A DNA stretch of 64,000 nt from Pseudomonas sp. NC02 (GTDB taxonomy: Bacteria; Pseudomonadota; Gammaproteobacteria; Pseudomonadales; Pseudomonadaceae): the NCBI RefSeq assembly GCF_002874965.1, contig NZ_CP025624.1, positions 5,642,001 through 5,706,000 of the forward strand, written 5' to 3'. This document shows positions 1 through 64,000 of this stretch, one piece after another. A program made the translations under genes and the position numbers. Under the pieces are notes generated by a model. That model worked only from the letters and a program-made list of their open reading frames with translations, did not search any database and was not told the DNA's origin. Positions within the stretch are counted from its first letter, which is position 1; each line of letters begins with the position of its first letter.

Positions 1-2
1 AG

Positions 3-935
3 CGGCCCCAGGACATGGACACCTATTGGGACAATCTTGAAACGTTGCGCGAGCGCGTCTGGCGTTTGCTGGAGGCGGCCCACAACGATACGGCGCTGCG
101 TGAAAAGCTGTTCAAGATGGCCAGTTTTCCCGGCCTGTGCGCCGACGGCAGTGCACAGATTTTCAATGACCTGGGCATCGAAGTGCTGGTCAGCGAAGCC
201 CAGCGTTACTCCGCCTCGGCCAGCGAGCGCGAGGGCAAACTGGTGACGCTGGCAAAGGGCAATGCACGGCTCAAGCAATTGAACCGCATCGCCAGCGAGG
301 ACATTGCCCATCGGCTCAAACCCGAAGCCGAAGGCGGCCTCGGCCAATGGCTGCGTTCGCAACGACGGGAGGGCGTGATGGGTAACGTGGACGACGTGGA
401 GGTCTACCTGAGCTACCAGACCTCCCTGGCCAAGCGCCTCGACCTGCCCTGGCTGTCGGAACACATGCTGTACCGCGACACCGGCGACGTAAAACCCACG
501 CAGATCGAACAGGCCTACAGCACGGTGCTGGAGCTGGGCGAAGGCGATGGCCTGGTCAACCAGATGTTGCTGGAGCCCTATTGGGAACAGTACCTGCACG
601 ACCACCACCCGAACACCCTTGAGGCCAATGCCCGGCATTTCGACGAACAATGCGCACGCCTTGATGAACTGCAGGAAGCCCAGGCCAGGCTGGCCCAGGC
701 CAACGGCTTACCCGCCGAGCAGAAGGAAGCGTTGAGGCTCACGCTGATCGGCCTCGCCGACGCCCTGGGTGTACCGCACCCGCAGGTGCTGACCGGGCAA
801 CCCATGACGGACGACAGCTACAACCTGCTGCTCAACGAACTGGGCTACCGCGAAAAACAATGGATGCGCGAGTTGACCCACCAGGCTTTGGAACGCCACA
901 GCCAACAACGTAACCGCGTCACGCGCCAGGTCTGA
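3..935 (+). CDS. NEL-domain effector, C-terminal part (5' truncated by window edge)
   Basis: The reading frame is open to the left edge, so only the C-terminal ~310 residues are visible. The segment FPGLCADGSAQIF, about 46 residues in, matches the catalytic Cys-x-Asp region of the NEL (novel E3 ligase) domain of IpaH/SspH-type type III effectors, and the rest is the all-helical body of that domain. In Pseudomonas such domains end very large proteins carrying leucine-rich repeats. By family, the Cys would form a thioester with ubiquitin inside a eukaryotic host cell. It converges on the fimbrial operon with only 13 bp between stop codons. The N-terminal and LRR parts, and any secretion signal, lie outside the window, so family assignment is good but role is inferred. 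Confidence 0.75.
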   Translation, partial: RPQDMDTYWDNLETLRERVWRLLEAAHNDTALREKLFKMASFPGLCADGSAQIFNDLGIEVLVSEAQRYSASASEREGKLVTLAKGNARLKQLNRIASEDIAHRLKPEAEGGLGQWLRSQRREGVMGNVDDVEVYLSYQTSLAKRLDLPWLSEHMLYRDTGDVKPTQIEQAYSTVLELGEGDGLVNQMLLEPYWEQYLHDHHPNTLEANARHFDEQCARLDELQEAQARLAQANGLPAEQKEALRLTLIGLADALGVPHPQVLTGQPMTDDSYNLLLNELGYREKQWMRELTHQALERHSQQRNRVTRQV

Positions 936-948
936 CCGTATGGGTGTG

Positions 949-1920
949 TCATGGCACCCCCATTACCAGTACGCCGCTGCCGTTCAACGGCCCCTCGACA
1001 GGCAGGGACCCCGCCTGCTTGACCAGGGCGAACGTTACAACGTCGCTCCCGGAACTGTTGGTGATACGGGTCAGGAACGAGCCATTGACTCGAACCGCAG
1101 TCCCCTGACGGACAAGGGCCGTGCCCACGTTCGGATTGCTCATCACCAGCGCATTGGCGTTGAACGAGGACGGCGTGCCTTTGTAGGTAATGGTGATCGG
1201 CGTGGTAATCCCCGGGTCCGGGCACCGGTAGGTGAGCGTGCGATCGGTACGAACGGTGGTTGATACGGGGTCGGTGCCTATCGCCCTCTGGTGCACGTTG
1301 CCGAAGTTGATTTCGATCGGTTGGTTATTGTTGATCGTGCACGACGACGGGGAGATGGTGAAGTCGTTGTTGGCGATGTACGTAAGCTGCAGGCTCGTGG
1401 AAAAGGAATCGTAGTTGTTGGTCTGGTCGAGACGTAACACGCCCAGAGTGTCACCTATTCGAATGTCGATCGGGTTGGTCGGGTTGTTGCGGATCAATAT
1501 ATAAGGGATGACATCGATCGGGATCGGAGACGTATTGTTAGGCATGGTCGCGATCCTGATACCCGCCTGGATAGGCGTGTTCCAATAACTGCCATTGATA
1601 CGCAAGCCGGTCGTCTGGCTGACGAACTTCGGACCAGGCGACCAGGCCGGGCCGATCCTCGTCCCGGTGGCCCAGTAGTCCTGCCGTCCATCCGGGGTAT
1701 AGCTGTCCGGTTCAAACCGGCATTCGATCCTCACCCCGGACAGGAGAATGCGCGGCTCATTCACCTCCAGCCGCACATTCACCGGAACCTGCAGGTTCAA
1801 CGTCCCGCCAATGCTCACCCGTTGCCAATTGCCGCCATTGACCCGGCAATCAGCCGCTTTCACGGTCGTCGTGACGCCAGCCAAAGCAAGCAGCACAACG
1901 GCTCCAAATAGTCGTTTCAT
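949..1920 (-). CDS. PapG-like fimbrial tip adhesin
   Basis: Last gene of a P-pilus-like operon and, at 323 aa, about twice as long as the pilin subunits before it, as expected for a two-domain tip adhesin. A signal peptide (MKRLFGAVVLLALAGVTTTVKA) is followed by an N-terminal region rich in beta-strand sequence and a C-terminal pilin-like domain starting near the SSCTINNNQPIEINFG segment. The start was set at 1920 because an AAAGAGAA ribosome site lies just upstream; two further in-frame starts exist at 1935 and 1944. The position after four minor subunits mirrors papG/mrpH. The receptor cannot be read from sequence. Confidence 0.75.
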   Translation of the reverse strand: MKRLFGAVVLLALAGVTTTVKAADCRVNGGNWQRVSIGGTLNLQVPVNVRLEVNEPRILLSGVRIECRFEPDSYTPDGRQDYWATGTRIGPAWSPGPKFVSQTTGLRINGSYWNTPIQAGIRIATMPNNTSPIPIDVIPYILIRNNPTNPIDIRIGDTLGVLRLDQTNNYDSFSTSLQLTYIANNDFTISPSSCTINNNQPIEINFGNVHQRAIGTDPVSTTVRTDRTLTYRCPDPGITTPITITYKGTPSSFNANALVMSNPNVGTALVRQGTAVRVNGSFLTRITNSSGSDVVTFALVKQAGSLPVEGPLNGSGVLVMGVP

Positions 1921-1956
1921 GTTGTTCTCTTTCATCCCATGCATAACGGTTTAGCG

Positions 1957-2490
1957 TTACGGATAATCCAGCGTAAACGTCGAAGTCACACGGTAGCTGC
2001 CGTGCCCGATGGTCTTGTCCCGCAGGGCATCCGGCTCACCCTGCACATAGGCCTTGAGCAGGATGACGTTGTTGCCGGGGCTCAATTTCTGTTCGTCGCC
2101 GACCTTGTTCACCGGCACCGGCTTGTCGCTCAGTGTCTCCAAACCCAGCCCGATACCAGAGGCACCGCTGCCACCGTCCAGCGCAAACAAACCGGGCAGC
2201 GCGCGGTTTTCCGCACCGTTGAACAGGATGGTCACCGAGTCGCTGATGGTGGTATTGCAGTCATCCAGGTGCAGGGTGAAACGTTTGCCCACTGAGCGTG
2301 TGTTGATGTAGAGGTGCTTGCTGGTCAGGTCCCACAGCTCCAGGGTGATGGCTTCATCGCCCGGGCGGATGGTGCAGGCCTGTTCCACCAGGTTGCCCTT
2401 GAACCTCAGGTTGTCCACCGCCTGCGCCGTGGCCGCCAGGCCGAAGGTCAGCAGCAGGACCAGGCCCTTATGAATCATTGCGTGTCGCAT
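1957..2490 (-). CDS. fimbrial minor subunit (PapF/MrpG position)
   Basis: A 177-aa secreted pilin-type protein: signal peptide to AQAVD, the first pilin Cys in VEQACTIRPGDEAI, its partner Cys in LHLDDCNTT, and a C-terminal FTLDYP strand with the penultimate-aromatic pattern recognised by periplasmic chaperones. It lies 11 bp after the preceding subunit gene and directly before the adhesin gene, so by analogy with papF or mrpG it would be the adaptor that seats the adhesin on the fibre. That placement is inferred from gene order; the protein could equally be another tip-fibrillum subunit. Confidence 0.75.
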   Translation of the reverse strand: MRHAMIHKGLVLLLTFGLAATAQAVDNLRFKGNLVEQACTIRPGDEAITLELWDLTSKHLYINTRSVGKRFTLHLDDCNTTISDSVTILFNGAENRALPGLFALDGGSGASGIGLGLETLSDKPVPVNKVGDEQKLSPGNNVILLKAYVQGEPDALRDKTIGHGSYRVTSTFTLDYP

Positions 2491-2501
2491 ACACTCAACT
2501 C

Positions 2502-2981
2502 CTACTGGTATTCAGCCAACAGCGTGGCCACCGCCGTGAACCCTTGGGCCTTCAGGACCGAACCCGGCCGTTTGACCGGCACCACTTCCAAGGTCGGCGG
2601 TGCCGCCAGGCTGATGTCCAGCGGCGTGTTGAGGCGAAACGGCGCGTTGTTCTGGTACAGCCGAATGCCCAAGTCAGGCGCAGTGGTCTGCAGGGCCGCG
2701 TTATCAAAGCTTGTCTCTGCGCCCTTGACGCTCAACTTCAACAGCCACGGCAGCGTGGAGGCGCCGCAGCGGATGGTGTAGCCGACGGCCCTGCGATATT
2801 TCACGCCATCGACACGCTTGGTGCCGACATCCCCGAAATCGACTTCAATCGTGCTGCCCGAATCAATCGTGCAGGGCGGCGGCTCGTTCAGCGTTCCGTT
2901 GAACGTCAGGTTGGCCGACGCAGCACTGAAAAAGCCGAAGCAACACAAGCCGAGCAACGTTCGCTGTGGCCAACATTTCAT
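2502..2981 (-). CDS. fimbrial minor subunit (PapE/MrpF-like)
   Basis: About 159 aa with signal peptide (MKCWPQ…SAASA), pilin motif NGTLNEPPPCTIDSG containing the first Cys, the second in YTIRCGAST, and a C-terminal TLLAEYQ strand. It is clearly related to the next gene upstream: both have the PPPC-I-(D/N)SG motif, VDGVxYRR and PVKR(P/A)GS. The two look like a tandem duplicate. The start at 2981 is preferred because GAGGAAAC precedes it; the alternative ATG at 2996 would overlap the previous stop as TAATG. Expected to polymerise into the tip fibrillum by donor-strand exchange. Confidence 0.75.
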   Translation of the reverse strand: MKCWPQRTLLGLCCFGFFSAASANLTFNGTLNEPPPCTIDSGSTIEVDFGDVGTKRVDGVKYRRAVGYTIRCGASTLPWLLKLSVKGAETSFDNAALQTTAPDLGIRLYQNNAPFRLNTPLDISLAAPPTLEVVPVKRPGSVLKAQGFTAVATLLAEYQ

Positions 2982-2995
2982 TGATCGTTTCCTCA

Positions 2996-3493
2996 TTATT
3001 GGTACTCGATCACGAGGGTGGCGGCGGTCGCAAATGCCCCGCCCGTCAGCGTGCTGCCTGCGCGCTTGACCGGCACCGCCTGCACGACCGGAAAGGTCGG
3101 ATGGGTAAACCTGAGCGGCGTATTCAGCGGCCAGTCCGCCCCATTGGCGAAGAGCTTGACCCCCAGGTCGGTCTTGGGGGTCGAGAGCACTTTGTTATCA
3201 AACCCGGCTGCCGCGCCCTTGAGTTCCAGGGTCATCGCGTTGCTGTAAACGGGAGGACTGCAGGTGACGGTATACGGCACGTCCCGTCGATAATTCACGC
3301 CATCAATCCGTGACGTCAGCAGGTCATTGCCGAACGGCACATTCAGCGTGCCGCCGCTGTTGATCACGCATGGCGGCGGCGCGATGATCACCGCGCGGAT
3401 CGTCAGGTTGGTATCGGCCTGCACGCCCTGGCTGACCGCCCACAGCAGTCCCGCACCGATAAAAATGGCCCACGGGCCGGTTAACCTGGTCAT
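2996..3493 (-). CDS. fimbrial minor subunit (PapK/PapE-like)
   Basis: A 165-aa pilin-type protein with signal peptide (ending SQGVQA), first Cys in IIAPPPCVINSG, second in YTVTCSPP and C-terminal LVIEYQ. ATG 3493 was chosen because AAGGG sits seven bases upstream; longer starts at 3511 and 3547 run into the preceding gene. It resembles its downstream neighbour over its whole length, which suggests duplication of a tip subunit. It is probably incorporated by the usher at 4856-7468 with help from the chaperone at 4107-4859. Confidence 0.75.
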   Translation of the reverse strand: MTRLTGPWAIFIGAGLLWAVSQGVQADTNLTIRAVIIAPPPCVINSGGTLNVPFGNDLLTSRIDGVNYRRDVPYTVTCSPPVYSNAMTLELKGAAAGFDNKVLSTPKTDLGVKLFANGADWPLNTPLRFTHPTFPVVQAVPVKRAGSTLTGGAFATAATLVIEYQ

Positions 3494-3503
3494 TGTTCTG
3501 CCC

Positions 3504-4085
3504 TTACTCATAATTGAGCCTGAAATCCACCACGGCCCGGAATGCACCGCTGGTCAGGGGTGCCGGGGTGCGCGTGGGCTGGACGTTCCAGGTCTGCGTG
3601 TTGCGGCCCAAGGGCAAGAACAATGGCTCCCCCCTTGAACCCAGCTGTACATCGCGCCCCTGGGAATCGGTCAGGCGCAGGCCCATCCCGGTGATGCCTT
3701 GCACCTTGACCAGCCGTGAATCGTCGGCATCGGCTGGTGCGATGAACGCTACCGAGAGCACCGGTTGATAAGCACTCCATGTCAGGTTCCCCGTGCGCTC
3801 ACTGGCGATGCGGCCGGCGGTGCGCCGACAATCCTCGAACAGCAGTTGAAAGGCCACGGAGGTCGCCTGGTCACCCGGCCGTTGCAACTGGCTGGCCGAT
3901 ACCGGGCCCAGGTCGATCGTCTGGTGCAGGGATGCCATCTCCAGGCTGCAGGGGGTTTCATGCATGGACCCGAGAATGTTGAGCATCCCGACCATGCCCT
4001 CCACATCCTCGTCATCCGCGGCGTGCGCCGGCCCCATCAGGGCCAGCAACAGACCGCCCAAGACCTTCACTGTGTGCAACTTCAT
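3504..4085 (-). CDS. fimbrial minor subunit (PapJ/MrpE position)
   Basis: 193 aa; signal peptide MKLHTVKVLGGLLLALMGPAHA, then an acidic stretch (DDEDVEGMVG), first Cys in MHETPCSLEMA, second in LFEDCRRTAG and a C-terminal FRLNYE strand. The first subunit gene after the chaperone, in the slot held by papJ or mrpE. It has a good ribosome site (GGAGAACGTC before ATG). The sequence is related to the PapH-like gene 7485-8045: both have a C-x(n)-QxIDxxP/G pattern and a long middle insert. It could therefore be a second linker or terminator rather than a fibre subunit. Confidence 0.7.
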   Translation of the reverse strand: MKLHTVKVLGGLLLALMGPAHAADDEDVEGMVGMLNILGSMHETPCSLEMASLHQTIDLGPVSASQLQRPGDQATSVAFQLLFEDCRRTAGRIASERTGNLTWSAYQPVLSVAFIAPADADDSRLVKVQGITGMGLRLTDSQGRDVQLGSRGEPLFLPLGRNTQTWNVQPTRTPAPLTSGAFRAVVDFRLNYE

Positions 4086-4106
4086 GACGTTCTCCGGCAG
4101 CAGGCA

Positions 4107-4859
4107 CTACTGATTGGCCACAGACAGTTGCGTGTTCACCTTGCATGTCTCGCCACTGCAGGTGAACGCCAGCAGCGGACGGCCACCGTAATCATTCACG
4201 TAGGACAAATAGGGGGTGGTGCCGAGCTCCTTGGCAGTCGGCCCCAGGGCCTGCGTGCCTTTGGGCGGGACCATCACCGGCTCGAAGCCCGGTATGGTCT
4301 TGCCGTCCTTGCTGCTGCGCGCATCCACCAGGGTCACGTAGTAAGGCGTGGGGTTATTCACCTGGTAGTGATCGCCTTGCCGGGTAAGGGTCAGCTTTTC
4401 CTGCCATGGGTTGGACAGGTCCTGCTGGGTGGGGGTAATTGCCTGCGGCCGGTAAAACAATTTGATCCGGGTTTGCAGGGCGATTTGCAGGGTGTTGGGC
4501 TTGTCGCTGCGCGGCGGAATTTCCCGCAGGTTGAAGTAGTAGACCGTCTCCCGATCCTGGGGCAGCGATTTGGCGGCCGGCAACGCCTGGACCTTTACCT
4601 GGCTCTGCTTGCCGGGCTCCAGGCGTTGGACCGGTGGCAGCACGATCAACGGCGAGGTGATCTTGTTGCCCTCTTCATCCTCGATCCAGCCCTGGGCCAG
4701 GTACGGCAACTGGGGGTTGTTGTTGGTGATGTTGACGCTGGTTGCGTCTTTGCCACCGTCGAAAATCACGCGGGTACGGTCCAGGCCGACAGCGGCGTTG
4801 GCGCTCTGGCTCAAGACCGCCAGCAGCAGTGCATAGGTAAAACGTGTGCTGTGTTTCAT
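4107..4859 (-). CDS. periplasmic pilus chaperone, PapD family (FGS type)
   Basis: 250 aa. After the signal peptide (…QSANA) strand A carries DRTRVIFDGG, holding the invariant Arg that anchors the subunit C-terminus; strand G carries LQTRIKLFYRP with the invariant Lys and the terminal RP turn. The F1-G1 loop is short (EIPPRSDKPNTLQ), as in the FGS group serving rod pili. It caps subunits in the periplasm by donor-strand complementation and delivers them to the usher. Its ATG overlaps the usher stop by ATGA, so the two are translationally coupled. The start at 4859 is supported by that overlap; longer in-frame extensions lie inside the usher. Confidence 0.93.
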   Translation of the reverse strand: MKHSTRFTYALLLAVLSQSANAAVGLDRTRVIFDGGKDATSVNITNNNPQLPYLAQGWIEDEEGNKITSPLIVLPPVQRLEPGKQSQVKVQALPAAKSLPQDRETVYYFNLREIPPRSDKPNTLQIALQTRIKLFYRPQAITPTQQDLSNPWQEKLTLTRQGDHYQVNNPTPYYVTLVDARSSKDGKTIPGFEPVMVPPKGTQALGPTAKELGTTPYLSYVNDYGGRPLLAFTCSGETCKVNTQLSVANQ

Positions 4860-7468
4860 GAGGATGGGTTCTCCATAGTGTTTCGCTGGCCGGTCAGGGT
4901 GGCTGGCTCGGGTGAGGCTTGATCGACGGCTACCCTCTGGCAGCGCAGTTGCAGGGCATCGGTGAACGCATCCGTTGGCAACTCGACGGGCAGCGTCAGG
5001 ACGCAGCGCTCGGTGCCGCCCCAACTGACGATCATCTGCTCGCCGGCCTGAATGCCGCTCAGGTAGACATCCCCGCCGTCATTCACCACCCCGGTGTCCT
5101 GCTTCTTGCGGTTTTTCACCGTGGCGCCGAAGGGCGGTGCGCTGCCATCCGGCAGGCGAAGAACCGCCATGGCTTTCTGGCCGGAAATCACTTCCAGGGA
5201 TCGGTAGCCAATGGCCCCTTCGGTGAGGGTCAGTTGCGTCACGGATTGAGTGGCCTCGACATCGCTGGGCAATTTCTCCAGGTCAACACTGGCCGCCGTA
5301 CGCTGGTAGCTGGTGATGTCGGAGATGACCGCCTTGCCGAACGCGTTGCTGCGGGTCGGCGTGCCGTAGCCCCGCACGGGCACATCGGGCACACCGGCGG
5401 TATCGACCAGCAGCCGGGTTCCGCCGGTACTGGTGGTTCGATGCAGCGCCCCGCCGTAAGGCGTGAGCGTGCCGCCGCCACGCACGGATGCGCTGAGGGT
5501 GCGGTTATTGCCTTGTTGCGTCGTGGCGCTGAGGTCGATGTCGGCCTGGTCACCAATATGGCTCAGGTAGCCGCTGGCCGAGGTGTCGCTGGCACTGACC
5601 TGGTAGCTGTTACGTTCATCCAGGCGATCGGCGTAGCGTGTGGTAAAGCTGTTTTTGCCGCCGGCCCTGTTGGCATCCATCGACAGGGTGCCGGTGGGGC
5701 CCAACGGCAGGCTGACCGTCAGCGCTGCTCCGTTGTCCTTATATTGGTATTCATGGGTGCGATATAAATTCAGCGACAGGCTCATGTTCCTGACAGAGCC
5801 CACGTTGAAGTAACGAGACGCCGACAGGTTCCAGCGCTGGGTGTCCGGCCGGTTCCAATAGGTTTGTTTGTTGTAGCTGGCATACACCGTGGTGTTCAGA
5901 TCGCGGAACTGTTTGTTCACCGTGACCGTATACAGCGCCTTGTTACCGCCAATGGGTTTCCAGTGTTCAATGAAGTTACCGTCTTCATCGAACACGCCGC
6001 GCCCACCCAATTCACCGTTCAGCCCATAGTGCCGAGCATCCAGGTATTGGCTCATGCTCAAGTAGTTCTTCTCGGAGAACCGGTAACCGGCGAAGGTGAC
6101 CTGGCTGTCGTACTCTTCAAAGTTCTTGGAATATTGAAGGCGGTAGGATTTGCCCGAAAGTGTCTGGTTCCACAGGCTGGCGCGAGACTGGGTGACGTCC
6201 AGGGAAACGGCCCCGAACGCCAGCAAATCCCGCCCCGCCCCCACCGACAGCGCACGGTAGTTGTTATCCGTTATCGCACCGCCCAGCAGCGACCAACCAT
6301 TGCTGATTCCCCAGGAAAATTCGCCGGTGCCGAAAAAGTCACCGTGGGAGTGGTACTGCAGGTTGGACGGTCGCCCGGCAGACAGCTTGTAACGGACCTG
6401 CCCGGGACGCGTCAGGTAGGGAACGCCGGCCGTATCGAGCTGGAATTTCTGTACCGAACCGTCCTGCTCCTCGACCCGCACATCCAGCGTGCCGGACACG
6501 GCGTCGTTAAGGTCCTGGATCCGAAAAGGGCCTGCCGCCACCAGCGTTTCATAGAGCACACGCCCCTGCTGGCTGATGACAACCTTTGCATTGGTCTTGG
6601 CCACCCCGACCACTTCCGGTGCATAGCCCCGCAGGTTGGGCGGCAGCTGGCTTTCGTCTGACTTGAGCCCGGCACCGGTAAAGCGGAAGCTGTCGAACAG
6701 GTCCGAATACAGGTAGTCCTCGCCCAACACCAGGCGTGCCTTCAGCGCAGGAATGGCGCGATATGCGTAATAGCGACTCCACTCCAGTTTTTGCCGGCTG
6801 GCCTGCGCCTCGCGGTCTTTCTCGACACGCCCTTGCCAATCCGCCCGCAGGCGCCAGGCCCCGGCATTGGCCCCGAGTGTGCCGTTACCGCTGAGGTCAT
6901 TGCGCGTACCGTCACCTTTGCGGTAGCTGGACTGCGCCGTCATGTTGTAGTCGACCAGCAGCCCCGGCACCCCCTCGTCCCAACGTGACGGCGGGTCCCA
7001 GTTGATGGCGCTGTATTCCAGGTAGGCCTGGGGAAGGTTGATGTCCAGGGTGGACGTGCCCAGGTCGGCACTGACTTCCATGCCGGGCAAGCCCGTGACA
7101 TCCAGGCACTGCCCGCCCTTCCACCACTTCAGCTGGTCAGCACCGGACGCCTTGAGGCCCAGTTGCTCGACAAGCTCGCGCGATAAACAGGGCACACTGC
7201 CTTTGGGATCATCATCGGGGGCAAAGAACGCCACCGATTGTTCAGATATAGGTTGGGTATTGAGCTGGACCACCATCGAGTAGGTGCCAGGCAAGATAAA
7301 CCCACTGCGTGCAAACTGAGACAGGTCAATATTGGAGCGATCAATCAGATCAAGAACGTCGGTATTAAACTCAATATCCCCGGCGCCCATTGCAGTTCCA
7401 GCCAGTGATATCAACCCGCCAAAGAGGCTGGGGCGCAGCGTATTCATGACTTTCGACGTATTCAACAT
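4856..7468 (-). CDS. outer-membrane fimbrial usher, PapC/MrpC family
   Basis: 870 aa, the normal usher length. An N-terminal signal (…AGTAMGAGD) leads into FNTDVLDLIDRSNIDLSQF, the subunit-chaperone binding domain with FLPGTYSMVVQLN-type motif, then the 24-strand barrel with LRGYAPEVVGVAKTNAKV and GPFRIQDL (plug and pore signature), and C-terminal plug-like domains with two Cys (GTERCVLTL, LQLRCQRV). Overall wording is closest to PapC/MrpC of the pi clade rather than FimD. It secretes and assembles the pilus. It starts 16 bp after the PapH-like gene and overlaps the chaperone. Confidence 0.94.
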   Translation of the reverse strand: MLNTSKVMNTLRPSLFGGLISLAGTAMGAGDIEFNTDVLDLIDRSNIDLSQFARSGFILPGTYSMVVQLNTQPISEQSVAFFAPDDDPKGSVPCLSRELVEQLGLKASGADQLKWWKGGQCLDVTGLPGMEVSADLGTSTLDINLPQAYLEYSAINWDPPSRWDEGVPGLLVDYNMTAQSSYRKGDGTRNDLSGNGTLGANAGAWRLRADWQGRVEKDREAQASRQKLEWSRYYAYRAIPALKARLVLGEDYLYSDLFDSFRFTGAGLKSDESQLPPNLRGYAPEVVGVAKTNAKVVISQQGRVLYETLVAAGPFRIQDLNDAVSGTLDVRVEEQDGSVQKFQLDTAGVPYLTRPGQVRYKLSAGRPSNLQYHSHGDFFGTGEFSWGISNGWSLLGGAITDNNYRALSVGAGRDLLAFGAVSLDVTQSRASLWNQTLSGKSYRLQYSKNFEEYDSQVTFAGYRFSEKNYLSMSQYLDARHYGLNGELGGRGVFDEDGNFIEHWKPIGGNKALYTVTVNKQFRDLNTTVYASYNKQTYWNRPDTQRWNLSASRYFNVGSVRNMSLSLNLYRTHEYQYKDNGAALTVSLPLGPTGTLSMDANRAGGKNSFTTRYADRLDERNSYQVSASDTSASGYLSHIGDQADIDLSATTQQGNNRTLSASVRGGGTLTPYGGALHRTTSTGGTRLLVDTAGVPDVPVRGYGTPTRSNAFGKAVISDITSYQRTAASVDLEKLPSDVEATQSVTQLTLTEGAIGYRSLEVISGQKAMAVLRLPDGSAPPFGATVKNRKKQDTGVVNDGGDVYLSGIQAGEQMIVSWGGTERCVLTLPVELPTDAFTDALQLRCQRVAVDQASPEPATLTGQRNTMENPSS

Positions 7469-7484
7469 ACACGCAACTCAATCT

Positions 7485-8045
7485 TCAAAAGTATTCCAAC
7501 TTGAACCGCACTGCCGCGCGGTGAGCCCCTGCCAACAGCGGCACTCCGTTGCCCACCAGGCGGAGCCTGTAATGAAGTGTCATGTCGCCATCAACCACCG
7601 GCAGCAGCGCCATCGGCACTCCCGGCACACTCACCTGGCCAGCGGCGTCCTCAATATGGAAAGCAACCCCCTGCGAGGCCCCAAAGGCCGCAAAGGTGCG
7701 CCCGCCCATATCGCTGGGCCCGTCGAACGTCACGCGAAGATGCTCCCAGTCCGGCAGCGTTTCGCCGGGGCGCAGCGGGTCGGGACGCGTCACGGTGCAG
7801 TTGACCAGCCGTAGCTGGAACGGCTGCATTTGCCCCGCGCCCTCTCGCAACAGGCGGCCGATGGGTTCGGGAGGCATGTCGATGGTCTGATCGGCAGTGA
7901 CCGCTTCCAGCCCGCAGGCCGAGTCGATGATCTCGCCTCCCAGCGTGACGAGCCCATCGCCTTGCACACGCGTCTGCGCGGCATCACAAGGGCTGATGAA
8001 CAACGTCAATGAAGAGGCAATAGCGAGACTTATGAATGTTTTCAC
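7485..8045 (-). CDS. PapH-like fimbrial subunit (rod anchor/terminator)
   Basis: About 186 aa from a GTG start at 8045 that is preceded by GGGAGA at ideal distance; an in-frame ATG at 8096 would lie next to the previous stop and lacks a signal peptide directly after it. Features: signal peptide (TFISLAIASSLTLFISPCDA), Cys in IIDSACGLEAV and LRLVNCTVT, C-terminal RFKLEYF. Its slot between major pilin and usher is that of papH/mrpB, whose product ends rod growth and anchors it to the cell. The role is inferred from synteny. Confidence 0.75.
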   Translation of the reverse strand: MKTFISLAIASSLTLFISPCDAAQTRVQGDGLVTLGGEIIDSACGLEAVTADQTIDMPPEPIGRLLREGAGQMQPFQLRLVNCTVTRPDPLRPGETLPDWEHLRVTFDGPSDMGGRTFAAFGASQGVAFHIEDAAGQVSVPGVPMALLPVVDGDMTLHYRLRLVGNGVPLLAGAHRAAVRFKLEYF

Positions 8046-8096
8046 CTTGATCTCCCGCCAGTTTTCCCCCGCCACCAGTGGTGGCGGGGGAAACAC

Positions 8097-8618
8097 TTAC
8101 TGATAAGCCAAGGTGAAGTTGGTGACCGCGCTGAAATCACCAGGAACGATGTCGCCTGTCGCCTGGCCTTGTACGTAGGCGCCGAACTGCAGGGTGTTAT
8201 TACCGGCAACAATGGCCTGCGGAGTGGTTGGCACGCCCAGCTCAATCGCTTTGCCGCCGTGGGTCATCATGATGCCGATGCCGCCCGCGCTGCCGACCGT
8301 GCCGATGCCGCCAGGCACAACGCTGGACGGTGCACCGGTGAAGGTAGTGGTCACGGTGTTATCGGTGAGGCCAGACAGGTCGCACCCTTCAAGCTCGATC
8401 GCCACGGGGCGGGCGGTGGACTTGCCGCCGGATTGCAACTGATGCTTTGCAATAGCGCCAAGTGCAACTGACTGATCCACAGACTCAGGCTTGATAGAGC
8501 AAGCACCCGAATGGACCGAACCGGTAAATGTAATCGTCCCGTCCGCCGCATTAGCAACAGAGATCGAACCCGCCAACAGGCCGACAGTCAACAGCGCAGC
8601 TTTTACTTTAGTCTTCAT
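8097..8618 (-). CDS. major fimbrial subunit (FimA/PapA-type pilin)
   Basis: 173 aa: signal peptide MKTKVKAALLTVGLLAGSISVANA, then DGTITFTGSVHSGACSIKPES with the first Cys, the second in IELEGCDLSG, and C-terminal NFTLAYQ. It is Gly/Thr/Val rich like rod pilins. It is the promoter-proximal gene of the nine-gene operon running leftward to 949, with a long AT-rich leader, as expected for the most abundant subunit. The start was set at 8618, where the signal peptide begins; an in-frame ATG at 8648 adds ten unlikely residues. Confidence 0.88.
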   Translation of the reverse strand: MKTKVKAALLTVGLLAGSISVANAADGTITFTGSVHSGACSIKPESVDQSVALGAIAKHQLQSGGKSTARPVAIELEGCDLSGLTDNTVTTTFTGAPSSVVPGGIGTVGSAGGIGIMMTHGGKAIELGVPTTPQAIVAGNNTLQFGAYVQGQATGDIVPGDFSAVTNFTLAYQ

Positions 8619-8996
8619 TTGCAGAGGCTCACATGTATTAAAAATCAAAACGAAATCCTGGCTTAGTTACGCACAGGACTTAATTAACCCAGCGCCAGAA
8701 CAATTTCCCGAAGCAATGGAAATCGGATGCTTTCCAATTACTTGTATTGCAATTCAGGAGTTCGTTCGAGGCCGGGCAATTATCCATTTCGATTTTGAAT
8801 ATGAAAGCCGGTCGATTCGCTTATTCACGTAGCCTTGTCACACCAAGACACATAGGAAAATTATGGCACTTTGCCAAAACTTTTGAATCAACCGTAAGAA
8901 ACGGACTACATCAACTTAACGAGAATGATTTAGTGCAGAACAAGTCCGTAAGAATAGGATTACATATTATAAAAAACAACAGTAATTACTGGGGCA

Positions 8997-9016
8997 CGCC
9001 AACTAACAAGTTGGCG
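8997..9016. promoter_or_regulatory. perfect inverted repeat CGCCAAC-N6-GTTGGCG
   Basis: Two 7-base arms separated by TAACAA, in the gap between the pilus operon and the PadR-type regulator. It could be an operator or a small RNA hairpin; no T-run follows, so it is not a classical terminator. Confidence 0.4.
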
Positions 9017-9112
9017 AATATGTCGAAAGGGTCAGTGCGCTGATCGGCCCGTTTCGAGTCCCGTCTCACAAGACGCGAGATGACCGTTCGTCTGCCGAGG
9101 TTGCGGCGGCAA

Positions 9113-9126
9113 TAAGATATATCTTA
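9113..9126. promoter_or_regulatory. 14-bp palindrome TAAGATATATCTTA, candidate PadR/YqjI operator
   Basis: A perfect 14-base dyad 33 bp before the ATG of the PadR-family gene at 9159. PadR-type regulators bind AT-rich dyads and commonly repress their own promoters, so this is the natural candidate for autoregulation and for control of the coupled siderophore-interacting protein gene. The pairing with this regulator is inferred from position. Confidence 0.55.
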
Positions 9127-9158
9127 CGTTGTATCTAAACCAAACGAGAGCACCCGAA

Positions 9159-9707
9159 ATGAGAGACCATCATTCACACCGCGACCCCGGTGACAGCCGC
9201 GACGGCTTCGACAAACGTCCAGGCCGCGAGCGCGGCGGCCGTGGCCCACGGGTCTTCGCGCCCGGCGACCTGAAACTGCTGCTGCCGGCGCTGATCGCCG
9301 AACAGCCGTGCCATGGCTACGACCTGATTCGCCGGATCGAGACCCTGTTCGACGGCGCCTACAGCCCCAGCCCCGGCGTGATCTACCCCACGCTGACCTT
9401 TCTCGAAGAAAGCGAATTGATTACCGGCGACGCCGAAGACGGAAAAAAACGCTACACAATCACCGACGCCGGTCGTCTCTTCTTAAGCGAACAGGCGGTT
9501 GCCCTCGAAGGCATTCGCATGCGCATGGATGTGAGCAAACGTTCGCTGCGGGGCCAGGACCGTCCGCCGGAAATCCACGAGGCGGTGCATAACCTGCGCC
9601 ACGCCTTGCATTCGCACCACGGGCGCTGGAGCCCGGAAGAAATCGTTCGTGTCGCGGCGCTGCTCAACAGCACCGCCCAAGCCATTGCCGACGGGAAAGC
9701 TCAATGA
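9159..9707 (+). CDS. PadR-family regulator, YqjI-like
   Basis: 182 aa from ATG 9159. The N-terminus is His-rich (MRDHHSHRD) and Arg/Gly-rich up to residue ~35, a shortened version of the metal-binding tail of E. coli YqjI. A winged helix follows (FAPGDLKLLLPALIAEQPCHGYDLIRRIE…SPGVIYPTLTFLEE…KKRYTITDAGR) and then the C-terminal dimerisation helices. YqjI is a nickel-responsive repressor of the ferric reductase gene yqjH. Here the regulator is upstream of, and overlaps by ATGA with, the yqjH-like gene, whereas in E. coli the two are divergent. Metal response is inferred from the family. Confidence 0.8.
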   Translation: MRDHHSHRDPGDSRDGFDKRPGRERGGRGPRVFAPGDLKLLLPALIAEQPCHGYDLIRRIETLFDGAYSPSPGVIYPTLTFLEESELITGDAEDGKKRYTITDAGRLFLSEQAVALEGIRMRMDVSKRSLRGQDRPPEIHEAVHNLRHALHSHHGRWSPEEIVRVAALLNSTAQAIADGKAQ

Positions 9708-10453
9708 ATACCCAAGCCATCCACCGCGTGACCCACGAAATCAAACGCCGCCGCCTCGAAGTCCTGCGGGTGGTCGACATCACCCCGCGCATGCGCCGCA
9801 TCACCCTGGGCGGGCCGGAACTGGCGGGCTTTATCAGCCTGGGCAGTGACGATCACATCAAGCTGCTGTTCCCACAGAACGCCGCCGAACAAGCGGCGCT
9901 GGACAGCCCCGACTTCAACCTGCGCGGCGACGGCCCGCAACCCGCCATGCGCGATTACACCCCACGCCGGTACGACCTGGACATCGGCGAGCTGGACATC
10001 GACTTCGTGCTGCATGGCGATGGCCCTGCCTCCACCTGGGCCGAGCAGGCCAAGGTCGGTCAGCACCTGCACATCGGCGGGCCGCGTGGCTCGATGATCG
10101 TGCCGGATATCTTCGACAGCTACCTGTTGATCGGCGATGAAACCGCGATCCCGGCGATTGCCCGGCGCCTGGACGAATTGCCGGCGGGGCGCAAGGTATT
10201 GGCGGTGATCGAGATCGCCAATGCGGCGGAACAGCAGCCGCTGGCCAGCGCTGCCGAAGTGGAAGTGATCTGGGTGGTGCGCGGCCAGGATGACCTGCTC
10301 GAGACGGTGCAGAACCTGACGCTGCCGGGCGGTTCGCTGTACAGCTTTGTCGCCACCGAGAGCAAGCTCTCGCGCCAGGTGCGGCGGGTGCTGCTGGACA
10401 CGCACAACGTCAATGAGGCATTCCTCAAGGCCGTGGGTTACTGGCAACAGTGA
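9704..10453 (+). CDS. siderophore-interacting protein / NADPH-dependent ferric-chelate reductase (YqjH/ViuB family)
   Basis: 249 aa with an N-terminal FAD-binding barrel: RDYTPRRYD carries the R-x-Y-T/S flavin motif (~residues 85-93) and VLHGDGPASTWA follows the usual phosphate-binding segment. The C-terminal SIP lobe has LLIGDETAIPAIARRLDELP and ends in AVGYWQQ, the characteristic family tail. Such cytoplasmic enzymes release iron from imported ferric siderophores by reduction. The ATGA overlap with the PadR regulator shows translational coupling. The gene is followed immediately by a REPIN. Confidence 0.9.
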   Translation: MNTQAIHRVTHEIKRRRLEVLRVVDITPRMRRITLGGPELAGFISLGSDDHIKLLFPQNAAEQAALDSPDFNLRGDGPQPAMRDYTPRRYDLDIGELDIDFVLHGDGPASTWAEQAKVGQHLHIGGPRGSMIVPDIFDSYLLIGDETAIPAIARRLDELPAGRKVLAVIEIANAAEQQPLASAAEVEVIWVVRGQDDLLETVQNLTLPGGSLYSFVATESKLSRQVRRVLLDTHNVNEAFLKAVGYWQQ

Positions 10454-10456
10454 TCC

Positions 10457-10558
10457 CTGTAGGAGCGAGCTTGCTCGCGAAGAACCTGAGAGCGCCGCGT
10501 TAAACCAGACACACTGCGTTATCGTTAACGTTCTTCGCGAGCAATCTCGCTCCTACAG
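10457..10558. repeat. REPIN (two inverted REP sequences)
   Basis: Left REP 10457-10485 (CTGTAGGAGCGAGCTTGCTC…) and right REP 10530-10558 in opposite orientation enclose about 44 unique bases. It belongs to the TAGGAGCGAG subfamily and differs from the other REPINs of this window (GTGGGAGCGGG). The right REP is read through as the last codons of the membrane protein gene at 10525-11166. Confidence 0.9.
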
Positions 10559-11166
10559 ATTTTATCCAGCCCCACCACCCCCAGAGCAATCAGCACAAAC
10601 CCCACCAGAATCCCCCCGGCATTGATGAACACCTGTGGATAACCCAGGGTGTCCACGTTAATGAACGGGTACTGATACAGCCCCCACACATACCCGCGCA
10701 ACAACGCATAGGCGAAGTACACCACCGGGTAAATCACCCACAGCCCGATGTGTTTGAGGCGCAGGCTGCCCTTGGGCACGCACCACCACCAATACGCGAC
10801 AAACACCAACGGCATCACGTCGTGCAGCAACTCGTCCGCCACAAACTGCACCCCCGCAGGCTGCCACATGTGGCGCAACAACAGGCTGTAGGCGAGGCTG
10901 ACCACGACAATGCTCACGGCAATCCCGCTGCTGACTACGGGCCCGAGGAAGAACCGGCTCGCCGCGGTTGGCCGTTGCACCCACGCATGGGTCAACACCA
11001 CCGCCACCAGGGTGTTGGTGAGCACGGTGAAGAAGCTGAAGAAATTCACCAGGCCCGGCAACAGGCTGGCGCCATCGACCCAGCGGAAGTAGAAAATGAT
11101 GTACTGCTGCAGCGCCAGGCCGGCCCAACCGCCGAGGGCTGCGAGGCCGATAAGGTGACGTTTCAC
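10525..11166 (-). CDS. Pr6Pr-family integral membrane protein
   Basis: 213 aa with about six hydrophobic helices (for example GLAALGGWAGLALQQYIIFY, LVNFFSFFTVLTNTLVAVVL, VVSSGIAVSIVVVSLAYSLL) and the Pr6Pr-type segments NFFSFFTVLTNT, LLHDVMPLVF and WVIYPVVYFAYALLRG. The biochemical role of this family is unknown. A GTG start at 11166 lies one base after the stop of the VF530-like gene, so the two are probably co-transcribed. Its last ten residues, CRSEIAREER, are encoded by a REP sequence, which means a repeat inserted at or near the stop has extended the protein. Confidence 0.75.
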   Translation of the reverse strand: MKRHLIGLAALGGWAGLALQQYIIFYFRWVDGASLLPGLVNFFSFFTVLTNTLVAVVLTHAWVQRPTAASRFFLGPVVSSGIAVSIVVVSLAYSLLLRHMWQPAGVQFVADELLHDVMPLVFVAYWWWCVPKGSLRLKHIGLWVIYPVVYFAYALLRGYVWGLYQYPFINVDTLGYPQVFINAGGILVGFVLIALGVVGLDKICRSEIAREER

Positions 11167-11167
11167 C

Positions 11168-11404
11168 TCAGTCCTCGACCGGTCGCTTGGTGCGCATCAA
11201 CTTCACGTACAGGCCCTCGACCTTCTCCCGCGCCCACGGGGTCTTGCGCAGGAACGACAGGCTCGACTTGATGCTCGGGTCACTGGAAAAACAACGGATG
11301 TTGATGCGTTCGGCCAGGCCTTCCCATTGGTAATGCGCCACCAGCGCGGTGAGGACCTGTTCCAGGGTGACGCCGTGCAGTGGGTCTTTGTTTGTCGCGG
11401 TCAT
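11168..11404 (-). CDS. VF530 family small DNA-binding-like protein (DUF2132)
   Basis: 78 aa from ATG 11404 ([27 protein letters not shown]…). The core HGVTLE.ILT.LV..YGW..L...[26 protein letters not shown] is the VF530/DUF2132 signature: a small helical protein described structurally as DNA-binding-like, with no firmly known function. Longer in-frame starts run into the palindromic repeat and are unlikely. It is probably co-transcribed with the Pr6Pr membrane protein that begins directly after it. Confidence 0.85.
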
Positions 11405-11502
11405 GCCGGGCCTTTTGTGCAGAAAAGAAGAAAACGAAGCCGCGCACCTTAGCGGACGGGCCGTGCGGGTGGAAGCGTTGCCTTCACTATAGGCCACTGT
11501 TC

Positions 11503-11636
11503 GATCGTTCCCACGCCCTGCATGGGAATGCCGAATTGGACGCTCTGCGTCCCTCGGTCGACGCAAGTTTTAACCCTGCGCAATGGTGACGCAGAGCGTC
11601 ACGGCATGCATTTCCACGCAGAGCGTGGGAACGATC
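11503..11636. repeat. long palindromic repeat, copy A
   Basis: Begins GATCGTTCCCACGC and ends GCGTGGGAACGATC, with a second nested dyad (GGACGCTCTGCGTCC / GACGCAGAGCGTC). A shorter 107-bp copy is at 27190-27296; copy A has about 27 extra bases in the middle and an altered first arm (CACGCCCTGCATGGG instead of CACGCTCTGCGTGGG). It occupies the gap between the divergent VF530-like gene and znuD. As RNA it would fold into a large forked hairpin. Confidence 0.85.
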
Positions 11637-11695
11637 AGCGTGGGAGTGATCGAGCGGGGTTTGGGAAAGTTCCCCTTGGCAGGGAAAAAAGTGAT

Positions 11696-11708
11696 GTTAT
11701 ATTGTAAC
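11696..11708. promoter_or_regulatory. candidate Zur box GTTATATTGTAAC
   Basis: A near-perfect dyad (one mismatch) matching the gammaproteobacterial Zur consensus core GTTATA-T-TATAAC, 75 bp upstream of the start of the ZnuD-like receptor. In P. aeruginosa the znuD orthologue is repressed by Zur with zinc. The match of site and target makes zinc control likely. Confidence 0.75.
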
Positions 11709-11782
11709 GATAACTATCAAAGGGTATCGAATCCCTTACCGTTTTCAGCCTTCTCTTTTTGCCGTTTGCCAAGGAACGACCG

Positions 11783-13801
11783 ATGTCCCTCTCTTCTCTC
11801 TGGCGCCTCACCCCGCTGGCCGCCGCCCTGTTGATCACCTCCCAGGCCAACGCCCTGGAACTGCAACCCCAAGTCATCACCGGCAACCCGCTGGGCAGCG
11901 AAACCCTCGCCTCGCCCACCACCGTGCTCGAAGGCGATGACCTGACCCTGCAACAAAAAGGCAGCCTGGGTGAAACCCTGAACAAGCAGCCCGGTGTGTC
12001 GTCGTCGTACTTCGGCCCGGGGGCCAGCCGGCCGATCATTCGTGGCCAGGATGGTGACCGCATTCGCCTCCTGCGCAACGGAGTCGGCGCGCTGGATGCC
12101 TCGTCGTTGTCCTATGACCACGCGGTGCCGCTGGACCCGGTCAACGTCGACCGCATCGAAATCGTGCGCGGCCCGGCCGCCCTGCTCTACGGCGGCAGCG
12201 CCATCGGCGGCGTGGTCAATACCTTCGACAACCGCATCCCCACCGAAGCCATCGAAGGCATTCACGGTGCCGGTGAATTGCGCTACGGCGGCGCCGACAC
12301 CACCCGCAGCAGCGCCGGCAAACTGGAAGCCGGCAACGGCACCTTCGCCTTGCACCTGGACGCCAGCGCGCGGGAATTCAACGACCTGAAAATCCCCGGT
12401 TTTGCCCGCAGCCGTCATGCACCGCCAAGCGAAGACGGTGAAGGCAAGAACGGTCGCCTCGGCAACAGCGACGGACGCCAGGACGGTGGTGCAGTCGGCG
12501 GTTCCTACACTTGGGACGACGGTTACGCCGGGCTGTCCTACAGCAACTACGACAGCAACTACGGCTCCCCGGCCGAGCAGGACGTACGCATCCGCATGAA
12601 GCAGGATCACTACGCCTTTGCGTCCGAAATCCGCAACCTGCAAGGCCCTTTCACCTCGGTCAAACTCGACGCCGGCTATACCGACTACAAGCACATGGAA
12701 ATCGAAGGCGGCGAGACCGGCACCACCTTCAAGAACAAGGGCTACGAAGCCCGGGTGGAAGCGCGACACTTGCCGATCGGGCCGTTCAACGGCGTGGTGG
12801 GCGCCCAAGTCAGTCGCAATGAATTCTCGGCCCTGGGTGAAGAAGCCTTCGTGCCGCAGACCGATACCAACGCCGGCGCGCTGTTTATCCTCGAAGAAAT
12901 GCAGGCCTCCGAGCGCCTCAAGCTGAGCCTCGGCGGGCGCCTGGAACACACTAACGTCGACCCGGACGGCAAGGGCAACGCACGCTTCGTCAATGCCGAC
13001 AAATCCGCCGACTTCACCGCCGGCAGCCTGTCGTCCGGCGCGGTGTACACCCTCACGCCGATCTGGTCCCTGGCCGCCACCCTCGGCTACACCGAACGTG
13101 CCCCGACCTTCTACGAGCTGTATGCCAACGGCGCTCACGTCGCCACCGGCACCTATGAACTGGGCGACGCCAACCTGTCGAAAGAAAAAGCCGTGTCCAG
13201 CGACCTGGCACTGCGCTTCGACAACGGCACCCACAAGGGCAGCTTCGGCGTGTTCTACAGCCACTTCTCCAACTACATCGGCCTGCTGGGCAGCGGTCGC
13301 ACCTTGAATGACGAAGGCGAGGAAGACGCCGGCGGCATCCCTGAGTACAAATATTCCGGTGTGCGTGCGCGTTTCGCAGGCTTTGAAGCCCAGGATCACA
13401 TCAAGCTGGGGGAAGGTGCGTACGGCAAGTTTGCGCTGGAACTGTCGGGCGACTACACCCGTGCAACCAACCTGGACACGGGTGAAGCGTTGCCCCGCAT
13501 TGCGCCGTTGCGTTTGAACAGCGGCCTCTTGTGGGAACTGGATCGCTGGCAGGCGCGGATTGATGTTGAACACGCGGCGGGCCAGGGGCGGGTGCCGGAT
13601 AACGAAAGCGGTACCGACGGCTACACCACGTTGGGCGCCAGCGCCGGCTACCGCTTCAATGTCGGCGGCAGCCAGTGGCTGGCGTTCGTCAACGGCGAGA
13701 ACCTGACGAACCAGACCGTGCGCTACGCCAGTTCGATCCTGCGGGACATCGCCCCGGCGCCGGGTCGAAGTGTGCAGGTCGGGTTGCGCACCACCTTCTA
13801 A
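11783..13801 (+). CDS. znuD: TonB-dependent zinc receptor ZnuD
   Basis: 672 aa from ATG 11783 (AAGGAA ribosome site). Signal peptide to ANALE, then a plug domain with GNPLGSETLASPTTVLEGDDL, ASRPIIRGQDGDRIRLLRNGV and VDRIEIVRGPAALLYGGSAIGGVVN, then the 22-strand barrel ending in SVQVGLRTTF with the terminal Phe. The acidic/His insert around HAPPSEDGEGKNG and the overall wording match ZnuD of Neisseria, Acinetobacter and Pseudomonas. It imports zinc across the outer membrane with TonB energy. A Zur box precedes it and a REPIN follows. Confidence 0.9.
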   Translation: MSLSSLWRLTPLAAALLITSQANALELQPQVITGNPLGSETLASPTTVLEGDDLTLQQKGSLGETLNKQPGVSSSYFGPGASRPIIRGQDGDRIRLLRNGVGALDASSLSYDHAVPLDPVNVDRIEIVRGPAALLYGGSAIGGVVNTFDNRIPTEAIEGIHGAGELRYGGADTTRSSAGKLEAGNGTFALHLDASAREFNDLKIPGFARSRHAPPSEDGEGKNGRLGNSDGRQDGGAVGGSYTWDDGYAGLSYSNYDSNYGSPAEQDVRIRMKQDHYAFASEIRNLQGPFTSVKLDAGYTDYKHMEIEGGETGTTFKNKGYEARVEARHLPIGPFNGVVGAQVSRNEFSALGEEAFVPQTDTNAGALFILEEMQASERLKLSLGGRLEHTNVDPDGKGNARFVNADKSADFTAGSLSSGAVYTLTPIWSLAATLGYTERAPTFYELYANGAHVATGTYELGDANLSKEKAVSSDLALRFDNGTHKGSFGVFYSHFSNYIGLLGSGRTLNDEGEEDAGGIPEYKYSGVRARFAGFEAQDHIKLGEGAYGKFALELSGDYTRATNLDTGEALPRIAPLRLNSGLLWELDRWQARIDVEHAAGQGRVPDNESGTDGYTTLGASAGYRFNVGGSQWLAFVNGENLTNQTVRYASSILRDIAPAPGRSVQVGLRTTF

Positions 13802-13822
13802 CTGACTGCACTCGGTTAAAAC

Positions 13823-13912
13823 TGTGGGAGCGGGCTTGCTCGCGAAAGCGGAGTGTCAGTCAATACATGGGTGACTGACTCACCGTCTTCGCGAGCAAGC
13901 CCGCTCCCACAT
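13823..13912. repeat. REPIN
   Basis: Two inverted REP copies (GTGGGAGCGGGCTTGCTCGCGA and complement) around a ~45-bp centre, between the convergent ends of znuD and the multiheme cytochrome gene, where its hairpins may also stabilise or end transcripts. Confidence 0.92.
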
Positions 13913-13943
13913 TGACTGTGCCCACTTCGAACAGGTGGTGGGG

Positions 13944-15968
13944 TTAGTACCGCGCATCCACGGGCTTACCCCCCTTCGGCCAGTCCTTCACCTTGTCCGG
14001 GAAATCCGGACGAGGTTGTTGGGAGAAGTACGCTGCCACATCCACCGCCTCCTGATCCGACAACCCGCCCTGCCCCAACGGGAATTTCTCGTGAAAACCG
14101 ATCGGCATGTTGCGTTTGACGAACGCCGCCGCCGTGTACAGCCGCGCCATCCCCGCCCCGATATTGAACGACTGCTCGCCCCACAACGGCGGGTACACCA
14201 ACTCGCCATCCGCCCGCGTCAACCCTTGGCCATTGTCGCCATGGCACACCGCGCATTGCCGGGCGTACACCTGCCTGCCATTCTGCATATCCGGCTTGAT
14301 CGCCGGGTCGACCTTGCCCACCCCGCGCCCGGCGACTTTATCTTCGGGCCTGGTGTTGTTTTTCATCCAGTCGAAGTACGCCACCATCGCCTGCATATCC
14401 GCCGATTCCGCTGGCAACGGCTTGCCATTCATCGAGCGACGGAAGCAGCCGTTGATCCGCTCTTCCAGGCTCACCACCTTGCCCGCACGCGGCGCATAGC
14501 TCGGGAAAAATGCCGAGACGCCCACAAACGGCGAACCATCCGCCACGGTGCCGGCGTTGAGATGGCAGCTGGTGCAGTTCAGCGAGTTGCCCACGTTATT
14601 GGGCAGCAGTTCCTTGGTCTGCAGGTGCAGGCGCATGCCGCGTACCACCTGATCGGCATTCGGCGCCGCCAACAATTCGGCCAGGCGTGGGGTTTCAAAC
14701 GCTGACGAATCGGTGGTGACCGGGTTGAGCTGGCCGCGCATTTTCTTCACTTGGGCAGCCGTGACAGGCGTGCCTTCGTTGCCCCAACTGCTGCGCGCGA
14801 AACTGAGGATTTCAGCGATTTCCTGATCCGCCAACCGCGCAAACCCAGGCATGGTGTAGACCCGTGGATGGGCTGCGGTCTCGGCGGTTTCCCAACCGGT
14901 GAGGGTGATGTGCAGCAGTGACGTCGGGTTGTTCGAGGCAACGCTCGGGTTGCCGGCCAACGGCGGGAACAGCCCTTTCACCCCGCCGCCATCGCTGCGG
15001 TGGCAGTCACTGCAAAACTGCATGTAACCCAGGCCACCACGGCTGGTGAACAAGTCCTTGGGCGGTGCGGCGGGTTCGTGGGCCACGGCGGGCATCGGCA
15101 GGTCGTCCTTGCCCGGCGGCAGGGATTTGAGATACGTCGCGATGGCGGTCAAATCGGCATCGGTGAAGTGTTGGGTACTGTGATGAATCACATCCGCCAT
15201 GTTGCCCGCGACCGTGGCAAAGCGGTTCTGCCCGGTCTTGAGCAATTGCACGGTGTCGTCCACCGTCCACAGGTTGCGCAGGCTCAAGGCGCGCCAGTGC
15301 TCGACAGTCTCACCGGCCAGGTAATGCCGGCCACTGCGGCCCGCGTCGCTCATGGCTTTTTCCTGGAAGGCGATGCCGCGCGGGGTGTGGCACGAGCCGC
15401 AGTGGCCCAGGCCCTGGACGAGGTAGGCGCCACGGTTAAGCACGTCATCCTTCGCCGGGTCCGGCACGAATGGTTGCTTGTCGAGAAACGCCAAATTCCA
15501 CAACGCCAGGCCCCAGCGCTGGTTGAACGGGAAGCCCATCTCGGCGTCCAGGTTGGGTTTGTTCACCGCCTCCACGCCCTGCATCAGGTAGGCGAACAAG
15601 GCGCGCATGTCGCCTTCGCTCATCTTCGCGTAGGACGGGTAAGGCATCGCCGGGTACAGGTTCTGCCCGGCCGGCGTCACGCCTTCACGCATCACCCGGT
15701 CGAACTGCTCGAAGGTGTACTGGCCGATGCCGGTGTCACGGTCCGGGGTGATGTTGCTCGAATAGATCGTGCCCATCGGCGTGCCCAGTTCCAGCCCGCC
15801 GGCCATCTGCGCGCCTTGCCTGGCGGTGTGGCAGGCGATGCAGTCGCCCAGTTGGGCAACGTATTTGCCCTGTTCGATCAGCGTGGGGTCGGCTTCGTTG
15901 GCGTGCAGGGGAAGGGAAAGGCACAGCACCACCCCCACAAGGCCCAGACGTGACAGGGGAAAAATCAT
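13944..15968 (-). CDS. pentaheme cytochrome c: dehydrogenase-type triheme domain fused to TsdA-like diheme domain
   Basis: 674 aa, exported (signal to LPLHA). Five CxxCH sites: C43-H47, C190-H194 and C319-H323 in an N-terminal part that resembles the triheme cytochrome subunit of gluconate/sorbitol dehydrogenases (compare 20212-21654), then C465-H469 and C572-H576 in a C-terminal part with NSLNCTSCHLNAGT, ERINGCFRRSMNGKPLP and YFDWMK. These are hallmarks of thiosulfate dehydrogenase TsdA, including the Cys (C508) that ligates the active-site heme in that family. There is no C-terminal anchor. A good ribosome site (AAAGGAA) precedes it. It likely shuttles electrons in the periplasm; thiosulfate as donor or acceptor is a prediction only. 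Confidence 0.82.
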   Translation of the reverse strand: MIFPLSRLGLVGVVLCLSLPLHANEADPTLIEQGKYVAQLGDCIACHTARQGAQMAGGLELGTPMGTIYSSNITPDRDTGIGQYTFEQFDRVMREGVTPAGQNLYPAMPYPSYAKMSEGDMRALFAYLMQGVEAVNKPNLDAEMGFPFNQRWGLALWNLAFLDKQPFVPDPAKDDVLNRGAYLVQGLGHCGSCHTPRGIAFQEKAMSDAGRSGRHYLAGETVEHWRALSLRNLWTVDDTVQLLKTGQNRFATVAGNMADVIHHSTQHFTDADLTAIATYLKSLPPGKDDLPMPAVAHEPAAPPKDLFTSRGGLGYMQFCSDCHRSDGGGVKGLFPPLAGNPSVASNNPTSLLHITLTGWETAETAAHPRVYTMPGFARLADQEIAEILSFARSSWGNEGTPVTAAQVKKMRGQLNPVTTDSSAFETPRLAELLAAPNADQVVRGMRLHLQTKELLPNNVGNSLNCTSCHLNAGTVADGSPFVGVSAFFPSYAPRAGKVVSLEERINGCFRRSMNGKPLPAESADMQAMVAYFDWMKNNTRPEDKVAGRGVGKVDPAIKPDMQNGRQVYARQCAVCHGDNGQGLTRADGELVYPPLWGEQSFNIGAGMARLYTAAAFVKRNMPIGFHEKFPLGQGGLSDQEAVDVAAYFSQQPRPDFPDKVKDWPKGGKPVDARY

Positions 15969-16191
15969 CGCACTATTCCTTTAATAACCCGGCCTGGGGC
16001 GGTCCCCTCGGCGCAGGTCTGCAATCGTTTTTATTGGGTCATCAGGCAGATAACCGGGGCATGGCCAGCCCCAGCTTTGTTGTAGCGGATTTTTTGCGCG
16101 CGGCCCTTGATGTGGATCAGGCGGCATGTTCTACAGTGGAACTGAAATTGACTAATTGACGCGGGCATCGATGTCGGCGAGGAGAGCAAGG

Positions 16192-17394
16192 ATGCGTTAT
16201 TCACCCTTTGTGGGGCGCATTGGCGGCGAATCCGTCAGTGCCTGGGATATTCACTACGCCGCCGCCGAAGCCCAACTGCGTGGCGAAGACGTGATTGTGC
16301 TCAGTGTCGGCGACCCGGATTTCGCCACACACAGCGCGATCTGTGAAACCGCCGTGGACGCCCTGCGCGCCGGCGACACCCACTACACCCCTGTGCTCGG
16401 CCGCCCGAAACTGCGGGAAGCCATCGCGGCCCGGCAGAGCCTGCTGCAAGGGATTACGGTGCACGCCGACAATATCGCCCTGGTCGCCGGCGCGCAGAAT
16501 GGCCTGTTCGCGGCCTGCTTGTGCCTGTTCAGCCACGGCGATGAAGTGCTGGTGCCGGAGCCGATGTACCTGACCTACGAGGCCTGTGTCCAAGCCACGG
16601 GGGCACGCATTAGAACCGTCGAACAACCGGCCGCCAACGGCTTTCGCCTGACCCGCACCGCGCTGCAAGCCGCGATTACCGACAAGACCCGGGGCATCGC
16701 CCTCGCTACACCGTGCAACCCCACCGGCAACGTCTACTGCCGCGAAGAGCTGGAAGCCGTCGCCGAAGTGGCACGCGCCCACGACCTGTGGGTGATTTGC
16801 GATGAAGTGTATGGGCAGCTCATCTATGACGATCAACACCTGAGCATCAGCGCGTTACCCGGCATGGCCGAGCGCACGGTGGTGCTCAACAGCCTGTCGA
16901 AAAGCCACGCCATGACCGGCTGGCGGGTAGGCTGGGTGGCAGGCCCGCCCACGTTGATCAGCCATCTGGAGAACTTGCTGCTGTGCATGATTTACGGCCT
17001 GCCAGGGTTTATCCAGGCGGCGGCGCTCAAGGCACTGGAACTGGATGAGGCCGTGGTCAGCGATGCCCGTGCGGTGTATCGGCGCCGGCGTGACCTGGTG
17101 GTGAACGCGTTGAGTGCGATCAGCGAGCTGGACTGCCGAGTCCCCCAGGCGGGCATGTTCATGCTGGTGGACGTACGCCGCACCGGGCTCAGCGGCCGGG
17201 AATTCGCCTGGCAACTGTATCGCCAGACCGGCGTATCGGTGCTTGACGCCCAGGCGTTTGGCCCCAGCGCCGAAGGGTTTGTGCGGGTTTCGTTTACCGT
17301 CGCCGATGACACCCTCAGGGAGGCTTGCCAGCGCATTGCCGGCTTCGTCGAAGGGCTTGGGGCCGACGCCGCGCCTTTACGTGATCGCCGATAA
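16192..17394 (+). CDS. class I PLP aminotransferase, AruH-like (arginine:pyruvate transaminase type)
   Basis: 400 aa from ATG 16192, preceded by GAGGAGAGCAAGG; in-frame ATGs at 16156 and 16171 are possible. The start MRYSPFVGRI, VGDPDFATHS, NPTGN, DEVYGQL and LNSLSKSHAMTGWRVGW (PLP Lys237) follow P. aeruginosa AruH closely, which transfers the arginine amino group to pyruvate to give 2-ketoarginine. No aruI (2-ketoarginine decarboxylase) is adjacent, so substrate is uncertain; aspartate or another amino acid remains possible. The last residues (ADAAPLRDRR) overlap a different-frame GNAT remnant, so the C-terminus may have been altered. Confidence 0.75.
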   Translation: MRYSPFVGRIGGESVSAWDIHYAAAEAQLRGEDVIVLSVGDPDFATHSAICETAVDALRAGDTHYTPVLGRPKLREAIAARQSLLQGITVHADNIALVAGAQNGLFAACLCLFSHGDEVLVPEPMYLTYEACVQATGARIRTVEQPAANGFRLTRTALQAAITDKTRGIALATPCNPTGNVYCREELEAVAEVARAHDLWVICDEVYGQLIYDDQHLSISALPGMAERTVVLNSLSKSHAMTGWRVGWVAGPPTLISHLENLLLCMIYGLPGFIQAAALKALELDEAVVSDARAVYRRRRDLVVNALSAISELDCRVPQAGMFMLVDVRRTGLSGREFAWQLYRQTGVSVLDAQAFGPSAEGFVRVSFTVADDTLREACQRIAGFVEGLGADAAPLRDRR

Positions 17395-17464
17395 CAGGTA
17401 GCGGCTGTACCAGGAATTGGGCTACGAAAAACGCGCCTTCGAAATGGGCAAGCGCCTTGGTTAA
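17372..17464 (+). pseudogene. remnant of a GNAT acetyltransferase C-terminus
   Basis: In a frame shifted from the aminotransferase, the sequence reads RLYVIADNR-stop-RLYQELGYEKRAFEMGKRLG-stop. The pattern V.ADN…(R)LY..LG(F/Y)EKR..EM.KRL is the acetyl-CoA-binding tail of GNAT enzymes, interrupted by a TAG. Nothing upstream in this frame looks like the rest of a GNAT, so this is a decayed fragment left by a deletion whose junction lies in the end of the aminotransferase gene. Short, hence uncertain. Confidence 0.45.
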
Positions 17465-17496
17465 ATCAACCGTTGGTAAGATGCCCCTTGATGACC

Positions 17497-17514
17497 TGTA
17501 CGTATTTCTGTACG
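17497..17514. promoter_or_regulatory. YefM-YoeB operator (paired TGTACG hexamers)
   Basis: TGTACG occurs at 17497-17502 and again at 17509-17514, 12 bp centre to centre, 28 bp before the antitoxin start. E. coli YefM binds two TGTACA-core palindromes with the same 12-bp spacing, so this is very probably the autoregulatory site. Confidence 0.75.
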
Positions 17515-17541
17515 TTTCAGCCATTAAGCGAGGACTCAATT

Positions 17542-17796
17542 ATGGAAACTATCAACTACACCCATGCACGGGCCCATCTCTCGGACACGATGGATCGGGT
17601 AAACGAAGATCGTGCCCCTCTGTTGGTGACCCGGCAAAAAGGTGAACCGGTGGTCATGATCTCTCTCTCAGAGTTCAACGCTCTTGAAGAGACGGCCTAT
17701 CTGCTGCGCTCTCCCAACAACGCGGAACGCTTGATCAAATCGATCAACAGCCTGCGAGCCGGAAAGGCCAAGCCGAGGCAGTTGATTGAAGAATGA
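17542..17796 (+). CDS. yefM: antitoxin YefM (Phd/YefM family)
   Basis: 84 aa. METINYTHARAHLSDTMDRVNEDRAPLLVTRQKGEPVV is the DNA-binding, dimerising N-terminal domain of Phd/YefM antitoxins; VMISLSEFNALEETAYLLRSP leads to the flexible tail that masks the toxin. It neutralises YoeB and, with it, represses its own promoter. GCGAGGAC upstream supports the start at 17542. Overlaps the toxin gene by ATGA. Confidence 0.93.
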   Translation: METINYTHARAHLSDTMDRVNEDRAPLLVTRQKGEPVVMISLSEFNALEETAYLLRSPNNAERLIKSINSLRAGKAKPRQLIEE

Positions 17797-18047
17797 AAAT
17801 ACTCTTTACGCCTGAAGGCTGGGACGACTACCTCTGGTTTCAACAAAACGACAAAGCTGGGCTCAAACGCATCAACTTACTGATCAAATCGATCCAGCGT
17901 GATCCTTTTGACGGCGTTGGCAAACCAGAACCACTCAAACATAACCTCAGTGGTTTCTGGTCCAGGCGAATCACAGCGGAACATCGTCTGGTGTACGGGA
18001 TTGAGGAGGGTGAAATACAGATCCTCATGTGTCGCTATCACTATTGA
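17793..18047 (+). CDS. yoeB: toxin YoeB (RelE-superfamily mRNA interferase)
   Basis: 84 aa, the standard YoeB length. MKILFTPEGWDDYLWFQQNDKAGLKRINLLIKSI, PFDGVGKPEPLKHNLSGFWSRRITAEHRLVY and the C-terminal CRYHY contain the family residues: the catalytic Glu in the GKPEPLK segment, Arg in SRRI, the ITAEHRLVY strand, and the terminal His-Tyr. YoeB cleaves mRNA in the ribosomal A site. It is coupled to yefM by a 4-base overlap. Confidence 0.94.
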   Translation: MKILFTPEGWDDYLWFQQNDKAGLKRINLLIKSIQRDPFDGVGKPEPLKHNLSGFWSRRITAEHRLVYGIEEGEIQILMCRYHY

Positions 18048-18149
18048 CGCCATTTACCGTCAGGATCCTGCCTTGACCTGATCCCCCTCCCCGCTGAAAA
18101 TGCGCGACGCTTTTCCCGTCTCCCCGTTTACTGAAGTAGTGAAATTTCA

Positions 18150-18854
18150 ATGTCTGATTCCCGCACCGAAGAATCCGTAGTCGCCTTGCAATCCAAAGCT
18201 GAATACGAAAACGCCATCAATCTTTCACAGCACGTGCCGGCGGCCAAGACCATCAGTGAAATGGTGCTGGACGCGTTCCACACCTCCAAGGAAAGCGACC
18301 AGATCCGCGAGCTGCGCGTGGCCATCCGCCAGGCCCACGACGCTTTCGACGACGACAAGGCCTACGACCTGATGGGCGAGCTCAAGCAGCTCAAGGACGC
18401 CGAAGCCGCCGACAACGCCGCCCTCGAAGACCTGAACAGCAAGTTCTCCATCAGCCGCATCCTGTCCAGCTTCAAGGACGACCCGGAGTTTCAGGAGCTG
18501 GTCTACGGCCTGGCCCTCAAGGTGCTGAACCAGACCCACCAGGCCATCAGCAACCCGAGCGCCGGCAAAGGCAAGGCTTCCCGCCCGAAGAAGGAAGTGG
18601 AAGTGTTCGCCATCAGCAAGGACGGCATCAGCGTCACCCTGCCGCTGCGTTCGCCGCGCTCCAAGCCGAACGTCGACCGTGAGGCGTTTGAATTCCTCGG
18701 CTTTACCTTTGTCGGTGAAGGTGACGAGGCGGAACTGGAAGTTGAAACCTTTGTGGATAACTCGGGCGCCGAGCAGCCACTGACGCGTAAAAGCATCATC
18801 ACCGCGCTGCAGCAGCAGACGGCGTTTGAGGGCTACAGCATCGCCCAGCAGTAA
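18150..18854 (+). CDS. conserved hypothetical protein
   Basis: 234 aa, no recognised family. It has no signal peptide or membrane helix. The N-terminal half is strongly helical and acidic (residues ~45-100, IRELRVAIRQAHDAFDDDKAYDLMGELKQLKD…), consistent with a coiled coil. A basic linker (GKGKASRPKKEVEV) precedes a C-terminal mostly beta segment (VEVFAISKDGISVTLPLRSPRS…). Codon use and GC match the neighbours, so it is a genuine resident gene. It stands alone between YoeB and a REPIN. Confidence 0.65.
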   Translation: MSDSRTEESVVALQSKAEYENAINLSQHVPAAKTISEMVLDAFHTSKESDQIRELRVAIRQAHDAFDDDKAYDLMGELKQLKDAEAADNAALEDLNSKFSISRILSSFKDDPEFQELVYGLALKVLNQTHQAISNPSAGKGKASRPKKEVEVFAISKDGISVTLPLRSPRSKPNVDREAFEFLGFTFVGEGDEAELEVETFVDNSGAEQPLTRKSIITALQQQTAFEGYSIAQQ

Positions 18855-18862
18855 CTCGATCT

Positions 18863-18957
18863 AAATGTGGGAGCGGGCTTGCTCGCGAAGACGGTGGGTC
18901 AGTCACGCATGCATTGACTGACACTCCGCTTTCGCGAGCAAGCCCGCTCCCACATTT
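18863..18957. repeat. REPIN
   Basis: Inverted pair of GTGGGAGCGGGCTTGCTCGCGA-type REP sequences around a ~45-bp centre, lying between the convergent hypothetical gene and the HisC-like gene. Confidence 0.92.
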
Positions 18958-18976
18958 GACCTGCGTCGCAGCGAAT

Positions 18977-20062
18977 TCAGCCTACGACTTGAGCCGCAAA
19001 CACCTCGCGAAACCGCTGCATCTCATCAGCATTGCCCACGGTGACCCGCACCCACTGCGGCCAGTTTTTCCACACGCGCCCAATCTTCACGCCCTGCTCG
19101 CCCAGCCGCTCGATGACCTGTTCCGCCGGACGGCGCACATCAATCATGAAACAGTTGCTGTGAGACGCCGTGCAGGTGAATCCGCGGTTTTTTAGCCAGG
19201 CCACCGTCTCATCCCGCAACCGGGTATTGAGCGCCTTGCGCGCCGGCACCAGTTGCGCATCCGCAAGGCTGGCGCGGGCGGCCAGCAGGCTGGCGGCCGC
19301 CGGCACGTTGTCCCCGCCAAACACCGCCAGTTGTTCCAGCAGCTGCGGATGACCGATCGCAAGCCCCAGGCGTGCGCCAGCCAGGCCGTAGATTTTCGAG
19401 AACGTGCGCAGCACCAGCAAGTCGTCATGGTCCTTGACCCACGCCACACAACTGGGTGCGTCACTGAAGTCGATGTAGGCCTCGTCCACCAGCAAAATGC
19501 TGCCCTGGGGTTTGCGCGCCAGTGCCTGTTCGATGGCCTTGGCGGGTGTGAGGGTGCCGGTGGGATTGTTCGGGTTGCAGAGGTAGATCAGGCCGGGCTG
19601 GCGGTCAACGGTGAGCATGGCGGGAAGGTCATGGGCGTGATCGGCGGTGAGGTCCACTTCACGCACCCTGGCCTTGCACGACTCGGCTGCCTGGCGCGGA
19701 ACTTCGTAGGAAGGCGTGGCCATCACCAGGCTGCGGGTTTCGCTGGTAAACGCCAGCACCGCGTAGCGCAACGCAGCCATGGAGCCGGCGAACACCGCCA
19801 CCTGTTCCTCCAGAATGCCCTGCTGTTTGGCAAACTGTTCGACCAGCGCGTACATGTCCGGGTACGGGTAGCGCCCCGAAACGGCAATACCGCGCTGCAT
19901 GGCCTGCCGCGCAGCCGGCGAGGGCCCGTAGGGGCTTTCGTTGTAGTTGAGCAGCACCTCGGGCGCCGCCGCGGCGGGGCTTGCCTCAGCCCAGTCCAGG
20001 CGACCCAGCAACGGCAAGGCCGCGCCCAGTGCGATCAGGGAACGACGACTCACGTTGACCAT
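18977..20062 (-). CDS. Tat-exported HisC-like PLP aminotransferase
   Basis: 361 aa. The fold is that of histidinol-phosphate aminotransferase: LNYNESPYGPSPAARQAM, RYPYPDMYALVEQ, YLCNPNNPTGT, LVDEAYIDFS and TFSKIYGLAGARLGLA with PLP Lys223. Unlike biosynthetic HisC it starts with a twin-arginine signal (SRRSLIALGAALPLLGRLDWAEA), which predicts folding with PLP in the cytoplasm and export to the periplasm. AAGGAGAGG precedes the ATG. It follows the dehydrogenase operon on the same strand but beyond a strong terminator, so it probably has its own promoter. Substrate unknown. Confidence 0.8.
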   Translation of the reverse strand: MVNVSRRSLIALGAALPLLGRLDWAEASPAAAAPEVLLNYNESPYGPSPAARQAMQRGIAVSGRYPYPDMYALVEQFAKQQGILEEQVAVFAGSMAALRYAVLAFTSETRSLVMATPSYEVPRQAAESCKARVREVDLTADHAHDLPAMLTVDRQPGLIYLCNPNNPTGTLTPAKAIEQALARKPQGSILLVDEAYIDFSDAPSCVAWVKDHDDLLVLRTFSKIYGLAGARLGLAIGHPQLLEQLAVFGGDNVPAAASLLAARASLADAQLVPARKALNTRLRDETVAWLKNRGFTCTASHSNCFMIDVRRPAEQVIERLGEQGVKIGRVWKNWPQWVRVTVGNADEMQRFREVFAAQVVG

Positions 20063-20164
20063 GAAGACCTCTCCTTGTCGGCTCGCAGCTTCAGGTGCGG
20101 GATTCGCCCCCGTTCCTGCAATTGGGTATGACGAGGAAAACAGCCGGTGATTTACCCAACCAAC

Positions 20165-20201
20165 AAAAAGCCCCGCACTTCATACCGAAGGCGGGGCTTT
20201 T
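20165..20201 (-). terminator. rho-independent terminator after dehydrogenase cytochrome gene
   Basis: Perfect stem AAAAGCCCCGC / GCGGGGCTTTT with a 14-base loop; on the minus strand it is followed by T-rich TTGTTGG. It begins 11 bp after the stop of the cytochrome subunit and separates it from the HisC-like gene. Confidence 0.88.
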
Positions 20202-20211
20202 GCGTTTCCGG

Positions 20212-21654
20212 CTAGTTGGAATGAAAACGCCGGTTCAACGCGATCCGCTTGGCCTCCACTGCCCGCAGGTGTTGGTGGTGACGGCGCCACAGCAACAGCA
20301 CGATGATCAGCACCAGCACCACCAGGCCACCGCCCCACAGCAGGTACGGCATGGCCGTGATCAACAACGGCGCATCCCCACCGCGACGCAGGCTGGTGAC
20401 TTCTTCGGAACTGACGCTCAGCGCCGGGTTGCCGAAGGTGTGCAGGCTGTAGTTGGCGATGGCGGCGATTTGCGCGTCGTTCAGGTCACCGCCCAGGGCC
20501 GGCATGCTCACGGCGCCGTCGGCACCTTTGCGGTCGATGCCCGCGATGATCGCCATCACCAGGTTGTTGGCCTGGTTGCCGTTGAGCGCGGTGTTGAGGC
20601 TCAGGGACGGGTAGAACTTGTCAGCCGAGCCCTGGCCATCGCGGCCGTGGCAGCTGGAGCAGGCCGAGTTGTAGAGGCGTGCGCCATCCAGTCCGGTGGC
20701 GTCGGCCAGTGAGGCTTGATCGCCCTGGCCGGTTTCCAGGGTGCTCATGTCCACCGGCTTGACGTCACGCACCACCCGCTCGGTTTGCCCGGGATCGCGG
20801 ATCGGCGGCACGTTGTGCAGGTAGGCGGCCATGGCATGCAGGTCGCTGTCGCTGAGGTAGCGGAAGCTGTTTTCCACGGCTTCGGCCATGCCGCCCGCGG
20901 CTTGGGCCTTGTCGGCGAGGTGACCGTTTTTCAGGAAGTTGACCAGGTCGTCCTCGCTCCAGTCGCCGAGGCCACTGACCTTGTCGGAGGTGATGTTGGG
21001 CGCAACCCAGCCCCCCAGTTTGGCGCCGGCCAGGTACTGGCTGTTGTCCTCGGCCATCAAGGCATTACGTGGGGTGTGGCAGGCGCCGCAGTGGGCGAGG
21101 TTGTCCACCAGGTACTGGCCACGGCTGGTCTGTTCGGTGGCGCCAGGCTTGGGCACGAAACCCTGGCTGTCGAGGAACACCAGGTTCCAGCCGAACATCA
21201 GTTGGCGGATGTTGAACGGGAACGCCAGGTGCGTTTCCGGCACCGGCTGGTCCACGGCTTTGACGCCCTGTTGCAGGTACACGTACAAGGCGTGGATGTC
21301 GTCATCGCTCATGCCCTGGTAAGAGGTGTAGGGCATCGCCGGGTACAGGTGCTGGCCCTTGGCGTTAATGCCTTTGCGCAAGGCGTCCGCCAGTTGTTGC
21401 TCGGTGTAGTCGCCGATGCCGTAGGCCTTGGACGGGGTGATGTTGCTGGAGATGATCTTGCCCATGGGCGAGTCGATCACATACCCGCCGGCCAGCGGCG
21501 CGCCGCCATTCTCGGCGGTACGGTGGCAGGCTTCGCAGTCGCCGGCACGGGCGACATACGCACCTTTCTGGATCAGCGCGGCAGTGTCTTCAGCGGCAAA
21601 CACCGGCAACGCGGTGAGCAGCAAGGCCAGCAATGGAAATTTAAGCAATCCCAT
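20212..21654 (-). CDS. triheme cytochrome c subunit of FAD-dependent membrane-bound dehydrogenase
   Basis: 480 aa. Signal peptide (…ALPVFA), three CxxCH heme sites (C40-H44, C189-H193, C332-H336) and a single C-terminal membrane anchor (~431-456, followed by RRHHQHLR). This is the cytochrome subunit of gluconate, sorbitol or fructose-type dehydrogenases: it takes electrons from the flavin subunit and passes them to ubiquinone. It begins three bases after the GMC subunit stop with GGAGGT inside the preceding gene, so the three genes form one operon. Related to the N-terminal half of the pentaheme protein at 13944-15968. Confidence 0.9.
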   Translation of the reverse strand: MGLLKFPLLALLLTALPVFAAEDTAALIQKGAYVARAGDCEACHRTAENGGAPLAGGYVIDSPMGKIISSNITPSKAYGIGDYTEQQLADALRKGINAKGQHLYPAMPYTSYQGMSDDDIHALYVYLQQGVKAVDQPVPETHLAFPFNIRQLMFGWNLVFLDSQGFVPKPGATEQTSRGQYLVDNLAHCGACHTPRNALMAEDNSQYLAGAKLGGWVAPNITSDKVSGLGDWSEDDLVNFLKNGHLADKAQAAGGMAEAVENSFRYLSDSDLHAMAAYLHNVPPIRDPGQTERVVRDVKPVDMSTLETGQGDQASLADATGLDGARLYNSACSSCHGRDGQGSADKFYPSLSLNTALNGNQANNLVMAIIAGIDRKGADGAVSMPALGGDLNDAQIAAIANYSLHTFGNPALSVSSEEVTSLRRGGDAPLLITAMPYLLWGGGLVVLVLIIVLLLWRRHHQHLRAVEAKRIALNRRFHSN

Positions 21655-21657
21655 GAC

Positions 21658-23247
21658 CTAGACCTCCCGCGCAATGATGTCGGCCATACGGATACTCAGC
21701 GCCACGCCGGCCAGGGTCGGGTTGATGGTGCCGGAGGCCGGTATCACCCCGGTGGTGGCGAGAAACAGGTTGGCGTGGTCGTGGGTGCGGCACTCGTGGT
21801 TGACCACCGAATCCTTGGGGTTGGCGCCCATGATCACGGTGCCCATCAGGTGGTCGCGGTTCTGGTAGCCGGTGTTGTCTTCCACCACCGTGCCGCCCAT
21901 CAGCTGCACGAAGTGCGCATAGTCTTCAGTGACGCCGGCCTTGGCCGCCTTCACGTAGTCGCCCACCTCGTAGTTGACCACCAGCATCGGGATGCCCAGG
22001 GCGTCCTTGCGGGTGCGGCTCGGGCGCACGGTGTTGGTCTGCAATGGCAGGGTTTCATACACGGTAGAGACGTCGACCCAACGCGCCGCATCGTGGCGGA
22101 TGCGTTCGTCCAGCTCCTTGCCGTACACGCCCTGGGCGATCAGCCGCTTGGCCACGGCAATGTTCGGCACGTTGTTGGAGATCGAGTGTTTGACCGAGGC
22201 CCGCTCCTTGCGGAACTCGCCGTCGCGGCGGTTGAAAATCCCGCCCTGCTGCACCGCGCCGCGTCCCGGCCACAACGGCTCGTCGGCGATAAATTGCAGG
22301 CCTTGGCCAGTGTGGTCCATCAGGTTGCGACCGACCTGGTCGGAGGAGTTGGCCACCTCGGAAATCAGCAGCAGCTTGGGGGTTTCCAGGCCGTGGGCGG
22401 CAACGATGAAGTACTTGGCAGTGAGCCGCACATCGGCGCCGGTGGAGCTGCGGTAATGGATGGCGACGATCTTGTCGTCCGCGCCTTTTTCCAGCTTGTA
22501 GGCGGTGGCGTCGGTGATCAGCTTGGCGCCGGCCTGTTCCGCATGGCGGGCGTGCACGTCGCCGCTGTACATCGCGCCGATGGGGCAGACCGGCATGCAG
22601 TTGTTGTTGCCGCTGCACGCCGGGCGCCCGTCGTAGGGTTCAGTGGCACGGCCATTGGGCTCATGGATAAAGTGATACCCCGCCGGGGCCATGCGTTCGC
22701 GCAGGCGCTGGAACAGGTAGGTATCACCTTCCGGCGCCATCGGGTACGGGCTTGAGCGTGGCGGGAACGCGCCGCCGCCCTGCCCGCTCTGGTCCTGGGT
22801 GTCACTGCCGCATACGCCCAGGGCAATTTCCGCACGCACGTAATAGGGTTCCAGCTCGCTGTATTCCAGCGGCCAGTCGCGACCTACGCCGTAGAGCGTC
22901 TTGAGTTTCATATCGTTGGGCAAGTAACGCCAGCACGCTGCCGCCCAGTGCCAGGTGGTACCGCCCACCAGTTTCAACATGCCGGGGCGGAACTCGAAAG
23001 AACCGGTGTTCTCGATGTATTGCTCATCATAAGAATGATGGGCCCACGGTTCATTCGGATAGGGTGAGTTGTAATTGCCCTTGTTCGACGAATTACGGAA
23101 GTTCTCGACTATCTTCCAGCGGGGAATATGTTCACCCGCTTCCAGAATAATCACCGACTTGCCGAGTTTGGCCAATTCAAAGGCTGCGTTACTGCCTAAT
23201 GCGCCGGAGCCAACCACAATGACATCGGCGTCAAAATCCTGATTCAT
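21658..23247 (-). CDS. GMC-type flavoprotein large subunit of periplasmic dehydrogenase
   Basis: 529 aa from ATG 23247 (AAGGCA ribosome site). The FAD-binding Rossmann motif VIVVGSGALGSNAAFELAKLGKSVIILEAG is at residues ~9-38; further GMC features are GTTWHWAAACWRY, CMPVCPIGAMYSGDVHARHAEQAGA, FIVAAHGLETPKLLL and the C-terminal ATTGVIPASGTINPTLAGVALSIRMAD. It oxidises a sugar, polyol or sugar acid; sequence alone does not tell which. No export signal of its own: it is carried out with the Tat signal of the small subunit encoded 14 bp upstream. Confidence 0.9.
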   Translation of the reverse strand: MNQDFDADVIVVGSGALGSNAAFELAKLGKSVIILEAGEHIPRWKIVENFRNSSNKGNYNSPYPNEPWAHHSYDEQYIENTGSFEFRPGMLKLVGGTTWHWAAACWRYLPNDMKLKTLYGVGRDWPLEYSELEPYYVRAEIALGVCGSDTQDQSGQGGGAFPPRSSPYPMAPEGDTYLFQRLRERMAPAGYHFIHEPNGRATEPYDGRPACSGNNNCMPVCPIGAMYSGDVHARHAEQAGAKLITDATAYKLEKGADDKIVAIHYRSSTGADVRLTAKYFIVAAHGLETPKLLLISEVANSSDQVGRNLMDHTGQGLQFIADEPLWPGRGAVQQGGIFNRRDGEFRKERASVKHSISNNVPNIAVAKRLIAQGVYGKELDERIRHDAARWVDVSTVYETLPLQTNTVRPSRTRKDALGIPMLVVNYEVGDYVKAAKAGVTEDYAHFVQLMGGTVVEDNTGYQNRDHLMGTVIMGANPKDSVVNHECRTHDHANLFLATTGVIPASGTINPTLAGVALSIRMADIIAREV

Positions 23248-23261
23248 AAAAGTGCCTTGTC

Positions 23262-23798
23262 TTAGTCGTTGGCCAGCGTGGCCGGAGGATTGACCCAGTA
23301 ATTGGTTTTTCCCCGGGAGTACGTCGGGATCACCGTGGCGTCCGCGGTCGGCGCATAGGCCAGGGCGCCGGTGAAGGTGACCAGGCGCGTGCCGTCGGTG
23401 GCGCGCAGGGACACCGGCGTGCCGGTGTAGCCCAGGTACCAGGCGGAGACGATTTTCTGCGTCGTGTCCTTGATCACCGGGTCGGCGTAGAACGGGCTGC
23501 CGGACAACTGGCCGACGTTGCGCAAGTGATGCTGGCCAACCTTGCTCCACAAGGCTTTGATCTTCTCGGGGAATGCAGGGTCGTTCCGGGTGCACTGAGC
23601 CAGGATGCGCAAGGACAAGGCGGCATCCAGGTTCGAGCGTTCGAGGAGGAACATCGACAGTTGGCGGAAGGATTCAATGTCGTCGCTGGCGGCGCTGCTG
23701 ACTTCCTGCGCCAGCGCGGCACCTGCCCACAGCGGGGCAAACAGGCCAGCACCGGTCAAGGCTGCGCCTGAATACAGGAGTTTTCTTCGGGTTATCAC
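23262..23798 (-). CDS. small (gamma) subunit of FAD-dependent dehydrogenase, sorbitol/gluconate dehydrogenase family
   Basis: About 178 aa. The twin-arginine signal ITRRKLLYSGAALTGAGLFAP ends near AGAALA, followed by FRQLSMFLLERSNLDAALSLRIL and YLGYTGTP, which mark the small subunits of fructose, sorbitol and gluconate dehydrogenases. It escorts the flavin subunit through Tat. A GTG start at 23798 is favoured because GAGGAG lies seven bases before it; the ATG at 23813 lies within that ribosome site and would add five residues. First gene of the operon to 20212. Confidence 0.85.
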   Translation of the reverse strand: MITRRKLLYSGAALTGAGLFAPLWAGAALAQEVSSAASDDIESFRQLSMFLLERSNLDAALSLRILAQCTRNDPAFPEKIKALWSKVGQHHLRNVGQLSGSPFYADPVIKDTTQKIVSAWYLGYTGTPVSLRATDGTRLVTFTGALAYAPTADATVIPTYSRGKTNYWVNPPATLAND

Positions 23799-24054
23799 GG
23801 GATATCTCCTCATGAGTCGAACAACTATCGGCGCACGGGCCTAGTTCGACTTCACTGCAAAAGGCTGAGTACTTCGTTCACGGAGGTTGAACGGACTTTA
23901 AGAGCCCTTTTTATAACTGCCAGGAGAACGCCAAGCTGTCGTGCAGCTTGTTAATGATGAGAATGAGCAACAACGCGACCGTCTATAACAGCCGCTTAAA
24001 CACCGTACAGCAATTTATCCTGCAATAACATGAAACATCCATTTGGATGTTTGC

Positions 24055-25410
24055 TCAGTTGTGCAGGTAATCCGCGAGGGGATACTTCGCGCACAAGGCT
24101 TGAGCCTGCAAGCGCAGGGATTCCTGTGCATTCGGATCCAGGGTGAACTTGTGCTCGTTGAGGGGCGTGACCGCATCGAGTACCCGGCACACCAGTTCGA
24201 CGACCTGCCGACATCCATCGGCGTCGAGCTGGCGTTGCGCCAGGGAGCCGGTGCCGATACACAACCCGCCAGCGACGAATGATGGTCGCGTCTCTCCCGG
24301 TGCGCGATGCTTGTCCACGATGATGCCGCACTGCTCCAGCGCCGCCTGGGCGATGGCACCGGTGATGCCGCCACGCAAGCGAATCAGCACCGAGTGGTTT
24401 TCACTGCGCCCGCCCACCACCTCGTAGTCACAGGCCTGGAACGCGCTGGCCAGTTCGTCGGCCGTGGTGCGAATACGCGCCATCCAGGCGTCGAAATCCG
24501 CGGACATGGCGTAGCCGAATGCCGCCGCCTTTGCCGCGATCATGTTGAAGGCCGGTGCGCCCTGCATTCGTGGGAACACGGCTTGATCGAGGAGCCGGCT
24601 GAAGCTGGTCTTAAGGCCCGGCACCTTGGTTTCGGCGTCGCGACCGGAAAGGATCAGGCCGCCACGCGGGCCGCCCAGTTGTTTATGGGTGCACAGCGTA
24701 GTGACGTGGGCTGCGTCGATCGGGCTCGGATGGCGCCCGGTGGCGACCAGGCCGGCGATGGTCGAAATGTCCGCCAGCAGGATCGACCCGGCTTCGTCGG
24801 CAATCCCACGCAAGCGCGCGAAATCAATGGTGTGCGAGTAGGCCGTCGCCCCGCAGATGATCACGCGCGGGCGATGGGCCAGCGCCAGTGTGCGCACCTG
24901 GTCGTAGTCGATAACACCCTTGGAGGTAGTGCCGTACCTGAGCGCCTTGTAGTTCGCGCCGGTGAACGCGACGGGGCTGGCGTGGCTCAGATGCCCGCCG
25001 TGATCGGGGGCCATGCCGAGCACGGTGTCTCCCGGCTCCAGCAAGGCCGCCAGTACCTGATAGTTGGCAGTCGACCCCGAGTGTGATTGCACACCGGCGT
25101 ATTGCGCACCGAACAGCTCACGCGCTCGGCGCACAGCCAGGGCTTCGACCCGGTCGGCATTCTCGCAGCCGGCGTGATGACGCCAGCCGGGCGTGCCCTC
25201 GGCGGTCACGTTGACCAGCAGCGAGGCGGACGCCGCCAGGATATTCGGCCTCACTGCGCAGGACGAAGCGGCCAGCGACAGCGTCTGGTGTTGGCGCGTG
25301 ACTTCCGCATCCAGCAACGCTGCCAGCTCCGCGTCTTCTGCCCGTAGATCCGCCAGCCCTCGTTGCAGCAGGTCGGCCTGGTGGGTAAGTGGTTGCGTGT
25401 CGACTGCCAT
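24055..25410 (-). CDS. SHMT-like fold-type I PLP enzyme with altered active site
   Basis: 451 aa, longer than GlyA (~417). The SHMT frame is clear: HSGSTANYQVLAALLEPGDTVLGM, GGHLSHAS, LLADISTIAGLVATGRHPSP and TLCTHKQLGGPRGG with PLP Lys243. However the substrate region NVTAEGTPGWRHHAGCENADRVE keeps the catalytic Glu (E71) but replaces the two hallmark Tyr positions by Thr69 and His78/His79. The segment GGLCIGTGSLAQR has Cys384 where GlyA has the carboxylate-binding Arg (GIRVGTP). The housekeeping serine reaction is therefore doubtful; a transaldolase-like or other retro-aldol activity is possible. Divergent from the XRE regulator at 25690. Confidence 0.8.
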   Translation of the reverse strand: MAVDTQPLTHQADLLQRGLADLRAEDAELAALLDAEVTRQHQTLSLAASSCAVRPNILAASASLLVNVTAEGTPGWRHHAGCENADRVEALAVRRARELFGAQYAGVQSHSGSTANYQVLAALLEPGDTVLGMAPDHGGHLSHASPVAFTGANYKALRYGTTSKGVIDYDQVRTLALAHRPRVIICGATAYSHTIDFARLRGIADEAGSILLADISTIAGLVATGRHPSPIDAAHVTTLCTHKQLGGPRGGLILSGRDAETKVPGLKTSFSRLLDQAVFPRMQGAPAFNMIAAKAAAFGYAMSADFDAWMARIRTTADELASAFQACDYEVVGGRSENHSVLIRLRGGITGAIAQAALEQCGIIVDKHRAPGETRPSFVAGGLCIGTGSLAQRQLDADGCRQVVELVCRVLDAVTPLNEHKFTLDPNAQESLRLQAQALCAKYPLADYLHN

Positions 25411-25689
25411 TGTCCTGTGTTCCTTCCCTGAAAATCCCGTGCGCCTTTCCGTTGGGCGCAGGGCAATTAAGCAGAAAAATGAACATTTTCCAAATTAAAT
25501 GATTCTTTTTGGCCGCACACAGGGGGACAAGACGCGGTTTTTCCTGGCTGAATGCTGGCCAATCGCCAAAAAACTGATCACGGTCTTTATTCTTGTGGCA
25601 GGCGCATGCAACACTTCGCGCCGCGGCGAAGCACGCACCCCCAGCGCAACATGGACGCTCTGTGTAGAACATAAGGAAGTGGTGGGCAT
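25411..25689. promoter_or_regulatory. divergent promoter region between SHMT-like gene and XRE regulator
   Basis: 279 bp without a convincing gene, holding both promoters. AAGGAAG before the TTG at 25690 is the probable ribosome site of the regulator. No clear operator could be picked out by eye. Confidence 0.5.
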
Positions 25690-26295
25690 TTGATTCACAG
25701 AAAAGAACGCACCGAGTATTTGAAGAGCAATATCAAATACCTGATCAAAAGCCGCGGAGAGACGCAGCTGTCGTTGTGCAACGCGGCCGGCCTGACCAGA
25801 ACCACGATCTACAACATTCTGGAAGGCAAGGTCGTTAACGTACAGCAGTCCACCATCCGCAAGATCTCGGATTTCTTCGGCGTTTCCTATGAAGAAATCG
25901 AGACCCTCGACTTCGAAGAAAAAGAGATCATCGACAGCAGTATTTCCCCCCAGGGCAACATGAACCCTGCTGCCGTGCCGATCATCAAGCAAAGCCAGGT
26001 CATGGCGAGCATGGACAAGCGCATTGGCGAACTCGCCACGCTGTACCCGCTGACCTACTACTTCGGCACTTCCTACAACTTGATAGCCGTGCTGCTGGAA
26101 CATGCGATTGCCGGCGTCAACGAGCCGGGCGATTTGTTGATCGTGCAGAAAGGGACGTCGAGCGACGACAAGGAAAAGTTGGTGTACGACAGGCTCAGCA
26201 AAAAACTATTTATCACGGATCAAGCGTGTGTCAGCTCGGATCGTATCTGTGTGGTGGGAGATATCATCGAGGAGCGCTTCAATGACAACGTATGA
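25690..26295 (+). CDS. XRE-type HTH regulator with C-terminal S24-like domain
   Basis: 201 aa from a TTG start. N-terminal HTH_3 domain (LKSNIKYLIKSRGETQLSLCNAAGLTRTTIYNILEGKVVNVQQSTIRKISDFFGVSYEEIE, residues ~7-66), a linker, then a C-terminal region with GVNEPGDLLIVQKG and RICVVGDIIEERF, the beta-barrel sensor half of LexA/CI-like proteins but without an obvious Ser-Lys protease dyad. It overlaps the next gene by 14 bp, so it regulates and is co-transcribed with the VUT transporter, and probably controls the divergent SHMT-like gene as well. Confidence 0.75.
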   Translation: MIHRKERTEYLKSNIKYLIKSRGETQLSLCNAAGLTRTTIYNILEGKVVNVQQSTIRKISDFFGVSYEEIETLDFEEKEIIDSSISPQGNMNPAAVPIIKQSQVMASMDKRIGELATLYPLTYYFGTSYNLIAVLLEHAIAGVNEPGDLLIVQKGTSSDDKEKLVYDRLSKKLFITDQACVSSDRICVVGDIIEERFNDNV

Positions 26296-27178
26296 GCACG
26301 AAGTCGAGAACAGCAAATACAAGTTGCTGGGGTTCGAGAATGACAAGAGCCTGGCGGTGATCATGGTGATCGCCACGGGCAAGATCATTCGGATAAAGCT
26401 GAGCGAAGTGCTGAACAGCGAAATCATGGACAATTTAAACAAAATGGAAGTGAAGAACATGTACAAGAAGTTCTACTCACAGGGCGGAGCGCTGACCGCG
26501 TACGACCTCAACGACCGCAACGAGAACTCATGGATGATTTACATCATCCTGAACCTGCTGCTCTTTACGTTCTATATCTTCACCAGCATCGCCGCGACCA
26601 AACCTATTTACCTGGAGTCGCTGGGCATTATCGTCACGCCCGGCACGTTCCTTTACCCGCTGACGTTTCTGATCGTGGACTTGCTCAACGAACAGTTCGG
26701 CCTGCGGCTGGCGAGACGGGCCATCCTGTTTGCGTTTGCCAGTAACGCGATGATCATCATCCTGCTCTACGGCTCGACCTTCCTCCCCGGTTTGCCAGGC
26801 TGGAAGCTCGACGGGCCTTACAACGACGTGATCATCCAGGTGTCGTCGGTGCTCATCGCCTCTTCGGTTTCGTTCCTGGTGTCGGAGAACATCAACTCGT
26901 ACCTGCTGTGCAAGATCAAGGAGCTGACCAATTCCAGGTACCTGTTCCTGCGGATTTTCCTGAGTACGTTCTTCGCGGTGATCATCGACAGTTTCCTGTT
27001 CTGCTTCATCGCGTTCTACGGCGCCATGCAGACCAGCGACATCCTGAACATGATCTACGTGCAGATCGCGATCAAGGTTTGCTTTGCCTTCTTCAACATC
27101 CTGCCGGCCTATGGCGCCCGCTCGCTGTTCAAGCGCTACATCACGGGCGATACCCAGGCCCAACCACACGCCAGTTGA
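26282..27178 (+). CDS. VUT/YhhQ-family transporter with N-terminal extension
   Basis: 298 aa from ATG 26282 (GAGGAG upstream). Residues ~80-290 are the six-helix COG1738 fold, with IYIILNLLLFTFYIFTSIAATKPI, PLTFLIVDLLNEQFGLRLARRA and FAFFNILPAYGARSLFKRY. E. coli YhhQ of this family imports queuosine precursors preQ0/preQ1. The first ~75 residues are soluble, charged and not part of that fold, with VIATGKIIRIKLSEVL resembling a small beta-rich module. queC lies downstream on the other strand, which fits 7-deazapurine traffic, but linkage to the SHMT-like gene leaves the cargo open. Confidence 0.8.
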   Translation: MTTYEHEVENSKYKLLGFENDKSLAVIMVIATGKIIRIKLSEVLNSEIMDNLNKMEVKNMYKKFYSQGGALTAYDLNDRNENSWMIYIILNLLLFTFYIFTSIAATKPIYLESLGIIVTPGTFLYPLTFLIVDLLNEQFGLRLARRAILFAFASNAMIIILLYGSTFLPGLPGWKLDGPYNDVIIQVSSVLIASSVSFLVSENINSYLLCKIKELTNSRYLFLRIFLSTFFAVIIDSFLFCFIAFYGAMQTSDILNMIYVQIAIKVCFAFFNILPAYGARSLFKRYITGDTQAQPHAS

Positions 27179-27189
27179 TGATCGCTGAT

Positions 27190-27296
27190 GATCGTTCCCA
27201 CGCTCTGCGTGGGAATGCCGCGTTGGACGCTCCGCGTCCGCCTTTGTGACGCGGAGCGTCACGGGATGCGTTCCCACGCGGAGCGTGGGAACGATC
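27190..27296. repeat. long palindromic repeat, copy B
   Basis: 107 bp, from GATCGTTCCCACGCTCTG to GAGCGTGGGAACGATC, with the nested GGACGCTCCGCGTCC / GACGCGGAGCGTC dyad. Second copy of the element at 11503-11636. It sits between the convergent VUT transporter gene and queC and could act as a two-way transcript end. Confidence 0.88.
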
Positions 27297-27300
27297 GACA

Positions 27301-27993
27301 TCACGCCAGTTTGCTTTTCAGGCTCTGCATGACGGCTGCCTTGTTTTCGAGGTAGTCGTTCAGGCCACGTGCGCGAAGGTTGCACGCGTCGCAGTTGCCA
27401 CAACCCGTACCGATAATGCCGTTGTAGCAGGTCAGGGTCTGGTTGCGGATCAGGTCCATCTGCTGGTGATCGTCCGCCAGGGCCCAGGTCTCGGCCTTGT
27501 TCAGCCACATCAACGGCGTTTCCAGGCGCACGTCGTATTCCATGCCCAGTTGCAGCGCTTTGTTCAGCGCCTTGACGAACTCGTCCCGGCAATCGGGATA
27601 GCCGGAGAAGTCGGTTTCACACACCCCGGTGATCACCGTTTCCGCCTTGACCTGGTAGGCGTAGATCGCCGCGAGGGTCAAAAACAGAATGTTCCTGCCA
27701 GGCACGAATGTGCTCGGCAAACTCTCGCCCGAGCTGTTCACCGTGGGTACCGGAATGTTGTCGCGGGTCAGGCTGCTGATGGCCAGCTCGTTCAACAGCG
27801 ACACGTCCATCACTTTGTGAACGGTGGCGCCCAGCTGTTTGGCGAGTTTCTGTGCGACTTCGATTTCCGCCACATGGCGCTGGCCATAATCGAAGGTAAT
27901 GCAGTGCACCTCGTCATACAGCGCCAGTGCCTGGATCAGGCAGGTGGTCGAATCCTGCCCACCACTGAATACGATAACGGCTTTTTTACTCAT
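27301..27993 (-). CDS. queC: 7-cyano-7-deazaguanine (preQ0) synthase QueC
   Basis: 230 aa from ATG 27993 (AGGAAG upstream). [10 protein letters not shown] (residues ~9-18) is the PP-loop ATP site, [24 protein letters not shown] and the zinc Cys cluster near the C-terminus ([22 protein letters not shown]) are all typical. It converts 7-carboxy-7-deazaguanine with ammonia and ATP to preQ0 in queuosine synthesis. It runs alone here, toward the palindromic repeat, with the cyo terminator behind its promoter. Confidence 0.95.
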
Positions 27994-28045
27994 CACGCTG
28001 CTTCCTGCATTTGTAAGATTTGGCATAGTTTAAAGGCCCCTCAAT

Positions 28046-28082
28046 AAAAAACCCCGCGCTTCTTTCGAAGGCGGGGTTTTTT
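28046..28082. terminator. rho-independent terminator downstream of cyoE
   Basis: Perfect 12-bp stem AAAAAACCCCGC / GCGGGGTTTTTT with an inner CTTC/GAAG extension. It begins 13 bp after the cyoE stop on the minus strand and ends the cyoABCDE transcript. Confidence 0.92.
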
Positions 28083-28095
28083 ACTGCTCGATCAC

Positions 28096-28983
28096 TCAGT
28101 GAGCGTACGTCAGCAGCAACTCTTTCGGCACCTGGAAATCCAGGGACATCATCACGCTCAAGGCGGTGATGGTGAAGATCGAGAAGACGAACAGCTTGCG
28201 TGCCCAGACGGTGTCATCCACCGCCTTGTAGCCGGTCCAGGCCATGTACAACCAGTACATGCCCATGGCGGCGGCAACGGCGAGGTAGCTCATGCCGGCG
28301 TAGCCACTGAAGGTCAACATCAAGGTCGCCACGAGGAAGGCCAGGATGTAGAGCAGGATGTGTTTCTTGGCGACCTTGATGCCACGCTTGACCGGAAGAA
28401 CCGGAATCGAGGCAGCCAGGTAGTCGTTGAAGCGGAAGATCGCGATGGCATAGGAGTGCGGCATCTGCCACAGGCTGAACATCACCAGTAGCACCAACGC
28501 GGCCATGTCGAAGCTATTGGTCACAGCCACATAACCAATCACCGGCGGCATCGCCCCCGACAGACTGCCCACCAGCGTGCCGTGAACCGACTTGCGCTTG
28601 AGGTACAGGCTGTAGAAGCCGACGTAGATGACGAAGCCGATCACGGCAAACAGCGCCGCCAGCGGGTTGGCCACCTTGTACAGCAACACCACGCCGGCGA
28701 TACCCAGGATGGTCGCGAAGATCAGTGCCAGTTTCAGGGAGATAAGGCCCTGGACCAGCACACGATTCTTGGTGCGTTCCATCTTGATGTCGATATCGCG
28801 GTCGATGCAGTTGTTGAATACACAACCGGAAGCTACCACCAGGGACGTGCCGATCATCGCAGCCAGGAAAATGGCCAGATCGACATGCCCCTTGGAGGCC
28901 AGGAAGAAACCGCCTGCCACAGAAAGCACGTTACCGAAAATGATCCCCGGTTTGGTGATTTGGATAAAGTGCTTAAGCGACAT
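28096..28983 (-). CDS. cyoE: protoheme IX farnesyltransferase (heme O synthase) CyoE
   Basis: 295 aa UbiA-type membrane protein with about nine helices. Prenyltransferase motifs [18 protein letters not shown] (Asp-rich) and [25 protein letters not shown] are present. It adds the farnesyl group to heme B to make the heme O used by the CyoB subunit encoded upstream. Last gene of the cyo operon, 11 bp after cyoD, followed by the terminator. Confidence 0.95.
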
Positions 28984-28994
28984 CGGGTCTTACC

Positions 28995-29330
28995 TCACTT
29001 CGCCATCATGAACGTATGGATGCTGAACATGATCCATACCGACAGGCCAACCAGCAGGAGGATCACCAAACCTGCGAACACGAACGCAATCACGTTATCG
29101 CGCTGAGCCTTCGAGCGGTCCAGGTGCAGGAAGTACACCAGGTGAACCAGGACCTGGATCACCGCGAACGCCAGGACGATCATCAAGGTGATCGACTTCG
29201 GCAAGGTTGGGTACATCACCAGGCCGAACGGGATCAGCGTCAGGATGACCGACAGGATGAAGCCAATGGCGTACGACTTGACGCTGCCGTGGCTGTCATC
29301 ATGGCTGTCATGGGAATGTGCATTAGCCAT
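28995..29330 (-). CDS. cyoD: cytochrome bo3 ubiquinol oxidase subunit IV CyoD
   Basis: 111 aa with a His/Asp/Ser-rich start ([20 protein letters not shown]) and three membrane helices (IGFILSVILTLIPFGLVM, SITLMIVLAFAVIQVLVHLVYF, VIAFVFAGLVILLLVGLSVWIMF). Subunit IV assists assembly of the oxidase. Its ATG overlaps the cyoC stop (TAATG), so translation is coupled. Confidence 0.94.
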   Translation of the reverse strand: MANAHSHDSHDDSHGSVKSYAIGFILSVILTLIPFGLVMYPTLPKSITLMIVLAFAVIQVLVHLVYFLHLDRSKAQRDNVIAFVFAGLVILLLVGLSVWIMFSIHTFMMAK

Positions 29331-29956
29331 TACAGAGTCCCCATCAGGTAGACAACGGTGAAGACGCAGATCCAGACCACGTCCAGGAAGTGCCAGAACA
29401 GGCTCAGGCAGCTCAGGCGAGTCTTGTTGGTGTTGGTCAGGCCATGTTTGTTGACCTGATACATCATGGTCGCCATCCAGATCAGACCGGCAGTCACGTG
29501 CAGACCGTGGGTGCCTACCAGCGTGAAGAACGCCGACAGGAAGCCGCTACGGTGCGGGCCGTAACCTTCGGAGATCAGCAGGTGGAACTCGTTGACCTCC
29601 ATGCCGATGAAGCCCAGGCCGAACAGGAAGGTCAGTGCCAACCAGCTCAGGACGCCTTTCTTGCTGCCCTTGTAGAAGGCCAGCATGGCGAAGCCGTAGG
29701 TGATCGAGCTGAACAACAGCAAGGCGGTTTCGCCGAGCACGTAAGGCAGTTCGAAGATGTCGTGGCCCGACGGGCCACCCGCTACGTTGTTTACCAGTAC
29801 CGCGTACACCGCGAAGATCGACGCAAACAAGATGCAGTCGGTCATCAGGTAGAGCCAGAAACCGAATACGGTCATTGGCCCCGAGTCGTGGTGATGGTCA
29901 TCGTGCCCATGGTCATCGACATGGGCGTGTCCAGCATTGGTCACTAAGTTCGACAT
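29330..29956 (-). CDS. cyoC: cytochrome bo3 ubiquinol oxidase subunit III CyoC
   Basis: 208 aa, five membrane helices, with subunit III motifs [54 protein letters not shown] and [20 protein letters not shown]. The N-terminus is a His/Asp stretch ([13 protein letters not shown]), which might bind metal. Begins 3 bp after the cyoB stop. Confidence 0.95.
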
Positions 29957-29959
29957 GGT

Positions 29960-31978
29960 TTAAGCCTGTTCCAACGAGGTTTCAACACGGTTGGCCGGGA
30001 TCTTCTTCTCGGCAACCAGGCGAGCGTGTTGCTCGGCTTCGATGCGTTCGATCACGTCGACCGGCACCATGTAGCCTTGGTCATCACGGGCAGCGTGAAC
30101 GATGAAGTAGCCGATGGTGCCCACCAGGCTCACGATGGCCAGCCACCAGATGTGCCAGATCATCGCGAAACCGAACACGGTCAACAGCGCGCCCATCACA
30201 ACGCCGGTAGCGGTGTTGTTAGGCATGTGGATCGGTTCGTAACGCGCAGGCTTCTGGTACGCAGTACCGTCTTCCTTGGCTTCGGTGAACGGATCGATGC
30301 TGTCAGCCTTCGGCAGTACGGCAAAGTTGTAGAACGGCGGTGGCGACGAAGTCGACCATTCCAGGGTGTGTGCATTCCATGGGTCGCCGGATTCGCACAT
30401 GTTCTGCTTGCGATCACGCACGCTGACATACAGCTGGATCAGCTGGCAGGCGATACCCACAGCGATCATCAGTGCACCCACCATGGCAACGTACAGGTAC
30501 GGTACCCACTCAGGGTTGGTCGTGGCGTTCAGACGACGGGTCATGCCCATGAAGCCCAGAGCGTAGAGCGGCATGAACGCGACGAAGAAGCCCGAGATCC
30601 AGAACCAGAATGCAGCCTTGCCCCAGCCTTCGTGCAGCTTGAAGCCGAACGCTTTCGGGAAGTAGAAGCTGAAACCTGCGATGTAGCCGAATACTGCGCC
30701 GCCGATGATCACGTTATGGAAGTGAGCAATGACGAACAGGCTGTTGTGCAGTACGAAGTCAGCACCCGGGATGGCCAGCAGTACGCCGGTCATGCCGCCG
30801 ATCGCGAAGGTCACCATGAAGCCCAGGGTCCACAGAACCTGGCTGGTGATACGCAGACGACCGTGATAGATGGTGAATAGCCAGTTAAATAGCTTCACCC
30901 CCGTCGGGATGGAAATCAGCATCGTCGCCAGTCCGAAGAACGCGTTGACGCTGGCCCCCGAACCCATGGTGAAGAAGTGGTGCAGCCAAACCATGAAGCC
31001 CAGTACCGAGATCGCGCCCGAGGCGTAGATCATCGAGTGGTGACCGAACAGGCGCTTGCCCGAGAAGGTCGAGATCACTTCAGAGAAGATACCGAACGCT
31101 GGCAGGATCAGGATGTACACCTCAGGGTGACCCCATGCCCAGAACAGGTTCACGTACATCATTGGATTGCCACCAAGTTCATTGGTGAAAATGTGGAAAT
31201 CCAGGTAACGGTCAAGCGACAGCAACGCCATGGTTGCAGCCAGGATCGGGAACGATGCAACGATCAGTACGTTGGCCCAGGTGCAGGTCCAGGTGAAGAT
31301 CGGCATGTCCATCAGCTTCATGCCAGGGGCGCGCATTTTCAAGACGGTGGCCAGGAAGTTGACCCCCGTCAGTGTCGTCCCGAGTCCTGATAACTGTAGC
31401 GCCCAGATGTAGTAATCCACACCCACGCCCGGACTGTAGGCCAGGCCCGACAATGGCGGATACGCAACCCAACCGGTCTTGGCGAATTCGCCGACGCCCA
31501 GGGACAGGTTGATCAGCACTACGCCGGATACCAGCAGCCAGAAGCTCAGGGAGTTCAGGAACGGGAACGCAACGTCACGCGCACCGATCTGCAGCGGCAA
31601 GGCAAGGTTCATCAGGCCGGTGAAGAAAGGCATCGCCATGAAGATGATCATGATCACACCGTGGGCGGTGAAGATCTGGTCATAGTGTTCAGGAGGCAGG
31701 TAGCCAGGCGAACCCTCGGTGGCCATGGCCAACTGGGTACGCATCATGATGGCGTCGGCAAAACCACGCAGCAGCATGACCATGGCAACGATGACGTACA
31801 TGACGCCGATTTTCTTGTGGTCGACCGAAGTCAGCCACTCGGTCCACAGGTAGGTCCACTTCTTGAAGTAAGTGATACCTGCAAACAGTGCCAGACCACC
31901 CAGCGCGATCATGGCGATGGTCACCATCACGATCGGCTCGTGGAACGGGACCGCATCCCAACTTAATTTACCAAACAT
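29960..31978 (-). CDS. cyoB: cytochrome bo3 ubiquinol oxidase subunit I CyoB
   Basis: 672 aa heme-copper oxidase catalytic subunit with about 15 membrane helices. Ligand motifs are visible: [11 protein letters not shown] (low-spin heme His), [14 protein letters not shown] (CuB His and the cross-linked Tyr), WLHHFFTMG (CuB His pair) and HFHNVIIGG (heme o3 and heme b His). It reduces O2 to water with electrons from ubiquinol and pumps protons across the inner membrane. It starts 3 bp after cyoA. Confidence 0.96.
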
Positions 31979-31981
31979 CGT

Positions 31982-32923
31982 TTACTCCTCTGCCCCAGCA
32001 GTTGAATGCGAGCCCGTGTCAGAACCTTCAACCGCGGCCACTTCTTTCTTCTCGTGCTCGATCGGCTTGCCTGGCTTCATACCTTCGTACTTGTCGACGA
32101 TTTTCTGAAACAGGTCCGGCTCGTACGTGGAGTACAGGGCGACTGGGTTGTTCTGGCTTGGTTTGGCAAGGGCGTCGTATTCAGCTTGATCAAGCTGTTT
32201 AGGTGCGGCCTTGACTTCGGCTACCCAGGCGTTGAAATCTTCCTGGCTCGTCGAGATCGCTTTGAATTTCATGCCGGTGAAGCCAGCACCGCTGTAGTTG
32301 GCGGAGATGCCTTCCATTTCAGCTTTCTCGTTCGCGATCAGGTGCAGACGGGTCTGCATGCCTGCCATCGCGTAGATCTGGCCACCCAGTGCAGGGATGA
32401 AGAACGAGTTCATCACGGCGTCGGAGGTGATCCGGAAATTAAGCGGGGTGTTCTCCGGGAACCGGATCTGGTTCACAGTGGCGATACCCAGGTCCGGGTA
32501 GATGAACAGCCACTTCCAGTCCAGCGCGACCACTTCGATGTTGATCGGCTTGACGTCGGAGTCCAGCGGACGGTACGGGTCCAGCTCATGGGTCGACTTA
32601 TAGGTGATGTAACCCAGGGCGATGATGATGAGGATCGGCACCAGCCACACCGCGATTTCAATCTTGGTGGAGTGCGACCACTTCGGCGCGTAGGTGGCGC
32701 TGGTGTTCGACGCGCGGTATTTCCAGGCGAACGCGAACGTCATGATGATCACGGGCACCACGACCAACAGCATCAGCAGGGTGGCGGTGATGATCAGGTT
32801 GCGTTGATCCAGACCGACCTGACCTTTAGGGTCGAGCAAGGTCCACTTGCAGCCTCCCAGCATTAACATCATGCCAAGTAGCGGCAAAAAGCCTAGTAAT
32901 CGGGGGTACCTGTTTTTACTCAT
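31982..32923 (-). CDS. cyoA: cytochrome bo3 ubiquinol oxidase subunit II CyoA (lipoprotein)
   Basis: 313 aa from ATG 32923 (AGAGGTCGTGAG). Lipobox LMLGGC after a signal peptide, two membrane helices (LIITATLLMLLVVVPVIIMTFAFAWKY, IEIAVWLVPILIIIALGYITYK) and a periplasmic cupredoxin domain without the CuA Cys/His set (FIPALGGQIYAMAGMQTRLH), as in quinol oxidases. First gene of cyoABCDE. An in-frame upstream start at 33052 is unlikely because it has no signal sequence of its own. Confidence 0.95.
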   Translation of the reverse strand: MSKNRYPRLLGFLPLLGMMLMLGGCKWTLLDPKGQVGLDQRNLIITATLLMLLVVVPVIIMTFAFAWKYRASNTSATYAPKWSHSTKIEIAVWLVPILIIIALGYITYKSTHELDPYRPLDSDVKPINIEVVALDWKWLFIYPDLGIATVNQIRFPENTPLNFRITSDAVMNSFFIPALGGQIYAMAGMQTRLHLIANEKAEMEGISANYSGAGFTGMKFKAISTSQEDFNAWVAEVKAAPKQLDQAEYDALAKPSQNNPVALYSTYEPDLFQKIVDKYEGMKPGKPIEHEKKEVAAVEGSDTGSHSTAGAEE

Positions 32924-33671
32924 CTCACGACCTCTAAAGCAGCTTGCGCAATGCAGTTGGGTTTTGATCGCCAACACTTCACCCTGCCAAGGGTTGGCAT
33001 TTCTCTTCGATTGAATAAGGGCCTGCCCGTCGCACCTTGCGCGAATCGACACGTCACGGGCTAGCGGTGAGTTCTTATTCGAATTCGTTGGTCAAAGGCC
33101 TTGTTACAGACCAATTCCATTTGGTGCGGATAGTTGAAAGGCTGCCGGCACCTGGGGTCGCATGAAACGTTACATCCGCTTCTCGACCGCCCTAGTTTGC
33201 TCAGGGGTGAGCAGCACCGGACATTCAGTGCGGGCGATTGTAGTTAGCTAGCGATGTATAAACCATGTCTTATCCAGAAATAATTTTTATCGTTTCCAGC
33301 AATAATCCTTCACCATTATTGCAAAGGTCCGCGATCGTATCGCGTTTGATTCTCGACAAAAACCACAAAAAATGCCGTGTTATTGGGCAATCTGCCACAT
33401 CCCTTACAGCCTGTAAGGGCATCGAAAACGGATCCAAGTCCCCTAAAAACAAGGCATTCGGACATCGGGCAATGTCGCCGACCGCACGCCACTCGCGGCG
33501 TCGGCCAGACGACGAACTGACAGCCATAAAACGCCGCTTCATGCAAATTTATGGCGCGTTTACGAGCGTCAGAAACGTCCTGCGACAGCTTCCGTGTGAC
33601 AACATGTCGCACGCTGCGCACACCCAAACTTGCCCCGCGTCACGGCCTCTTCACAAATGCCTACAAACAAA
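32924..33671. other. intergenic region upstream of cyoA and downstream of dsbB
   Basis: About 750 bp with no convincing gene. It holds the leftward cyo promoter. The only notable structure is a dyad CCCTTACA-GCC-TGTAAGGG at 33401-33419, which may be an operator or a hairpin. An open frame at 33265-33717 has no family resemblance and runs through the dsbB terminator. Confidence 0.5.
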
Positions 33672-33708
33672 AACGCCCCAGCCTTCTTTAGAGGAAGGCC
33701 GGGGCGTT
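33672..33708 (-). terminator. rho-independent terminator of dsbB
   Basis: Stem AACGCCCCaGCCTTC / GAAGGCcGGGGCGTT with a 7-base loop; read on the minus strand it ends in TTTTTGTTTG. It starts 13 bp after the dsbB stop. Confidence 0.9.
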
Positions 33709-33721
33709 GAGTTGTAACCGC

Positions 33722-34228
33722 TTAGGCTTTGCCCTGGCGATTACGGTAAATGCCCAGTGGCACCAGGATCACCGTCAGCACAAAGGCCACCAGCGCCCAC
33801 TGGGCCAGGGACAGGCCGAGCACGGGCGGGTACGGCGTCTCACAGAAGCCGTCGACCTGGAACCCCAGGGGAAACACCGAGGCCAGCGGCAAGCCATCGA
33901 CAATCGGTTGCAGCACGTCGATGCCGCAGCTGACCTTCGGAAAGAACTGGATGTACACGTGATAGCCGGCAGCGGCGACGCCCCCCAGGGCGCTGAGGGT
34001 CACCAGTGCTTCAAACACCGTGACACTGCGGGTGGTGCGCATGGCGGCACCGATGAAGGCGAAGATCGCGATCAGCAGCAAGGCATAACGTTGCAGGATG
34101 CACAGCGGGCAAGGGGCCTCGCCCAGCACCACCTGCATGTACAGCGCCCCGCCGATCAGCGCCAGGCAGATGATGCCCAGCAGTACCAGAAAGCGTCGCT
34201 CCCTGCCCAAACGCAATTCGTCGATCAT
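33722..34228 (-). CDS. dsbB: disulfide bond formation protein DsbB
   Basis: 168 aa with four membrane helices. The first periplasmic loop has the CPLC pair (C40, C43) within EAPCPLCILQRYALL and the second has C101 (PKVSCGID) and C129 (DGFCETPYPP), the redox pairs that pass electrons from DsbA to quinones. A single-gene unit ending at a strong terminator. Confidence 0.94.
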   Translation of the reverse strand: MIDELRLGRERRFLVLLGIICLALIGGALYMQVVLGEAPCPLCILQRYALLLIAIFAFIGAAMRTTRSVTVFEALVTLSALGGVAAAGYHVYIQFFPKVSCGIDVLQPIVDGLPLASVFPLGFQVDGFCETPYPPVLGLSLAQWALVAFVLTVILVPLGIYRNRQGKA

Positions 34229-34364
34229 CCCCGTTTCCCTTTAGCCAATGATGGTTGTGCCAATGGCCGCAAGTTTACACGCGGACGGTGAAAGTTGAGC
34301 AGTTGGCGTGTGGAGGTTTAAACAGGAGGCATTAACAGGAGATTAATCAGGGAAAATGGAGATC

Positions 34365-34476
34365 AAAATGTGGGAGCGGGCTTGCTCGCGAAAGCGGAGT
34401 GTCAGTCACTGAATGTGTGCCTGATACACCGCCTTCGCGAGCAAGTCGAATCGTCGCACCGCCGCTCCCACATTTT
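34365..34476. repeat. asymmetric REPIN
   Basis: The left REP is the standard GTGGGAGCGGGCTTGCTCGCGA. The right one reads CGCGAGCAAG, then TCGAATCGTCGCACCGC, then CGCTCCCAC, so it belongs to a longer REP variant (or carries a ~15-bp insert). Between dsbB and the end of hmp. Confidence 0.85.
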
Positions 34477-34488
34477 TGACCGAGTAAG

Positions 34489-35670
34489 TTATTCCAGGGC
34501 CGACGCCGGCCCAAAGAACTCATACCGGCTCTGCGCTTCCGGCACACCCAGGGCCTTCAAGTGACGCTTGATCGCCGCCATGAAGCCTTTAGGCCCCAGG
34601 AAGTACGCATCCACATCGCGCTCCTGCGGCAGCCACGCCGCCAGTTGCTCCTGGCTCAGCATCCCGACCTTGTCCGCCGCCGGGCTCACGCCATCATCCT
34701 CGGCGTAGCAATAGAAGCGCTTGAGCTGCGGATGCTGCGCCGCCAGGCCGTCCACCCATTCGCGGAACGCATGCACGCCGCCATTACGCGCGCAGTGGAT
34801 AAAGTGAACCGGACGCTCGGTGGCCAGCGCCGCTTCGAGCATCGGCAATGTTGGCGTGATGCCCACGCCGCCGCTGATCAGCACCAATGGCTTGTCGCTG
34901 GCCGCCAGGGTGAACTCCCCCGAAGGCGGGAACAGATCGATGGTCGCACCCACCTGGAACTGGTCATGCAGGTAGTTCGACACCCGCCCACCGGCTTCGC
35001 GCTTGACGCTGATGCGGTACTGGCCCGAATCGCCACGCGCCGACAGGGAGTAGTTGCGGCGCACTTCCTCGCCCTCCAGCACCAGCTTCATGCCGATGTA
35101 CTGCCCAGGCTCGGCGGCCAGGATCGGGCCGTTATCCACAGGCGCGAAGTAAAACGAGATAATTTCCGCGCTCTCCTCCACACGCTTGACCAAGGTGAAC
35201 GGCCGCGCGCCACGCCAGCCGCCCGGTGCTTGCTCCTTCTCTTTATAGATAGCCGCCTCGGCACCGATCAGGATGTCGGCCAATTGGCCATAGGCGGCGC
35301 CCCAGGCACTCATCACTTCAGGGGTGGCGATTTCGCTGCCCAGCACTTCGGAAATTGCCCGCAGCAGGCAGGTACCGACAATCGGGTAATGCTCCGGCAG
35401 GATCTGCAGGGCCACGTGCTTGTTGATGATCTTTGCCACCAGATCGCCCAACTGGTCGAGTTGGTCGATATGCCGGGCGTACATCAGCACGCCGTTGGCC
35501 AAGGCCCGGGGCTGGTCGCCGCTGGCCTGGTGGGCCTGGTTGAACAGCGGGCGTACTTCTGGGTATTCGGACAGCATCATCCGGTAGAAATGGGTGATCA
35601 AGGCTTCGCCGCCACTTTCCAGCAGGGGCACGGTGGATTTGACGATGGCACGGTCTTGGGCACTAAGCAT
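34489..35670 (-). CDS. hmp: flavohemoglobin, nitric oxide dioxygenase Hmp
   Basis: 393 aa. The globin domain (1-~140) has the proximal heme His85 (INKHVALQI), distal Tyr29 and Gln53. The FAD domain has RNYSLSA (~residues 205-211) and GRVSNYLHD, and the NAD domain has LISGGVGITPTLPML and the C-terminal FGP. It converts NO to nitrate with O2 and NADPH. Divergent from norR across a 147-bp region with three NorR-type sites and a possible sigma-54 promoter. Confidence 0.96.
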   Translation of the reverse strand: MLSAQDRAIVKSTVPLLESGGEALITHFYRMMLSEYPEVRPLFNQAHQASGDQPRALANGVLMYARHIDQLDQLGDLVAKIINKHVALQILPEHYPIVGTCLLRAISEVLGSEIATPEVMSAWGAAYGQLADILIGAEAAIYKEKEQAPGGWRGARPFTLVKRVEESAEIISFYFAPVDNGPILAAEPGQYIGMKLVLEGEEVRRNYSLSARGDSGQYRISVKREAGGRVSNYLHDQFQVGATIDLFPPSGEFTLAASDKPLVLISGGVGITPTLPMLEAALATERPVHFIHCARNGGVHAFREWVDGLAAQHPQLKRFYCYAEDDGVSPAADKVGMLSQEQLAAWLPQERDVDAYFLGPKGFMAAIKRHLKALGVPEAQSRYEFFGPASALE

Positions 35671-35710
35671 GGCAGACTCCTGAGTCTTCTTACTGAATAC
35701 CCTTTACTAC

Positions 35711-35726
35711 TCAGTATTCGTGCCAA
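35711..35726 (-). promoter_or_regulatory. possible sigma-54 promoter of hmp
   Basis: Minus strand TTGGCACGAATACTGA has a full -24 element (TTGGCACG) and, ten bases after GG, GA instead of the invariant GC at -12. Located 41-56 bp before the hmp ATG, with the NorR sites 41 bp or more further upstream, which suits an enhancer-dependent promoter. The weak -12 keeps confidence moderate. Confidence 0.5.
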
Positions 35727-35766
35727 CAAATAAAACCATATAAATCATATACTTAACATTAATGTA

Positions 35767-35817
35767 GTCAGTATGACTCCCCACACTATATAGTCACTAT
35801 GACTACAAGGAGTCATT

Positions 35818-35822
<5 letters not shown>
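35767..35822. promoter_or_regulatory. three NorR binding sites (GTCANTATGAC)
   Basis: GTCAGTATGAC at 35767-35777, GTCACTATGAC at 35793-35803 and GTCATTATGAC at 35812-35822 each fit the GT-N7-AC NorR enhancer core; E. coli norVW likewise needs three sites. The third covers the norR start codon (35818-35820), which would give direct autorepression as well as activation of hmp. Confidence 0.85.
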
Positions 35823-37362
<1,540 letters not shown>

Positions 37363-37419
37363 TGAACGGTGATTCTCAGGTAAAGGAGATCAAATGTGGG
37401 AGCTGTCGAGCCCCCCACA

Positions 37420-38331
37420 CTAAACCTGCTTCGCCTTGTAGATTGGATTGATCGGCGCGCCAGCCTTGGGCTTGCGAAACACCAACACATTCCCCAGCAT
37501 CACCAGCACCAACCCCGCCAACGCCGGCGGCGTCCACTGATAGCCCTCGGCAAACGCCGAGACGTTCAACGCCACCACCGGGAACAGCACGGTGCAATAC
37601 GCCGCCCGCTCCGGCCCCATGCGCCCGACCAGGGTCAGGTAGGCGGTAAAGCCAATCACCGAACCCGGGATCACCAGGTACAGCAGCGAACCGATGTACC
37701 GGCTGTTCCATTCCATGTCGAACGGAATGCCCTGCACCGCGCAGTACATCGCCAGCATCGACGCACCATAGGCCATGCCCCAGGCATTGGTGGTCAGTGG
37801 CTTGAGGCCGGCCTTCTGCTGCAGGCTCGACAGCATATTGCCCGCCGAGAAACACATGGTGCCGAGCAATGCCAAACCCAGGCCGAGCAAGGTTTGCGGG
37901 CTGGCGGTGTGCCCCACCAGCTCCGGCCAGAACAACAGCCCCAGGCCGAGCAAGCCAAGGCCGCCGCCCATCAACACATTGCGTGCGACCTTCTGCCCGA
38001 AGAACACCCGGGCGTTCAGCGCGTTCCACAAGGTGGCCGTCGAGAACACCACCGCCACCAGGCCGCTGGGAATCCACTGGCTGGCGGTCAGGAAGCACAT
38101 GAAGTTGACGCAAAACAGGCACAGGCCCTGGGCCAGGCAGATCAGATGCCCGCGCCGGTTCATCACCTGCAGCTTGCGGCTGAGCAGCAGCATCACGAAC
38201 AGCACCAGCGCCGCGAGGCCAAAGCGATAGACGATGGACACCGGAATCGCCACCACGCCCAGTTGCCACTTGAGGGCAATCCAGGTGGTGCCCCAGATCA
38301 ATACGGTGAGTAAATACAGGAAAAGGTTCAT
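37420..38331 (-). CDS. EamA/DMT-family exporter
   Basis: 303 aa from ATG 38331, ten predicted membrane helices in two EamA repeats (MNLFLYLLTVLIWGTTWIALKWQLG… and a second beginning near GLALLGTMCFSAGNMLSSLQQ). Family members export metabolites such as amino acids or purines. It is divergent from the AraC regulator at 38469, whose product is the likely controller. A truncated REP-like piece lies at 37393-37411 just past the stop. Confidence 0.85.
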   Translation of the reverse strand: MNLFLYLLTVLIWGTTWIALKWQLGVVAIPVSIVYRFGLAALVLFVMLLLSRKLQVMNRRGHLICLAQGLCLFCVNFMCFLTASQWIPSGLVAVVFSTATLWNALNARVFFGQKVARNVLMGGGLGLLGLGLLFWPELVGHTASPQTLLGLGLALLGTMCFSAGNMLSSLQQKAGLKPLTTNAWGMAYGASMLAMYCAVQGIPFDMEWNSRYIGSLLYLVIPGSVIGFTAYLTLVGRMGPERAAYCTVLFPVVALNVSAFAEGYQWTPPALAGLVLVMLGNVLVFRKPKAGAPINPIYKAKQV

Positions 38332-38468
38332 GGCGGGCTCCGAGGGTTGAGCCACAGTTTCGCCCCTGGCGGCACCAGGTCTCTTGCACATTCTTGCGCT
38401 TTTGTCGGCTGCCGGGATCACAGCCGCCGCCGCGGGGAGTAGGATGCAAGCCGTCAGAGAGTACGAAT

Positions 38469-39344
38469 ATGCCGCCACTGGAAACCCTGCAAGTCTTTCA
38501 ATCCCTCAACCGCTCGCCCAACGCTCGCCTCGAGCTGTGCGCCGAGCTCGGTGACGGCTTGTCTGCAGCCTTGTGGAGCAACCATCACGACGCCCAGGAT
38601 TACGAAGCCCCCGACCACCACACCTTGTCCTGCTACATCGGCGGTGGCACCGGCACCTTTCGCCGCGACCAGCCCGGCACCAAGGGCGGCCCGGACAAGC
38701 TGTGCATCTTGCCGGCCGAGCATCAGTCGGCCTGGGTGATCAACGGCGAAATCCGCCTGGCCCACGTGTATTTCAGCCCCGAGCAATTCGCCTTGGGCTG
38801 CGTCACCTTGCTAGACCGCGAACCCCGCGAGTTGCAACTGCGCGAGAGCACCTTCCTCGACGATGCGCGGCAGGCCCGGCGTTTTCACCAGTTGATCAGC
38901 CTGAACTGGAAAGAGCCCGGCGAACGCCTGCTGACCAGCAGCCTGGCCCATGAAATGCTCAGCCATACCTTGCTCAGCCAGGTGGGGATGCGCGAGGGTT
39001 TGCGTTTGAAAGGCGGGCTGGCCGCCCACCAGCGCCGGCAACTGGTGGAGCACATCGACCAGCAACTGGCGGAGCCGATCAGCCTGGGGCAGTTGGCAGG
39101 CTTGTGTGCGTTGTCGGAGTACCACTTTGCGCGGATGTTTCGCGAGAGTTTTGGACTGCCGCCCCATCAATATCTGCTGGCGCGGCGCCTGGCCCGCGCC
39201 CGGGAGTTGTTGCGGGGTGGGTCGTTGCCGCTGGGCGAGATTGCCCTGGCGTGCGGGTTTTCCAGCGCCAGCCACTTTACCAACCGGTTCCGCCAGGCGA
39301 TGGGCGCCACCCCTAGTGAATACCGGCAGGCGTTCCTGCCTTGA
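38469..39344 (+). CDS. AraC-family transcriptional regulator
   Basis: 291 aa from ATG 38469. The C-terminal ~100 residues form the double HTH (QLVEHIDQQLAEPISLGQLAGLCALSEYHFARMFRESFGLPPHQYLLARRLARARELL…IALACGFSSASHFTNRFRQAMGATPSEYR). The N-terminal domain is a cupin-like sensor region. Its ligand is unknown. Divergent from the EamA exporter with 137 bp between starts, which suggests exporter control by this protein. Confidence 0.88.
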   Translation: MPPLETLQVFQSLNRSPNARLELCAELGDGLSAALWSNHHDAQDYEAPDHHTLSCYIGGGTGTFRRDQPGTKGGPDKLCILPAEHQSAWVINGEIRLAHVYFSPEQFALGCVTLLDREPRELQLRESTFLDDARQARRFHQLISLNWKEPGERLLTSSLAHEMLSHTLLSQVGMREGLRLKGGLAAHQRRQLVEHIDQQLAEPISLGQLAGLCALSEYHFARMFRESFGLPPHQYLLARRLARARELLRGGSLPLGEIALACGFSSASHFTNRFRQAMGATPSEYRQAFLP

Positions 39345-39372
39345 AATGCAATCTGCCTGACAGCACAGGTCC

Positions 39373-39466
39373 AATGTGGGAGCGGGCTTGCTCGCGAAAG
39401 CGGTGTGACAGTCAACACATGTACTGACTGAACCAGCGCATTCGCGAGCAAGCCCGCTCCCACCTT
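39373..39466. repeat. REPIN
   Basis: Inverted pair of GTGGGAGCGGGCTTGCTCGCGA-type REP sequences between the convergent AraC regulator gene and dacB. Confidence 0.92.
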
Positions 39467-39479
39467 TGATCTTCGGTGC

Positions 39480-40940
39480 TCAATAGTCCGTGCTGTTGGC
39501 CAGTGCCGTGGCCAGGCGGTTTTCCAGCGCCTTGACCCGCGCGCCTGCGACCACGTAATTGTTGGTCACCATCGAAAACACCAGCTTGCGCCCATTGGCA
39601 TCGGTGACATACCCGGTCAACGACGACACGCCGCTCATGGAGCCGGTCTTGCCGTGCAGGTTGTTTTCCGCAGCGGTGCCCCGCAGGCGGTAACGCAGGC
39701 TGCCGCCCACCAGGCGCTGCGGATTACCGGCAACCGGCAACGCGTTGTACCAGGCGCTGAACCAGGGCTGTTTGCTGGCGGCCAGCAGCACATCCGTGAG
39801 GTTCTGCGACGACACCAGGTTACGCCGGGACAACCCCGAACCGTCCACCTGGTTCAACGTCGCCGTATCAATCCCCTGACGTTTCAGGAACCCGCCCACC
39901 GCCGCCACACCGGCAGGCGCCGTACCGGCATTCACGGTCTTGCGCCCCATGCTCTTGAGCAAGGCTTCAGACATGTTGTTATTGGAAAGCTTGAGCAACG
40001 GCGTGATCAGTTCCTGCAACGGCGCCGACTCATGCAGCGCGAGCACCGTCGCCGTGGTCGGCGTCACACCCCCGATCATCCGACGCCCCTGCACGACAAT
40101 CCCCTGCTGCGCCAAGGCCTGTTCAAACAGGTTGGCCACCAGTTGCGTCGGCTCCCACACACTGACCAGTTGCGGGCTCTGCCTGCCCGGCGCCAGCGCG
40201 CCACTGAGGCGCAACAGGTTGGTGCCGTGCTGGCGATTGATTCCATAGCTGTTGCCTGTGCCGCTGACCGCACGGTTGCTGAGCTGCACGTAATCGGTAG
40301 CCGGGCTGATCTCCACCGTCACCGGGCGCCCTGCCACGACCGGCGCCCTGGCCGTGACCAGCAGGGAGCCCGCATCAAAGTCGTCATTGGGCGATACCGT
40401 CAGCGCCGAAATCTGCGCGCCGTAGTAGGTGCTTTCATCGTCCTGGGACCAGTCGGTGCCCAGGCGCTCGGCGTCGAAGAACGTGTCGTCGAACACCAGG
40501 TCGCCCCGCACCTGCCGGATGCCCTGCTGCGCCAGGTTGGCCGCCAGCGCCTGGTAATCCGCCCACTGGATCGTCGGGTCGCCCAGGCCGCGCAGGTAGA
40601 GGTTACCGTCAAGCACCGCGCCCTGGCGGATGCCGTCGCTCAACAGTTGCGTGGAAAACCGATACTGCGGCCCCAGCACATCCATCGCCGCCGCGGTGGT
40701 CAGCAGCTTGAGGCTCGAAGCCGGGGTCAGCCGTGTGCGTGGGTTGTGTTGATAGAGCGTGTTGCCACTGCGGGCATCGCGCACCATCAGCGACACGCTG
40801 GCACCGTGCAGTGCCGGGTCGGCCAGCAACTGGTCGAGGCTGGCGCTGGTGGAGGTTTTCGGCGCCGTGGCGCAACCGCCCAGCAACAAGCTCAAGCCCA
40901 GCAGCAGCCCGCCGGTGTGTGTCCATCGTCCCAACCGCAT
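39480..40940 (-). CDS. dacB: D-alanyl-D-alanine carboxypeptidase/endopeptidase DacB (PBP4), lipoprotein
   Basis: 486 aa. Lipobox LLLGGC (Cys23), then the active-site PASSLK (Ser75, Lys78), a long PBP4-type insert, the SNNN motif (LLKLSNNNMSEALLK) and KTGS (HGKTGSMSGV). It trims or cleaves peptide cross-links in peptidoglycan. The lipobox suggests anchoring to a membrane, unlike soluble E. coli PBP4. It runs 58 bp after the YncE-like gene on the same strand. Confidence 0.92.
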   Translation of the reverse strand: MRLGRWTHTGGLLLGLSLLLGGCATAPKTSTSASLDQLLADPALHGASVSLMVRDARSGNTLYQHNPRTRLTPASSLKLLTTAAAMDVLGPQYRFSTQLLSDGIRQGAVLDGNLYLRGLGDPTIQWADYQALAANLAQQGIRQVRGDLVFDDTFFDAERLGTDWSQDDESTYYGAQISALTVSPNDDFDAGSLLVTARAPVVAGRPVTVEISPATDYVQLSNRAVSGTGNSYGINRQHGTNLLRLSGALAPGRQSPQLVSVWEPTQLVANLFEQALAQQGIVVQGRRMIGGVTPTTATVLALHESAPLQELITPLLKLSNNNMSEALLKSMGRKTVNAGTAPAGVAAVGGFLKRQGIDTATLNQVDGSGLSRRNLVSSQNLTDVLLAASKQPWFSAWYNALPVAGNPQRLVGGSLRYRLRGTAAENNLHGKTGSMSGVSSLTGYVTDANGRKLVFSMVTNNYVVAGARVKALENRLATALANSTDY

Positions 40941-40998
40941 AAACCTGGTAGTCCTTGAATTTCGAGAGTGCGCAGCTTGTGGAATTCCTCCCGGTCAA

Positions 40999-42033
40999 TC
41001 AAGGCCCGTAGGTCGTGACGGAAAACGTATTGGCATGAAACAGCGGGTCCGGCTTGGGCTCGGCCTTGCTCGGCGCCGGCTGGGTAAAGTCCATGGCCGG
41101 CAGGAATACCCGCTGGCTCGCCGGGTCGAACGCCATGTTGTAGGCCATCGGCAAGGTGCTGACGCTGGCGCGTACGGCGTAGTGGTCGGCATCCGTTTGA
41201 TCCACCAGCGTCAGGTTGGCATCGACGCCACTGGGGATCAGCAAGCGCCGGTGCTGCTCGTCGTAGGCCAGGGCGTTGACGTCGCGGGTGATCGGCAGCT
41301 TCGCCTTGACTTCACCGGTTTTCCGGTCGGCAACGATCAACACCGGCACTTCACCGCGACACGCCACAAACAGTCGCTGGCGCGCCACGTCCTGGGCCAA
41401 TGCGCTGGGCTTGGGGCAACCGGCAAACTGCCAGGTGTCAAGCAACGCAAAGGTGCTCGCCGAATAGCGGGCGACCTTGCCTTCATCGCGCATCGGCAGG
41501 AAGAAGCTGCCGTCGCCCTTGATCAGCAGCGGGTCGATTTTCTTCACCGCCAGTTCATGGGCGCCGGTGATTCGTTCCTGTTTCGGGTCGAATTCAAACA
41601 GCGTCGAACGATCCGCCCGACGCCCACTGACGATAATCACCTTGCCCGTCGATGGCTCGTACACCGCGCTGTTGAGGTTGCTTTGCGCCACCGGGATACG
41701 CTTCAAGAATGTGAGTGTGGATAACTCCACCACACTCAGACTGCCGTCGGTGTTGAGCACGAAAACCCGGTCTACCTCAGGCACGAACACCACGCCGTTG
41801 GCGCCTTCGGACTGCGCCACCGTCTCGACCAGGCGCTGCTGTTTCACATCAAACACGCTCAGGCCGTTTTCCCGGCGAGCCAGGAACAGATACGGCCGGG
41901 TCGGGTCCAGCCCGACAAAGCCCCAACTGTGGCCAGAGCCGGGCAATGTCACCCGGTGTTCGCGATGGTAGGTCGAGTCATCAGCCGATGCTGCGCCGCT
42001 GATCAACAGTGCTGCCAGTAACCAGTGTTTCAT
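40999..42033 (-). CDS. YncE-like periplasmic beta-propeller protein
   Basis: 344 aa: signal peptide (MKHWLLAALLISGAASA), then seven or so propeller repeats with LSVFDVKQQRLVETV, LSVVELSTLTFLKRIPV, VIIVSGRRADRSTLFEFD and LLIPSGVDANLTLVD. YncE-like proteins are iron- or metal-regulated periplasmic propellers whose role is unclear. Its ATG overlaps the stop of the TonB receptor (TGATG), so the two are made together; a role with the receptor, such as binding a ligand or cargo, is the natural inference. Confidence 0.82.
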   Translation of the reverse strand: MKHWLLAALLISGAASADDSTYHREHRVTLPGSGHSWGFVGLDPTRPYLFLARRENGLSVFDVKQQRLVETVAQSEGANGVVFVPEVDRVFVLNTDGSLSVVELSTLTFLKRIPVAQSNLNSAVYEPSTGKVIIVSGRRADRSTLFEFDPKQERITGAHELAVKKIDPLLIKGDGSFFLPMRDEGKVARYSASTFALLDTWQFAGCPKPSALAQDVARQRLFVACRGEVPVLIVADRKTGEVKAKLPITRDVNALAYDEQHRRLLIPSGVDANLTLVDQTDADHYAVRASVSTLPMAYNMAFDPASQRVFLPAMDFTQPAPSKAEPKPDPLFHANTFSVTTYGP

Positions 42034-44459
42034 CAGAACTCCAGGGTGCTGGAGACGGACACCTGACGGGCGTCGCCGATGGAGACAAACTGCGTGTTCA
42101 CGGCCGAGGTGTAATAGGTACGGTCAAACAGGTTCTTCACGTTGAGCTGGAACTTGACCTTCTGCCCCTCGATTTTAGTGTCATAGGTGGCGAACGCATC
42201 GGCCACGGTGTAGCTCGGCAGGTCGAAATCGTTGGCGGCATTACCCGCTCGCTCCCCCACATAACGTGCACCGGCGCCCACCCGCAGTTGGTCACCGCCA
42301 AGGATGCTGCCGAAGTCATACACCGCTGACAGCGAGCCGGTGTTCTTCGCGACGTTTTGCAGGCGGTTGCCCTTAAGGTCCGGGTCTTCGGTGACAACAG
42401 CATCGGTGTAGGCGTAGCTGCCGATTACGCTCCATTTATCCGTCAGTTGACCGCTGGCGTCCAGTTCAAGGCCGCGGGAGCGGACCTTGCCGGCTACGCT
42501 ATAGATCGCGGTCGGGCCGTCGCCCACCTCGACCAATACATTGCGCTTCTCGATGTTGAACAGAGCGGCGCTGGCAGTGATACGACCCGGAATGTCGAGT
42601 TTGGTACCCAACTCCCAGGACTTCGACTGTTCCGGTTCAAGGCTGCCATCCAGCACCGTTTTGTTATCCAGCGGTGCGATGGTGGAGTTGGGCTTGAACG
42701 ACTCGGTGTAGCTGCCATAGAACGACAGCTCGTCAGTGTAGCGGTACACCAGGCCCGCGCGTGGCACCCACTTCTGGCCATTGCCGTCGGTGTTGGCGGT
42801 GAACGGGACACCCTTGCCGGCGTATTGGTCGTACATCTGATAACGCGCGCCGCCCACCAGGATCCACTGGTCAGTGAGGTGGATCGCATCCTGCAGGAAC
42901 AGCGAGTCGCTGCGCAGCAGGTCCGTCTGGTTGCTGTCCGGCGCGCTGACGGTGGTGCCCGCCACTTCATTGCCATAGACCGGATCGTTGTAGTTGAACG
43001 TGCCACGGGGCGCCTGGCGGATCAGGTCGGCCCGGTAGATCTTGCGGTACTCGTCATCCAGGCCGAAGGTCAGGTCGTGCTGCATGCCCGCGACGTTGAC
43101 CTTGCCTTCAAGGCTGGCGGTGGCGAAGCGGTCGGTGGTCAGTGCGCCCTGGGTGCCGTCCATGCTGCGGGTCAGGGTGCCATTGGCGTTGACCTTGACC
43201 ACACGCACCTGGCTGGCGTCGTAGGTCTCGCGGTTCCAGCTGTAGCCGAAGTGGGCTTTCCAGTCGTCATTCAAATCGTGGTCGGCCTCGAAGCGGTACA
43301 GGTCGGAGCGGCCTTCCATGTTGTTGAAGGGCTCGTCCAGGCGGCGAGTCGACGGGATGTTGAGCGGGTGGTTGGTCTTGGGGTCGATGGCGGTGCCCCG
43401 GTCGAACGGCGAGAGAAACTCCCGGTGCTCATAGGCAAACAACAGCTTGGTGTTGTCGCCGTACCAGGCCAGCGACGGTGCGATCAGGCTCTCGCGGTGA
43501 GTGCCGTAGTTGCGCCAGTAATCTTCGTCTTCGTGATCGACGATCAAGCGGTACGCCAACCCGCTGTCACCGATGGGCCCTGTGGTGTCGAGGTTGCCGC
43601 CGCTGCCGTTCTTGCCGTCGCCAAAGGTCGAGCCGCGTACGGTCAGCGAGGTGGATTGGATCAGCTCGGGTTTCTTGCTGACGATATTGACCACGCCGCC
43701 CGGATCCTGGATGCCATACAGCAACGACGACGGGCCCTTGAGCACTTCGACGCGCTCGGCGGTGGAATTCAGCGCGCGGCCCTGCACCAGCGGCATGCCG
43801 TCCTGCATGATCGAACCGTTTCGGTTGTCACCAAAACCCCGCAGCATCACCGCGTCCTGGGTGCTGCCCAAGGTGTTGGCCTGGGTGATGCCACTGATGT
43901 TGGTCAGGGCATCGTCGAGGTTGCGCGGCTGTTGATCGCGCATCACCTGGGCCGGTACAACGTTGACAGTCTGTGGGGTTTCCAGCAGCAGGCCGTGGGA
44001 ACGCATCACCGAACTGGTAGGCGGCGGTTGATAGCTGGTGGTATCCGAGGCCAGGGCGGCACCGTTGATGGTGGTGGCGCCGAGGTTCAGCGCGCCGTCG
44101 GTGGGCAGCGGTTCCAGGGCCAGGGTGCGGGCGTCGATCTGGCGGAAGGTGAAGCCGGAATTACCCAGCAGGCGTTGCATGGCCTGGGCCGCACTCATCT
44201 GCCCGGTGATGGCCGGGGCCTTGATGGCGTAGGGCGCTTCATCGGTGTAGACCACGCTGATGCCGGTCACCCGGGTGAAGTCGCTCAAGGCCTGGGGCAG
44301 CGGCTTGGCGGCCAGGGCAAAGTTGAACAGCGTGCTCTGCTGCTGCGCCTCGGCCGCCTGCGCCACGCCCAGGGGCAACAGCGCCAGCCCCGAAACTGCC
44401 AATACCGAGGCTCCCAGCCAATGTTTAACCGAACCCGCCGACGTTGCCCTGGACTTCAT
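42033..44459 (-). CDS. TonB-dependent siderophore receptor with N-terminal STN signalling domain
   Basis: 808 aa from ATG 44459. Signal peptide (…VAQAAEA), STN domain (~residues 43-112, FNFALAAKPLPQALSDFTRVTGISVVYTDEAPYAI…LALEPL), plug (ETPQTVNVVPAQVMRDQQPRNLDDALTNI, VEVLKGPSSLLYGIQDPGGVVNIVSKKP) and a barrel ending SVSSTLEF. STN domains usually signal to an anti-sigma factor, but no fecIR-like pair is next to it. A Fur-box-like dyad precedes it. Siderophore type not deducible; hydroxamate receptors such as FiuA/FoxA are candidates. Confidence 0.9.
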   Translation of the reverse strand: MKSRATSAGSVKHWLGASVLAVSGLALLPLGVAQAAEAQQQSTLFNFALAAKPLPQALSDFTRVTGISVVYTDEAPYAIKAPAITGQMSAAQAMQRLLGNSGFTFRQIDARTLALEPLPTDGALNLGATTINGAALASDTTSYQPPPTSSVMRSHGLLLETPQTVNVVPAQVMRDQQPRNLDDALTNISGITQANTLGSTQDAVMLRGFGDNRNGSIMQDGMPLVQGRALNSTAERVEVLKGPSSLLYGIQDPGGVVNIVSKKPELIQSTSLTVRGSTFGDGKNGSGGNLDTTGPIGDSGLAYRLIVDHEDEDYWRNYGTHRESLIAPSLAWYGDNTKLLFAYEHREFLSPFDRGTAIDPKTNHPLNIPSTRRLDEPFNNMEGRSDLYRFEADHDLNDDWKAHFGYSWNRETYDASQVRVVKVNANGTLTRSMDGTQGALTTDRFATASLEGKVNVAGMQHDLTFGLDDEYRKIYRADLIRQAPRGTFNYNDPVYGNEVAGTTVSAPDSNQTDLLRSDSLFLQDAIHLTDQWILVGGARYQMYDQYAGKGVPFTANTDGNGQKWVPRAGLVYRYTDELSFYGSYTESFKPNSTIAPLDNKTVLDGSLEPEQSKSWELGTKLDIPGRITASAALFNIEKRNVLVEVGDGPTAIYSVAGKVRSRGLELDASGQLTDKWSVIGSYAYTDAVVTEDPDLKGNRLQNVAKNTGSLSAVYDFGSILGGDQLRVGAGARYVGERAGNAANDFDLPSYTVADAFATYDTKIEGQKVKFQLNVKNLFDRTYYTSAVNTQFVSIGDARQVSVSSTLEF

Positions 44460-44489
44460 GCTTGAGAACCCGTGTGTAAAAACGCTGTT

Positions 44490-44508
44490 AATGCGAATTA
44501 ATCGCAGT
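44490..44508. promoter_or_regulatory. candidate Fur box
   Basis: AATGCGAATTAATCGCAGT, with TGCGA/TCGCA arms around an AT core, 31 bp before the receptor start. It is a degenerate match to the Fur consensus AATGATAATNATTATCATT. Iron repression is what one expects for a siderophore receptor. Confidence 0.55.
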
Positions 44509-44568
44509 TTCAAGCACTACACGGATGGCCGACAGGTTTACCTCACACCGATTTGAAAATAATTTCAG

Positions 44569-45504
44569 TCACGCCGGTTGGATCCGAAATCCGAAGCGCG
44601 GAACGTGCACATGCACGGTGCCGGCGCGGTCATCGGTGCGCCGCAGAATCAGCTCTTCGCGGCCGGCAAACAGCAACTCCCCGGCCACCGGATCGGTGCC
44701 GTAGTCGGTGGCGCTGATGGTCACTTGCTGGCCGGGCTTGAAGCCGTTAGGGTCTTCGAAGATTTCTTCCGGCAGGTTGGCCGGCGTGGCATTGCGCGCG
44801 ACTTCCAGGGCTTGCTCGGCACTCATCTGGCTCGACGTGCCATGCCCGAAACCCAACACCCGGGCGAGCCAGGCGGCCACCGCAGGATAGGTTTCCACCA
44901 GCGGCGAGGTGACCGACGATCCCATGAGGAACCACAACGGGTGCGCCAGGGCGAAGTCGGCAATCGACGGCTCGCCGAACAGGAAGTCGCCCTGCTGGTG
45001 CTGCAACTGCTGATTGATACGACCGATGATCACCGGCCATTGATGCTTGGCCTGATCCAGTTGCACACGGGTGGCCGTGCCGCCACTGAACAATTTGCTG
45101 CGGTCGGCCACCAGCACCTGGAGCATTTCCGGCGGCACTTTGGCGAACTTGACCGCCAGGGATTCCGGCTGGAACACCAGGCTCACGGCATGGGAGAACA
45201 CCGTCGAATCAGCCCAGGCGGCGAAGCTTTGGCTGACCAGTTCCAGGCCTTGGGGAAACAGCGCCGGCGCGGACTTTTCCTGCTCCAGGCGGCGGGCGAT
45301 CAGTGCGGTGTCGCAGTAGATATCGGCGCCCACCTGCAACACCGGGGTCTTGCGATAACCACCGGTGAGGGCCGTCAAGTCAGGCTTGGGCATCACCGGC
45401 GAGATGTGCACCGAACGCCAGGACAAGCCCTTGAAGCCCAGCAACAGGCGGGCCTTTTCGGCAAATGGGGATTGCGGGTAGTGGTGCAGGATCAACTCAG
45501 TCAT
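44569..45504 (-). CDS. glutathione S-transferase family protein
   Basis: 311 aa. N-terminal thioredoxin-like half (MTELILHHYPQSPFAEKARLLLGFKGLSWRSV…GGYRKTPVLQVGADIYCDTALIARRLEQ) with the cis-Pro segment TPVLQ and the Asp-Thr that binds the glutathione carboxylate. A helical C-terminal half includes FGEPSIADFALAHPLWFL, and an extra tail of ~80 residues with a small beta domain (GQQVTISATDYGTDPVAGELLFAG) is atypical. No catalytic Ser/Cys is obvious beyond Ser12. Substrate unknown. Confidence 0.85.
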   Translation of the reverse strand: MTELILHHYPQSPFAEKARLLLGFKGLSWRSVHISPVMPKPDLTALTGGYRKTPVLQVGADIYCDTALIARRLEQEKSAPALFPQGLELVSQSFAAWADSTVFSHAVSLVFQPESLAVKFAKVPPEMLQVLVADRSKLFSGGTATRVQLDQAKHQWPVIIGRINQQLQHQQGDFLFGEPSIADFALAHPLWFLMGSSVTSPLVETYPAVAAWLARVLGFGHGTSSQMSAEQALEVARNATPANLPEEIFEDPNGFKPGQQVTISATDYGTDPVAGELLFAGREELILRRTDDRAGTVHVHVPRFGFRIQPA

Positions 45505-45579
45505 GCCAGGCTCCGCTCAATGAGTGAGCGTCCAGCTTAGCCTGCAAACCCGGCAAAGGCGCGCATGGGAACCTATCAG

Positions 45580-45855
45580 TCAAACTGATGGGCCGATCGC
45601 CGCCAGGCACTCCTTGGCGCTTTTCTTGAGTTTCTTGATCAGCCGTTCCTGGCGCAGCGCCTCGGCCTTGCTGATGCATGCCTCGGTGTACACCAGCGCC
45701 ACGGCTGGGCTCGAGAGGAAAAACCGTGCGCCCTTGCCACTCTGGTGCATGGCAAAGCGGCGCACCGGGTCATTGCTGATACCGCAATAGAGCGAGCCAT
45801 TGGCGGCGCGCACCAGGTAGACAAACCACGGTTTGGCTTCAGAAGGAGTCGTCAC
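45580..45855 (-). CDS. GIY-YIG nuclease-domain protein (UPF0213/YhbQ-like)
   Basis: 91 aa from a GTG start. The core [75 protein letters not shown] matches stand-alone GIY-YIG proteins: VYLVR is the GIY strand, LYCGIS the YIG strand, and the Arg in RRF and Glu in RQERLIK the catalytic pair. YhbQ-type members cleave DNA in vitro and are linked to DNA repair. Confidence 0.9.
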
Positions 45856-45891
45856 GGATCAATTCGGCAAACCAAAGGAACGCCAATCTTA

Positions 45892-46362
45892 TCAACGACT
45901 GGCCTGGAACGCCTTCAACCCTTTCAGCGCCTGGGCCCGCACGGCGTTTTTCACCAGCGGCGTCCAGCCCAGCAACAGGCCTTTGGTGCCCAACGCCTGC
46001 CGCGACCAGCGCCACAGGTCAAAGTGGTCGTGGTGCTCGCAGATCTTGCCGTCACGAAACACAAAGCGCGCCCGGATATCGTTGACTACAGTGTTGCCCG
46101 TCGCACTGAACAGGTAGGTCGCCACCCAGTGGGCGCTGCCGGTAATTTCATCGCTGCGCACACTGTCGAAGGTCAGGGAAAAGTCCTTGGCCCGGGTGGT
46201 CAGCATGCGCCACATGTCGCCGGCATCACGGCCACGCAGTTCACCGAATGCCGGGTCGCTGAACACCACGTCGTCGCTGTAGCAGGCGCTCATGGCCTCG
46301 GCATCCAGGCGCTGGAAGGCACTGTAGAACTCGGTGATCAAGGCGTTATGGGCGTCGCTCAT
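45892..46362 (-). CDS. NTF2-like / SnoaL-type protein
   Basis: 156 aa from ATG 46362. LITEFYSAFQRLDAEAMSACYSDDVVFSDPAFGELRGRDAGDMWRML and RFVFRDGKICEHHDHFDLWRWSRQALG are typical of the nuclear-transport-factor-2-like cone fold. Many members are isomerases, hydrolases or lipid-binding proteins, so no reaction can be assigned. It lies 36 bp before the GIY-YIG gene on the same strand. Confidence 0.82.
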   Translation of the reverse strand: MSDAHNALITEFYSAFQRLDAEAMSACYSDDVVFSDPAFGELRGRDAGDMWRMLTTRAKDFSLTFDSVRSDEITGSAHWVATYLFSATGNTVVNDIRARFVFRDGKICEHHDHFDLWRWSRQALGTKGLLLGWTPLVKNAVRAQALKGLKAFQASR

Positions 46363-46462
46363 GGGCAGGTTCCGCAAAAGAAGTTGGGATGGCCGGTACG
46401 ATAATCCCCAAGGCCGGGGAACACTACTGGCATCAACGCCAGGAATACCTCATCCCGTCCCT

Positions 46463-47098
46463 TCAGGGCACCATTCCGCTGCTGCGAGCATAGTGGAACA
46501 AATCCACATCGGTGGAGATACACAGCCGGTTCATCGCGGTACTTTTCTGTTTGCTGATGGTGGAGATGCTGCGATTGACCCGCGCGGCAATCTGGCTGAC
46601 GGTCATGCCGCTGGCCAGCATGCGCACCACTTCGCGTTCCTTGCCCGACAGTTGCGGCGGTTGTGATTGATCGCCCGTGCCGGCCTGCACCAACTGGGTC
46701 CGCAGGGACTCGCTGACGAAGGTCTTGCCCTCGCAGACTTCCTTGATGGCCGTGGGCAACTCCTTGGCCGACGCACTCTTGGCGACAATGCCTCGGGCGC
46801 CCTCGGCGAACGAGGCACGCAGGGTGGCGATATTGGCGAACATCGTCACCAGGATCACCGGCACCCCGGGGTATTGGCGTTGCAACAAGCCCAACAACAC
46901 ATAGCCGTCAGCCTGCTGCCCGCCCGGCATGGCGAAGTCCGTCACCAGCACATCGCAAGGGGTGCTGCCCAGTACCCGCAGCAGCTCATCCGGGCCGTTG
47001 GCCTCACCGACCACCTTGCACTTGCCATTGGCCTCGATCACCACCTTCTGCCCGATCCGAACAATGGGATGATCGTCAGCAATAATTACGCGAAGCAT
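46463..47098 (-). CDS. RcsB/NarL-type response regulator
   Basis: 211 aa from ATG 47098. Receiver domain with acidic pocket IIADDHPIV and phospho-acceptor Asp54 (LVTDFAMPGG), Thr and Lys near VILVTMFA and VAKSAS. The C-terminal LuxR HTH is LSGKEREVVRMLASGMTVSQIAARVNRSISTISKQKSTAMNRLCI, of the RcsB/RocA wording (SKQK..AM..L). No cognate kinase is adjacent. In P. aeruginosa, RocA1/RcsB-like regulators control cup pilus genes; with the receiver-Hpt gene next to it and a pilus locus beyond, a similar job is plausible. Confidence 0.85.
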   Translation of the reverse strand: MLRVIIADDHPIVRIGQKVVIEANGKCKVVGEANGPDELLRVLGSTPCDVLVTDFAMPGGQQADGYVLLGLLQRQYPGVPVILVTMFANIATLRASFAEGARGIVAKSASAKELPTAIKEVCEGKTFVSESLRTQLVQAGTGDQSQPPQLSGKEREVVRMLASGMTVSQIAARVNRSISTISKQKSTAMNRLCISTDVDLFHYARSSGMVP

Positions 47099-47298
47099 AG
47101 AAATCCATGAGTGATGGCAAATTGATTTGCGCAAAATAACCCTGTCCGTCCCGGGCAACAACCGCCCACCTGGGAGCGGTTTTCAATGGCGTCCCGTGTT
47201 CTTAAGCGGGTGATTTTTTACCTACAACAAAAAAGGAAACCACCTACAAACTAAGCCCACAGACAGAGGTAATACCCCCTACAGACTCGCTGAAAATG

Positions 47299-48120
47299 TC
47301 ATAAATCTGTCAAATAGCGCAGGTACACCAGCAGGTCCTGGTCGAACCGCTGCAATGCCCGCCTGTTGCACCGGATCCCGTGCTTGCGCACCTGTTCGAT
47401 CAACTCCCCCGCACAGCGATCCAGCTCCGTCTCGCCAAAAAACGCCAGGCTTCCCGCCAGGCGATGCAGGCAGTCGACCAATGCATGCGGGTCGACGATG
47501 CGGCAAGCCTGTACCAGGCCTGCGTAATCAGCCTCGGCCTCGCGCACCAGGGTGCGCAACATCTGGTTCACCACCTGTTCATCGCCAAATGTCCTGATCA
47601 GTTCGGCACGAGTCGGCCAGTGCGCCCCGGCGCAGGCTGTGGCAGGCGGGTTCGTACTGGCGCCCGGCGGCTGTGGCAGCCACTGCTCCAGCACCCCGCG
47701 CAATTGTTCCAGGGTCAGCGGCTTGAGCAGCCAGGCATCCATGCCGGCCTCAAGGCAGCGGCGCGCATCGTCCGCAGAGAGTTTGGCGGTCAAGGCAATG
47801 ATCGGCACACGAGGGCGGCTGTGTACGGCCTCTCGCCGCCTGATCTCACGAGCCATGCTATAGCCATCCAGCACCGGCATGCGGCAATCGCTGATCACCA
47901 GGTCGAAATGCCGCAGGGCGATGGCGGTCAACGCGGCCTGCCCGTTGCACACCAGTTCGTGATCGACTTCGAATTTTTGCAGGAACCAGCCCATCAAGGC
48001 GCGATAGGCCTGATGGTCCTCGACGATCAGCACGCTCAGGTGCTTCCAGTGAACAGGAGGACTGCGCCATGGCACCGTTTGCTGCCTGGGGGCGTCGTCA
48101 GCAAACACGCTTGGCATCAT
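47299..48120 (-). CDS. receiver-Hpt phosphorelay protein
   Basis: 273 aa from ATG 48120 (CGAGG upstream). Receiver domain residues ~28-150 with VLIVEDHQ, phospho-acceptor Asp78 (LVISDCRMPVLDGYS), ALTAK and LLKPL. After a Pro/Ala linker, an Hpt domain carries CLHRLAGSLAFFGETEL with phospho-His219. There is no kinase core or output domain: this is the receiver-Hpt tail of an EvgS/BvgS-like hybrid sensor as a free protein. It could relay phosphate to the RcsB-like regulator at 46463-47098. It lies divergent from the DUF1120 pilus locus. Confidence 0.82.
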   Translation of the reverse strand: MMPSVFADDAPRQQTVPWRSPPVHWKHLSVLIVEDHQAYRALMGWFLQKFEVDHELVCNGQAALTAIALRHFDLVISDCRMPVLDGYSMAREIRRREAVHSRPRVPIIALTAKLSADDARRCLEAGMDAWLLKPLTLEQLRGVLEQWLPQPPGASTNPPATACAGAHWPTRAELIRTFGDEQVVNQMLRTLVREAEADYAGLVQACRIVDPHALVDCLHRLAGSLAFFGETELDRCAGELIEQVRKHGIRCNRRALQRFDQDLLVYLRYLTDL

Positions 48121-48538
48121 GGCCACCTCGATATCGGCGCCGACCTGCCAGGGCCATCAGACGGCCCTGGCATATCGTCTAGTGAGGGTGCGCTTGACGG
48201 TGATCCTTAACCCATCCGCCTGGCACCCATTACCGAATCAAGCTATCCACATGAATACCACTCTTGCGATACAAGAACTACGAAAAGGCAGTTTTTCCTA
48301 CAGCTCCGCCCACCTATTCCGACTTGACGCAGGCGAGCTAGAGGGATAGCGGATTGTCGTAATTCTTGTATTTCCCCTCCTCCCCCCCCGGCGCTAAATT
48401 GCGCCCCACCCCAAGAGGGCAACCCGCCAACTCACCTGGCGGCCAACTATCCGAACTGACCCGACGCCCAACCGCGCCTCTTTCTGCGCTGCGGTGAGCT
48501 GCACCCGTCAGTTGATCCAACACCGAGACAATACAACC
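48121..48538. promoter_or_regulatory. divergent control region of the DUF1120 pilus locus
   Basis: 418 bp between the receiver-Hpt gene and the first DUF1120 gene with no convincing gene. It should carry the promoters of both sides. A C-tract (CCCCTCCTCCCCCCCCGG, ~48365-48383) stands out; short homopolymer tracts in pilus leaders can be phase-variable, but this is only a possibility. Confidence 0.45.
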
Positions 48539-49168
48539 ATGAACAAGCATCTGATCGCCGTCGCCAGCGCCCTGCTGATCACTGGCACCGCCCCCGCCTT
48601 CGCCGCCAGCACCGTGGACCTGACAGTCAAGGGCATCATCACCCCGAATGCCTGCACGCCGAGCCTGTCCAGTGGCGGGGTCATCGACCACGGCAAGATG
48701 TCGGCCAAGGACTTGAACGCCACCCAGATCACCCTGTTGCCGAAAGTCACGCTGCAAATGACCGTGACCTGCGATGCGCCGGTGATCTTCGCCCTCAAGG
48801 CGACCGACAACCGTATTGGCTCCGGCAGCGGCAGCGGCTTCGGGCTGGGCTTTATCAACGGCACGCAAAAGCTGGGTTCCTATAGCTTGACCCTTGGCGC
48901 CAACGGTAGCCCGCCCCAGGCCGACGGCGAAACCGTGCAAGCCATCGGGTCTTTCGACAATGGCGTCACCTGGGAGCGTTGGAACAGCTTTGAAACCGGC
49001 ACCTATCTCTCGGTCGCCACCCTGGCAGACGCCAGCACCCCGCGTGCCACCCAGCAACTGGTCACCCCCGTGGCCTACAGCGGCTACATCAACCGCACCG
49101 ACGGCCTGGACCTGAGCAACGAAGTCAATATCGACGGCTCGGCCACCATTGAAGTGCTCTACCTGTAA
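48539..49168 (+). CDS. DUF1120 fimbrial-type subunit 1
   Basis: 209 aa from ATG 48539. Signal peptide MNKHLIAVASALLITGTAPAFA, then the DUF1120 start STVDLTVKGIITPNACTPSLSSGGVIDHGKMSAKDLN with the first Cys, the second in QMTVTCDAP and DNRIGSGSGSG; it ends IEVLYL. The paired Cys and a penultimate Tyr at the C-terminus are as in pilins, so it should be a chaperone-usher substrate. It is very similar to the third gene (49874), a recent duplication. First gene of the locus, hence candidate major subunit. Confidence 0.82.
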   Translation: MNKHLIAVASALLITGTAPAFAASTVDLTVKGIITPNACTPSLSSGGVIDHGKMSAKDLNATQITLLPKVTLQMTVTCDAPVIFALKATDNRIGSGSGSGFGLGFINGTQKLGSYSLTLGANGSPPQADGETVQAIGSFDNGVTWERWNSFETGTYLSVATLADASTPRATQQLVTPVAYSGYINRTDGLDLSNEVNIDGSATIEVLYL

Positions 49169-49209
49169 CCCACCTTCGCCCCTGACCTGCAACCAAAAGG
49201 TGCTGCTCG

Positions 49210-49830
49210 ATGATGAATTCCTCACCCGCTGTCTTTCTCGCCACGTTGCTGCTGGCCCCCACCGTACTGGCCACCAGCAGTACCGACTTCGCCGTCACGG
49301 GCACCATCACGCCGAATGCCTGTGAACCCATGCTCTCCGGCGGAGGCGTGGTGGATTACGGAAAAATGCCGGCCAAGGAACTCAACACCGACAGCCCGAC
49401 CTCACTGCAGCCGCAGACCATGCAAATGGAAGTCCTGTGTGAAGCGCCAACGTTCATCGCGCTGAGCACGATCGATAACCGCGCCGGCACTTCGGCAATT
49501 AACGACTACTGGCATGGCCTGGGGCTGACGGACAGTGGCGAAAAACTTGGCGCCACCGCATTCGGCCTGCTCAACCCGGTCGCGGACGGCGTCACGGTCA
49601 AGACGATCAACTCGACCGATGGCGGGGTGACCTGGCTCCCGTCGATTTACCTGGGCCACTACACCCAAACCTCGGTCGCCACCAACGGCGGTGCGAACAC
49701 CCCGATTGCGATACGGCAATTCAGTGCCGACCTGCGCGTGTACACGATGGTCGACGGCACCGACCGCCTGACCGTGCTCGACGAAGTGCCGCTGGACGGC
49801 CATGCCACCGTGCAACTGAAGTACCTGTAA
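49210..49830 (+). CDS. DUF1120 fimbrial-type subunit 2
   Basis: 206 aa. AAAAGGTG precedes a double ATG (49210/49213). Signal peptide to TVLATSS, then FAVTGTITPNACEPMLSGGGVVDYGKMPAKELN, second Cys in QMEVLCEAPTF, AL(S/K)TIDNRAGT and the C-terminal VQLKYL. Same architecture as its neighbours, with more divergence in the middle. 41 bp after subunit 1, so co-transcribed. Confidence 0.8.
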   Translation: MMNSSPAVFLATLLLAPTVLATSSTDFAVTGTITPNACEPMLSGGGVVDYGKMPAKELNTDSPTSLQPQTMQMEVLCEAPTFIALSTIDNRAGTSAINDYWHGLGLTDSGEKLGATAFGLLNPVADGVTVKTINSTDGGVTWLPSIYLGHYTQTSVATNGGANTPIAIRQFSADLRVYTMVDGTDRLTVLDEVPLDGHATVQLKYL

Positions 49831-49873
49831 CCCTTTATTCAACCGGCCCCACTCGAAAGGAAACGTGTGCCCC

Positions 49874-50503
49874 ATGAAACTTACGCTCAATGCCCTGGCC
49901 ACCGCGCTGTTGCTCAGCACCAGCGCCTCTGCCCTGGCGGCGTCCACCGTCGACCTGACTGTCAAAGGGGTGATTACCCCCAACGCCTGCACACCTGGCC
50001 TGTCCGGCGGAGGGATGGTGGACTACGGCAAGATCTCCGCCAAAGACCTGAACCTCACGACCCCCAAACAACTGCCACGCACCACCTTGCAACTGACCAT
50101 CACCTGCGACGGCGGCACCCTGTTTGCCGTCAAGGGCACCGACAACCGCGCCGGGTCCAACTCCAGCGGCGGCACCTACGGCCTGGGGTTGATCAACGGT
50201 ACGCAGAAGCTGGGGGCCTACGACCTGATGCTGAATAACGCAGTCGCCGACTCTGTCGCCGTCACGGTGCTGGAATCCGGGGATAACGGCACGACCTGGG
50301 CAGAGTCGGCGGACGCGATCCTGCCACCCAGCGCATTGGCGGCTTTCGGCGATAGAACCTCGGGCACCTGGCTGCCGGTGCCGATCCAGCAAGTCGTCAG
50401 CGACCTGGTGGTGTACGCGCAGATCGCCCGGGCCGACAGCCTGGACCTGAGCGATGAACACCCGATCGACGGCTCGGCCACGCTGGAAGTGAAGTACCTG
50501 TAA
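49874..50503 (+). CDS. DUF1120 fimbrial-type subunit 3
   Basis: 209 aa from ATG 49874 (AAAGGAAA upstream; an in-frame ATG at 49865 is possible). Signal peptide MKLTLNALATALLLSTSASALA, then STVDLTVKGVITPNACTPGLSGGGMVDYGKISAKDLN, second Cys in QLTITCDGG, GTDNRAGSNSSGGTYGLGLINGTQKLG, C-terminal LEVKYL. Closest relative is subunit 1. Confidence 0.82.
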   Translation: MKLTLNALATALLLSTSASALAASTVDLTVKGVITPNACTPGLSGGGMVDYGKISAKDLNLTTPKQLPRTTLQLTITCDGGTLFAVKGTDNRAGSNSSGGTYGLGLINGTQKLGAYDLMLNNAVADSVAVTVLESGDNGTTWAESADAILPPSALAAFGDRTSGTWLPVPIQQVVSDLVVYAQIARADSLDLSDEHPIDGSATLEVKYL

Positions 50504-50564
50504 ACCCGCGGCCTCGTCGTTCGCGGCGAGGCGCCTTACTTGCACCGAACACATTGAAGACCGA

Positions 50565-51194
50565 ATGATGAACAGAACCCTACGCCTGTGCACGGCGCTG
50601 TTATTGCTCAACACCGGCTCTAGCGTGTTTGCCAGCACCGCCACCGAGATGACCCTGTCGGGCCTGGTCACCCCCAGTTCCTGCACCATCGCACTCTCCG
50701 GCAGCGGCATCATCGACCACGGCACCATCCCTGCCCATCTCCTCAACCAGGTGGCTCCCACCCCGTTGCCCACCCAATGGCTGGAGGTAGAGATCCACTG
50801 CAGCGGCCCCTTGTTGTTTGGCCTGATTGGCCTGGACAGCCGCGAAGATTCGTCCGCCGCACCGGACACTACCTACGGCCTGGGGAGAAACCCCATCGCG
50901 CCCGCGGAGCAGTTGGGTTACGTCGACCTGGCGTTCGAAGCGGCGCAAGGAGACGGCCAGGCCATGCAGTCACTTGTGTCAAACCCCGAAGGCGGCCTTT
51001 GGGCTCCCCAACCGGCCATCCACCCCAAGACACTCATGGGCTTCGCCCGTCCCGGCCGACCGTTTCCGGAACCCATCGTCACCCTGACCACCCGGATCCG
51101 CGCACAGACCACCATCCACCCGGCGAACCGTCTGACCCTCAGGCAAGACGTTCCCCTCGATGGCTCACTGGTCCTGGATTTGCGTTACCTCTAA
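50565..51194 (+). CDS. DUF1120 fimbrial-type subunit 4
   Basis: 209 aa. Signal peptide to GSSVFAST, EMTLSGLVTPSSCTIALSGSGIIDHGTIPAHLLN with the first Cys, second in VEIHCSGPLLF, C-terminal VLDLRYL. More diverged than subunits 1-3: the PNACTP motif is PSSCTI. 61 bp after subunit 3 and just before the chaperone. Confidence 0.8.
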   Translation: MMNRTLRLCTALLLLNTGSSVFASTATEMTLSGLVTPSSCTIALSGSGIIDHGTIPAHLLNQVAPTPLPTQWLEVEIHCSGPLLFGLIGLDSREDSSAAPDTTYGLGRNPIAPAEQLGYVDLAFEAAQGDGQAMQSLVSNPEGGLWAPQPAIHPKTLMGFARPGRPFPEPIVTLTTRIRAQTTIHPANRLTLRQDVPLDGSLVLDLRYL

Positions 51195-51222
51195 GCCCTG
51201 TGATCATTTTAGGAACTGCGTC

Positions 51223-51921
51223 ATGAAGACCTATCCAACCTTGCTGGCCCTGGGCTGGCTGCTGAGCACCCAGGCGTTTGCCGACGGCATGGTGCCCGAC
51301 ACCTCGGTGGTGATCGTCAACGAGGCCGACGGTGAAGCCTCGGTGTCGGTGACCAACACCGACGGCAAACTGGCCCTGCTGCACGTCACCCTGGAAGACA
51401 TTCCGGAAGACACCGAATCGCTGCTGTTCGTCACCCCGCCCCTGTCCCGGGTCGAGGCCGACAAAAGCCAGCTGGTGCGCTTTATCCTGCGCAACCCCAC
51501 GCCCCTGAAAACCCAACGCCTGAAGCGGGTGATCTTCGAAGGCATGCCCAAGGACCGTGACGCCGCCCAGGCTGGCCATGCGCGGGTGGGCGTGACCGTG
51601 CGCCAGAACCTGCCGGTGATCATTCATCCCAAGGGCCTGGCGCCGAACCGCACACCCTGGACCGGGCTGACCTGGTCGTTGAACGCCGGTCACCTGAACG
51701 TCGCCAACCCCACGCCTTACGTGGTGCGCCTGGCCCAGGAGCTGCAATTGCTGCCCGGCAAGCAGAGCCTGGTGCTGCCGCGCACTTATGTGTTGCCCGG
51801 CGAAACCCTGCGGCTCAGCACGCCCCACACCGCCACGGCCGTACGCCTGCAACCGGCCACCGTGTACGGCTTTGCCGTCGCCGCCTATGAAGCACCGATA
51901 ACCGCCGCAAACGCTGAATAA
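51223..51921 (+). CDS. periplasmic pilus chaperone, divergent type
   Basis: 232 aa from ATG 51223 (AGGAACTGCG). Signal peptide to QAFADG, then two immunoglobulin-like domains with VSVTNTDGKLALLHVTLED, RFILRNPTP, RVIFEGMPKD and VTVRQNLPVIIHPKGL. It has the PapD-like fold, but strand A reads TSVVIV where PapD has the anchoring Arg (TRVIF), and strand G reads NLPVIIHP where PapD has the anchoring Lys (RIKLFYRP). It serves the DUF1120 subunits and the usher that follows. Confidence 0.85.
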   Translation: MKTYPTLLALGWLLSTQAFADGMVPDTSVVIVNEADGEASVSVTNTDGKLALLHVTLEDIPEDTESLLFVTPPLSRVEADKSQLVRFILRNPTPLKTQRLKRVIFEGMPKDRDAAQAGHARVGVTVRQNLPVIIHPKGLAPNRTPWTGLTWSLNAGHLNVANPTPYVVRLAQELQLLPGKQSLVLPRTYVLPGETLRLSTPHTATAVRLQPATVYGFAVAAYEAPITAANAE

Positions 51922-51996
51922 CGAAGTGACAGCCCTGTGACTGTCACCGGGAAGCCCGCCAACCGTTGCCGGCTTCCATAACCTGAGTGCCTTTAC

Positions 51997-54432
51997 GTGA
52001 ACACAGTAACCACTGACCCGGCTGGCGAAGCCGTGCCCGACTGTCCTTTACGCCCCGCCCGGATGCGGGCCGCGCTGCCACTGACCATGGCGTTGCTGTC
52101 GGCCGATGCCTGGGGCGACGCCTTCGACGCGCAAACCCTGCACCAGCGCGGTATCGACCCGGAACTGGCCTACCTGTTGCTGGACGCACCGCGCTACACC
52201 AGCGGCCGCCACGCCGTGAGCCTGACGGTGAACGGCCAGCGCCGTGGCCGCCTTGATGTTCAGTTCGACAGCCAGGGGGCGCTGTGCTTTGACCGCCCGC
52301 TGCTGGACGCCGCCGACCTGGTGATACCCGCGCCGCTGGGCGACAGCACCTGCCATGACTTCCTCGGCGAATACCCGCAAACCGTGGTGGAGCAAGACCC
52401 CGCCAGCCTGAGCGTGAGCCTGATGGTGCCCACCGATGCCCTGCGCCCGCGCCAACGTGAGCTGTCCGGTTATGAAACCGGAGGGTTCGCCGGCTTGCTC
52501 AACTACGACCTCACCGGTTTGTACAACCGTTATGGCGACGACGCCAGCCGCTTCGGCTCGGCCAATACCGAGCTGGGCTTCAACGCCGGCGACTGGATCG
52601 TGCGCAGCCGCCAGGTACAGACCTGGCAAGACTCCCGGTCCCGCAGTACCCACCTGGAAGCCTATGCCCAGCGCACCTTCGCCGAGCAGCAGGCGGTGTT
52701 GCAGGCCGGGCAGATCAACCTCTACAACCCGGTGCTGTCGTCCGCGCAGATCACCGGCATGCAGCTGTTTACCGAACAGGCCCTGCAGGACCAGGAACAG
52801 GGCTCGACCATCAGCGGCATCGCCAACAGCCCGGCCCAGGTCGAGGTGCGCCAGAACGGCGCGCTGATTCACTCCACGGTGGTGCCGGCCGGGCCGTTCT
52901 CGCTGACCGACGTGAGGCGCCTGAACACACGCTCGGACGTTGAAGTGACGGTCAAGGAAAGCACCGGCGAAGAGCGGCGCTTCACGGTGCCGGCGGCGAT
53001 GCTCGGCATCGGCTTGCCAGCCCCGGGTTACTCGTTGGGGGCGGGCCGGGTGCGCAATATCGGCGCTACACGGGGCGACGATCCATGGGTAATCAGCGGC
53101 GGCTGGAGCGGTGCGTTGAACCCGCGCCTGAGCCTGGGGGCCGGCGCGCTTGCCGCCGAAGACTACCGTGCCACGGGTGCCAGCCTCGGCCTGTTGCCGT
53201 GGCCAGACGGCCAGGTACAACTGTCGACCCAGATTGCCGATGCCCAACGCCTGGGTGAACGCGGCGTACAGACCGACCTGAGCCTGTCCCAGCGCCTGGG
53301 CCGACAATGGTCGATCACCGCCGGCGCCTCCCACCGCACCATGGGCTACCGGGAGCTGGAAGACGCCGCCTACTACGACTCACGGGACGACGAAGGTCGC
53401 CTCACCCGCTATCGCGACCAGCAGAGCCTGGCCCTGGGCTGGGCCCATCCATGGCTGGGTGCCTTCAATGCCGGCCTGTCGCGCACCACCACGTTCAACG
53501 GCGAAAACAGCAGCCGTGCCCTGGCCTCATGGGGCACCAGCGTGCGCGGCGTGTCGCTGTCGGCCAGTGCCGAGTGGCAGGTCAGCGGCCGGCAGAATAA
53601 CGAGAACGCGGTGTACCTGAACCTGAGCGTGCCACTGGGTGAGAACCGGCGTGGGCGCTCCTGGGTGCGCAACTCCGGTGGCGAGCATCGCATCGGCCTG
53701 GGGGTGAACGAGCAGGTCAACGATCAACTCAGTTACCGGGTCAGCGCCGAGCACGACAGCCGCGACCAACAAGTGGAATCCACCCTCGGCGTGTCCTATC
53801 TGCCGCGCTATGCACAACTGGACATGAACTACAGCCGCTCTGACGCCGAGCGCTCCAGCTACCAGGGCGGTGTGCGCGGTGCAGTGGTGGCCCACAGCGG
53901 TGGCGTGACCTTCTCGCCTTATCCGGTGCGCGAGACCTTTGCGCTGGTGTCTGTCGGCGATATGGCCGGGGTCAAGCTCACCACGCCCAGCGGCCCGGTG
54001 TGGACCGACTTCCAGGGCCAGGCCGTGGTACCGCAGGTGTCCGCCTACGGGCGCAGCCCCGTGGAAGTGCAAACCCAGTCGCTGCCGCGCAACGCCGATA
54101 TCAGCAACGGCCTGGCCGTCATCAGCGCCGGGCGCGGTGCGGTCGACCGCGTGGAATTCGGCGTGGCCCTGACCCGTCGTGCCTTGCTCACAGTGACCAC
54201 CGACCACGGCACGCCGCTGCCCCGTGGCGCCACGGTGAGTACCGTCGATGGCGAGTTCGTGACCCTGGTGCAGGAAGGCGGCCAGGTGTTCCTGCCGAAC
54301 GTACTGGACCCACGCCCCCTGTGGGTCAAGGCACCGGGCATGAGCCGCTGTGAACTGCAGGTTGAACTCGCGGAAAAAGCCGACCCGCAGGTGTATTTCG
54401 AAACCGCCCCGGCCCGCTGTGTGATGCCATGA
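51997..54432 (+). CDS. outer-membrane usher of the DUF1120 pilus system
   Basis: 811 aa. Usher features: FDAQTLHQRGIDPELAYLLLDAPRYTSGRHAVSLTVNGQRRG (N-terminal binding domain), YNPVLSSAQITGMQLFTEQALQ and SPAQVEVRQNGALIHSTVVPAGPFSLTDV (barrel and plug), and C-terminal domains with MSRCELQVELA and TAPARCVMP. It is well separated from the PapC-like usher of this window. A GTG start at 51997 is listed; ATG 52063 (MRAALPLTMALLSADAWGDA) gives a more typical signal peptide. Its end overlaps the next gene's first in-frame ATG. Confidence 0.88.
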   Translation: MNTVTTDPAGEAVPDCPLRPARMRAALPLTMALLSADAWGDAFDAQTLHQRGIDPELAYLLLDAPRYTSGRHAVSLTVNGQRRGRLDVQFDSQGALCFDRPLLDAADLVIPAPLGDSTCHDFLGEYPQTVVEQDPASLSVSLMVPTDALRPRQRELSGYETGGFAGLLNYDLTGLYNRYGDDASRFGSANTELGFNAGDWIVRSRQVQTWQDSRSRSTHLEAYAQRTFAEQQAVLQAGQINLYNPVLSSAQITGMQLFTEQALQDQEQGSTISGIANSPAQVEVRQNGALIHSTVVPAGPFSLTDVRRLNTRSDVEVTVKESTGEERRFTVPAAMLGIGLPAPGYSLGAGRVRNIGATRGDDPWVISGGWSGALNPRLSLGAGALAAEDYRATGASLGLLPWPDGQVQLSTQIADAQRLGERGVQTDLSLSQRLGRQWSITAGASHRTMGYRELEDAAYYDSRDDEGRLTRYRDQQSLALGWAHPWLGAFNAGLSRTTTFNGENSSRALASWGTSVRGVSLSASAEWQVSGRQNNENAVYLNLSVPLGENRRGRSWVRNSGGEHRIGLGVNEQVNDQLSYRVSAEHDSRDQQVESTLGVSYLPRYAQLDMNYSRSDAERSSYQGGVRGAVVAHSGGVTFSPYPVRETFALVSVGDMAGVKLTTPSGPVWTDFQGQAVVPQVSAYGRSPVEVQTQSLPRNADISNGLAVISAGRGAVDRVEFGVALTRRALLTVTTDHGTPLPRGATVSTVDGEFVTLVQEGGQVFLPNVLDPRPLWVKAPGMSRCELQVELAEKADPQVYFETAPARCVMP

Positions 54433-54443
54433 GGAAGACTGTG

Positions 54444-55571
54444 ATGAAGCGATTGTTACTGCTGGGATTGGCCCTGGGCGCCATCGTCCAGGGCCGGGCG
54501 CACGCCGACGAATGCCAACTGACCCTAAGCCAGTCGCGCCTGGATTTCGGCGTGATGAACCGCGCCGTGCAGCGCAACCCCGGCGCAGAAATCCTGCTGG
54601 GAGAACGCCGCCTGAGCCTCAACCTGAACTGCCCGACGCCCACCGATATGCACGTGTTCTACCGAGCCCTGGCCGCGACCGCCGAGCGCTACCGCTTTAC
54701 CGAGCGTGGCAGTTACCGCGTGCACATCGGCGATGCGGTACTCGACGGCCAGGCTGTTGAACTGGGGTTGACCAGCGGGCAAGGCCAGGCGCCCAGTGCC
54801 AGGGGCAGGACACTCGACTGGCGGCCCGACCAGGCCATCGTACCGTTGCGCGACGGTGCGCCGACCACCGGCAGCAGCTTCTCGGCGCAATTGCTGGTCA
54901 ATGCCTGGGCGCAGGCCGACGCCCTGCAAGTGCGCGACGCGGTGACCTGGGAAGCCAGCGGCTTGATCGACGCCGTCGCCAGCGGCCGCGCACGGGAGTT
55001 GTCGCTGCAAGCCGGCTTCGCTCCGGCGGCCTGCGAGACCACGCTGTCCAACGGCGGCATCATCGACTTTGGCCGTATGTGGTCCAGGAGCCTTAACACC
55101 GACAAGGAAACCGGGCTGGTCTCCCGCAGCCTGCTGCTGAGTATCGGCTGCGACGGCCCGACTCATTTCGCCTTGCGCATGCATGACAACCGCAAAGGCT
55201 CGGCCACCGGCGGCATCGACGAAACCGCCTACGGCCTGGGAGTGGACGACAGCCGTAATAAAATCGGCCGGTACTTCCTCTATTTCGACCCCTTCGACCT
55301 GCGCGCCGATGCCCTGCCCCAGGTATATCGCACCGACTCCACCACTGGCGGCGTGGCCTGGAGCAGTTCCAGCGCCTACCCCATTCCCATCGGCAGCAGC
55401 AGTTTGCTCGGCTTTACCGCTCTACCCGGCAGCAATGCCGGCCCGACCGCGATCCAGAACCTGAGTGGGCAGATCAGCGTGCGCGCCGTCCTGTCCCCCA
55501 TGAACAGCCTGGACCTGCGTACGGAAGTACTGCTCGACGGTTCGGGCACGATTGAAATCATCTACCTCTGA
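54444..55571 (+). CDS. two-domain DUF1120 protein, candidate tip adhesin
   Basis: 375 aa from ATG 54444, chosen because GAGGA lies eight bases upstream; ATG 54429 would overlap the usher by ATGA. After the signal (…GRAHADE) residues ~25-185 form a separate domain (CQLTLSQSRLDFGVMNRAVQ…LNLNCPTP) resembling a lectin- or pilin-like beta fold. A DUF1120 domain with CETTLSNGGIIDFGRMWSRSLN, IGCDGPTHFALRMHDNRKG and the C-terminal IEIIYL follows. A receptor-binding head fused to a subunit domain is the usual adhesin plan. Directly after the usher. Confidence 0.78.
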   Translation: MKRLLLLGLALGAIVQGRAHADECQLTLSQSRLDFGVMNRAVQRNPGAEILLGERRLSLNLNCPTPTDMHVFYRALAATAERYRFTERGSYRVHIGDAVLDGQAVELGLTSGQGQAPSARGRTLDWRPDQAIVPLRDGAPTTGSSFSAQLLVNAWAQADALQVRDAVTWEASGLIDAVASGRARELSLQAGFAPAACETTLSNGGIIDFGRMWSRSLNTDKETGLVSRSLLLSIGCDGPTHFALRMHDNRKGSATGGIDETAYGLGVDDSRNKIGRYFLYFDPFDLRADALPQVYRTDSTTGGVAWSSSSAYPIPIGSSSLLGFTALPGSNAGPTAIQNLSGQISVRAVLSPMNSLDLRTEVLLDGSGTIEIIYL

Positions 55572-55586
55572 TCAAGGAGTATGGTC

Positions 55587-56237
55587 ATGCACCTACGCCA
55601 GCTTTCTCTCGCAACACTTGCCCTGCTGACCCTCAGCAGCGGTGCCACGGCAGCCTCCAGTGTCGAACTCGGCGTCACCGGCTTGCTCACTCCCAGTGCC
55701 TGTACACCGGCGCTGTCGAGCAACGGGCTGATCGACTACGGCAAGATTTCCCAACAGGAGTTGAACATTGATCGCGGCAAACGCCTGCCGGTGCGCTACC
55801 TGAGCGTGACCATCAACTGCGAGGCAGCGACTCGCTACGCCCTGCGCATGAGCGACAACCGCGACGGCACCGCCAACGTCAACAGCGAAATCTACTACGG
55901 GCTGGGACTGGACCCGAGCGGCAACAAGATCGGGCTGTACTCCCTGACCTTCGACCCCAAACAGACGGTGATCGACAGCCTGCCGGAGGTTTACGGCACC
56001 GAGTCCACCAGCGGCGGGATCGCCTGGCGCACCGCCAACAGCAACCCGATCGACATCGGTTCGCGCAGCTTTCTCGGCTTTACCGACACCGTCGGCAGCA
56101 CCAGCGGGCCGACGGCCTTCCAGACGCTGAGCAGCCTGGTCAGGGTCGATACGGTGATCGCTGCCAAGAACAATCTCGACCTCAGCAGCGACGTGCATAT
56201 CGATGGTTCCAGCACTATGGAAGTGCTGTACCTCTAG
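55587..56237 (+). CDS. DUF1120 fimbrial-type subunit 6
   Basis: 216 aa from ATG 55587 (AAGGAG seven bases before it; ATG 55581 lies too close to that site). Signal peptide to SSGATAAS, then VELGVTGLLTPSACTPALSSNGLIDYGKISQQELN, second Cys in VTINCEAATRYALRMSDNRDG and C-terminal MEVLYL. It is most similar to the DUF1120 half of the preceding gene (both contain DPSGNKIG/DDSRNKIG, PQVY/PEVYGT(E/D)ST and SxFLGFT), so the pair arose by duplication. It may be the adaptor for the tip protein. Confidence 0.8.
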   Translation: MHLRQLSLATLALLTLSSGATAASSVELGVTGLLTPSACTPALSSNGLIDYGKISQQELNIDRGKRLPVRYLSVTINCEAATRYALRMSDNRDGTANVNSEIYYGLGLDPSGNKIGLYSLTFDPKQTVIDSLPEVYGTESTSGGIAWRTANSNPIDIGSRSFLGFTDTVGSTSGPTAFQTLSSLVRVDTVIAAKNNLDLSSDVHIDGSSTMEVLYL

Positions 56238-57514
56238 ACCTTTTCGCTGGTCACGCCGACATACCGCGCACGCCCGGCGCCCAACCCCGCGATGATCGCG
56301 CCCAGGCCGATCACCGCGAAAATCCAGCCGGTGGCGTTCCAGCCACCGGTCCAGTCATGCACCAGCCCGACCGCGAACGGCCCCATGGACGCCAGGGTGT
56401 AGCCGATGCCCTGGGCCATGCTCGACAGGTTGGCGGCTACATGGGCGTCCCGTGAACGCAGCACGATCAAGGTCAGCGCCAGGCTGAAAGTGCCACCCTG
56501 GCCCAGGCCCAGCAATATCGCCCAGCCCCACAAACCGTCCAGCGGTGCATACAGGCAACCGAACAGGCCGCCCAGGGTCAGCACCATCACCACCACGATG
56601 GCCAGGCGCTGGTCCTTGCCGCGGGTGGCCAGCCAGGGCGCAGCCAGGGAACTGGCCAGTTGCACAATCACCGAACCGGAAAGCACCAGGCCCGCCTGGG
56701 TGGCGCTCAGGCCACGGCCGATCAGGATCGACGGCAGCCAGCCAAACACAATGTACGCCAGGGAGGATTGCAGGCCCATGTACAGGGTCACCTGCCAGGC
56801 CAGCGGATCACGCAACAAGCCCTTCACGCGATAGGCCACCTGGTGCGCGCCGTGTTTCTGGCCGACCTGTGGCAACCAGAACAACGCCGCGACCAACGCC
56901 GGGAGAATCCAGAACCCCAGGCCGATGTTCCAGCTGTCGCCGAAGTAATGACTCAGGGGCACCGTGGATCCCGCCGCCAGCGCTGCACCCAGGCACAGGG
57001 CCATGGTGTACACGCCAGTCATGGTGCCGGCCTGTTTGGCGAAATCGCGCTTGACGATACCGGGCAACAGCACCCCGATGATGCCGATACTCGCGCCCGC
57101 CAGCAGGCTGCCGGCGAACAGCCCGGCCTCACCGAATGAACTGCGCAGGATGATGCCGCCGGCCAGGGTCAGCAGAATGCCCAGCACCACCCGCTCGGCG
57201 CCAAAACGTCGGGCCAGGATCGGAGCCAGTGGCGCGAACAGGCCCAGGCACAACACGGGCAACGTCGTCAGCAACCCGGCCTTGGCCGCCGAGAGACCCA
57301 GGCTGTGGGAGACCTCAGCGAGCAGCGGCGCCATGCTCGACAACGCCGGGCGCAGGTTCAGCGCCACCAGGATCAGGCCCAACAGCAACAACCACGGACG
57401 GCTTACCACCGGCGGGCTGTGCTGGACCTCATCGTCATCGGCTTCGGCGTCGATCAGCAGTTCATCAAGGGCATTTTCTGAACGGGGCATGGTGGTCTCG
57501 GGTTCAAGGTTCAT
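56234..57514 (-). CDS. MFS transporter, CynX/NimT family
   Basis: 426 aa with twelve membrane helices preceded by a ~40-residue acidic cytoplasmic tail (LIDAEADDDEVQHSPP). Family wording: LVALNLRPALSSMAPLLAEV, LLTTLPVLCLGLFAPLAPILARRFG, VLLPGIVKRDFAKQAGTMTGVYTMALCLGAA and GQGGTFSLALTLIVLRS match the CynX/NimT group (cyanate, nitroimidazole and related small-molecule transport). It overlaps the end of the GntR-type gene by 11 bp; an internal ATG at 57490 is an alternative start. Probably controlled by that regulator. Confidence 0.88.
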   Translation of the reverse strand: MNLEPETTMPRSENALDELLIDAEADDDEVQHSPPVVSRPWLLLLGLILVALNLRPALSSMAPLLAEVSHSLGLSAAKAGLLTTLPVLCLGLFAPLAPILARRFGAERVVLGILLTLAGGIILRSSFGEAGLFAGSLLAGASIGIIGVLLPGIVKRDFAKQAGTMTGVYTMALCLGAALAAGSTVPLSHYFGDSWNIGLGFWILPALVAALFWLPQVGQKHGAHQVAYRVKGLLRDPLAWQVTLYMGLQSSLAYIVFGWLPSILIGRGLSATQAGLVLSGSVIVQLASSLAAPWLATRGKDQRLAIVVVMVLTLGGLFGCLYAPLDGLWGWAILLGLGQGGTFSLALTLIVLRSRDAHVAANLSSMAQGIGYTLASMGPFAVGLVHDWTGGWNATGWIFAVIGLGAIIAGLGAGRARYVGVTSEKV

Positions 57515-58163
57515 TGATCAACTGCCGGGACAGGGCCTTGGCGCGTTCCGGGTCCTGTTGCTCCACGGCATCGAGCAAGGCGCCGTGCAGGTCGAATACC
57601 GCTTGCCGGCGCGGCTGGATATTCAGGGTCTGGCGCAGTTGCGCGCCGACAATGCTCGAGAAGTACTGATACAGCTCGCTCAAGGCCGGGTTGTGGGCCG
57701 CGTCCACCAGGCGTTTGTGGAACACCAGGTCGCAGCTGATGTAGTGCTCAAGATCACCGTGGTAATGGTCGCCGCTGGCGTTGAGGGCCGCGCGCAAAGC
57801 GACCAGGTCTTCATCGGTGCGGCGCAACGCGGCCAAGCCGACTGCCTCGACTTCAAGAATCTGCCGCGTCTCCTGCGCCTGAGCCAGGGTGCAGTGGGAC
57901 AAGGCTTTCATCGCGCCCAGCGGGTCGGTCATGGAGCGCAAATAGCTGCCGTCGCCCTGGCGGATCTCGATCAACCCGGAGAATGCCAATACGCGCATGG
58001 CTTCACGCACGGTGTTGCGGCTGATCCCCAACTCGGCAGACAACTCGGGCTCGGTGGGCAGGCGTTCGCCGATGGCCCATACGCCTTGGGTGATGCGCTG
58101 GCGCAACTGTTCGAGGGCTTGATCGACGAGGGAGCGTTTGATCAGGGGGGCGATGTCTGTCAT
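57504..58163 (-). CDS. GntR-family regulator, FadR/FCD subfamily
   Basis: 219 aa from ATG 58163 (AAAGGA upstream). Winged helix with VDQALEQLRQRITQGVWAIGERLPTEPELSAELGISRNTVREAMRVLAFSGLIEIRQGDGSYLR, then a helical FCD ligand domain (~85-215) whose metal-binding residues are plausible in DLVFHKRLVDAAHNP and VFDLHGALLDAV. It probably binds the palindrome at 58176-58196 over its own leader and controls the co-transcribed MFS exporter. Effector not deducible. Confidence 0.9.
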   Translation of the reverse strand: MTDIAPLIKRSLVDQALEQLRQRITQGVWAIGERLPTEPELSAELGISRNTVREAMRVLAFSGLIEIRQGDGSYLRSMTDPLGAMKALSHCTLAQAQETRQILEVEAVGLAALRRTDEDLVALRAALNASGDHYHGDLEHYISCDLVFHKRLVDAAHNPALSELYQYFSSIVGAQLRQTLNIQPRRQAVFDLHGALLDAVEQQDPERAKALSRQLINEP

Positions 58164-58175
58164 GGGTTTCGTCCT

Positions 58176-58196
58176 TTCATCCAATCATAGGATGAA
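58176..58196. promoter_or_regulatory. perfect palindrome, candidate GntR operator
   Basis: TTCATCC-N7-GGATGAA (spacer AATCATA), 13 bp before the GntR-type start codon and overlapping its ribosome site region. FCD-type regulators usually bind such short dyads in their own leader; ligand release would then open both this gene and the MFS gene. Confidence 0.7.
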
Positions 58197-58283
58197 TTTT
58201 CCCACAGCCTATTCGGAGTTGCCTACAAAGGCAACGCACTAGGGTTCTTGGGCAGGCAAAGGAGCAGTATTTTCGATTGGTAA

Positions 58284-58304
58284 AATTACCCTCAGAGGGT
58301 AATT
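58284..58304. promoter_or_regulatory. perfect palindrome, MqsA operator
   Basis: AATTACCCT-CAG-AGGGTAATT, 19 bp before mqsR. E. coli MqsA recognises AACCT-N3-AGGTT-type dyads; the same arm spacing (three bases) and the position make this the autoregulatory site. Confidence 0.82.
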
Positions 58305-58322
58305 ATTGGACTCAGGTGTCTT

Positions 58323-58634
58323 ATGGAAAAGTACACACCTCATTACGATCTGGCGGTGATAAAGGCGGATGTCAGGCGGCTTGGAAAGCAAGCATTTACT
58401 CAAAGCGCACGCCGTTGCGGCGAGGATCTTGATTTAAGCATCGAACAAATGCAGGCAGTCATTTTCGAGTTGAAAAACACGATGTTGTACAAGTCGATGA
58501 CCACTCATGACGACCATCGAGTTTGGCAAGATGTGTATCACATTCACTCACATGATCTGGAGATCTACATCAAGGTGACCTACCGCACGGATGGTAAACC
58601 TCCGGTGATCTCCTTCAAGGAGAAAAACCCATGA
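58323..58634 (+). CDS. mqsR: toxin MqsR (mRNA interferase)
   Basis: 103 aa, close to the 98 aa of E. coli MqsR. MEKYTPHYDLAVIKADVRRLGKQAFTQSARRCGEDL, MQAVIFELKNTMLYKSMTTHDDHRVWQDVYHI and LEIYIKVTYRTDGKPPVISFKEK match the family, including the Lys and Tyr residues around NTMLYKSMT and the C-terminal VISFKEK. MqsR cleaves mRNA at GCU/GCA. The gene order toxin before antitoxin and the ATGA overlap with mqsA are those of mqsRA. Confidence 0.93.
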   Translation: MEKYTPHYDLAVIKADVRRLGKQAFTQSARRCGEDLDLSIEQMQAVIFELKNTMLYKSMTTHDDHRVWQDVYHIHSHDLEIYIKVTYRTDGKPPVISFKEKNP

Positions 58635-59113
58635 AAACAGAGCAATGCTTCAGCTGCGGCAGGCATGACGGAATGCATCACTTCTCAGGACGTAGCGAAA
58701 CATCGGAAGTCAAAGGTTTGCATCGCCGTATAGACGATCTGTCTGGATGGGAGTGCCAGGCATGTGGAGAGGTGATCCTGGACCCCGAAGACGCGGAACG
58801 CTATTCAGACCACTGCGATGAAATCGTTCACAGTTTCAGGCAGATGGTCGGCACCGAGATGAAGCGCATACGCCGCAAACTGCACCTTTCACAAAAAGAA
58901 ACGGTACAACTGCTATCGGGTGGCGGCCACAACGCCTTATCTCGCTACGAGCGCGGTGAGGTATTGCCCCCCAAATCCCTGGTAGTCCTGATGCGTTTGC
59001 TTGAGCGTCACCCCCACTTGCTGGTCGAAGCAAAAATCCTGAGTGAAGGCGCAGATCTTCGCAATTCCGTGCATACGGTACATAAAGAGCACGAGACCCT
59101 GACGACAACTTGA
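58631..59113 (+). CDS. mqsA: antitoxin MqsA (Zn-finger HTH regulator)
   Basis: 160 aa, longer than E. coli MqsA (131). The N-terminal zinc domain has Cys6/Cys9 (CFSCG) and Cys42/Cys45 (CQACGE), binding the toxin. The C-terminal XRE HTH is RIRRKLHLSQKETVQLLSGGGHNALSRYERGEVLPPKSLVVLMRLLERHPHLL. It binds the dyad at 58284-58304 and neutralises MqsR. The extra C-terminal ~25 residues (SEGADLRNSVHTVHKEHETLTTT) are not part of the known fold. Confidence 0.93.
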   Translation: MKTEQCFSCGRHDGMHHFSGRSETSEVKGLHRRIDDLSGWECQACGEVILDPEDAERYSDHCDEIVHSFRQMVGTEMKRIRRKLHLSQKETVQLLSGGGHNALSRYERGEVLPPKSLVVLMRLLERHPHLLVEAKILSEGADLRNSVHTVHKEHETLTTT

Positions 59114-59124
59114 TTGATGGCAAA

Positions 59125-59153
59125 AATAAACCCGGCACCAGGCCGGGTTTATT
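59125..59153. terminator. bidirectional rho-independent terminator between mqsA and aapP
   Basis: Stem AATAAACCCGG / CCGGGTTTATT with a 7-base loop. T-rich flanks on both sides serve the convergent mqsA (plus) and aap (minus) transcripts. Confidence 0.88.
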
Positions 59154-59174
59154 GTTTCAAGCATCACTCATCGA

Positions 59175-59939
59175 TCAATGCAGAATCTGGCTCAAGAACA
59201 ACTTGGTCCGATCATTCTGCGGGTTGTCGAAGAAGTCATTCGGCGCCGCCTGTTCAACGATCTCGCCCTTGTCCATGAAGATCACGCGGTTGGCCACGGT
59301 GCGCGCGAAGCCCATTTCGTGGGTCACGCAGAGCATGGTCATGCCGTCTTCCGCCAGGCCGATCATGGTGTCCAGTACCTCTTTCACCATTTCCGGATCG
59401 AGCGCCGAGGTCGGCTCATCGAACAGCATGATTTTCGGCTTCATGCACAGCGCACGGGCAATCGCCACGCGCTGTTGCTGGCCGCCGGACAACTGCCCCG
59501 GAAACTTGTGGGCCTGCTCCGGAATACGCACGCGCTCAAGGTAGTGCATGGCAATTTCTTCAGCCTTGCGCTTGGGCATCTTGCGTACCCACATCGGGGC
59601 CAGCGTGCAGTTCTGCAGGATGGTCAGGTGCGGGAACAGGTTGAAGTGCTGGAACACCATGCCGACTTCGCGGCGGATCGCTTCGATCTGCTTGAGGTCG
59701 TTGGTCAGTTCCACGCCATCGACCACGATGCGGCCCTGCTGGTGCTCTTCCAGGCGGTTGAGGCAGCGGATGGTGGTGGACTTGCCGGAACCCGACGGGC
59801 CGCACAGCACGATACGCTCGCCCTGCTTGACGTTCAGGTTGATGTCTTTCAACACATGGAACTGGCCGTACCACTTGTTGACGCCCTGCATCTGAATAAT
59901 GCCTTCAGGGCTCACAGGCTGTTTGATCGCTTCACTCAT
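59175..59939 (-). CDS. aapP: general L-amino acid ABC transporter ATPase AapP
   Basis: 254 aa from ATG 59939. Walker [11 protein letters not shown]-loop [11 protein letters not shown], signature [15 protein letters not shown], Walker [15 protein letters not shown] and the switch His in VTHEMGFA. It powers import by the AapQM permease pair. Last gene of aapJQMP, 10 bp after aapM, before the terminator. Confidence 0.95.
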
Positions 59940-59949
59940 CACAACACTC

Positions 59950-61047
59950 CTAACGCTTGTGGCCTGTGTCCAGCTTGTGTTCCAAATGAATGGAATAGCG
60001 GGACATACCAAAACAGAAAATCCAGAACACCAGGGCGGCGAACACGTAGCCTTCAGTGGCCATGCCCAACCATTTCGGGTCGGCGGCGGCTTGCTTGACG
60101 CTGTTGAGCAGGTCGAACAGGCCGATAATGATCACCAGGCTAGTGTCCTTGAACAACGCGATAAACGTGTTGACGATGCCCGGGATCACCATCTTCAGTG
60201 CCTGGGGCAAAATCACCAGGCCCATGCTGCGCCAGTAACCCAGGCCCATCGCGGCCGCAGCCTCGTATTGGCCCTTGGGAATCGCCTGCAAGCCACCGCG
60301 TACCACTTCGGCCACATAGGCCGACTGGAACAGGATCACGCCGATCAAGGCCCGCAGCAATTTGTCGATGCCCATGCCTTCCGGCAGGAACAGCGGCAAC
60401 ATTACCGACGACATGAACAGCACGGTGATCAACGGCACGCCGCGCCAGAACTCGATGAAGGTCACGCAGACCACACGAATCGCCGGCATGTTCGAACGCC
60501 GACCCAACGCCAGCACGATGCCCAGCGGCAAGGCCCCGGCAATGCCGACGGTGGCGATCACCAGGGTCAGCATCAAGCCGCCCCACTGGCTGGTGGCCAC
60601 GTTGGTCATGCCGAAGATCCCGCCGTGCAGCAGGAAGTAGGCAACGATCGGGTACACCACCAAAAAGCTCAGGCCGTAGACCGCCTTGCGCGTGAAGCGC
60701 GAGATGAACAACGGCGCCACACCCACGATGGCCAGCCACACGGTCAGGTCGACACGCCAGCGCAGGTCGCCGGGGTAATAGCCGTACATGAACTGCCCGA
60801 AGCGCTGTTGGATAAACACCCAGCAGGCGCCCTCCTTGGTGCAGTCGGCGCGGGTGGTACCGACCCAGTTTGCATCGAGGATCGCCCAGTGCAGGATCGG
60901 CGGCACGACCAGGTAGATCAGGTAGAACGCCAGCAATGTCAGCAGGGTGTTGAGCCAGCTGGAAAACAGGTTGGCGCGCATCCATGCCATCGGCCCGAAC
61001 ACTTTGTTCGGTGGCGGCATATCAGGTTTGAAAGTATGCGTACTCAT
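59950..61047 (-). CDS. aapM: amino acid ABC transporter permease AapM
   Basis: 365 aa, membrane-spanning, with the HisM-type ABC coupling motif [47 protein letters not shown]. The first ~120 residues hold helices and a periplasmic loop ([34 protein letters not shown]) typical of AapM. It pairs with AapQ. 10 bp downstream of aapQ. Confidence 0.94.
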
Positions 61048-61057
61048 GCAGGTTTCC

Positions 61058-62239
61058 TCACCGCTCGATCAGCGCAATGCGCTTGTTGTACCAGTTCATC
61101 AGCAGGGAAATGCTGATGCTGATCGCCAGGTACACGCTCATGGTGATGGCAATAACCTCGATGGCCTGGCCGGTCTGGTTGAGCACCGTGCCGGCAAACA
61201 GCGAAACCATTTCCGGGTAACCGATACCGGCCGCCAGTGACGAGTTTTTCGCCAGGTTCAGGTATTGACTGGTCAGCGGCGGAATGATCACGCGCAGGGC
61301 TTGCGGGATGATCACCTTGCGCAGGGTCGGGCCGTTGCGCAGCCCGAGGGAACGCGCCGCTTCGGTCTGGCCGTGGCTGACGGACTTGATGCCTGAACGC
61401 ACGATCTCGGCGATAAACGCCGCGGTATACACGGTCAGGGCCAGGGTCAGCGCCAGCAACTCGGGAATCAGTACCCAGCCGCCGACGAAGTTGAAGCCTT
61501 GCAGCTTGGGCATTTCCCAGTGCAGCGGCGCGCCGAACACCAAAGCGCACAGCGCAGGGATCACCACCAACAGCGCCAGGCCGGCCCAGAACTTGTGGAA
61601 CGGAACACCGGTGGCTTCAAAGCGTTTATTTGCCCAACGGGCCATCAGCACAATGGCGATGATTGCCACCACGACGCTGATCACAAACGGCCAGAAACCC
61701 TCCGCCATCAACGCGGCGGGCATGTTCAGGCCACGGCTGCTGACAAAGAACGTGTCGCCGAAGTTGTGGCTGTTGCGCGGCCCCGGCATCGTCAGGAATA
61801 CCGCAAAGTACCAGAACAGGATTTGCAGCAGCGGCGGAATGTTGCGGAACACTTCCACATACACCGTGGCCAGCTTGTTGATCATCCAGTTGGGCGACAA
61901 GCGCGCCACACCGATGATGAACCCGAGGATGGTCGCCAGGACCACACCGATCACCGTCACCAGCAGGGTGTTGAGCAGACCGATCACAAAGACCCGGGCA
62001 TAGCTGTCCGATTCGGTGTAGTCGATCAGGTGCTGAGCGATGCCGAAGCCGGCACTGCGCTCAAGAAAGTCGAAACCCGAGGTAATGCCCCGGTGTTGAA
62101 GGTTGGTTTGCGTGTTGTTGAACAGGTACCAGCCCAACGAGACCACCGCCACAATCGTGATGATCTGGAATAGCCACGCACGCACTTTTGGATCACTGAA
62201 GCTGAGCTTCTGTTTTGGTGCGCCGATTTGATTTTGCAT
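61058..62239 (-). CDS. aapQ: amino acid ABC transporter permease AapQ
   Basis: 393 aa. The large periplasmic N-terminal part (NNTQTNLQHRGITSGFDFLERSAGFGIAQHLIDY) and the insert around FLTMPGPRNSHNFGDTFFVSSRGLNMPA mark AapQ/BztB. The coupling loop is EIVRSGIKSVSHGQTEAARSLGLRNGPTLRKVIIPQALRVIIPPL. 72 bp after aapJ, with a stem-loop in between. Confidence 0.94.
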   Translation of the reverse strand: MQNQIGAPKQKLSFSDPKVRAWLFQIITIVAVVSLGWYLFNNTQTNLQHRGITSGFDFLERSAGFGIAQHLIDYTESDSYARVFVIGLLNTLLVTVIGVVLATILGFIIGVARLSPNWMINKLATVYVEVFRNIPPLLQILFWYFAVFLTMPGPRNSHNFGDTFFVSSRGLNMPAALMAEGFWPFVISVVVAIIAIVLMARWANKRFEATGVPFHKFWAGLALLVVIPALCALVFGAPLHWEMPKLQGFNFVGGWVLIPELLALTLALTVYTAAFIAEIVRSGIKSVSHGQTEAARSLGLRNGPTLRKVIIPQALRVIIPPLTSQYLNLAKNSSLAAGIGYPEMVSLFAGTVLNQTGQAIEVIAITMSVYLAISISISLLMNWYNKRIALIER

Positions 62240-62268
62240 TAAGTGCCCCAGAAATAATGGAACAGAAC

Positions 62269-62297
62269 ATCACCCGGCGGTTGGCCCACCGGGTGAT
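62269..62297 (-). promoter_or_regulatory. intercistronic stem-loop between aapJ and aapQ
   Basis: Nine-bp stem ATCACCCGG / CCGGGTGAT with an 11-base loop and no T-run, lying 14 bp past the aapJ stop. Such hairpins commonly shield the binding-protein mRNA so that it exceeds the permease message. Confidence 0.65.
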
Positions 62298-62311
62298 AGA
62301 ACCATCAGCGA

Positions 62312-63343
62312 TCAGCGCACAGGTGGTGCGTATTGAATGCCACCGTTGGTCCACAGAGCGTTCAGGCCACGATCGATTTCCAGAGGCGTGCTCTTGCCGA
62401 GGTTTTTCTCGAACACTTCGCCGTAGTTACCGACCTGCTTGACGATCTGTACGACCCAGTCCTTCTTCACTTTCAGGTCTTTGCCGTATTCGCCGTCAGC
62501 ACCCAGCAGACGGGCAACGTCCGGGTTCTTGGTGGACTTGGCTTCAGCTTCGACGTTTTTGGAGGTGATACCGGCTTCTTCGGCGTTGAGCATGGCGTAG
62601 CCAACCCAGCGCACGATGGCCAGCCACTCGTCGTCGCCGTTACGCACGACAGGGCCCAGTGGTTCTTTGGAAATGGTTTCCGGCAATACCACGTAGTCTT
62701 TCGGCGAAGCCAGCTTGCTGCGCTGTGCGTAGAGCTGGGACTTGTCGGAGGTCAGTACGTCGCAACGACCGGATTCCAGCGACTTGGCGCTTTCATCGGA
62801 GGTGTCGAACGTGATCGGGGTGTACTTCAGGTTGTTGGCGCGGAAGTAGTCGGAGACGTTCAGCTCAGTGGTGGTACCGGCCTGGATGCAAATGGTTGCA
62901 CCGTCCAGTTCCTTGGCACTTTTCACGCCCAGCTTGTTGTTCACCAGGAAACCAACACCGTCGTAGTAGGTGATGAAGCCCGGGAATTTCAGGCCCATGC
63001 CGGCATCGCGGGAGCTGGTCATGGTGGTGTTGCGCGACAGGATGTCGACTTCGCCAGACTGAAGCGCGGTGAAACGCTCCTTGGCATTCAACTGGCTGAA
63101 TTTGACCTTGGTTGCGTCGCCGAATACGGCAGCGGCAACAGCACGGCACACGTCAGCGTCGATCCCAAGGATCTTGCCGCTGGCGTCCGGCACCGAGAAG
63201 CCCGGCAGACCGTCGCTCACGCCACACTGCACAAAGCCTTTCTTCTGCACGGCATCCAGAGTGGCGCCAGCCTGGGCGAAACCACTGACACCCAGTACGG
63301 TAGCCGCGGTCACGATGGCCAGGGTGGATTTCAATACCTTCAT
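62312..63343 (-). CDS. aapJ: amino acid ABC transporter periplasmic binding protein AapJ
   Basis: 343 aa with signal peptide (MKVLKSTLAIVTAATVLGVSGFAQA). SBP family 3 features: RGFVQCGVSDGLPGFSVPD-like start, GIDADVCRAVAAAVFGD, FTALQSGEVDILSRNTTMTSSRDA and the late GEVFEKNLG. It captures polar and branched L-amino acids for AapQMP. A strong CTGGAGG ribosome site precedes it; first gene of the operon. Confidence 0.95.
   Translation of the reverse strand: MKVLKSTLAIVTAATVLGVSGFAQAGATLDAVQKKGFVQCGVSDGLPGFSVPDASGKILGIDADVCRAVAAAVFGDATKVKFSQLNAKERFTALQSGEVDILSRNTTMTSSRDAGMGLKFPGFITYYDGVGFLVNNKLGVKSAKELDGATICIQAGTTTELNVSDYFRANNLKYTPITFDTSDESAKSLESGRCDVLTSDKSQLYAQRSKLASPKDYVVLPETISKEPLGPVVRNGDDEWLAIVRWVGYAMLNAEEAGITSKNVEAEAKSTKNPDVARLLGADGEYGKDLKVKKDWVVQIVKQVGNYGEVFEKNLGKSTPLEIDRGLNALWTNGGIQYAPPVR

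Positions 63344-64000
<657 letters not shown>

Follow-up and report, generated by a model that had tools for sequence, protein, structure and literature searches.

A beta-clade chaperone-usher fimbrial locus of Pseudomonas sp. NC02 with a fused YhcE-type and DUF1120 protein as predicted tip subunit

The operon at 48539-56237 on the forward strand of the window, i.e., the 64,000-nucleotide stretch C1:5642001-5706000 of the 6.89-Mb genome of Pseudomonas sp. NC02, raises the question of which kind of chaperone-usher fibre it encodes and which of its products stands at the tip. Its genes are arranged in the order s1-s2-s3-s4-chaperone-usher-F-s6, with s for DUF1120 pilins and F for a two-domain protein of 380 amino acids. 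The first-pass annotation had described six DUF1120 proteins, one chaperone, and one usher in a single rightward unit, in agreement with the Pfam matches across the region (DUF1120; PapD_N and PapD_C; Usher, PapC_N, and PapC_C), and the open reading frame coordinates bear out its account of the gene order and of short gaps and overlaps. The spacing is 41, 43, 61, 28, and 75 bases, followed by a 4-base overlap of usher and F and a final gap of 9 bases; the 75-base gap between chaperone and usher would grow to 141 if the usher started at the ATG at 52063. Since six of the seven DUF1120 matches of the genome fall within this operon, chance is no issue for the cluster; the seventh belongs to another, smaller locus around C1:6,633,000, and the genome contains five ushers in total.

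All six subunits, F included, match PF06551 (DUF1120) with 31 to 62 bits at a Pfam cut-off of 21 bits. Subunit 1 (48539-49168, 209 amino acids, 58 bits) has a signal peptide, the donor-strand-like segment ASTVDLTVKGIITPNAC, and YL at its end, and is followed by subunit 2 (49210-49830, 206 amino acids, 61.9 bits), subunit 3 (49874-50503, 209 amino acids from the ATG, 62 bits), and subunit 4 (50565-51194, 31.2 bits), which is the most divergent one with 30-37% identity to the others. Subunit 6 (55581-56237, 218 amino acids, 59.2 bits) is encoded behind F. The C-terminal Tyr-Leu reported earlier is present in all six and is the counterpart of the penultimate Tyr in classical pilins. The core motif said to be common to all subunits does not extend to subunit 4 (C-T-I-A-L-S-G-S-G) and F (C-E-T-T-L). 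A complete, non-polymerising fold had been named as the outcome that would speak against a fibre; the AlphaFold2 model of subunit 3, the only single-domain subunit modelled (pLDDT 88.1), instead predicts a pilin-type fold with a free N-terminal segment outside it, and its PDB matches are pilins. The subunit profile, when compared with PDB sequences, retrieved sialidases only, via an Asp-box-like stretch (best E 1.3e-4). This motif, S-x-D-x-G-x-T-W as in the BNR repeats of sialidases, is located at residues 135-142 of subunit 3 (50276-50299) and occurs in other DUF1120 subunits as well; its strict form is carried by 196 of the 476 free subunits and by none of the 76 fused proteins, and 0.16% of shuffled subunit sequences contain it.

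The locus is a beta-clade chaperone-usher fimbria, because its usher groups with E. coli YhcD, its chaperone lacks the classical anchor residues, and its subunits are DUF1120 proteins. The beta clade is a category of the 2007 classification by Nuccio and Baumler, to which PMC5216030, PMC3373541, and PMC3559732 refer. The usher (51997-54432; Usher 4.6e-95) has its best NCBIfam match in NF011832 with 664 bits, which is below the cut-off of 723 (next best model, 210; E. coli YhcD on NF011832, 1273). In an 89-row tree it is united with YhcD in a clade of 78 rows (SH-aLRT 99) that excludes FimD, YbgQ, HtrE, YehB, and EcpC, and the neighbourhood of this clade is unsure because of long branches (EcpC, L113, and L121). 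A 55-row tree again placed these five references, the outgroup of a comparison in which named kappa or sigma ushers are absent from both trees, apart from all beta rows. FimD, YehB, and YbgQ are labelled gamma1, gamma4, and pi, respectively, in the accessible portion of PMC3032704, and EcpC is assigned to the alternative pathway in that of PMC4654587. As the first-pass annotation had it, the operon is separate from a second usher locus in the window, whose usher (4856-7468, reverse strand) falls in a different clade. This other locus (4107-7468, reverse strand) has an usher that groups with YbgQ, pi in the consulted section of PMC3032704, rather than with FimD, and that passes NCBIfam PRK15284 with 1008 bits at a cut-off of 972.

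The PapD-type periplasmic chaperone (51223-51921, 232 amino acids; PapD_N 2.9e-19; NCBIfam NF007392 252 bits, cut-off 183) is likewise of the beta type. According to the accessible text of PMC4654587, beta chaperones are devoid of the classical subunit-anchoring residues and carry non-classical analogues, namely two Arg and a Tyr. Arg102 and Arg169 of the window chaperone align with the anchor residues Arg89 and Arg148 of EcpB; both Arg were present in 18 of 18 beta chaperone rows, and the 10 classical rows show the reverse pattern. Tyr215 is a candidate for the anchor Tyr, in a column where EcpB is gapped and classical chaperones often have Tyr. At the columns of the classical R8 and K112, the window chaperone has Val29 and Pro131, so that both residues typical of classical (gamma/pi) chaperones are replaced; neither occurred in any of the 18 beta rows, and both were found in 10 of 10 classical rows. 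Archaic (sigma, Csu-like) pili are characterised by the Spore-coat-U (SCPU) subunit domain, for which the eight proteins of the operon had no Pfam match at E <= 1. DUF1120 structural subunits, a feature linked to the beta clade, account for six of six subunits here and also for E. coli GltF (155 bits) and YhcF (161 bits). Overall, the poorly described pilus class proposed at first is indeed a poorly described chaperone/usher fibre locus, but not a class of its own: it belongs to the beta clade, of which E. coli gltF-yhcADEF is a member.

The remaining peculiarity is F (54429-55571). The operon had been regarded as built wholly from DUF1120 subunits, which is true insofar as each of the six matches PF06551, but the first half of F is not DUF1120 by Pfam and matches PRK15301. 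The feature that had been missed is that F is, as judged from sequence, a YhcE-type domain joined to a DUF1120 pilin. The N-terminal domain (residues 29-182; 54513-54974; PRK15301 2.3e-19) shares homology with YhcE/PRK15301, to which no function is assigned, and represents a pilin homologue without an N-terminal donor strand. It is followed by a linker (residues 187-198; 54987-55022), delimited by alignment ranges, that is a strand in the predicted model, and by the C-terminal DUF1120 pilin domain (55023-55568; PF06551 53.4 bits) with 47% identity to subunit 6, its nearest relative, and 34-35% to the other subunits. Sequence and model both predict that the start of F lacks a donor strand, as in the N-terminal domain of a two-domain tip adhesin, with the pilin domain present at the C terminus. 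Proteins consisting of the N-type domain alone (standalone N proteins) exist as well: NCBIfam PRK15301, one of the models PRK15301-15304 that presumably derive from stj, recognises YhcE (1.1e-14) and a standalone N protein of the same genome (1.2e-13), and a comparison of the YhcE-type family with DUF1120 by hhalign yielded 98.2% (E 5e-14). A search of PDB sequences with the two-domain profile returned nothing fimbrial, and six N-domain peptide patterns had zero matches in viral contigs.

The reading of the first-pass annotation had also depended on DUF1120 genes lying beside chaperone and usher genes in other genomes, and such loci were found. Within the genus, 52 of 149 genomes had DUF1120 matches, and within the phylum 8 of 398 did, five of the latter belonging to the same genus, own genome included. 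The 56 regions taken for comparison (from 45 of the 52 DUF1120-positive genus genomes and from others) and 80 named loci (the best 80 of 216 relatives) provided, together with the window and E. coli NCTC86, 135 beta-usher rows after six usher rows had been left out as not beta. For the N-domain counts, the profile was cleaned of DUF1120 subunits, and YhcE was taken out of its alignment ahead of the YhcE test, with a slight influence on gaps remaining. The gene after the usher encodes an F-type protein in 82 rows, a standalone N protein in 48, and another product in 5, i.e., 130 of 135 have an N-type domain, the rows not being independent because L094 contributes two loci and some genomes occur twice under different handles (e.g., L067 and L140). 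Named loci contributed 48 fused, 30 standalone, and 2 other cases, unnamed ones 33, 17, and 3; the window is fused and NCTC86 standalone. Among the five others (L075, L088, L098, L139, and L152), L152 has a 417-amino-acid open reading frame missed by the rule, and L139 a split usher and then N. L075 (G023, 6277-13698) is a beta locus of the order s-s-C-N-s-U-s-s, in which the N gene precedes the usher. L113 (G324, 9585-13456), among the six rows left out, combines a DUF1120 gene, the order s-U-C without an N gene, and a chaperone with beta-type residues with a very divergent, long-branched usher (17% to YhcD), and may represent an additional relative of the beta clade. In L085 (G051:C2:301000-320900), which gave no row, chaperone and usher are present as short fragments only, and the beta locus is apparently decayed.

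The comparison of fused and standalone forms bears on how F is built. An additional C-terminal strand is absent from the standalone N form, and most members have none at the start either; none of 19 standalone homologues, nor YhcE, reaches the end of the linker strand of F. The linker itself keeps the DUF1120 donor-strand pattern and is predicted from the model to be the retained donor strand of the pilin, completing the first domain in cis. F might conversely be a conventional two-domain adhesin of the FimH or CupB6 type, with a lectin first domain that has its own last strand and is only distantly homologous to the standalone N proteins, but this is unlikely in view of the donor-strand pattern in the linker, the early stop of the standalone proteins, and the fact that their family shares the gene position and the NCBIfam model with the first domain of F. 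In addition, the position seven residues ahead of the first Cys is occupied by Gly in 277 of the 283 free subunits (out of 476) that fit the motif pattern, and by Ala (56) or Val (1) in the 57 fused linkers (out of 76) that do so. Transferable donor strands typically have a Gly at such a position (P4), and its loss in the fused linkers is in keeping with a strand that does not undergo exchange.

A second alternative concerns the position in the fibre, as the N protein could be an initiator, adaptor, or base subunit of beta fibres without a specialised tip. In accordance with this, no typical adhesin is reported for beta fimbriae in the accessible parts of PMC3373541 and PMC5216030, and the penultimate Tyr is missing from the standalone N proteins. 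However, a subunit that is unable to donate a strand cannot be internal. The base subunit PapH has a donor strand and cannot accept one, and the N protein shows the opposite pattern, which makes this alternative even less probable than the lectin-type adhesin.

We regard it as likely that the operon encodes a beta-clade pilus with the product of 54429-55571 as its tip and the first domain of this protein completed in cis by the linker. In the periplasm, the chaperone would cap the exported subunits, which would be threaded through the usher, and the N-terminal donor strand of each subunit would fill the groove of the subunit ahead, as donor-strand exchange is suggested by family, fold, and sequence. 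Without an N-terminal donor strand, F could only accept and would take the tip position: its YhcE-type pilin fold would be closed by the kept donor strand of the fused DUF1120 pilin, whose open groove would accept the next subunit. Elsewhere in beta loci, a separate N protein would receive the donor strand of a DUF1120 subunit in trans. The pilus may function in attachment or biofilm formation, perhaps under a divergent response regulator. YhcE-type proteins would thus be the tips said to be missing from beta fimbriae, and the fused form a two-domain tip protein. We lean slightly towards the broader view that, beyond supplying these tips, the Pseudomonas fused form records the origin of two-domain tip adhesins, with a one-domain tip pilin joined to the next subunit, the trans donor strand turned into a linker, and the Gly of the transferable strand lost.

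The direction of this change can be judged from the ushers and their loci. Fused ushers constitute one clade in both trees (36 rows, SH-aLRT 99, in the 89-row tree; 14 rows, SH-aLRT 100, in the 55-row tree), which is nested inside the standalone ones in the 89-row tree. In the 55-row test, a topology uniting all standalone rows was not rejected (AU p 0.389), so that fusion is favoured over fission but not proven. The yhcE and yhcF genes of E. coli NCTC86 overlap by four bases, an arrangement that makes fusion easy. Among the best 80 of 216 relatives, standalone named loci come from Enterobacterales, Burkholderiales, and Pseudomonas and fused ones from Pseudomonas only; unnamed fused loci are confined to the genus of the window, and the closest named homologues of F (87%) and s3 (88%) belong to Pseudomonas graminis. 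The fused loci share a genomic site: counting the window, 78 of the 82 have an MFS homologue of the gene after the operon, compared with 0 of 49 standalone-N loci.

A decayed or silent operon is a highly improbable explanation. Between 48000 and 57600 no sigma-70-like promoter match was present (mean of shuffles, 1.2), which is weak evidence in Pseudomonas, but all eight reading frames are open, the MFS neighbour is conserved as stated above, and many homologues have the conserved Cys, Gly, and Tyr. Two divergent neighbours on the reverse strand are candidate regulators of the operon, i.e., a LuxR-type response regulator (46463-47161; Response_reg and GerE) and, as a putative phosphorelay partner, a receiver and Hpt protein (47299-48126; Response_reg and Hpt). 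With the window counted, homologues of the former (E <= 1e-15) were found in 75 and those of the latter in 46 of the 82 fused-type loci, and each was found in 9 of the 49 standalone-type loci, counts that are perhaps inflated by the general similarity among response regulators. In six fused-type loci (L073, L091, L100, L103, L106, and L117), one or two extra DUF1120 genes are located upstream on the opposite strand, near response regulator genes.

With respect to known systems, the locus resembles E. coli Yhc (gltF-yhcA-yhcD-yhcE-yhcF), labelled beta in the accessible parts of PMC5216030 and PMC3032704, in its chaperone/usher order, DUF1120 subunits, YhcE-type gene directly after the usher, and beta usher clade. 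It differs in having four subunits ahead of the chaperone and in the fused protein, whereas YhcE (181 amino acids) and YhcF are encoded by separate, overlapping genes. In K-12, yhcE is broken by IS5, and it is intact in NCTC86; the first yhcE fragment occurs in 1133 of 5426 complete E. coli genomes with an identity of at least 99%. The control set gave no DUF1120 match, which a strain without the locus may explain. Salmonella Stj, likened here by description only, is a beta fimbria too; the accessible text of PMC3373541 states that it is the only one of Salmonella, that there is no structural or functional information on it, and that its clade has no typical adhesin gene. In the consulted part of PMC5216030, beta pili were described in 2017 as never characterised, YhcE as without predictable function, and the view, taken from the 2007 review, was reported that tip subunits are lacking. 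The CupB6 tip adhesin of P. aeruginosa (PDB 5cyl) has 12% identity to F, and kinship is not supported by sequence. YhcE-type proteins as tips, or the fused form, were not found in the accessible portion of the open-licence literature, a scope outside which the per-gene function labels of adhesiomeR (PMC11184843) fall. The beta class itself is already known, and the tip role of YhcE-type proteins and the fused form are the new part, although novelty is not proven. Pseudomonas sp. NC02 itself offers a further comparison in its other beta locus (C1:6628701-6633274; L115 8702-13275), which has a DUF1120 subunit, a beta chaperone, and an usher like the operon described here, but is arranged in a short form, s-C-U-N, where N is a standalone protein of 206 amino acids; its usher open reading frame is overlong (908 amino acids), with the start not settled. 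If the gene after the usher encodes the tip, YhcE gains a role, the claim is directly testable in laboratory strains of Pseudomonas, and the same tip is available for comparison with and without the fusion, even inside a single genome.
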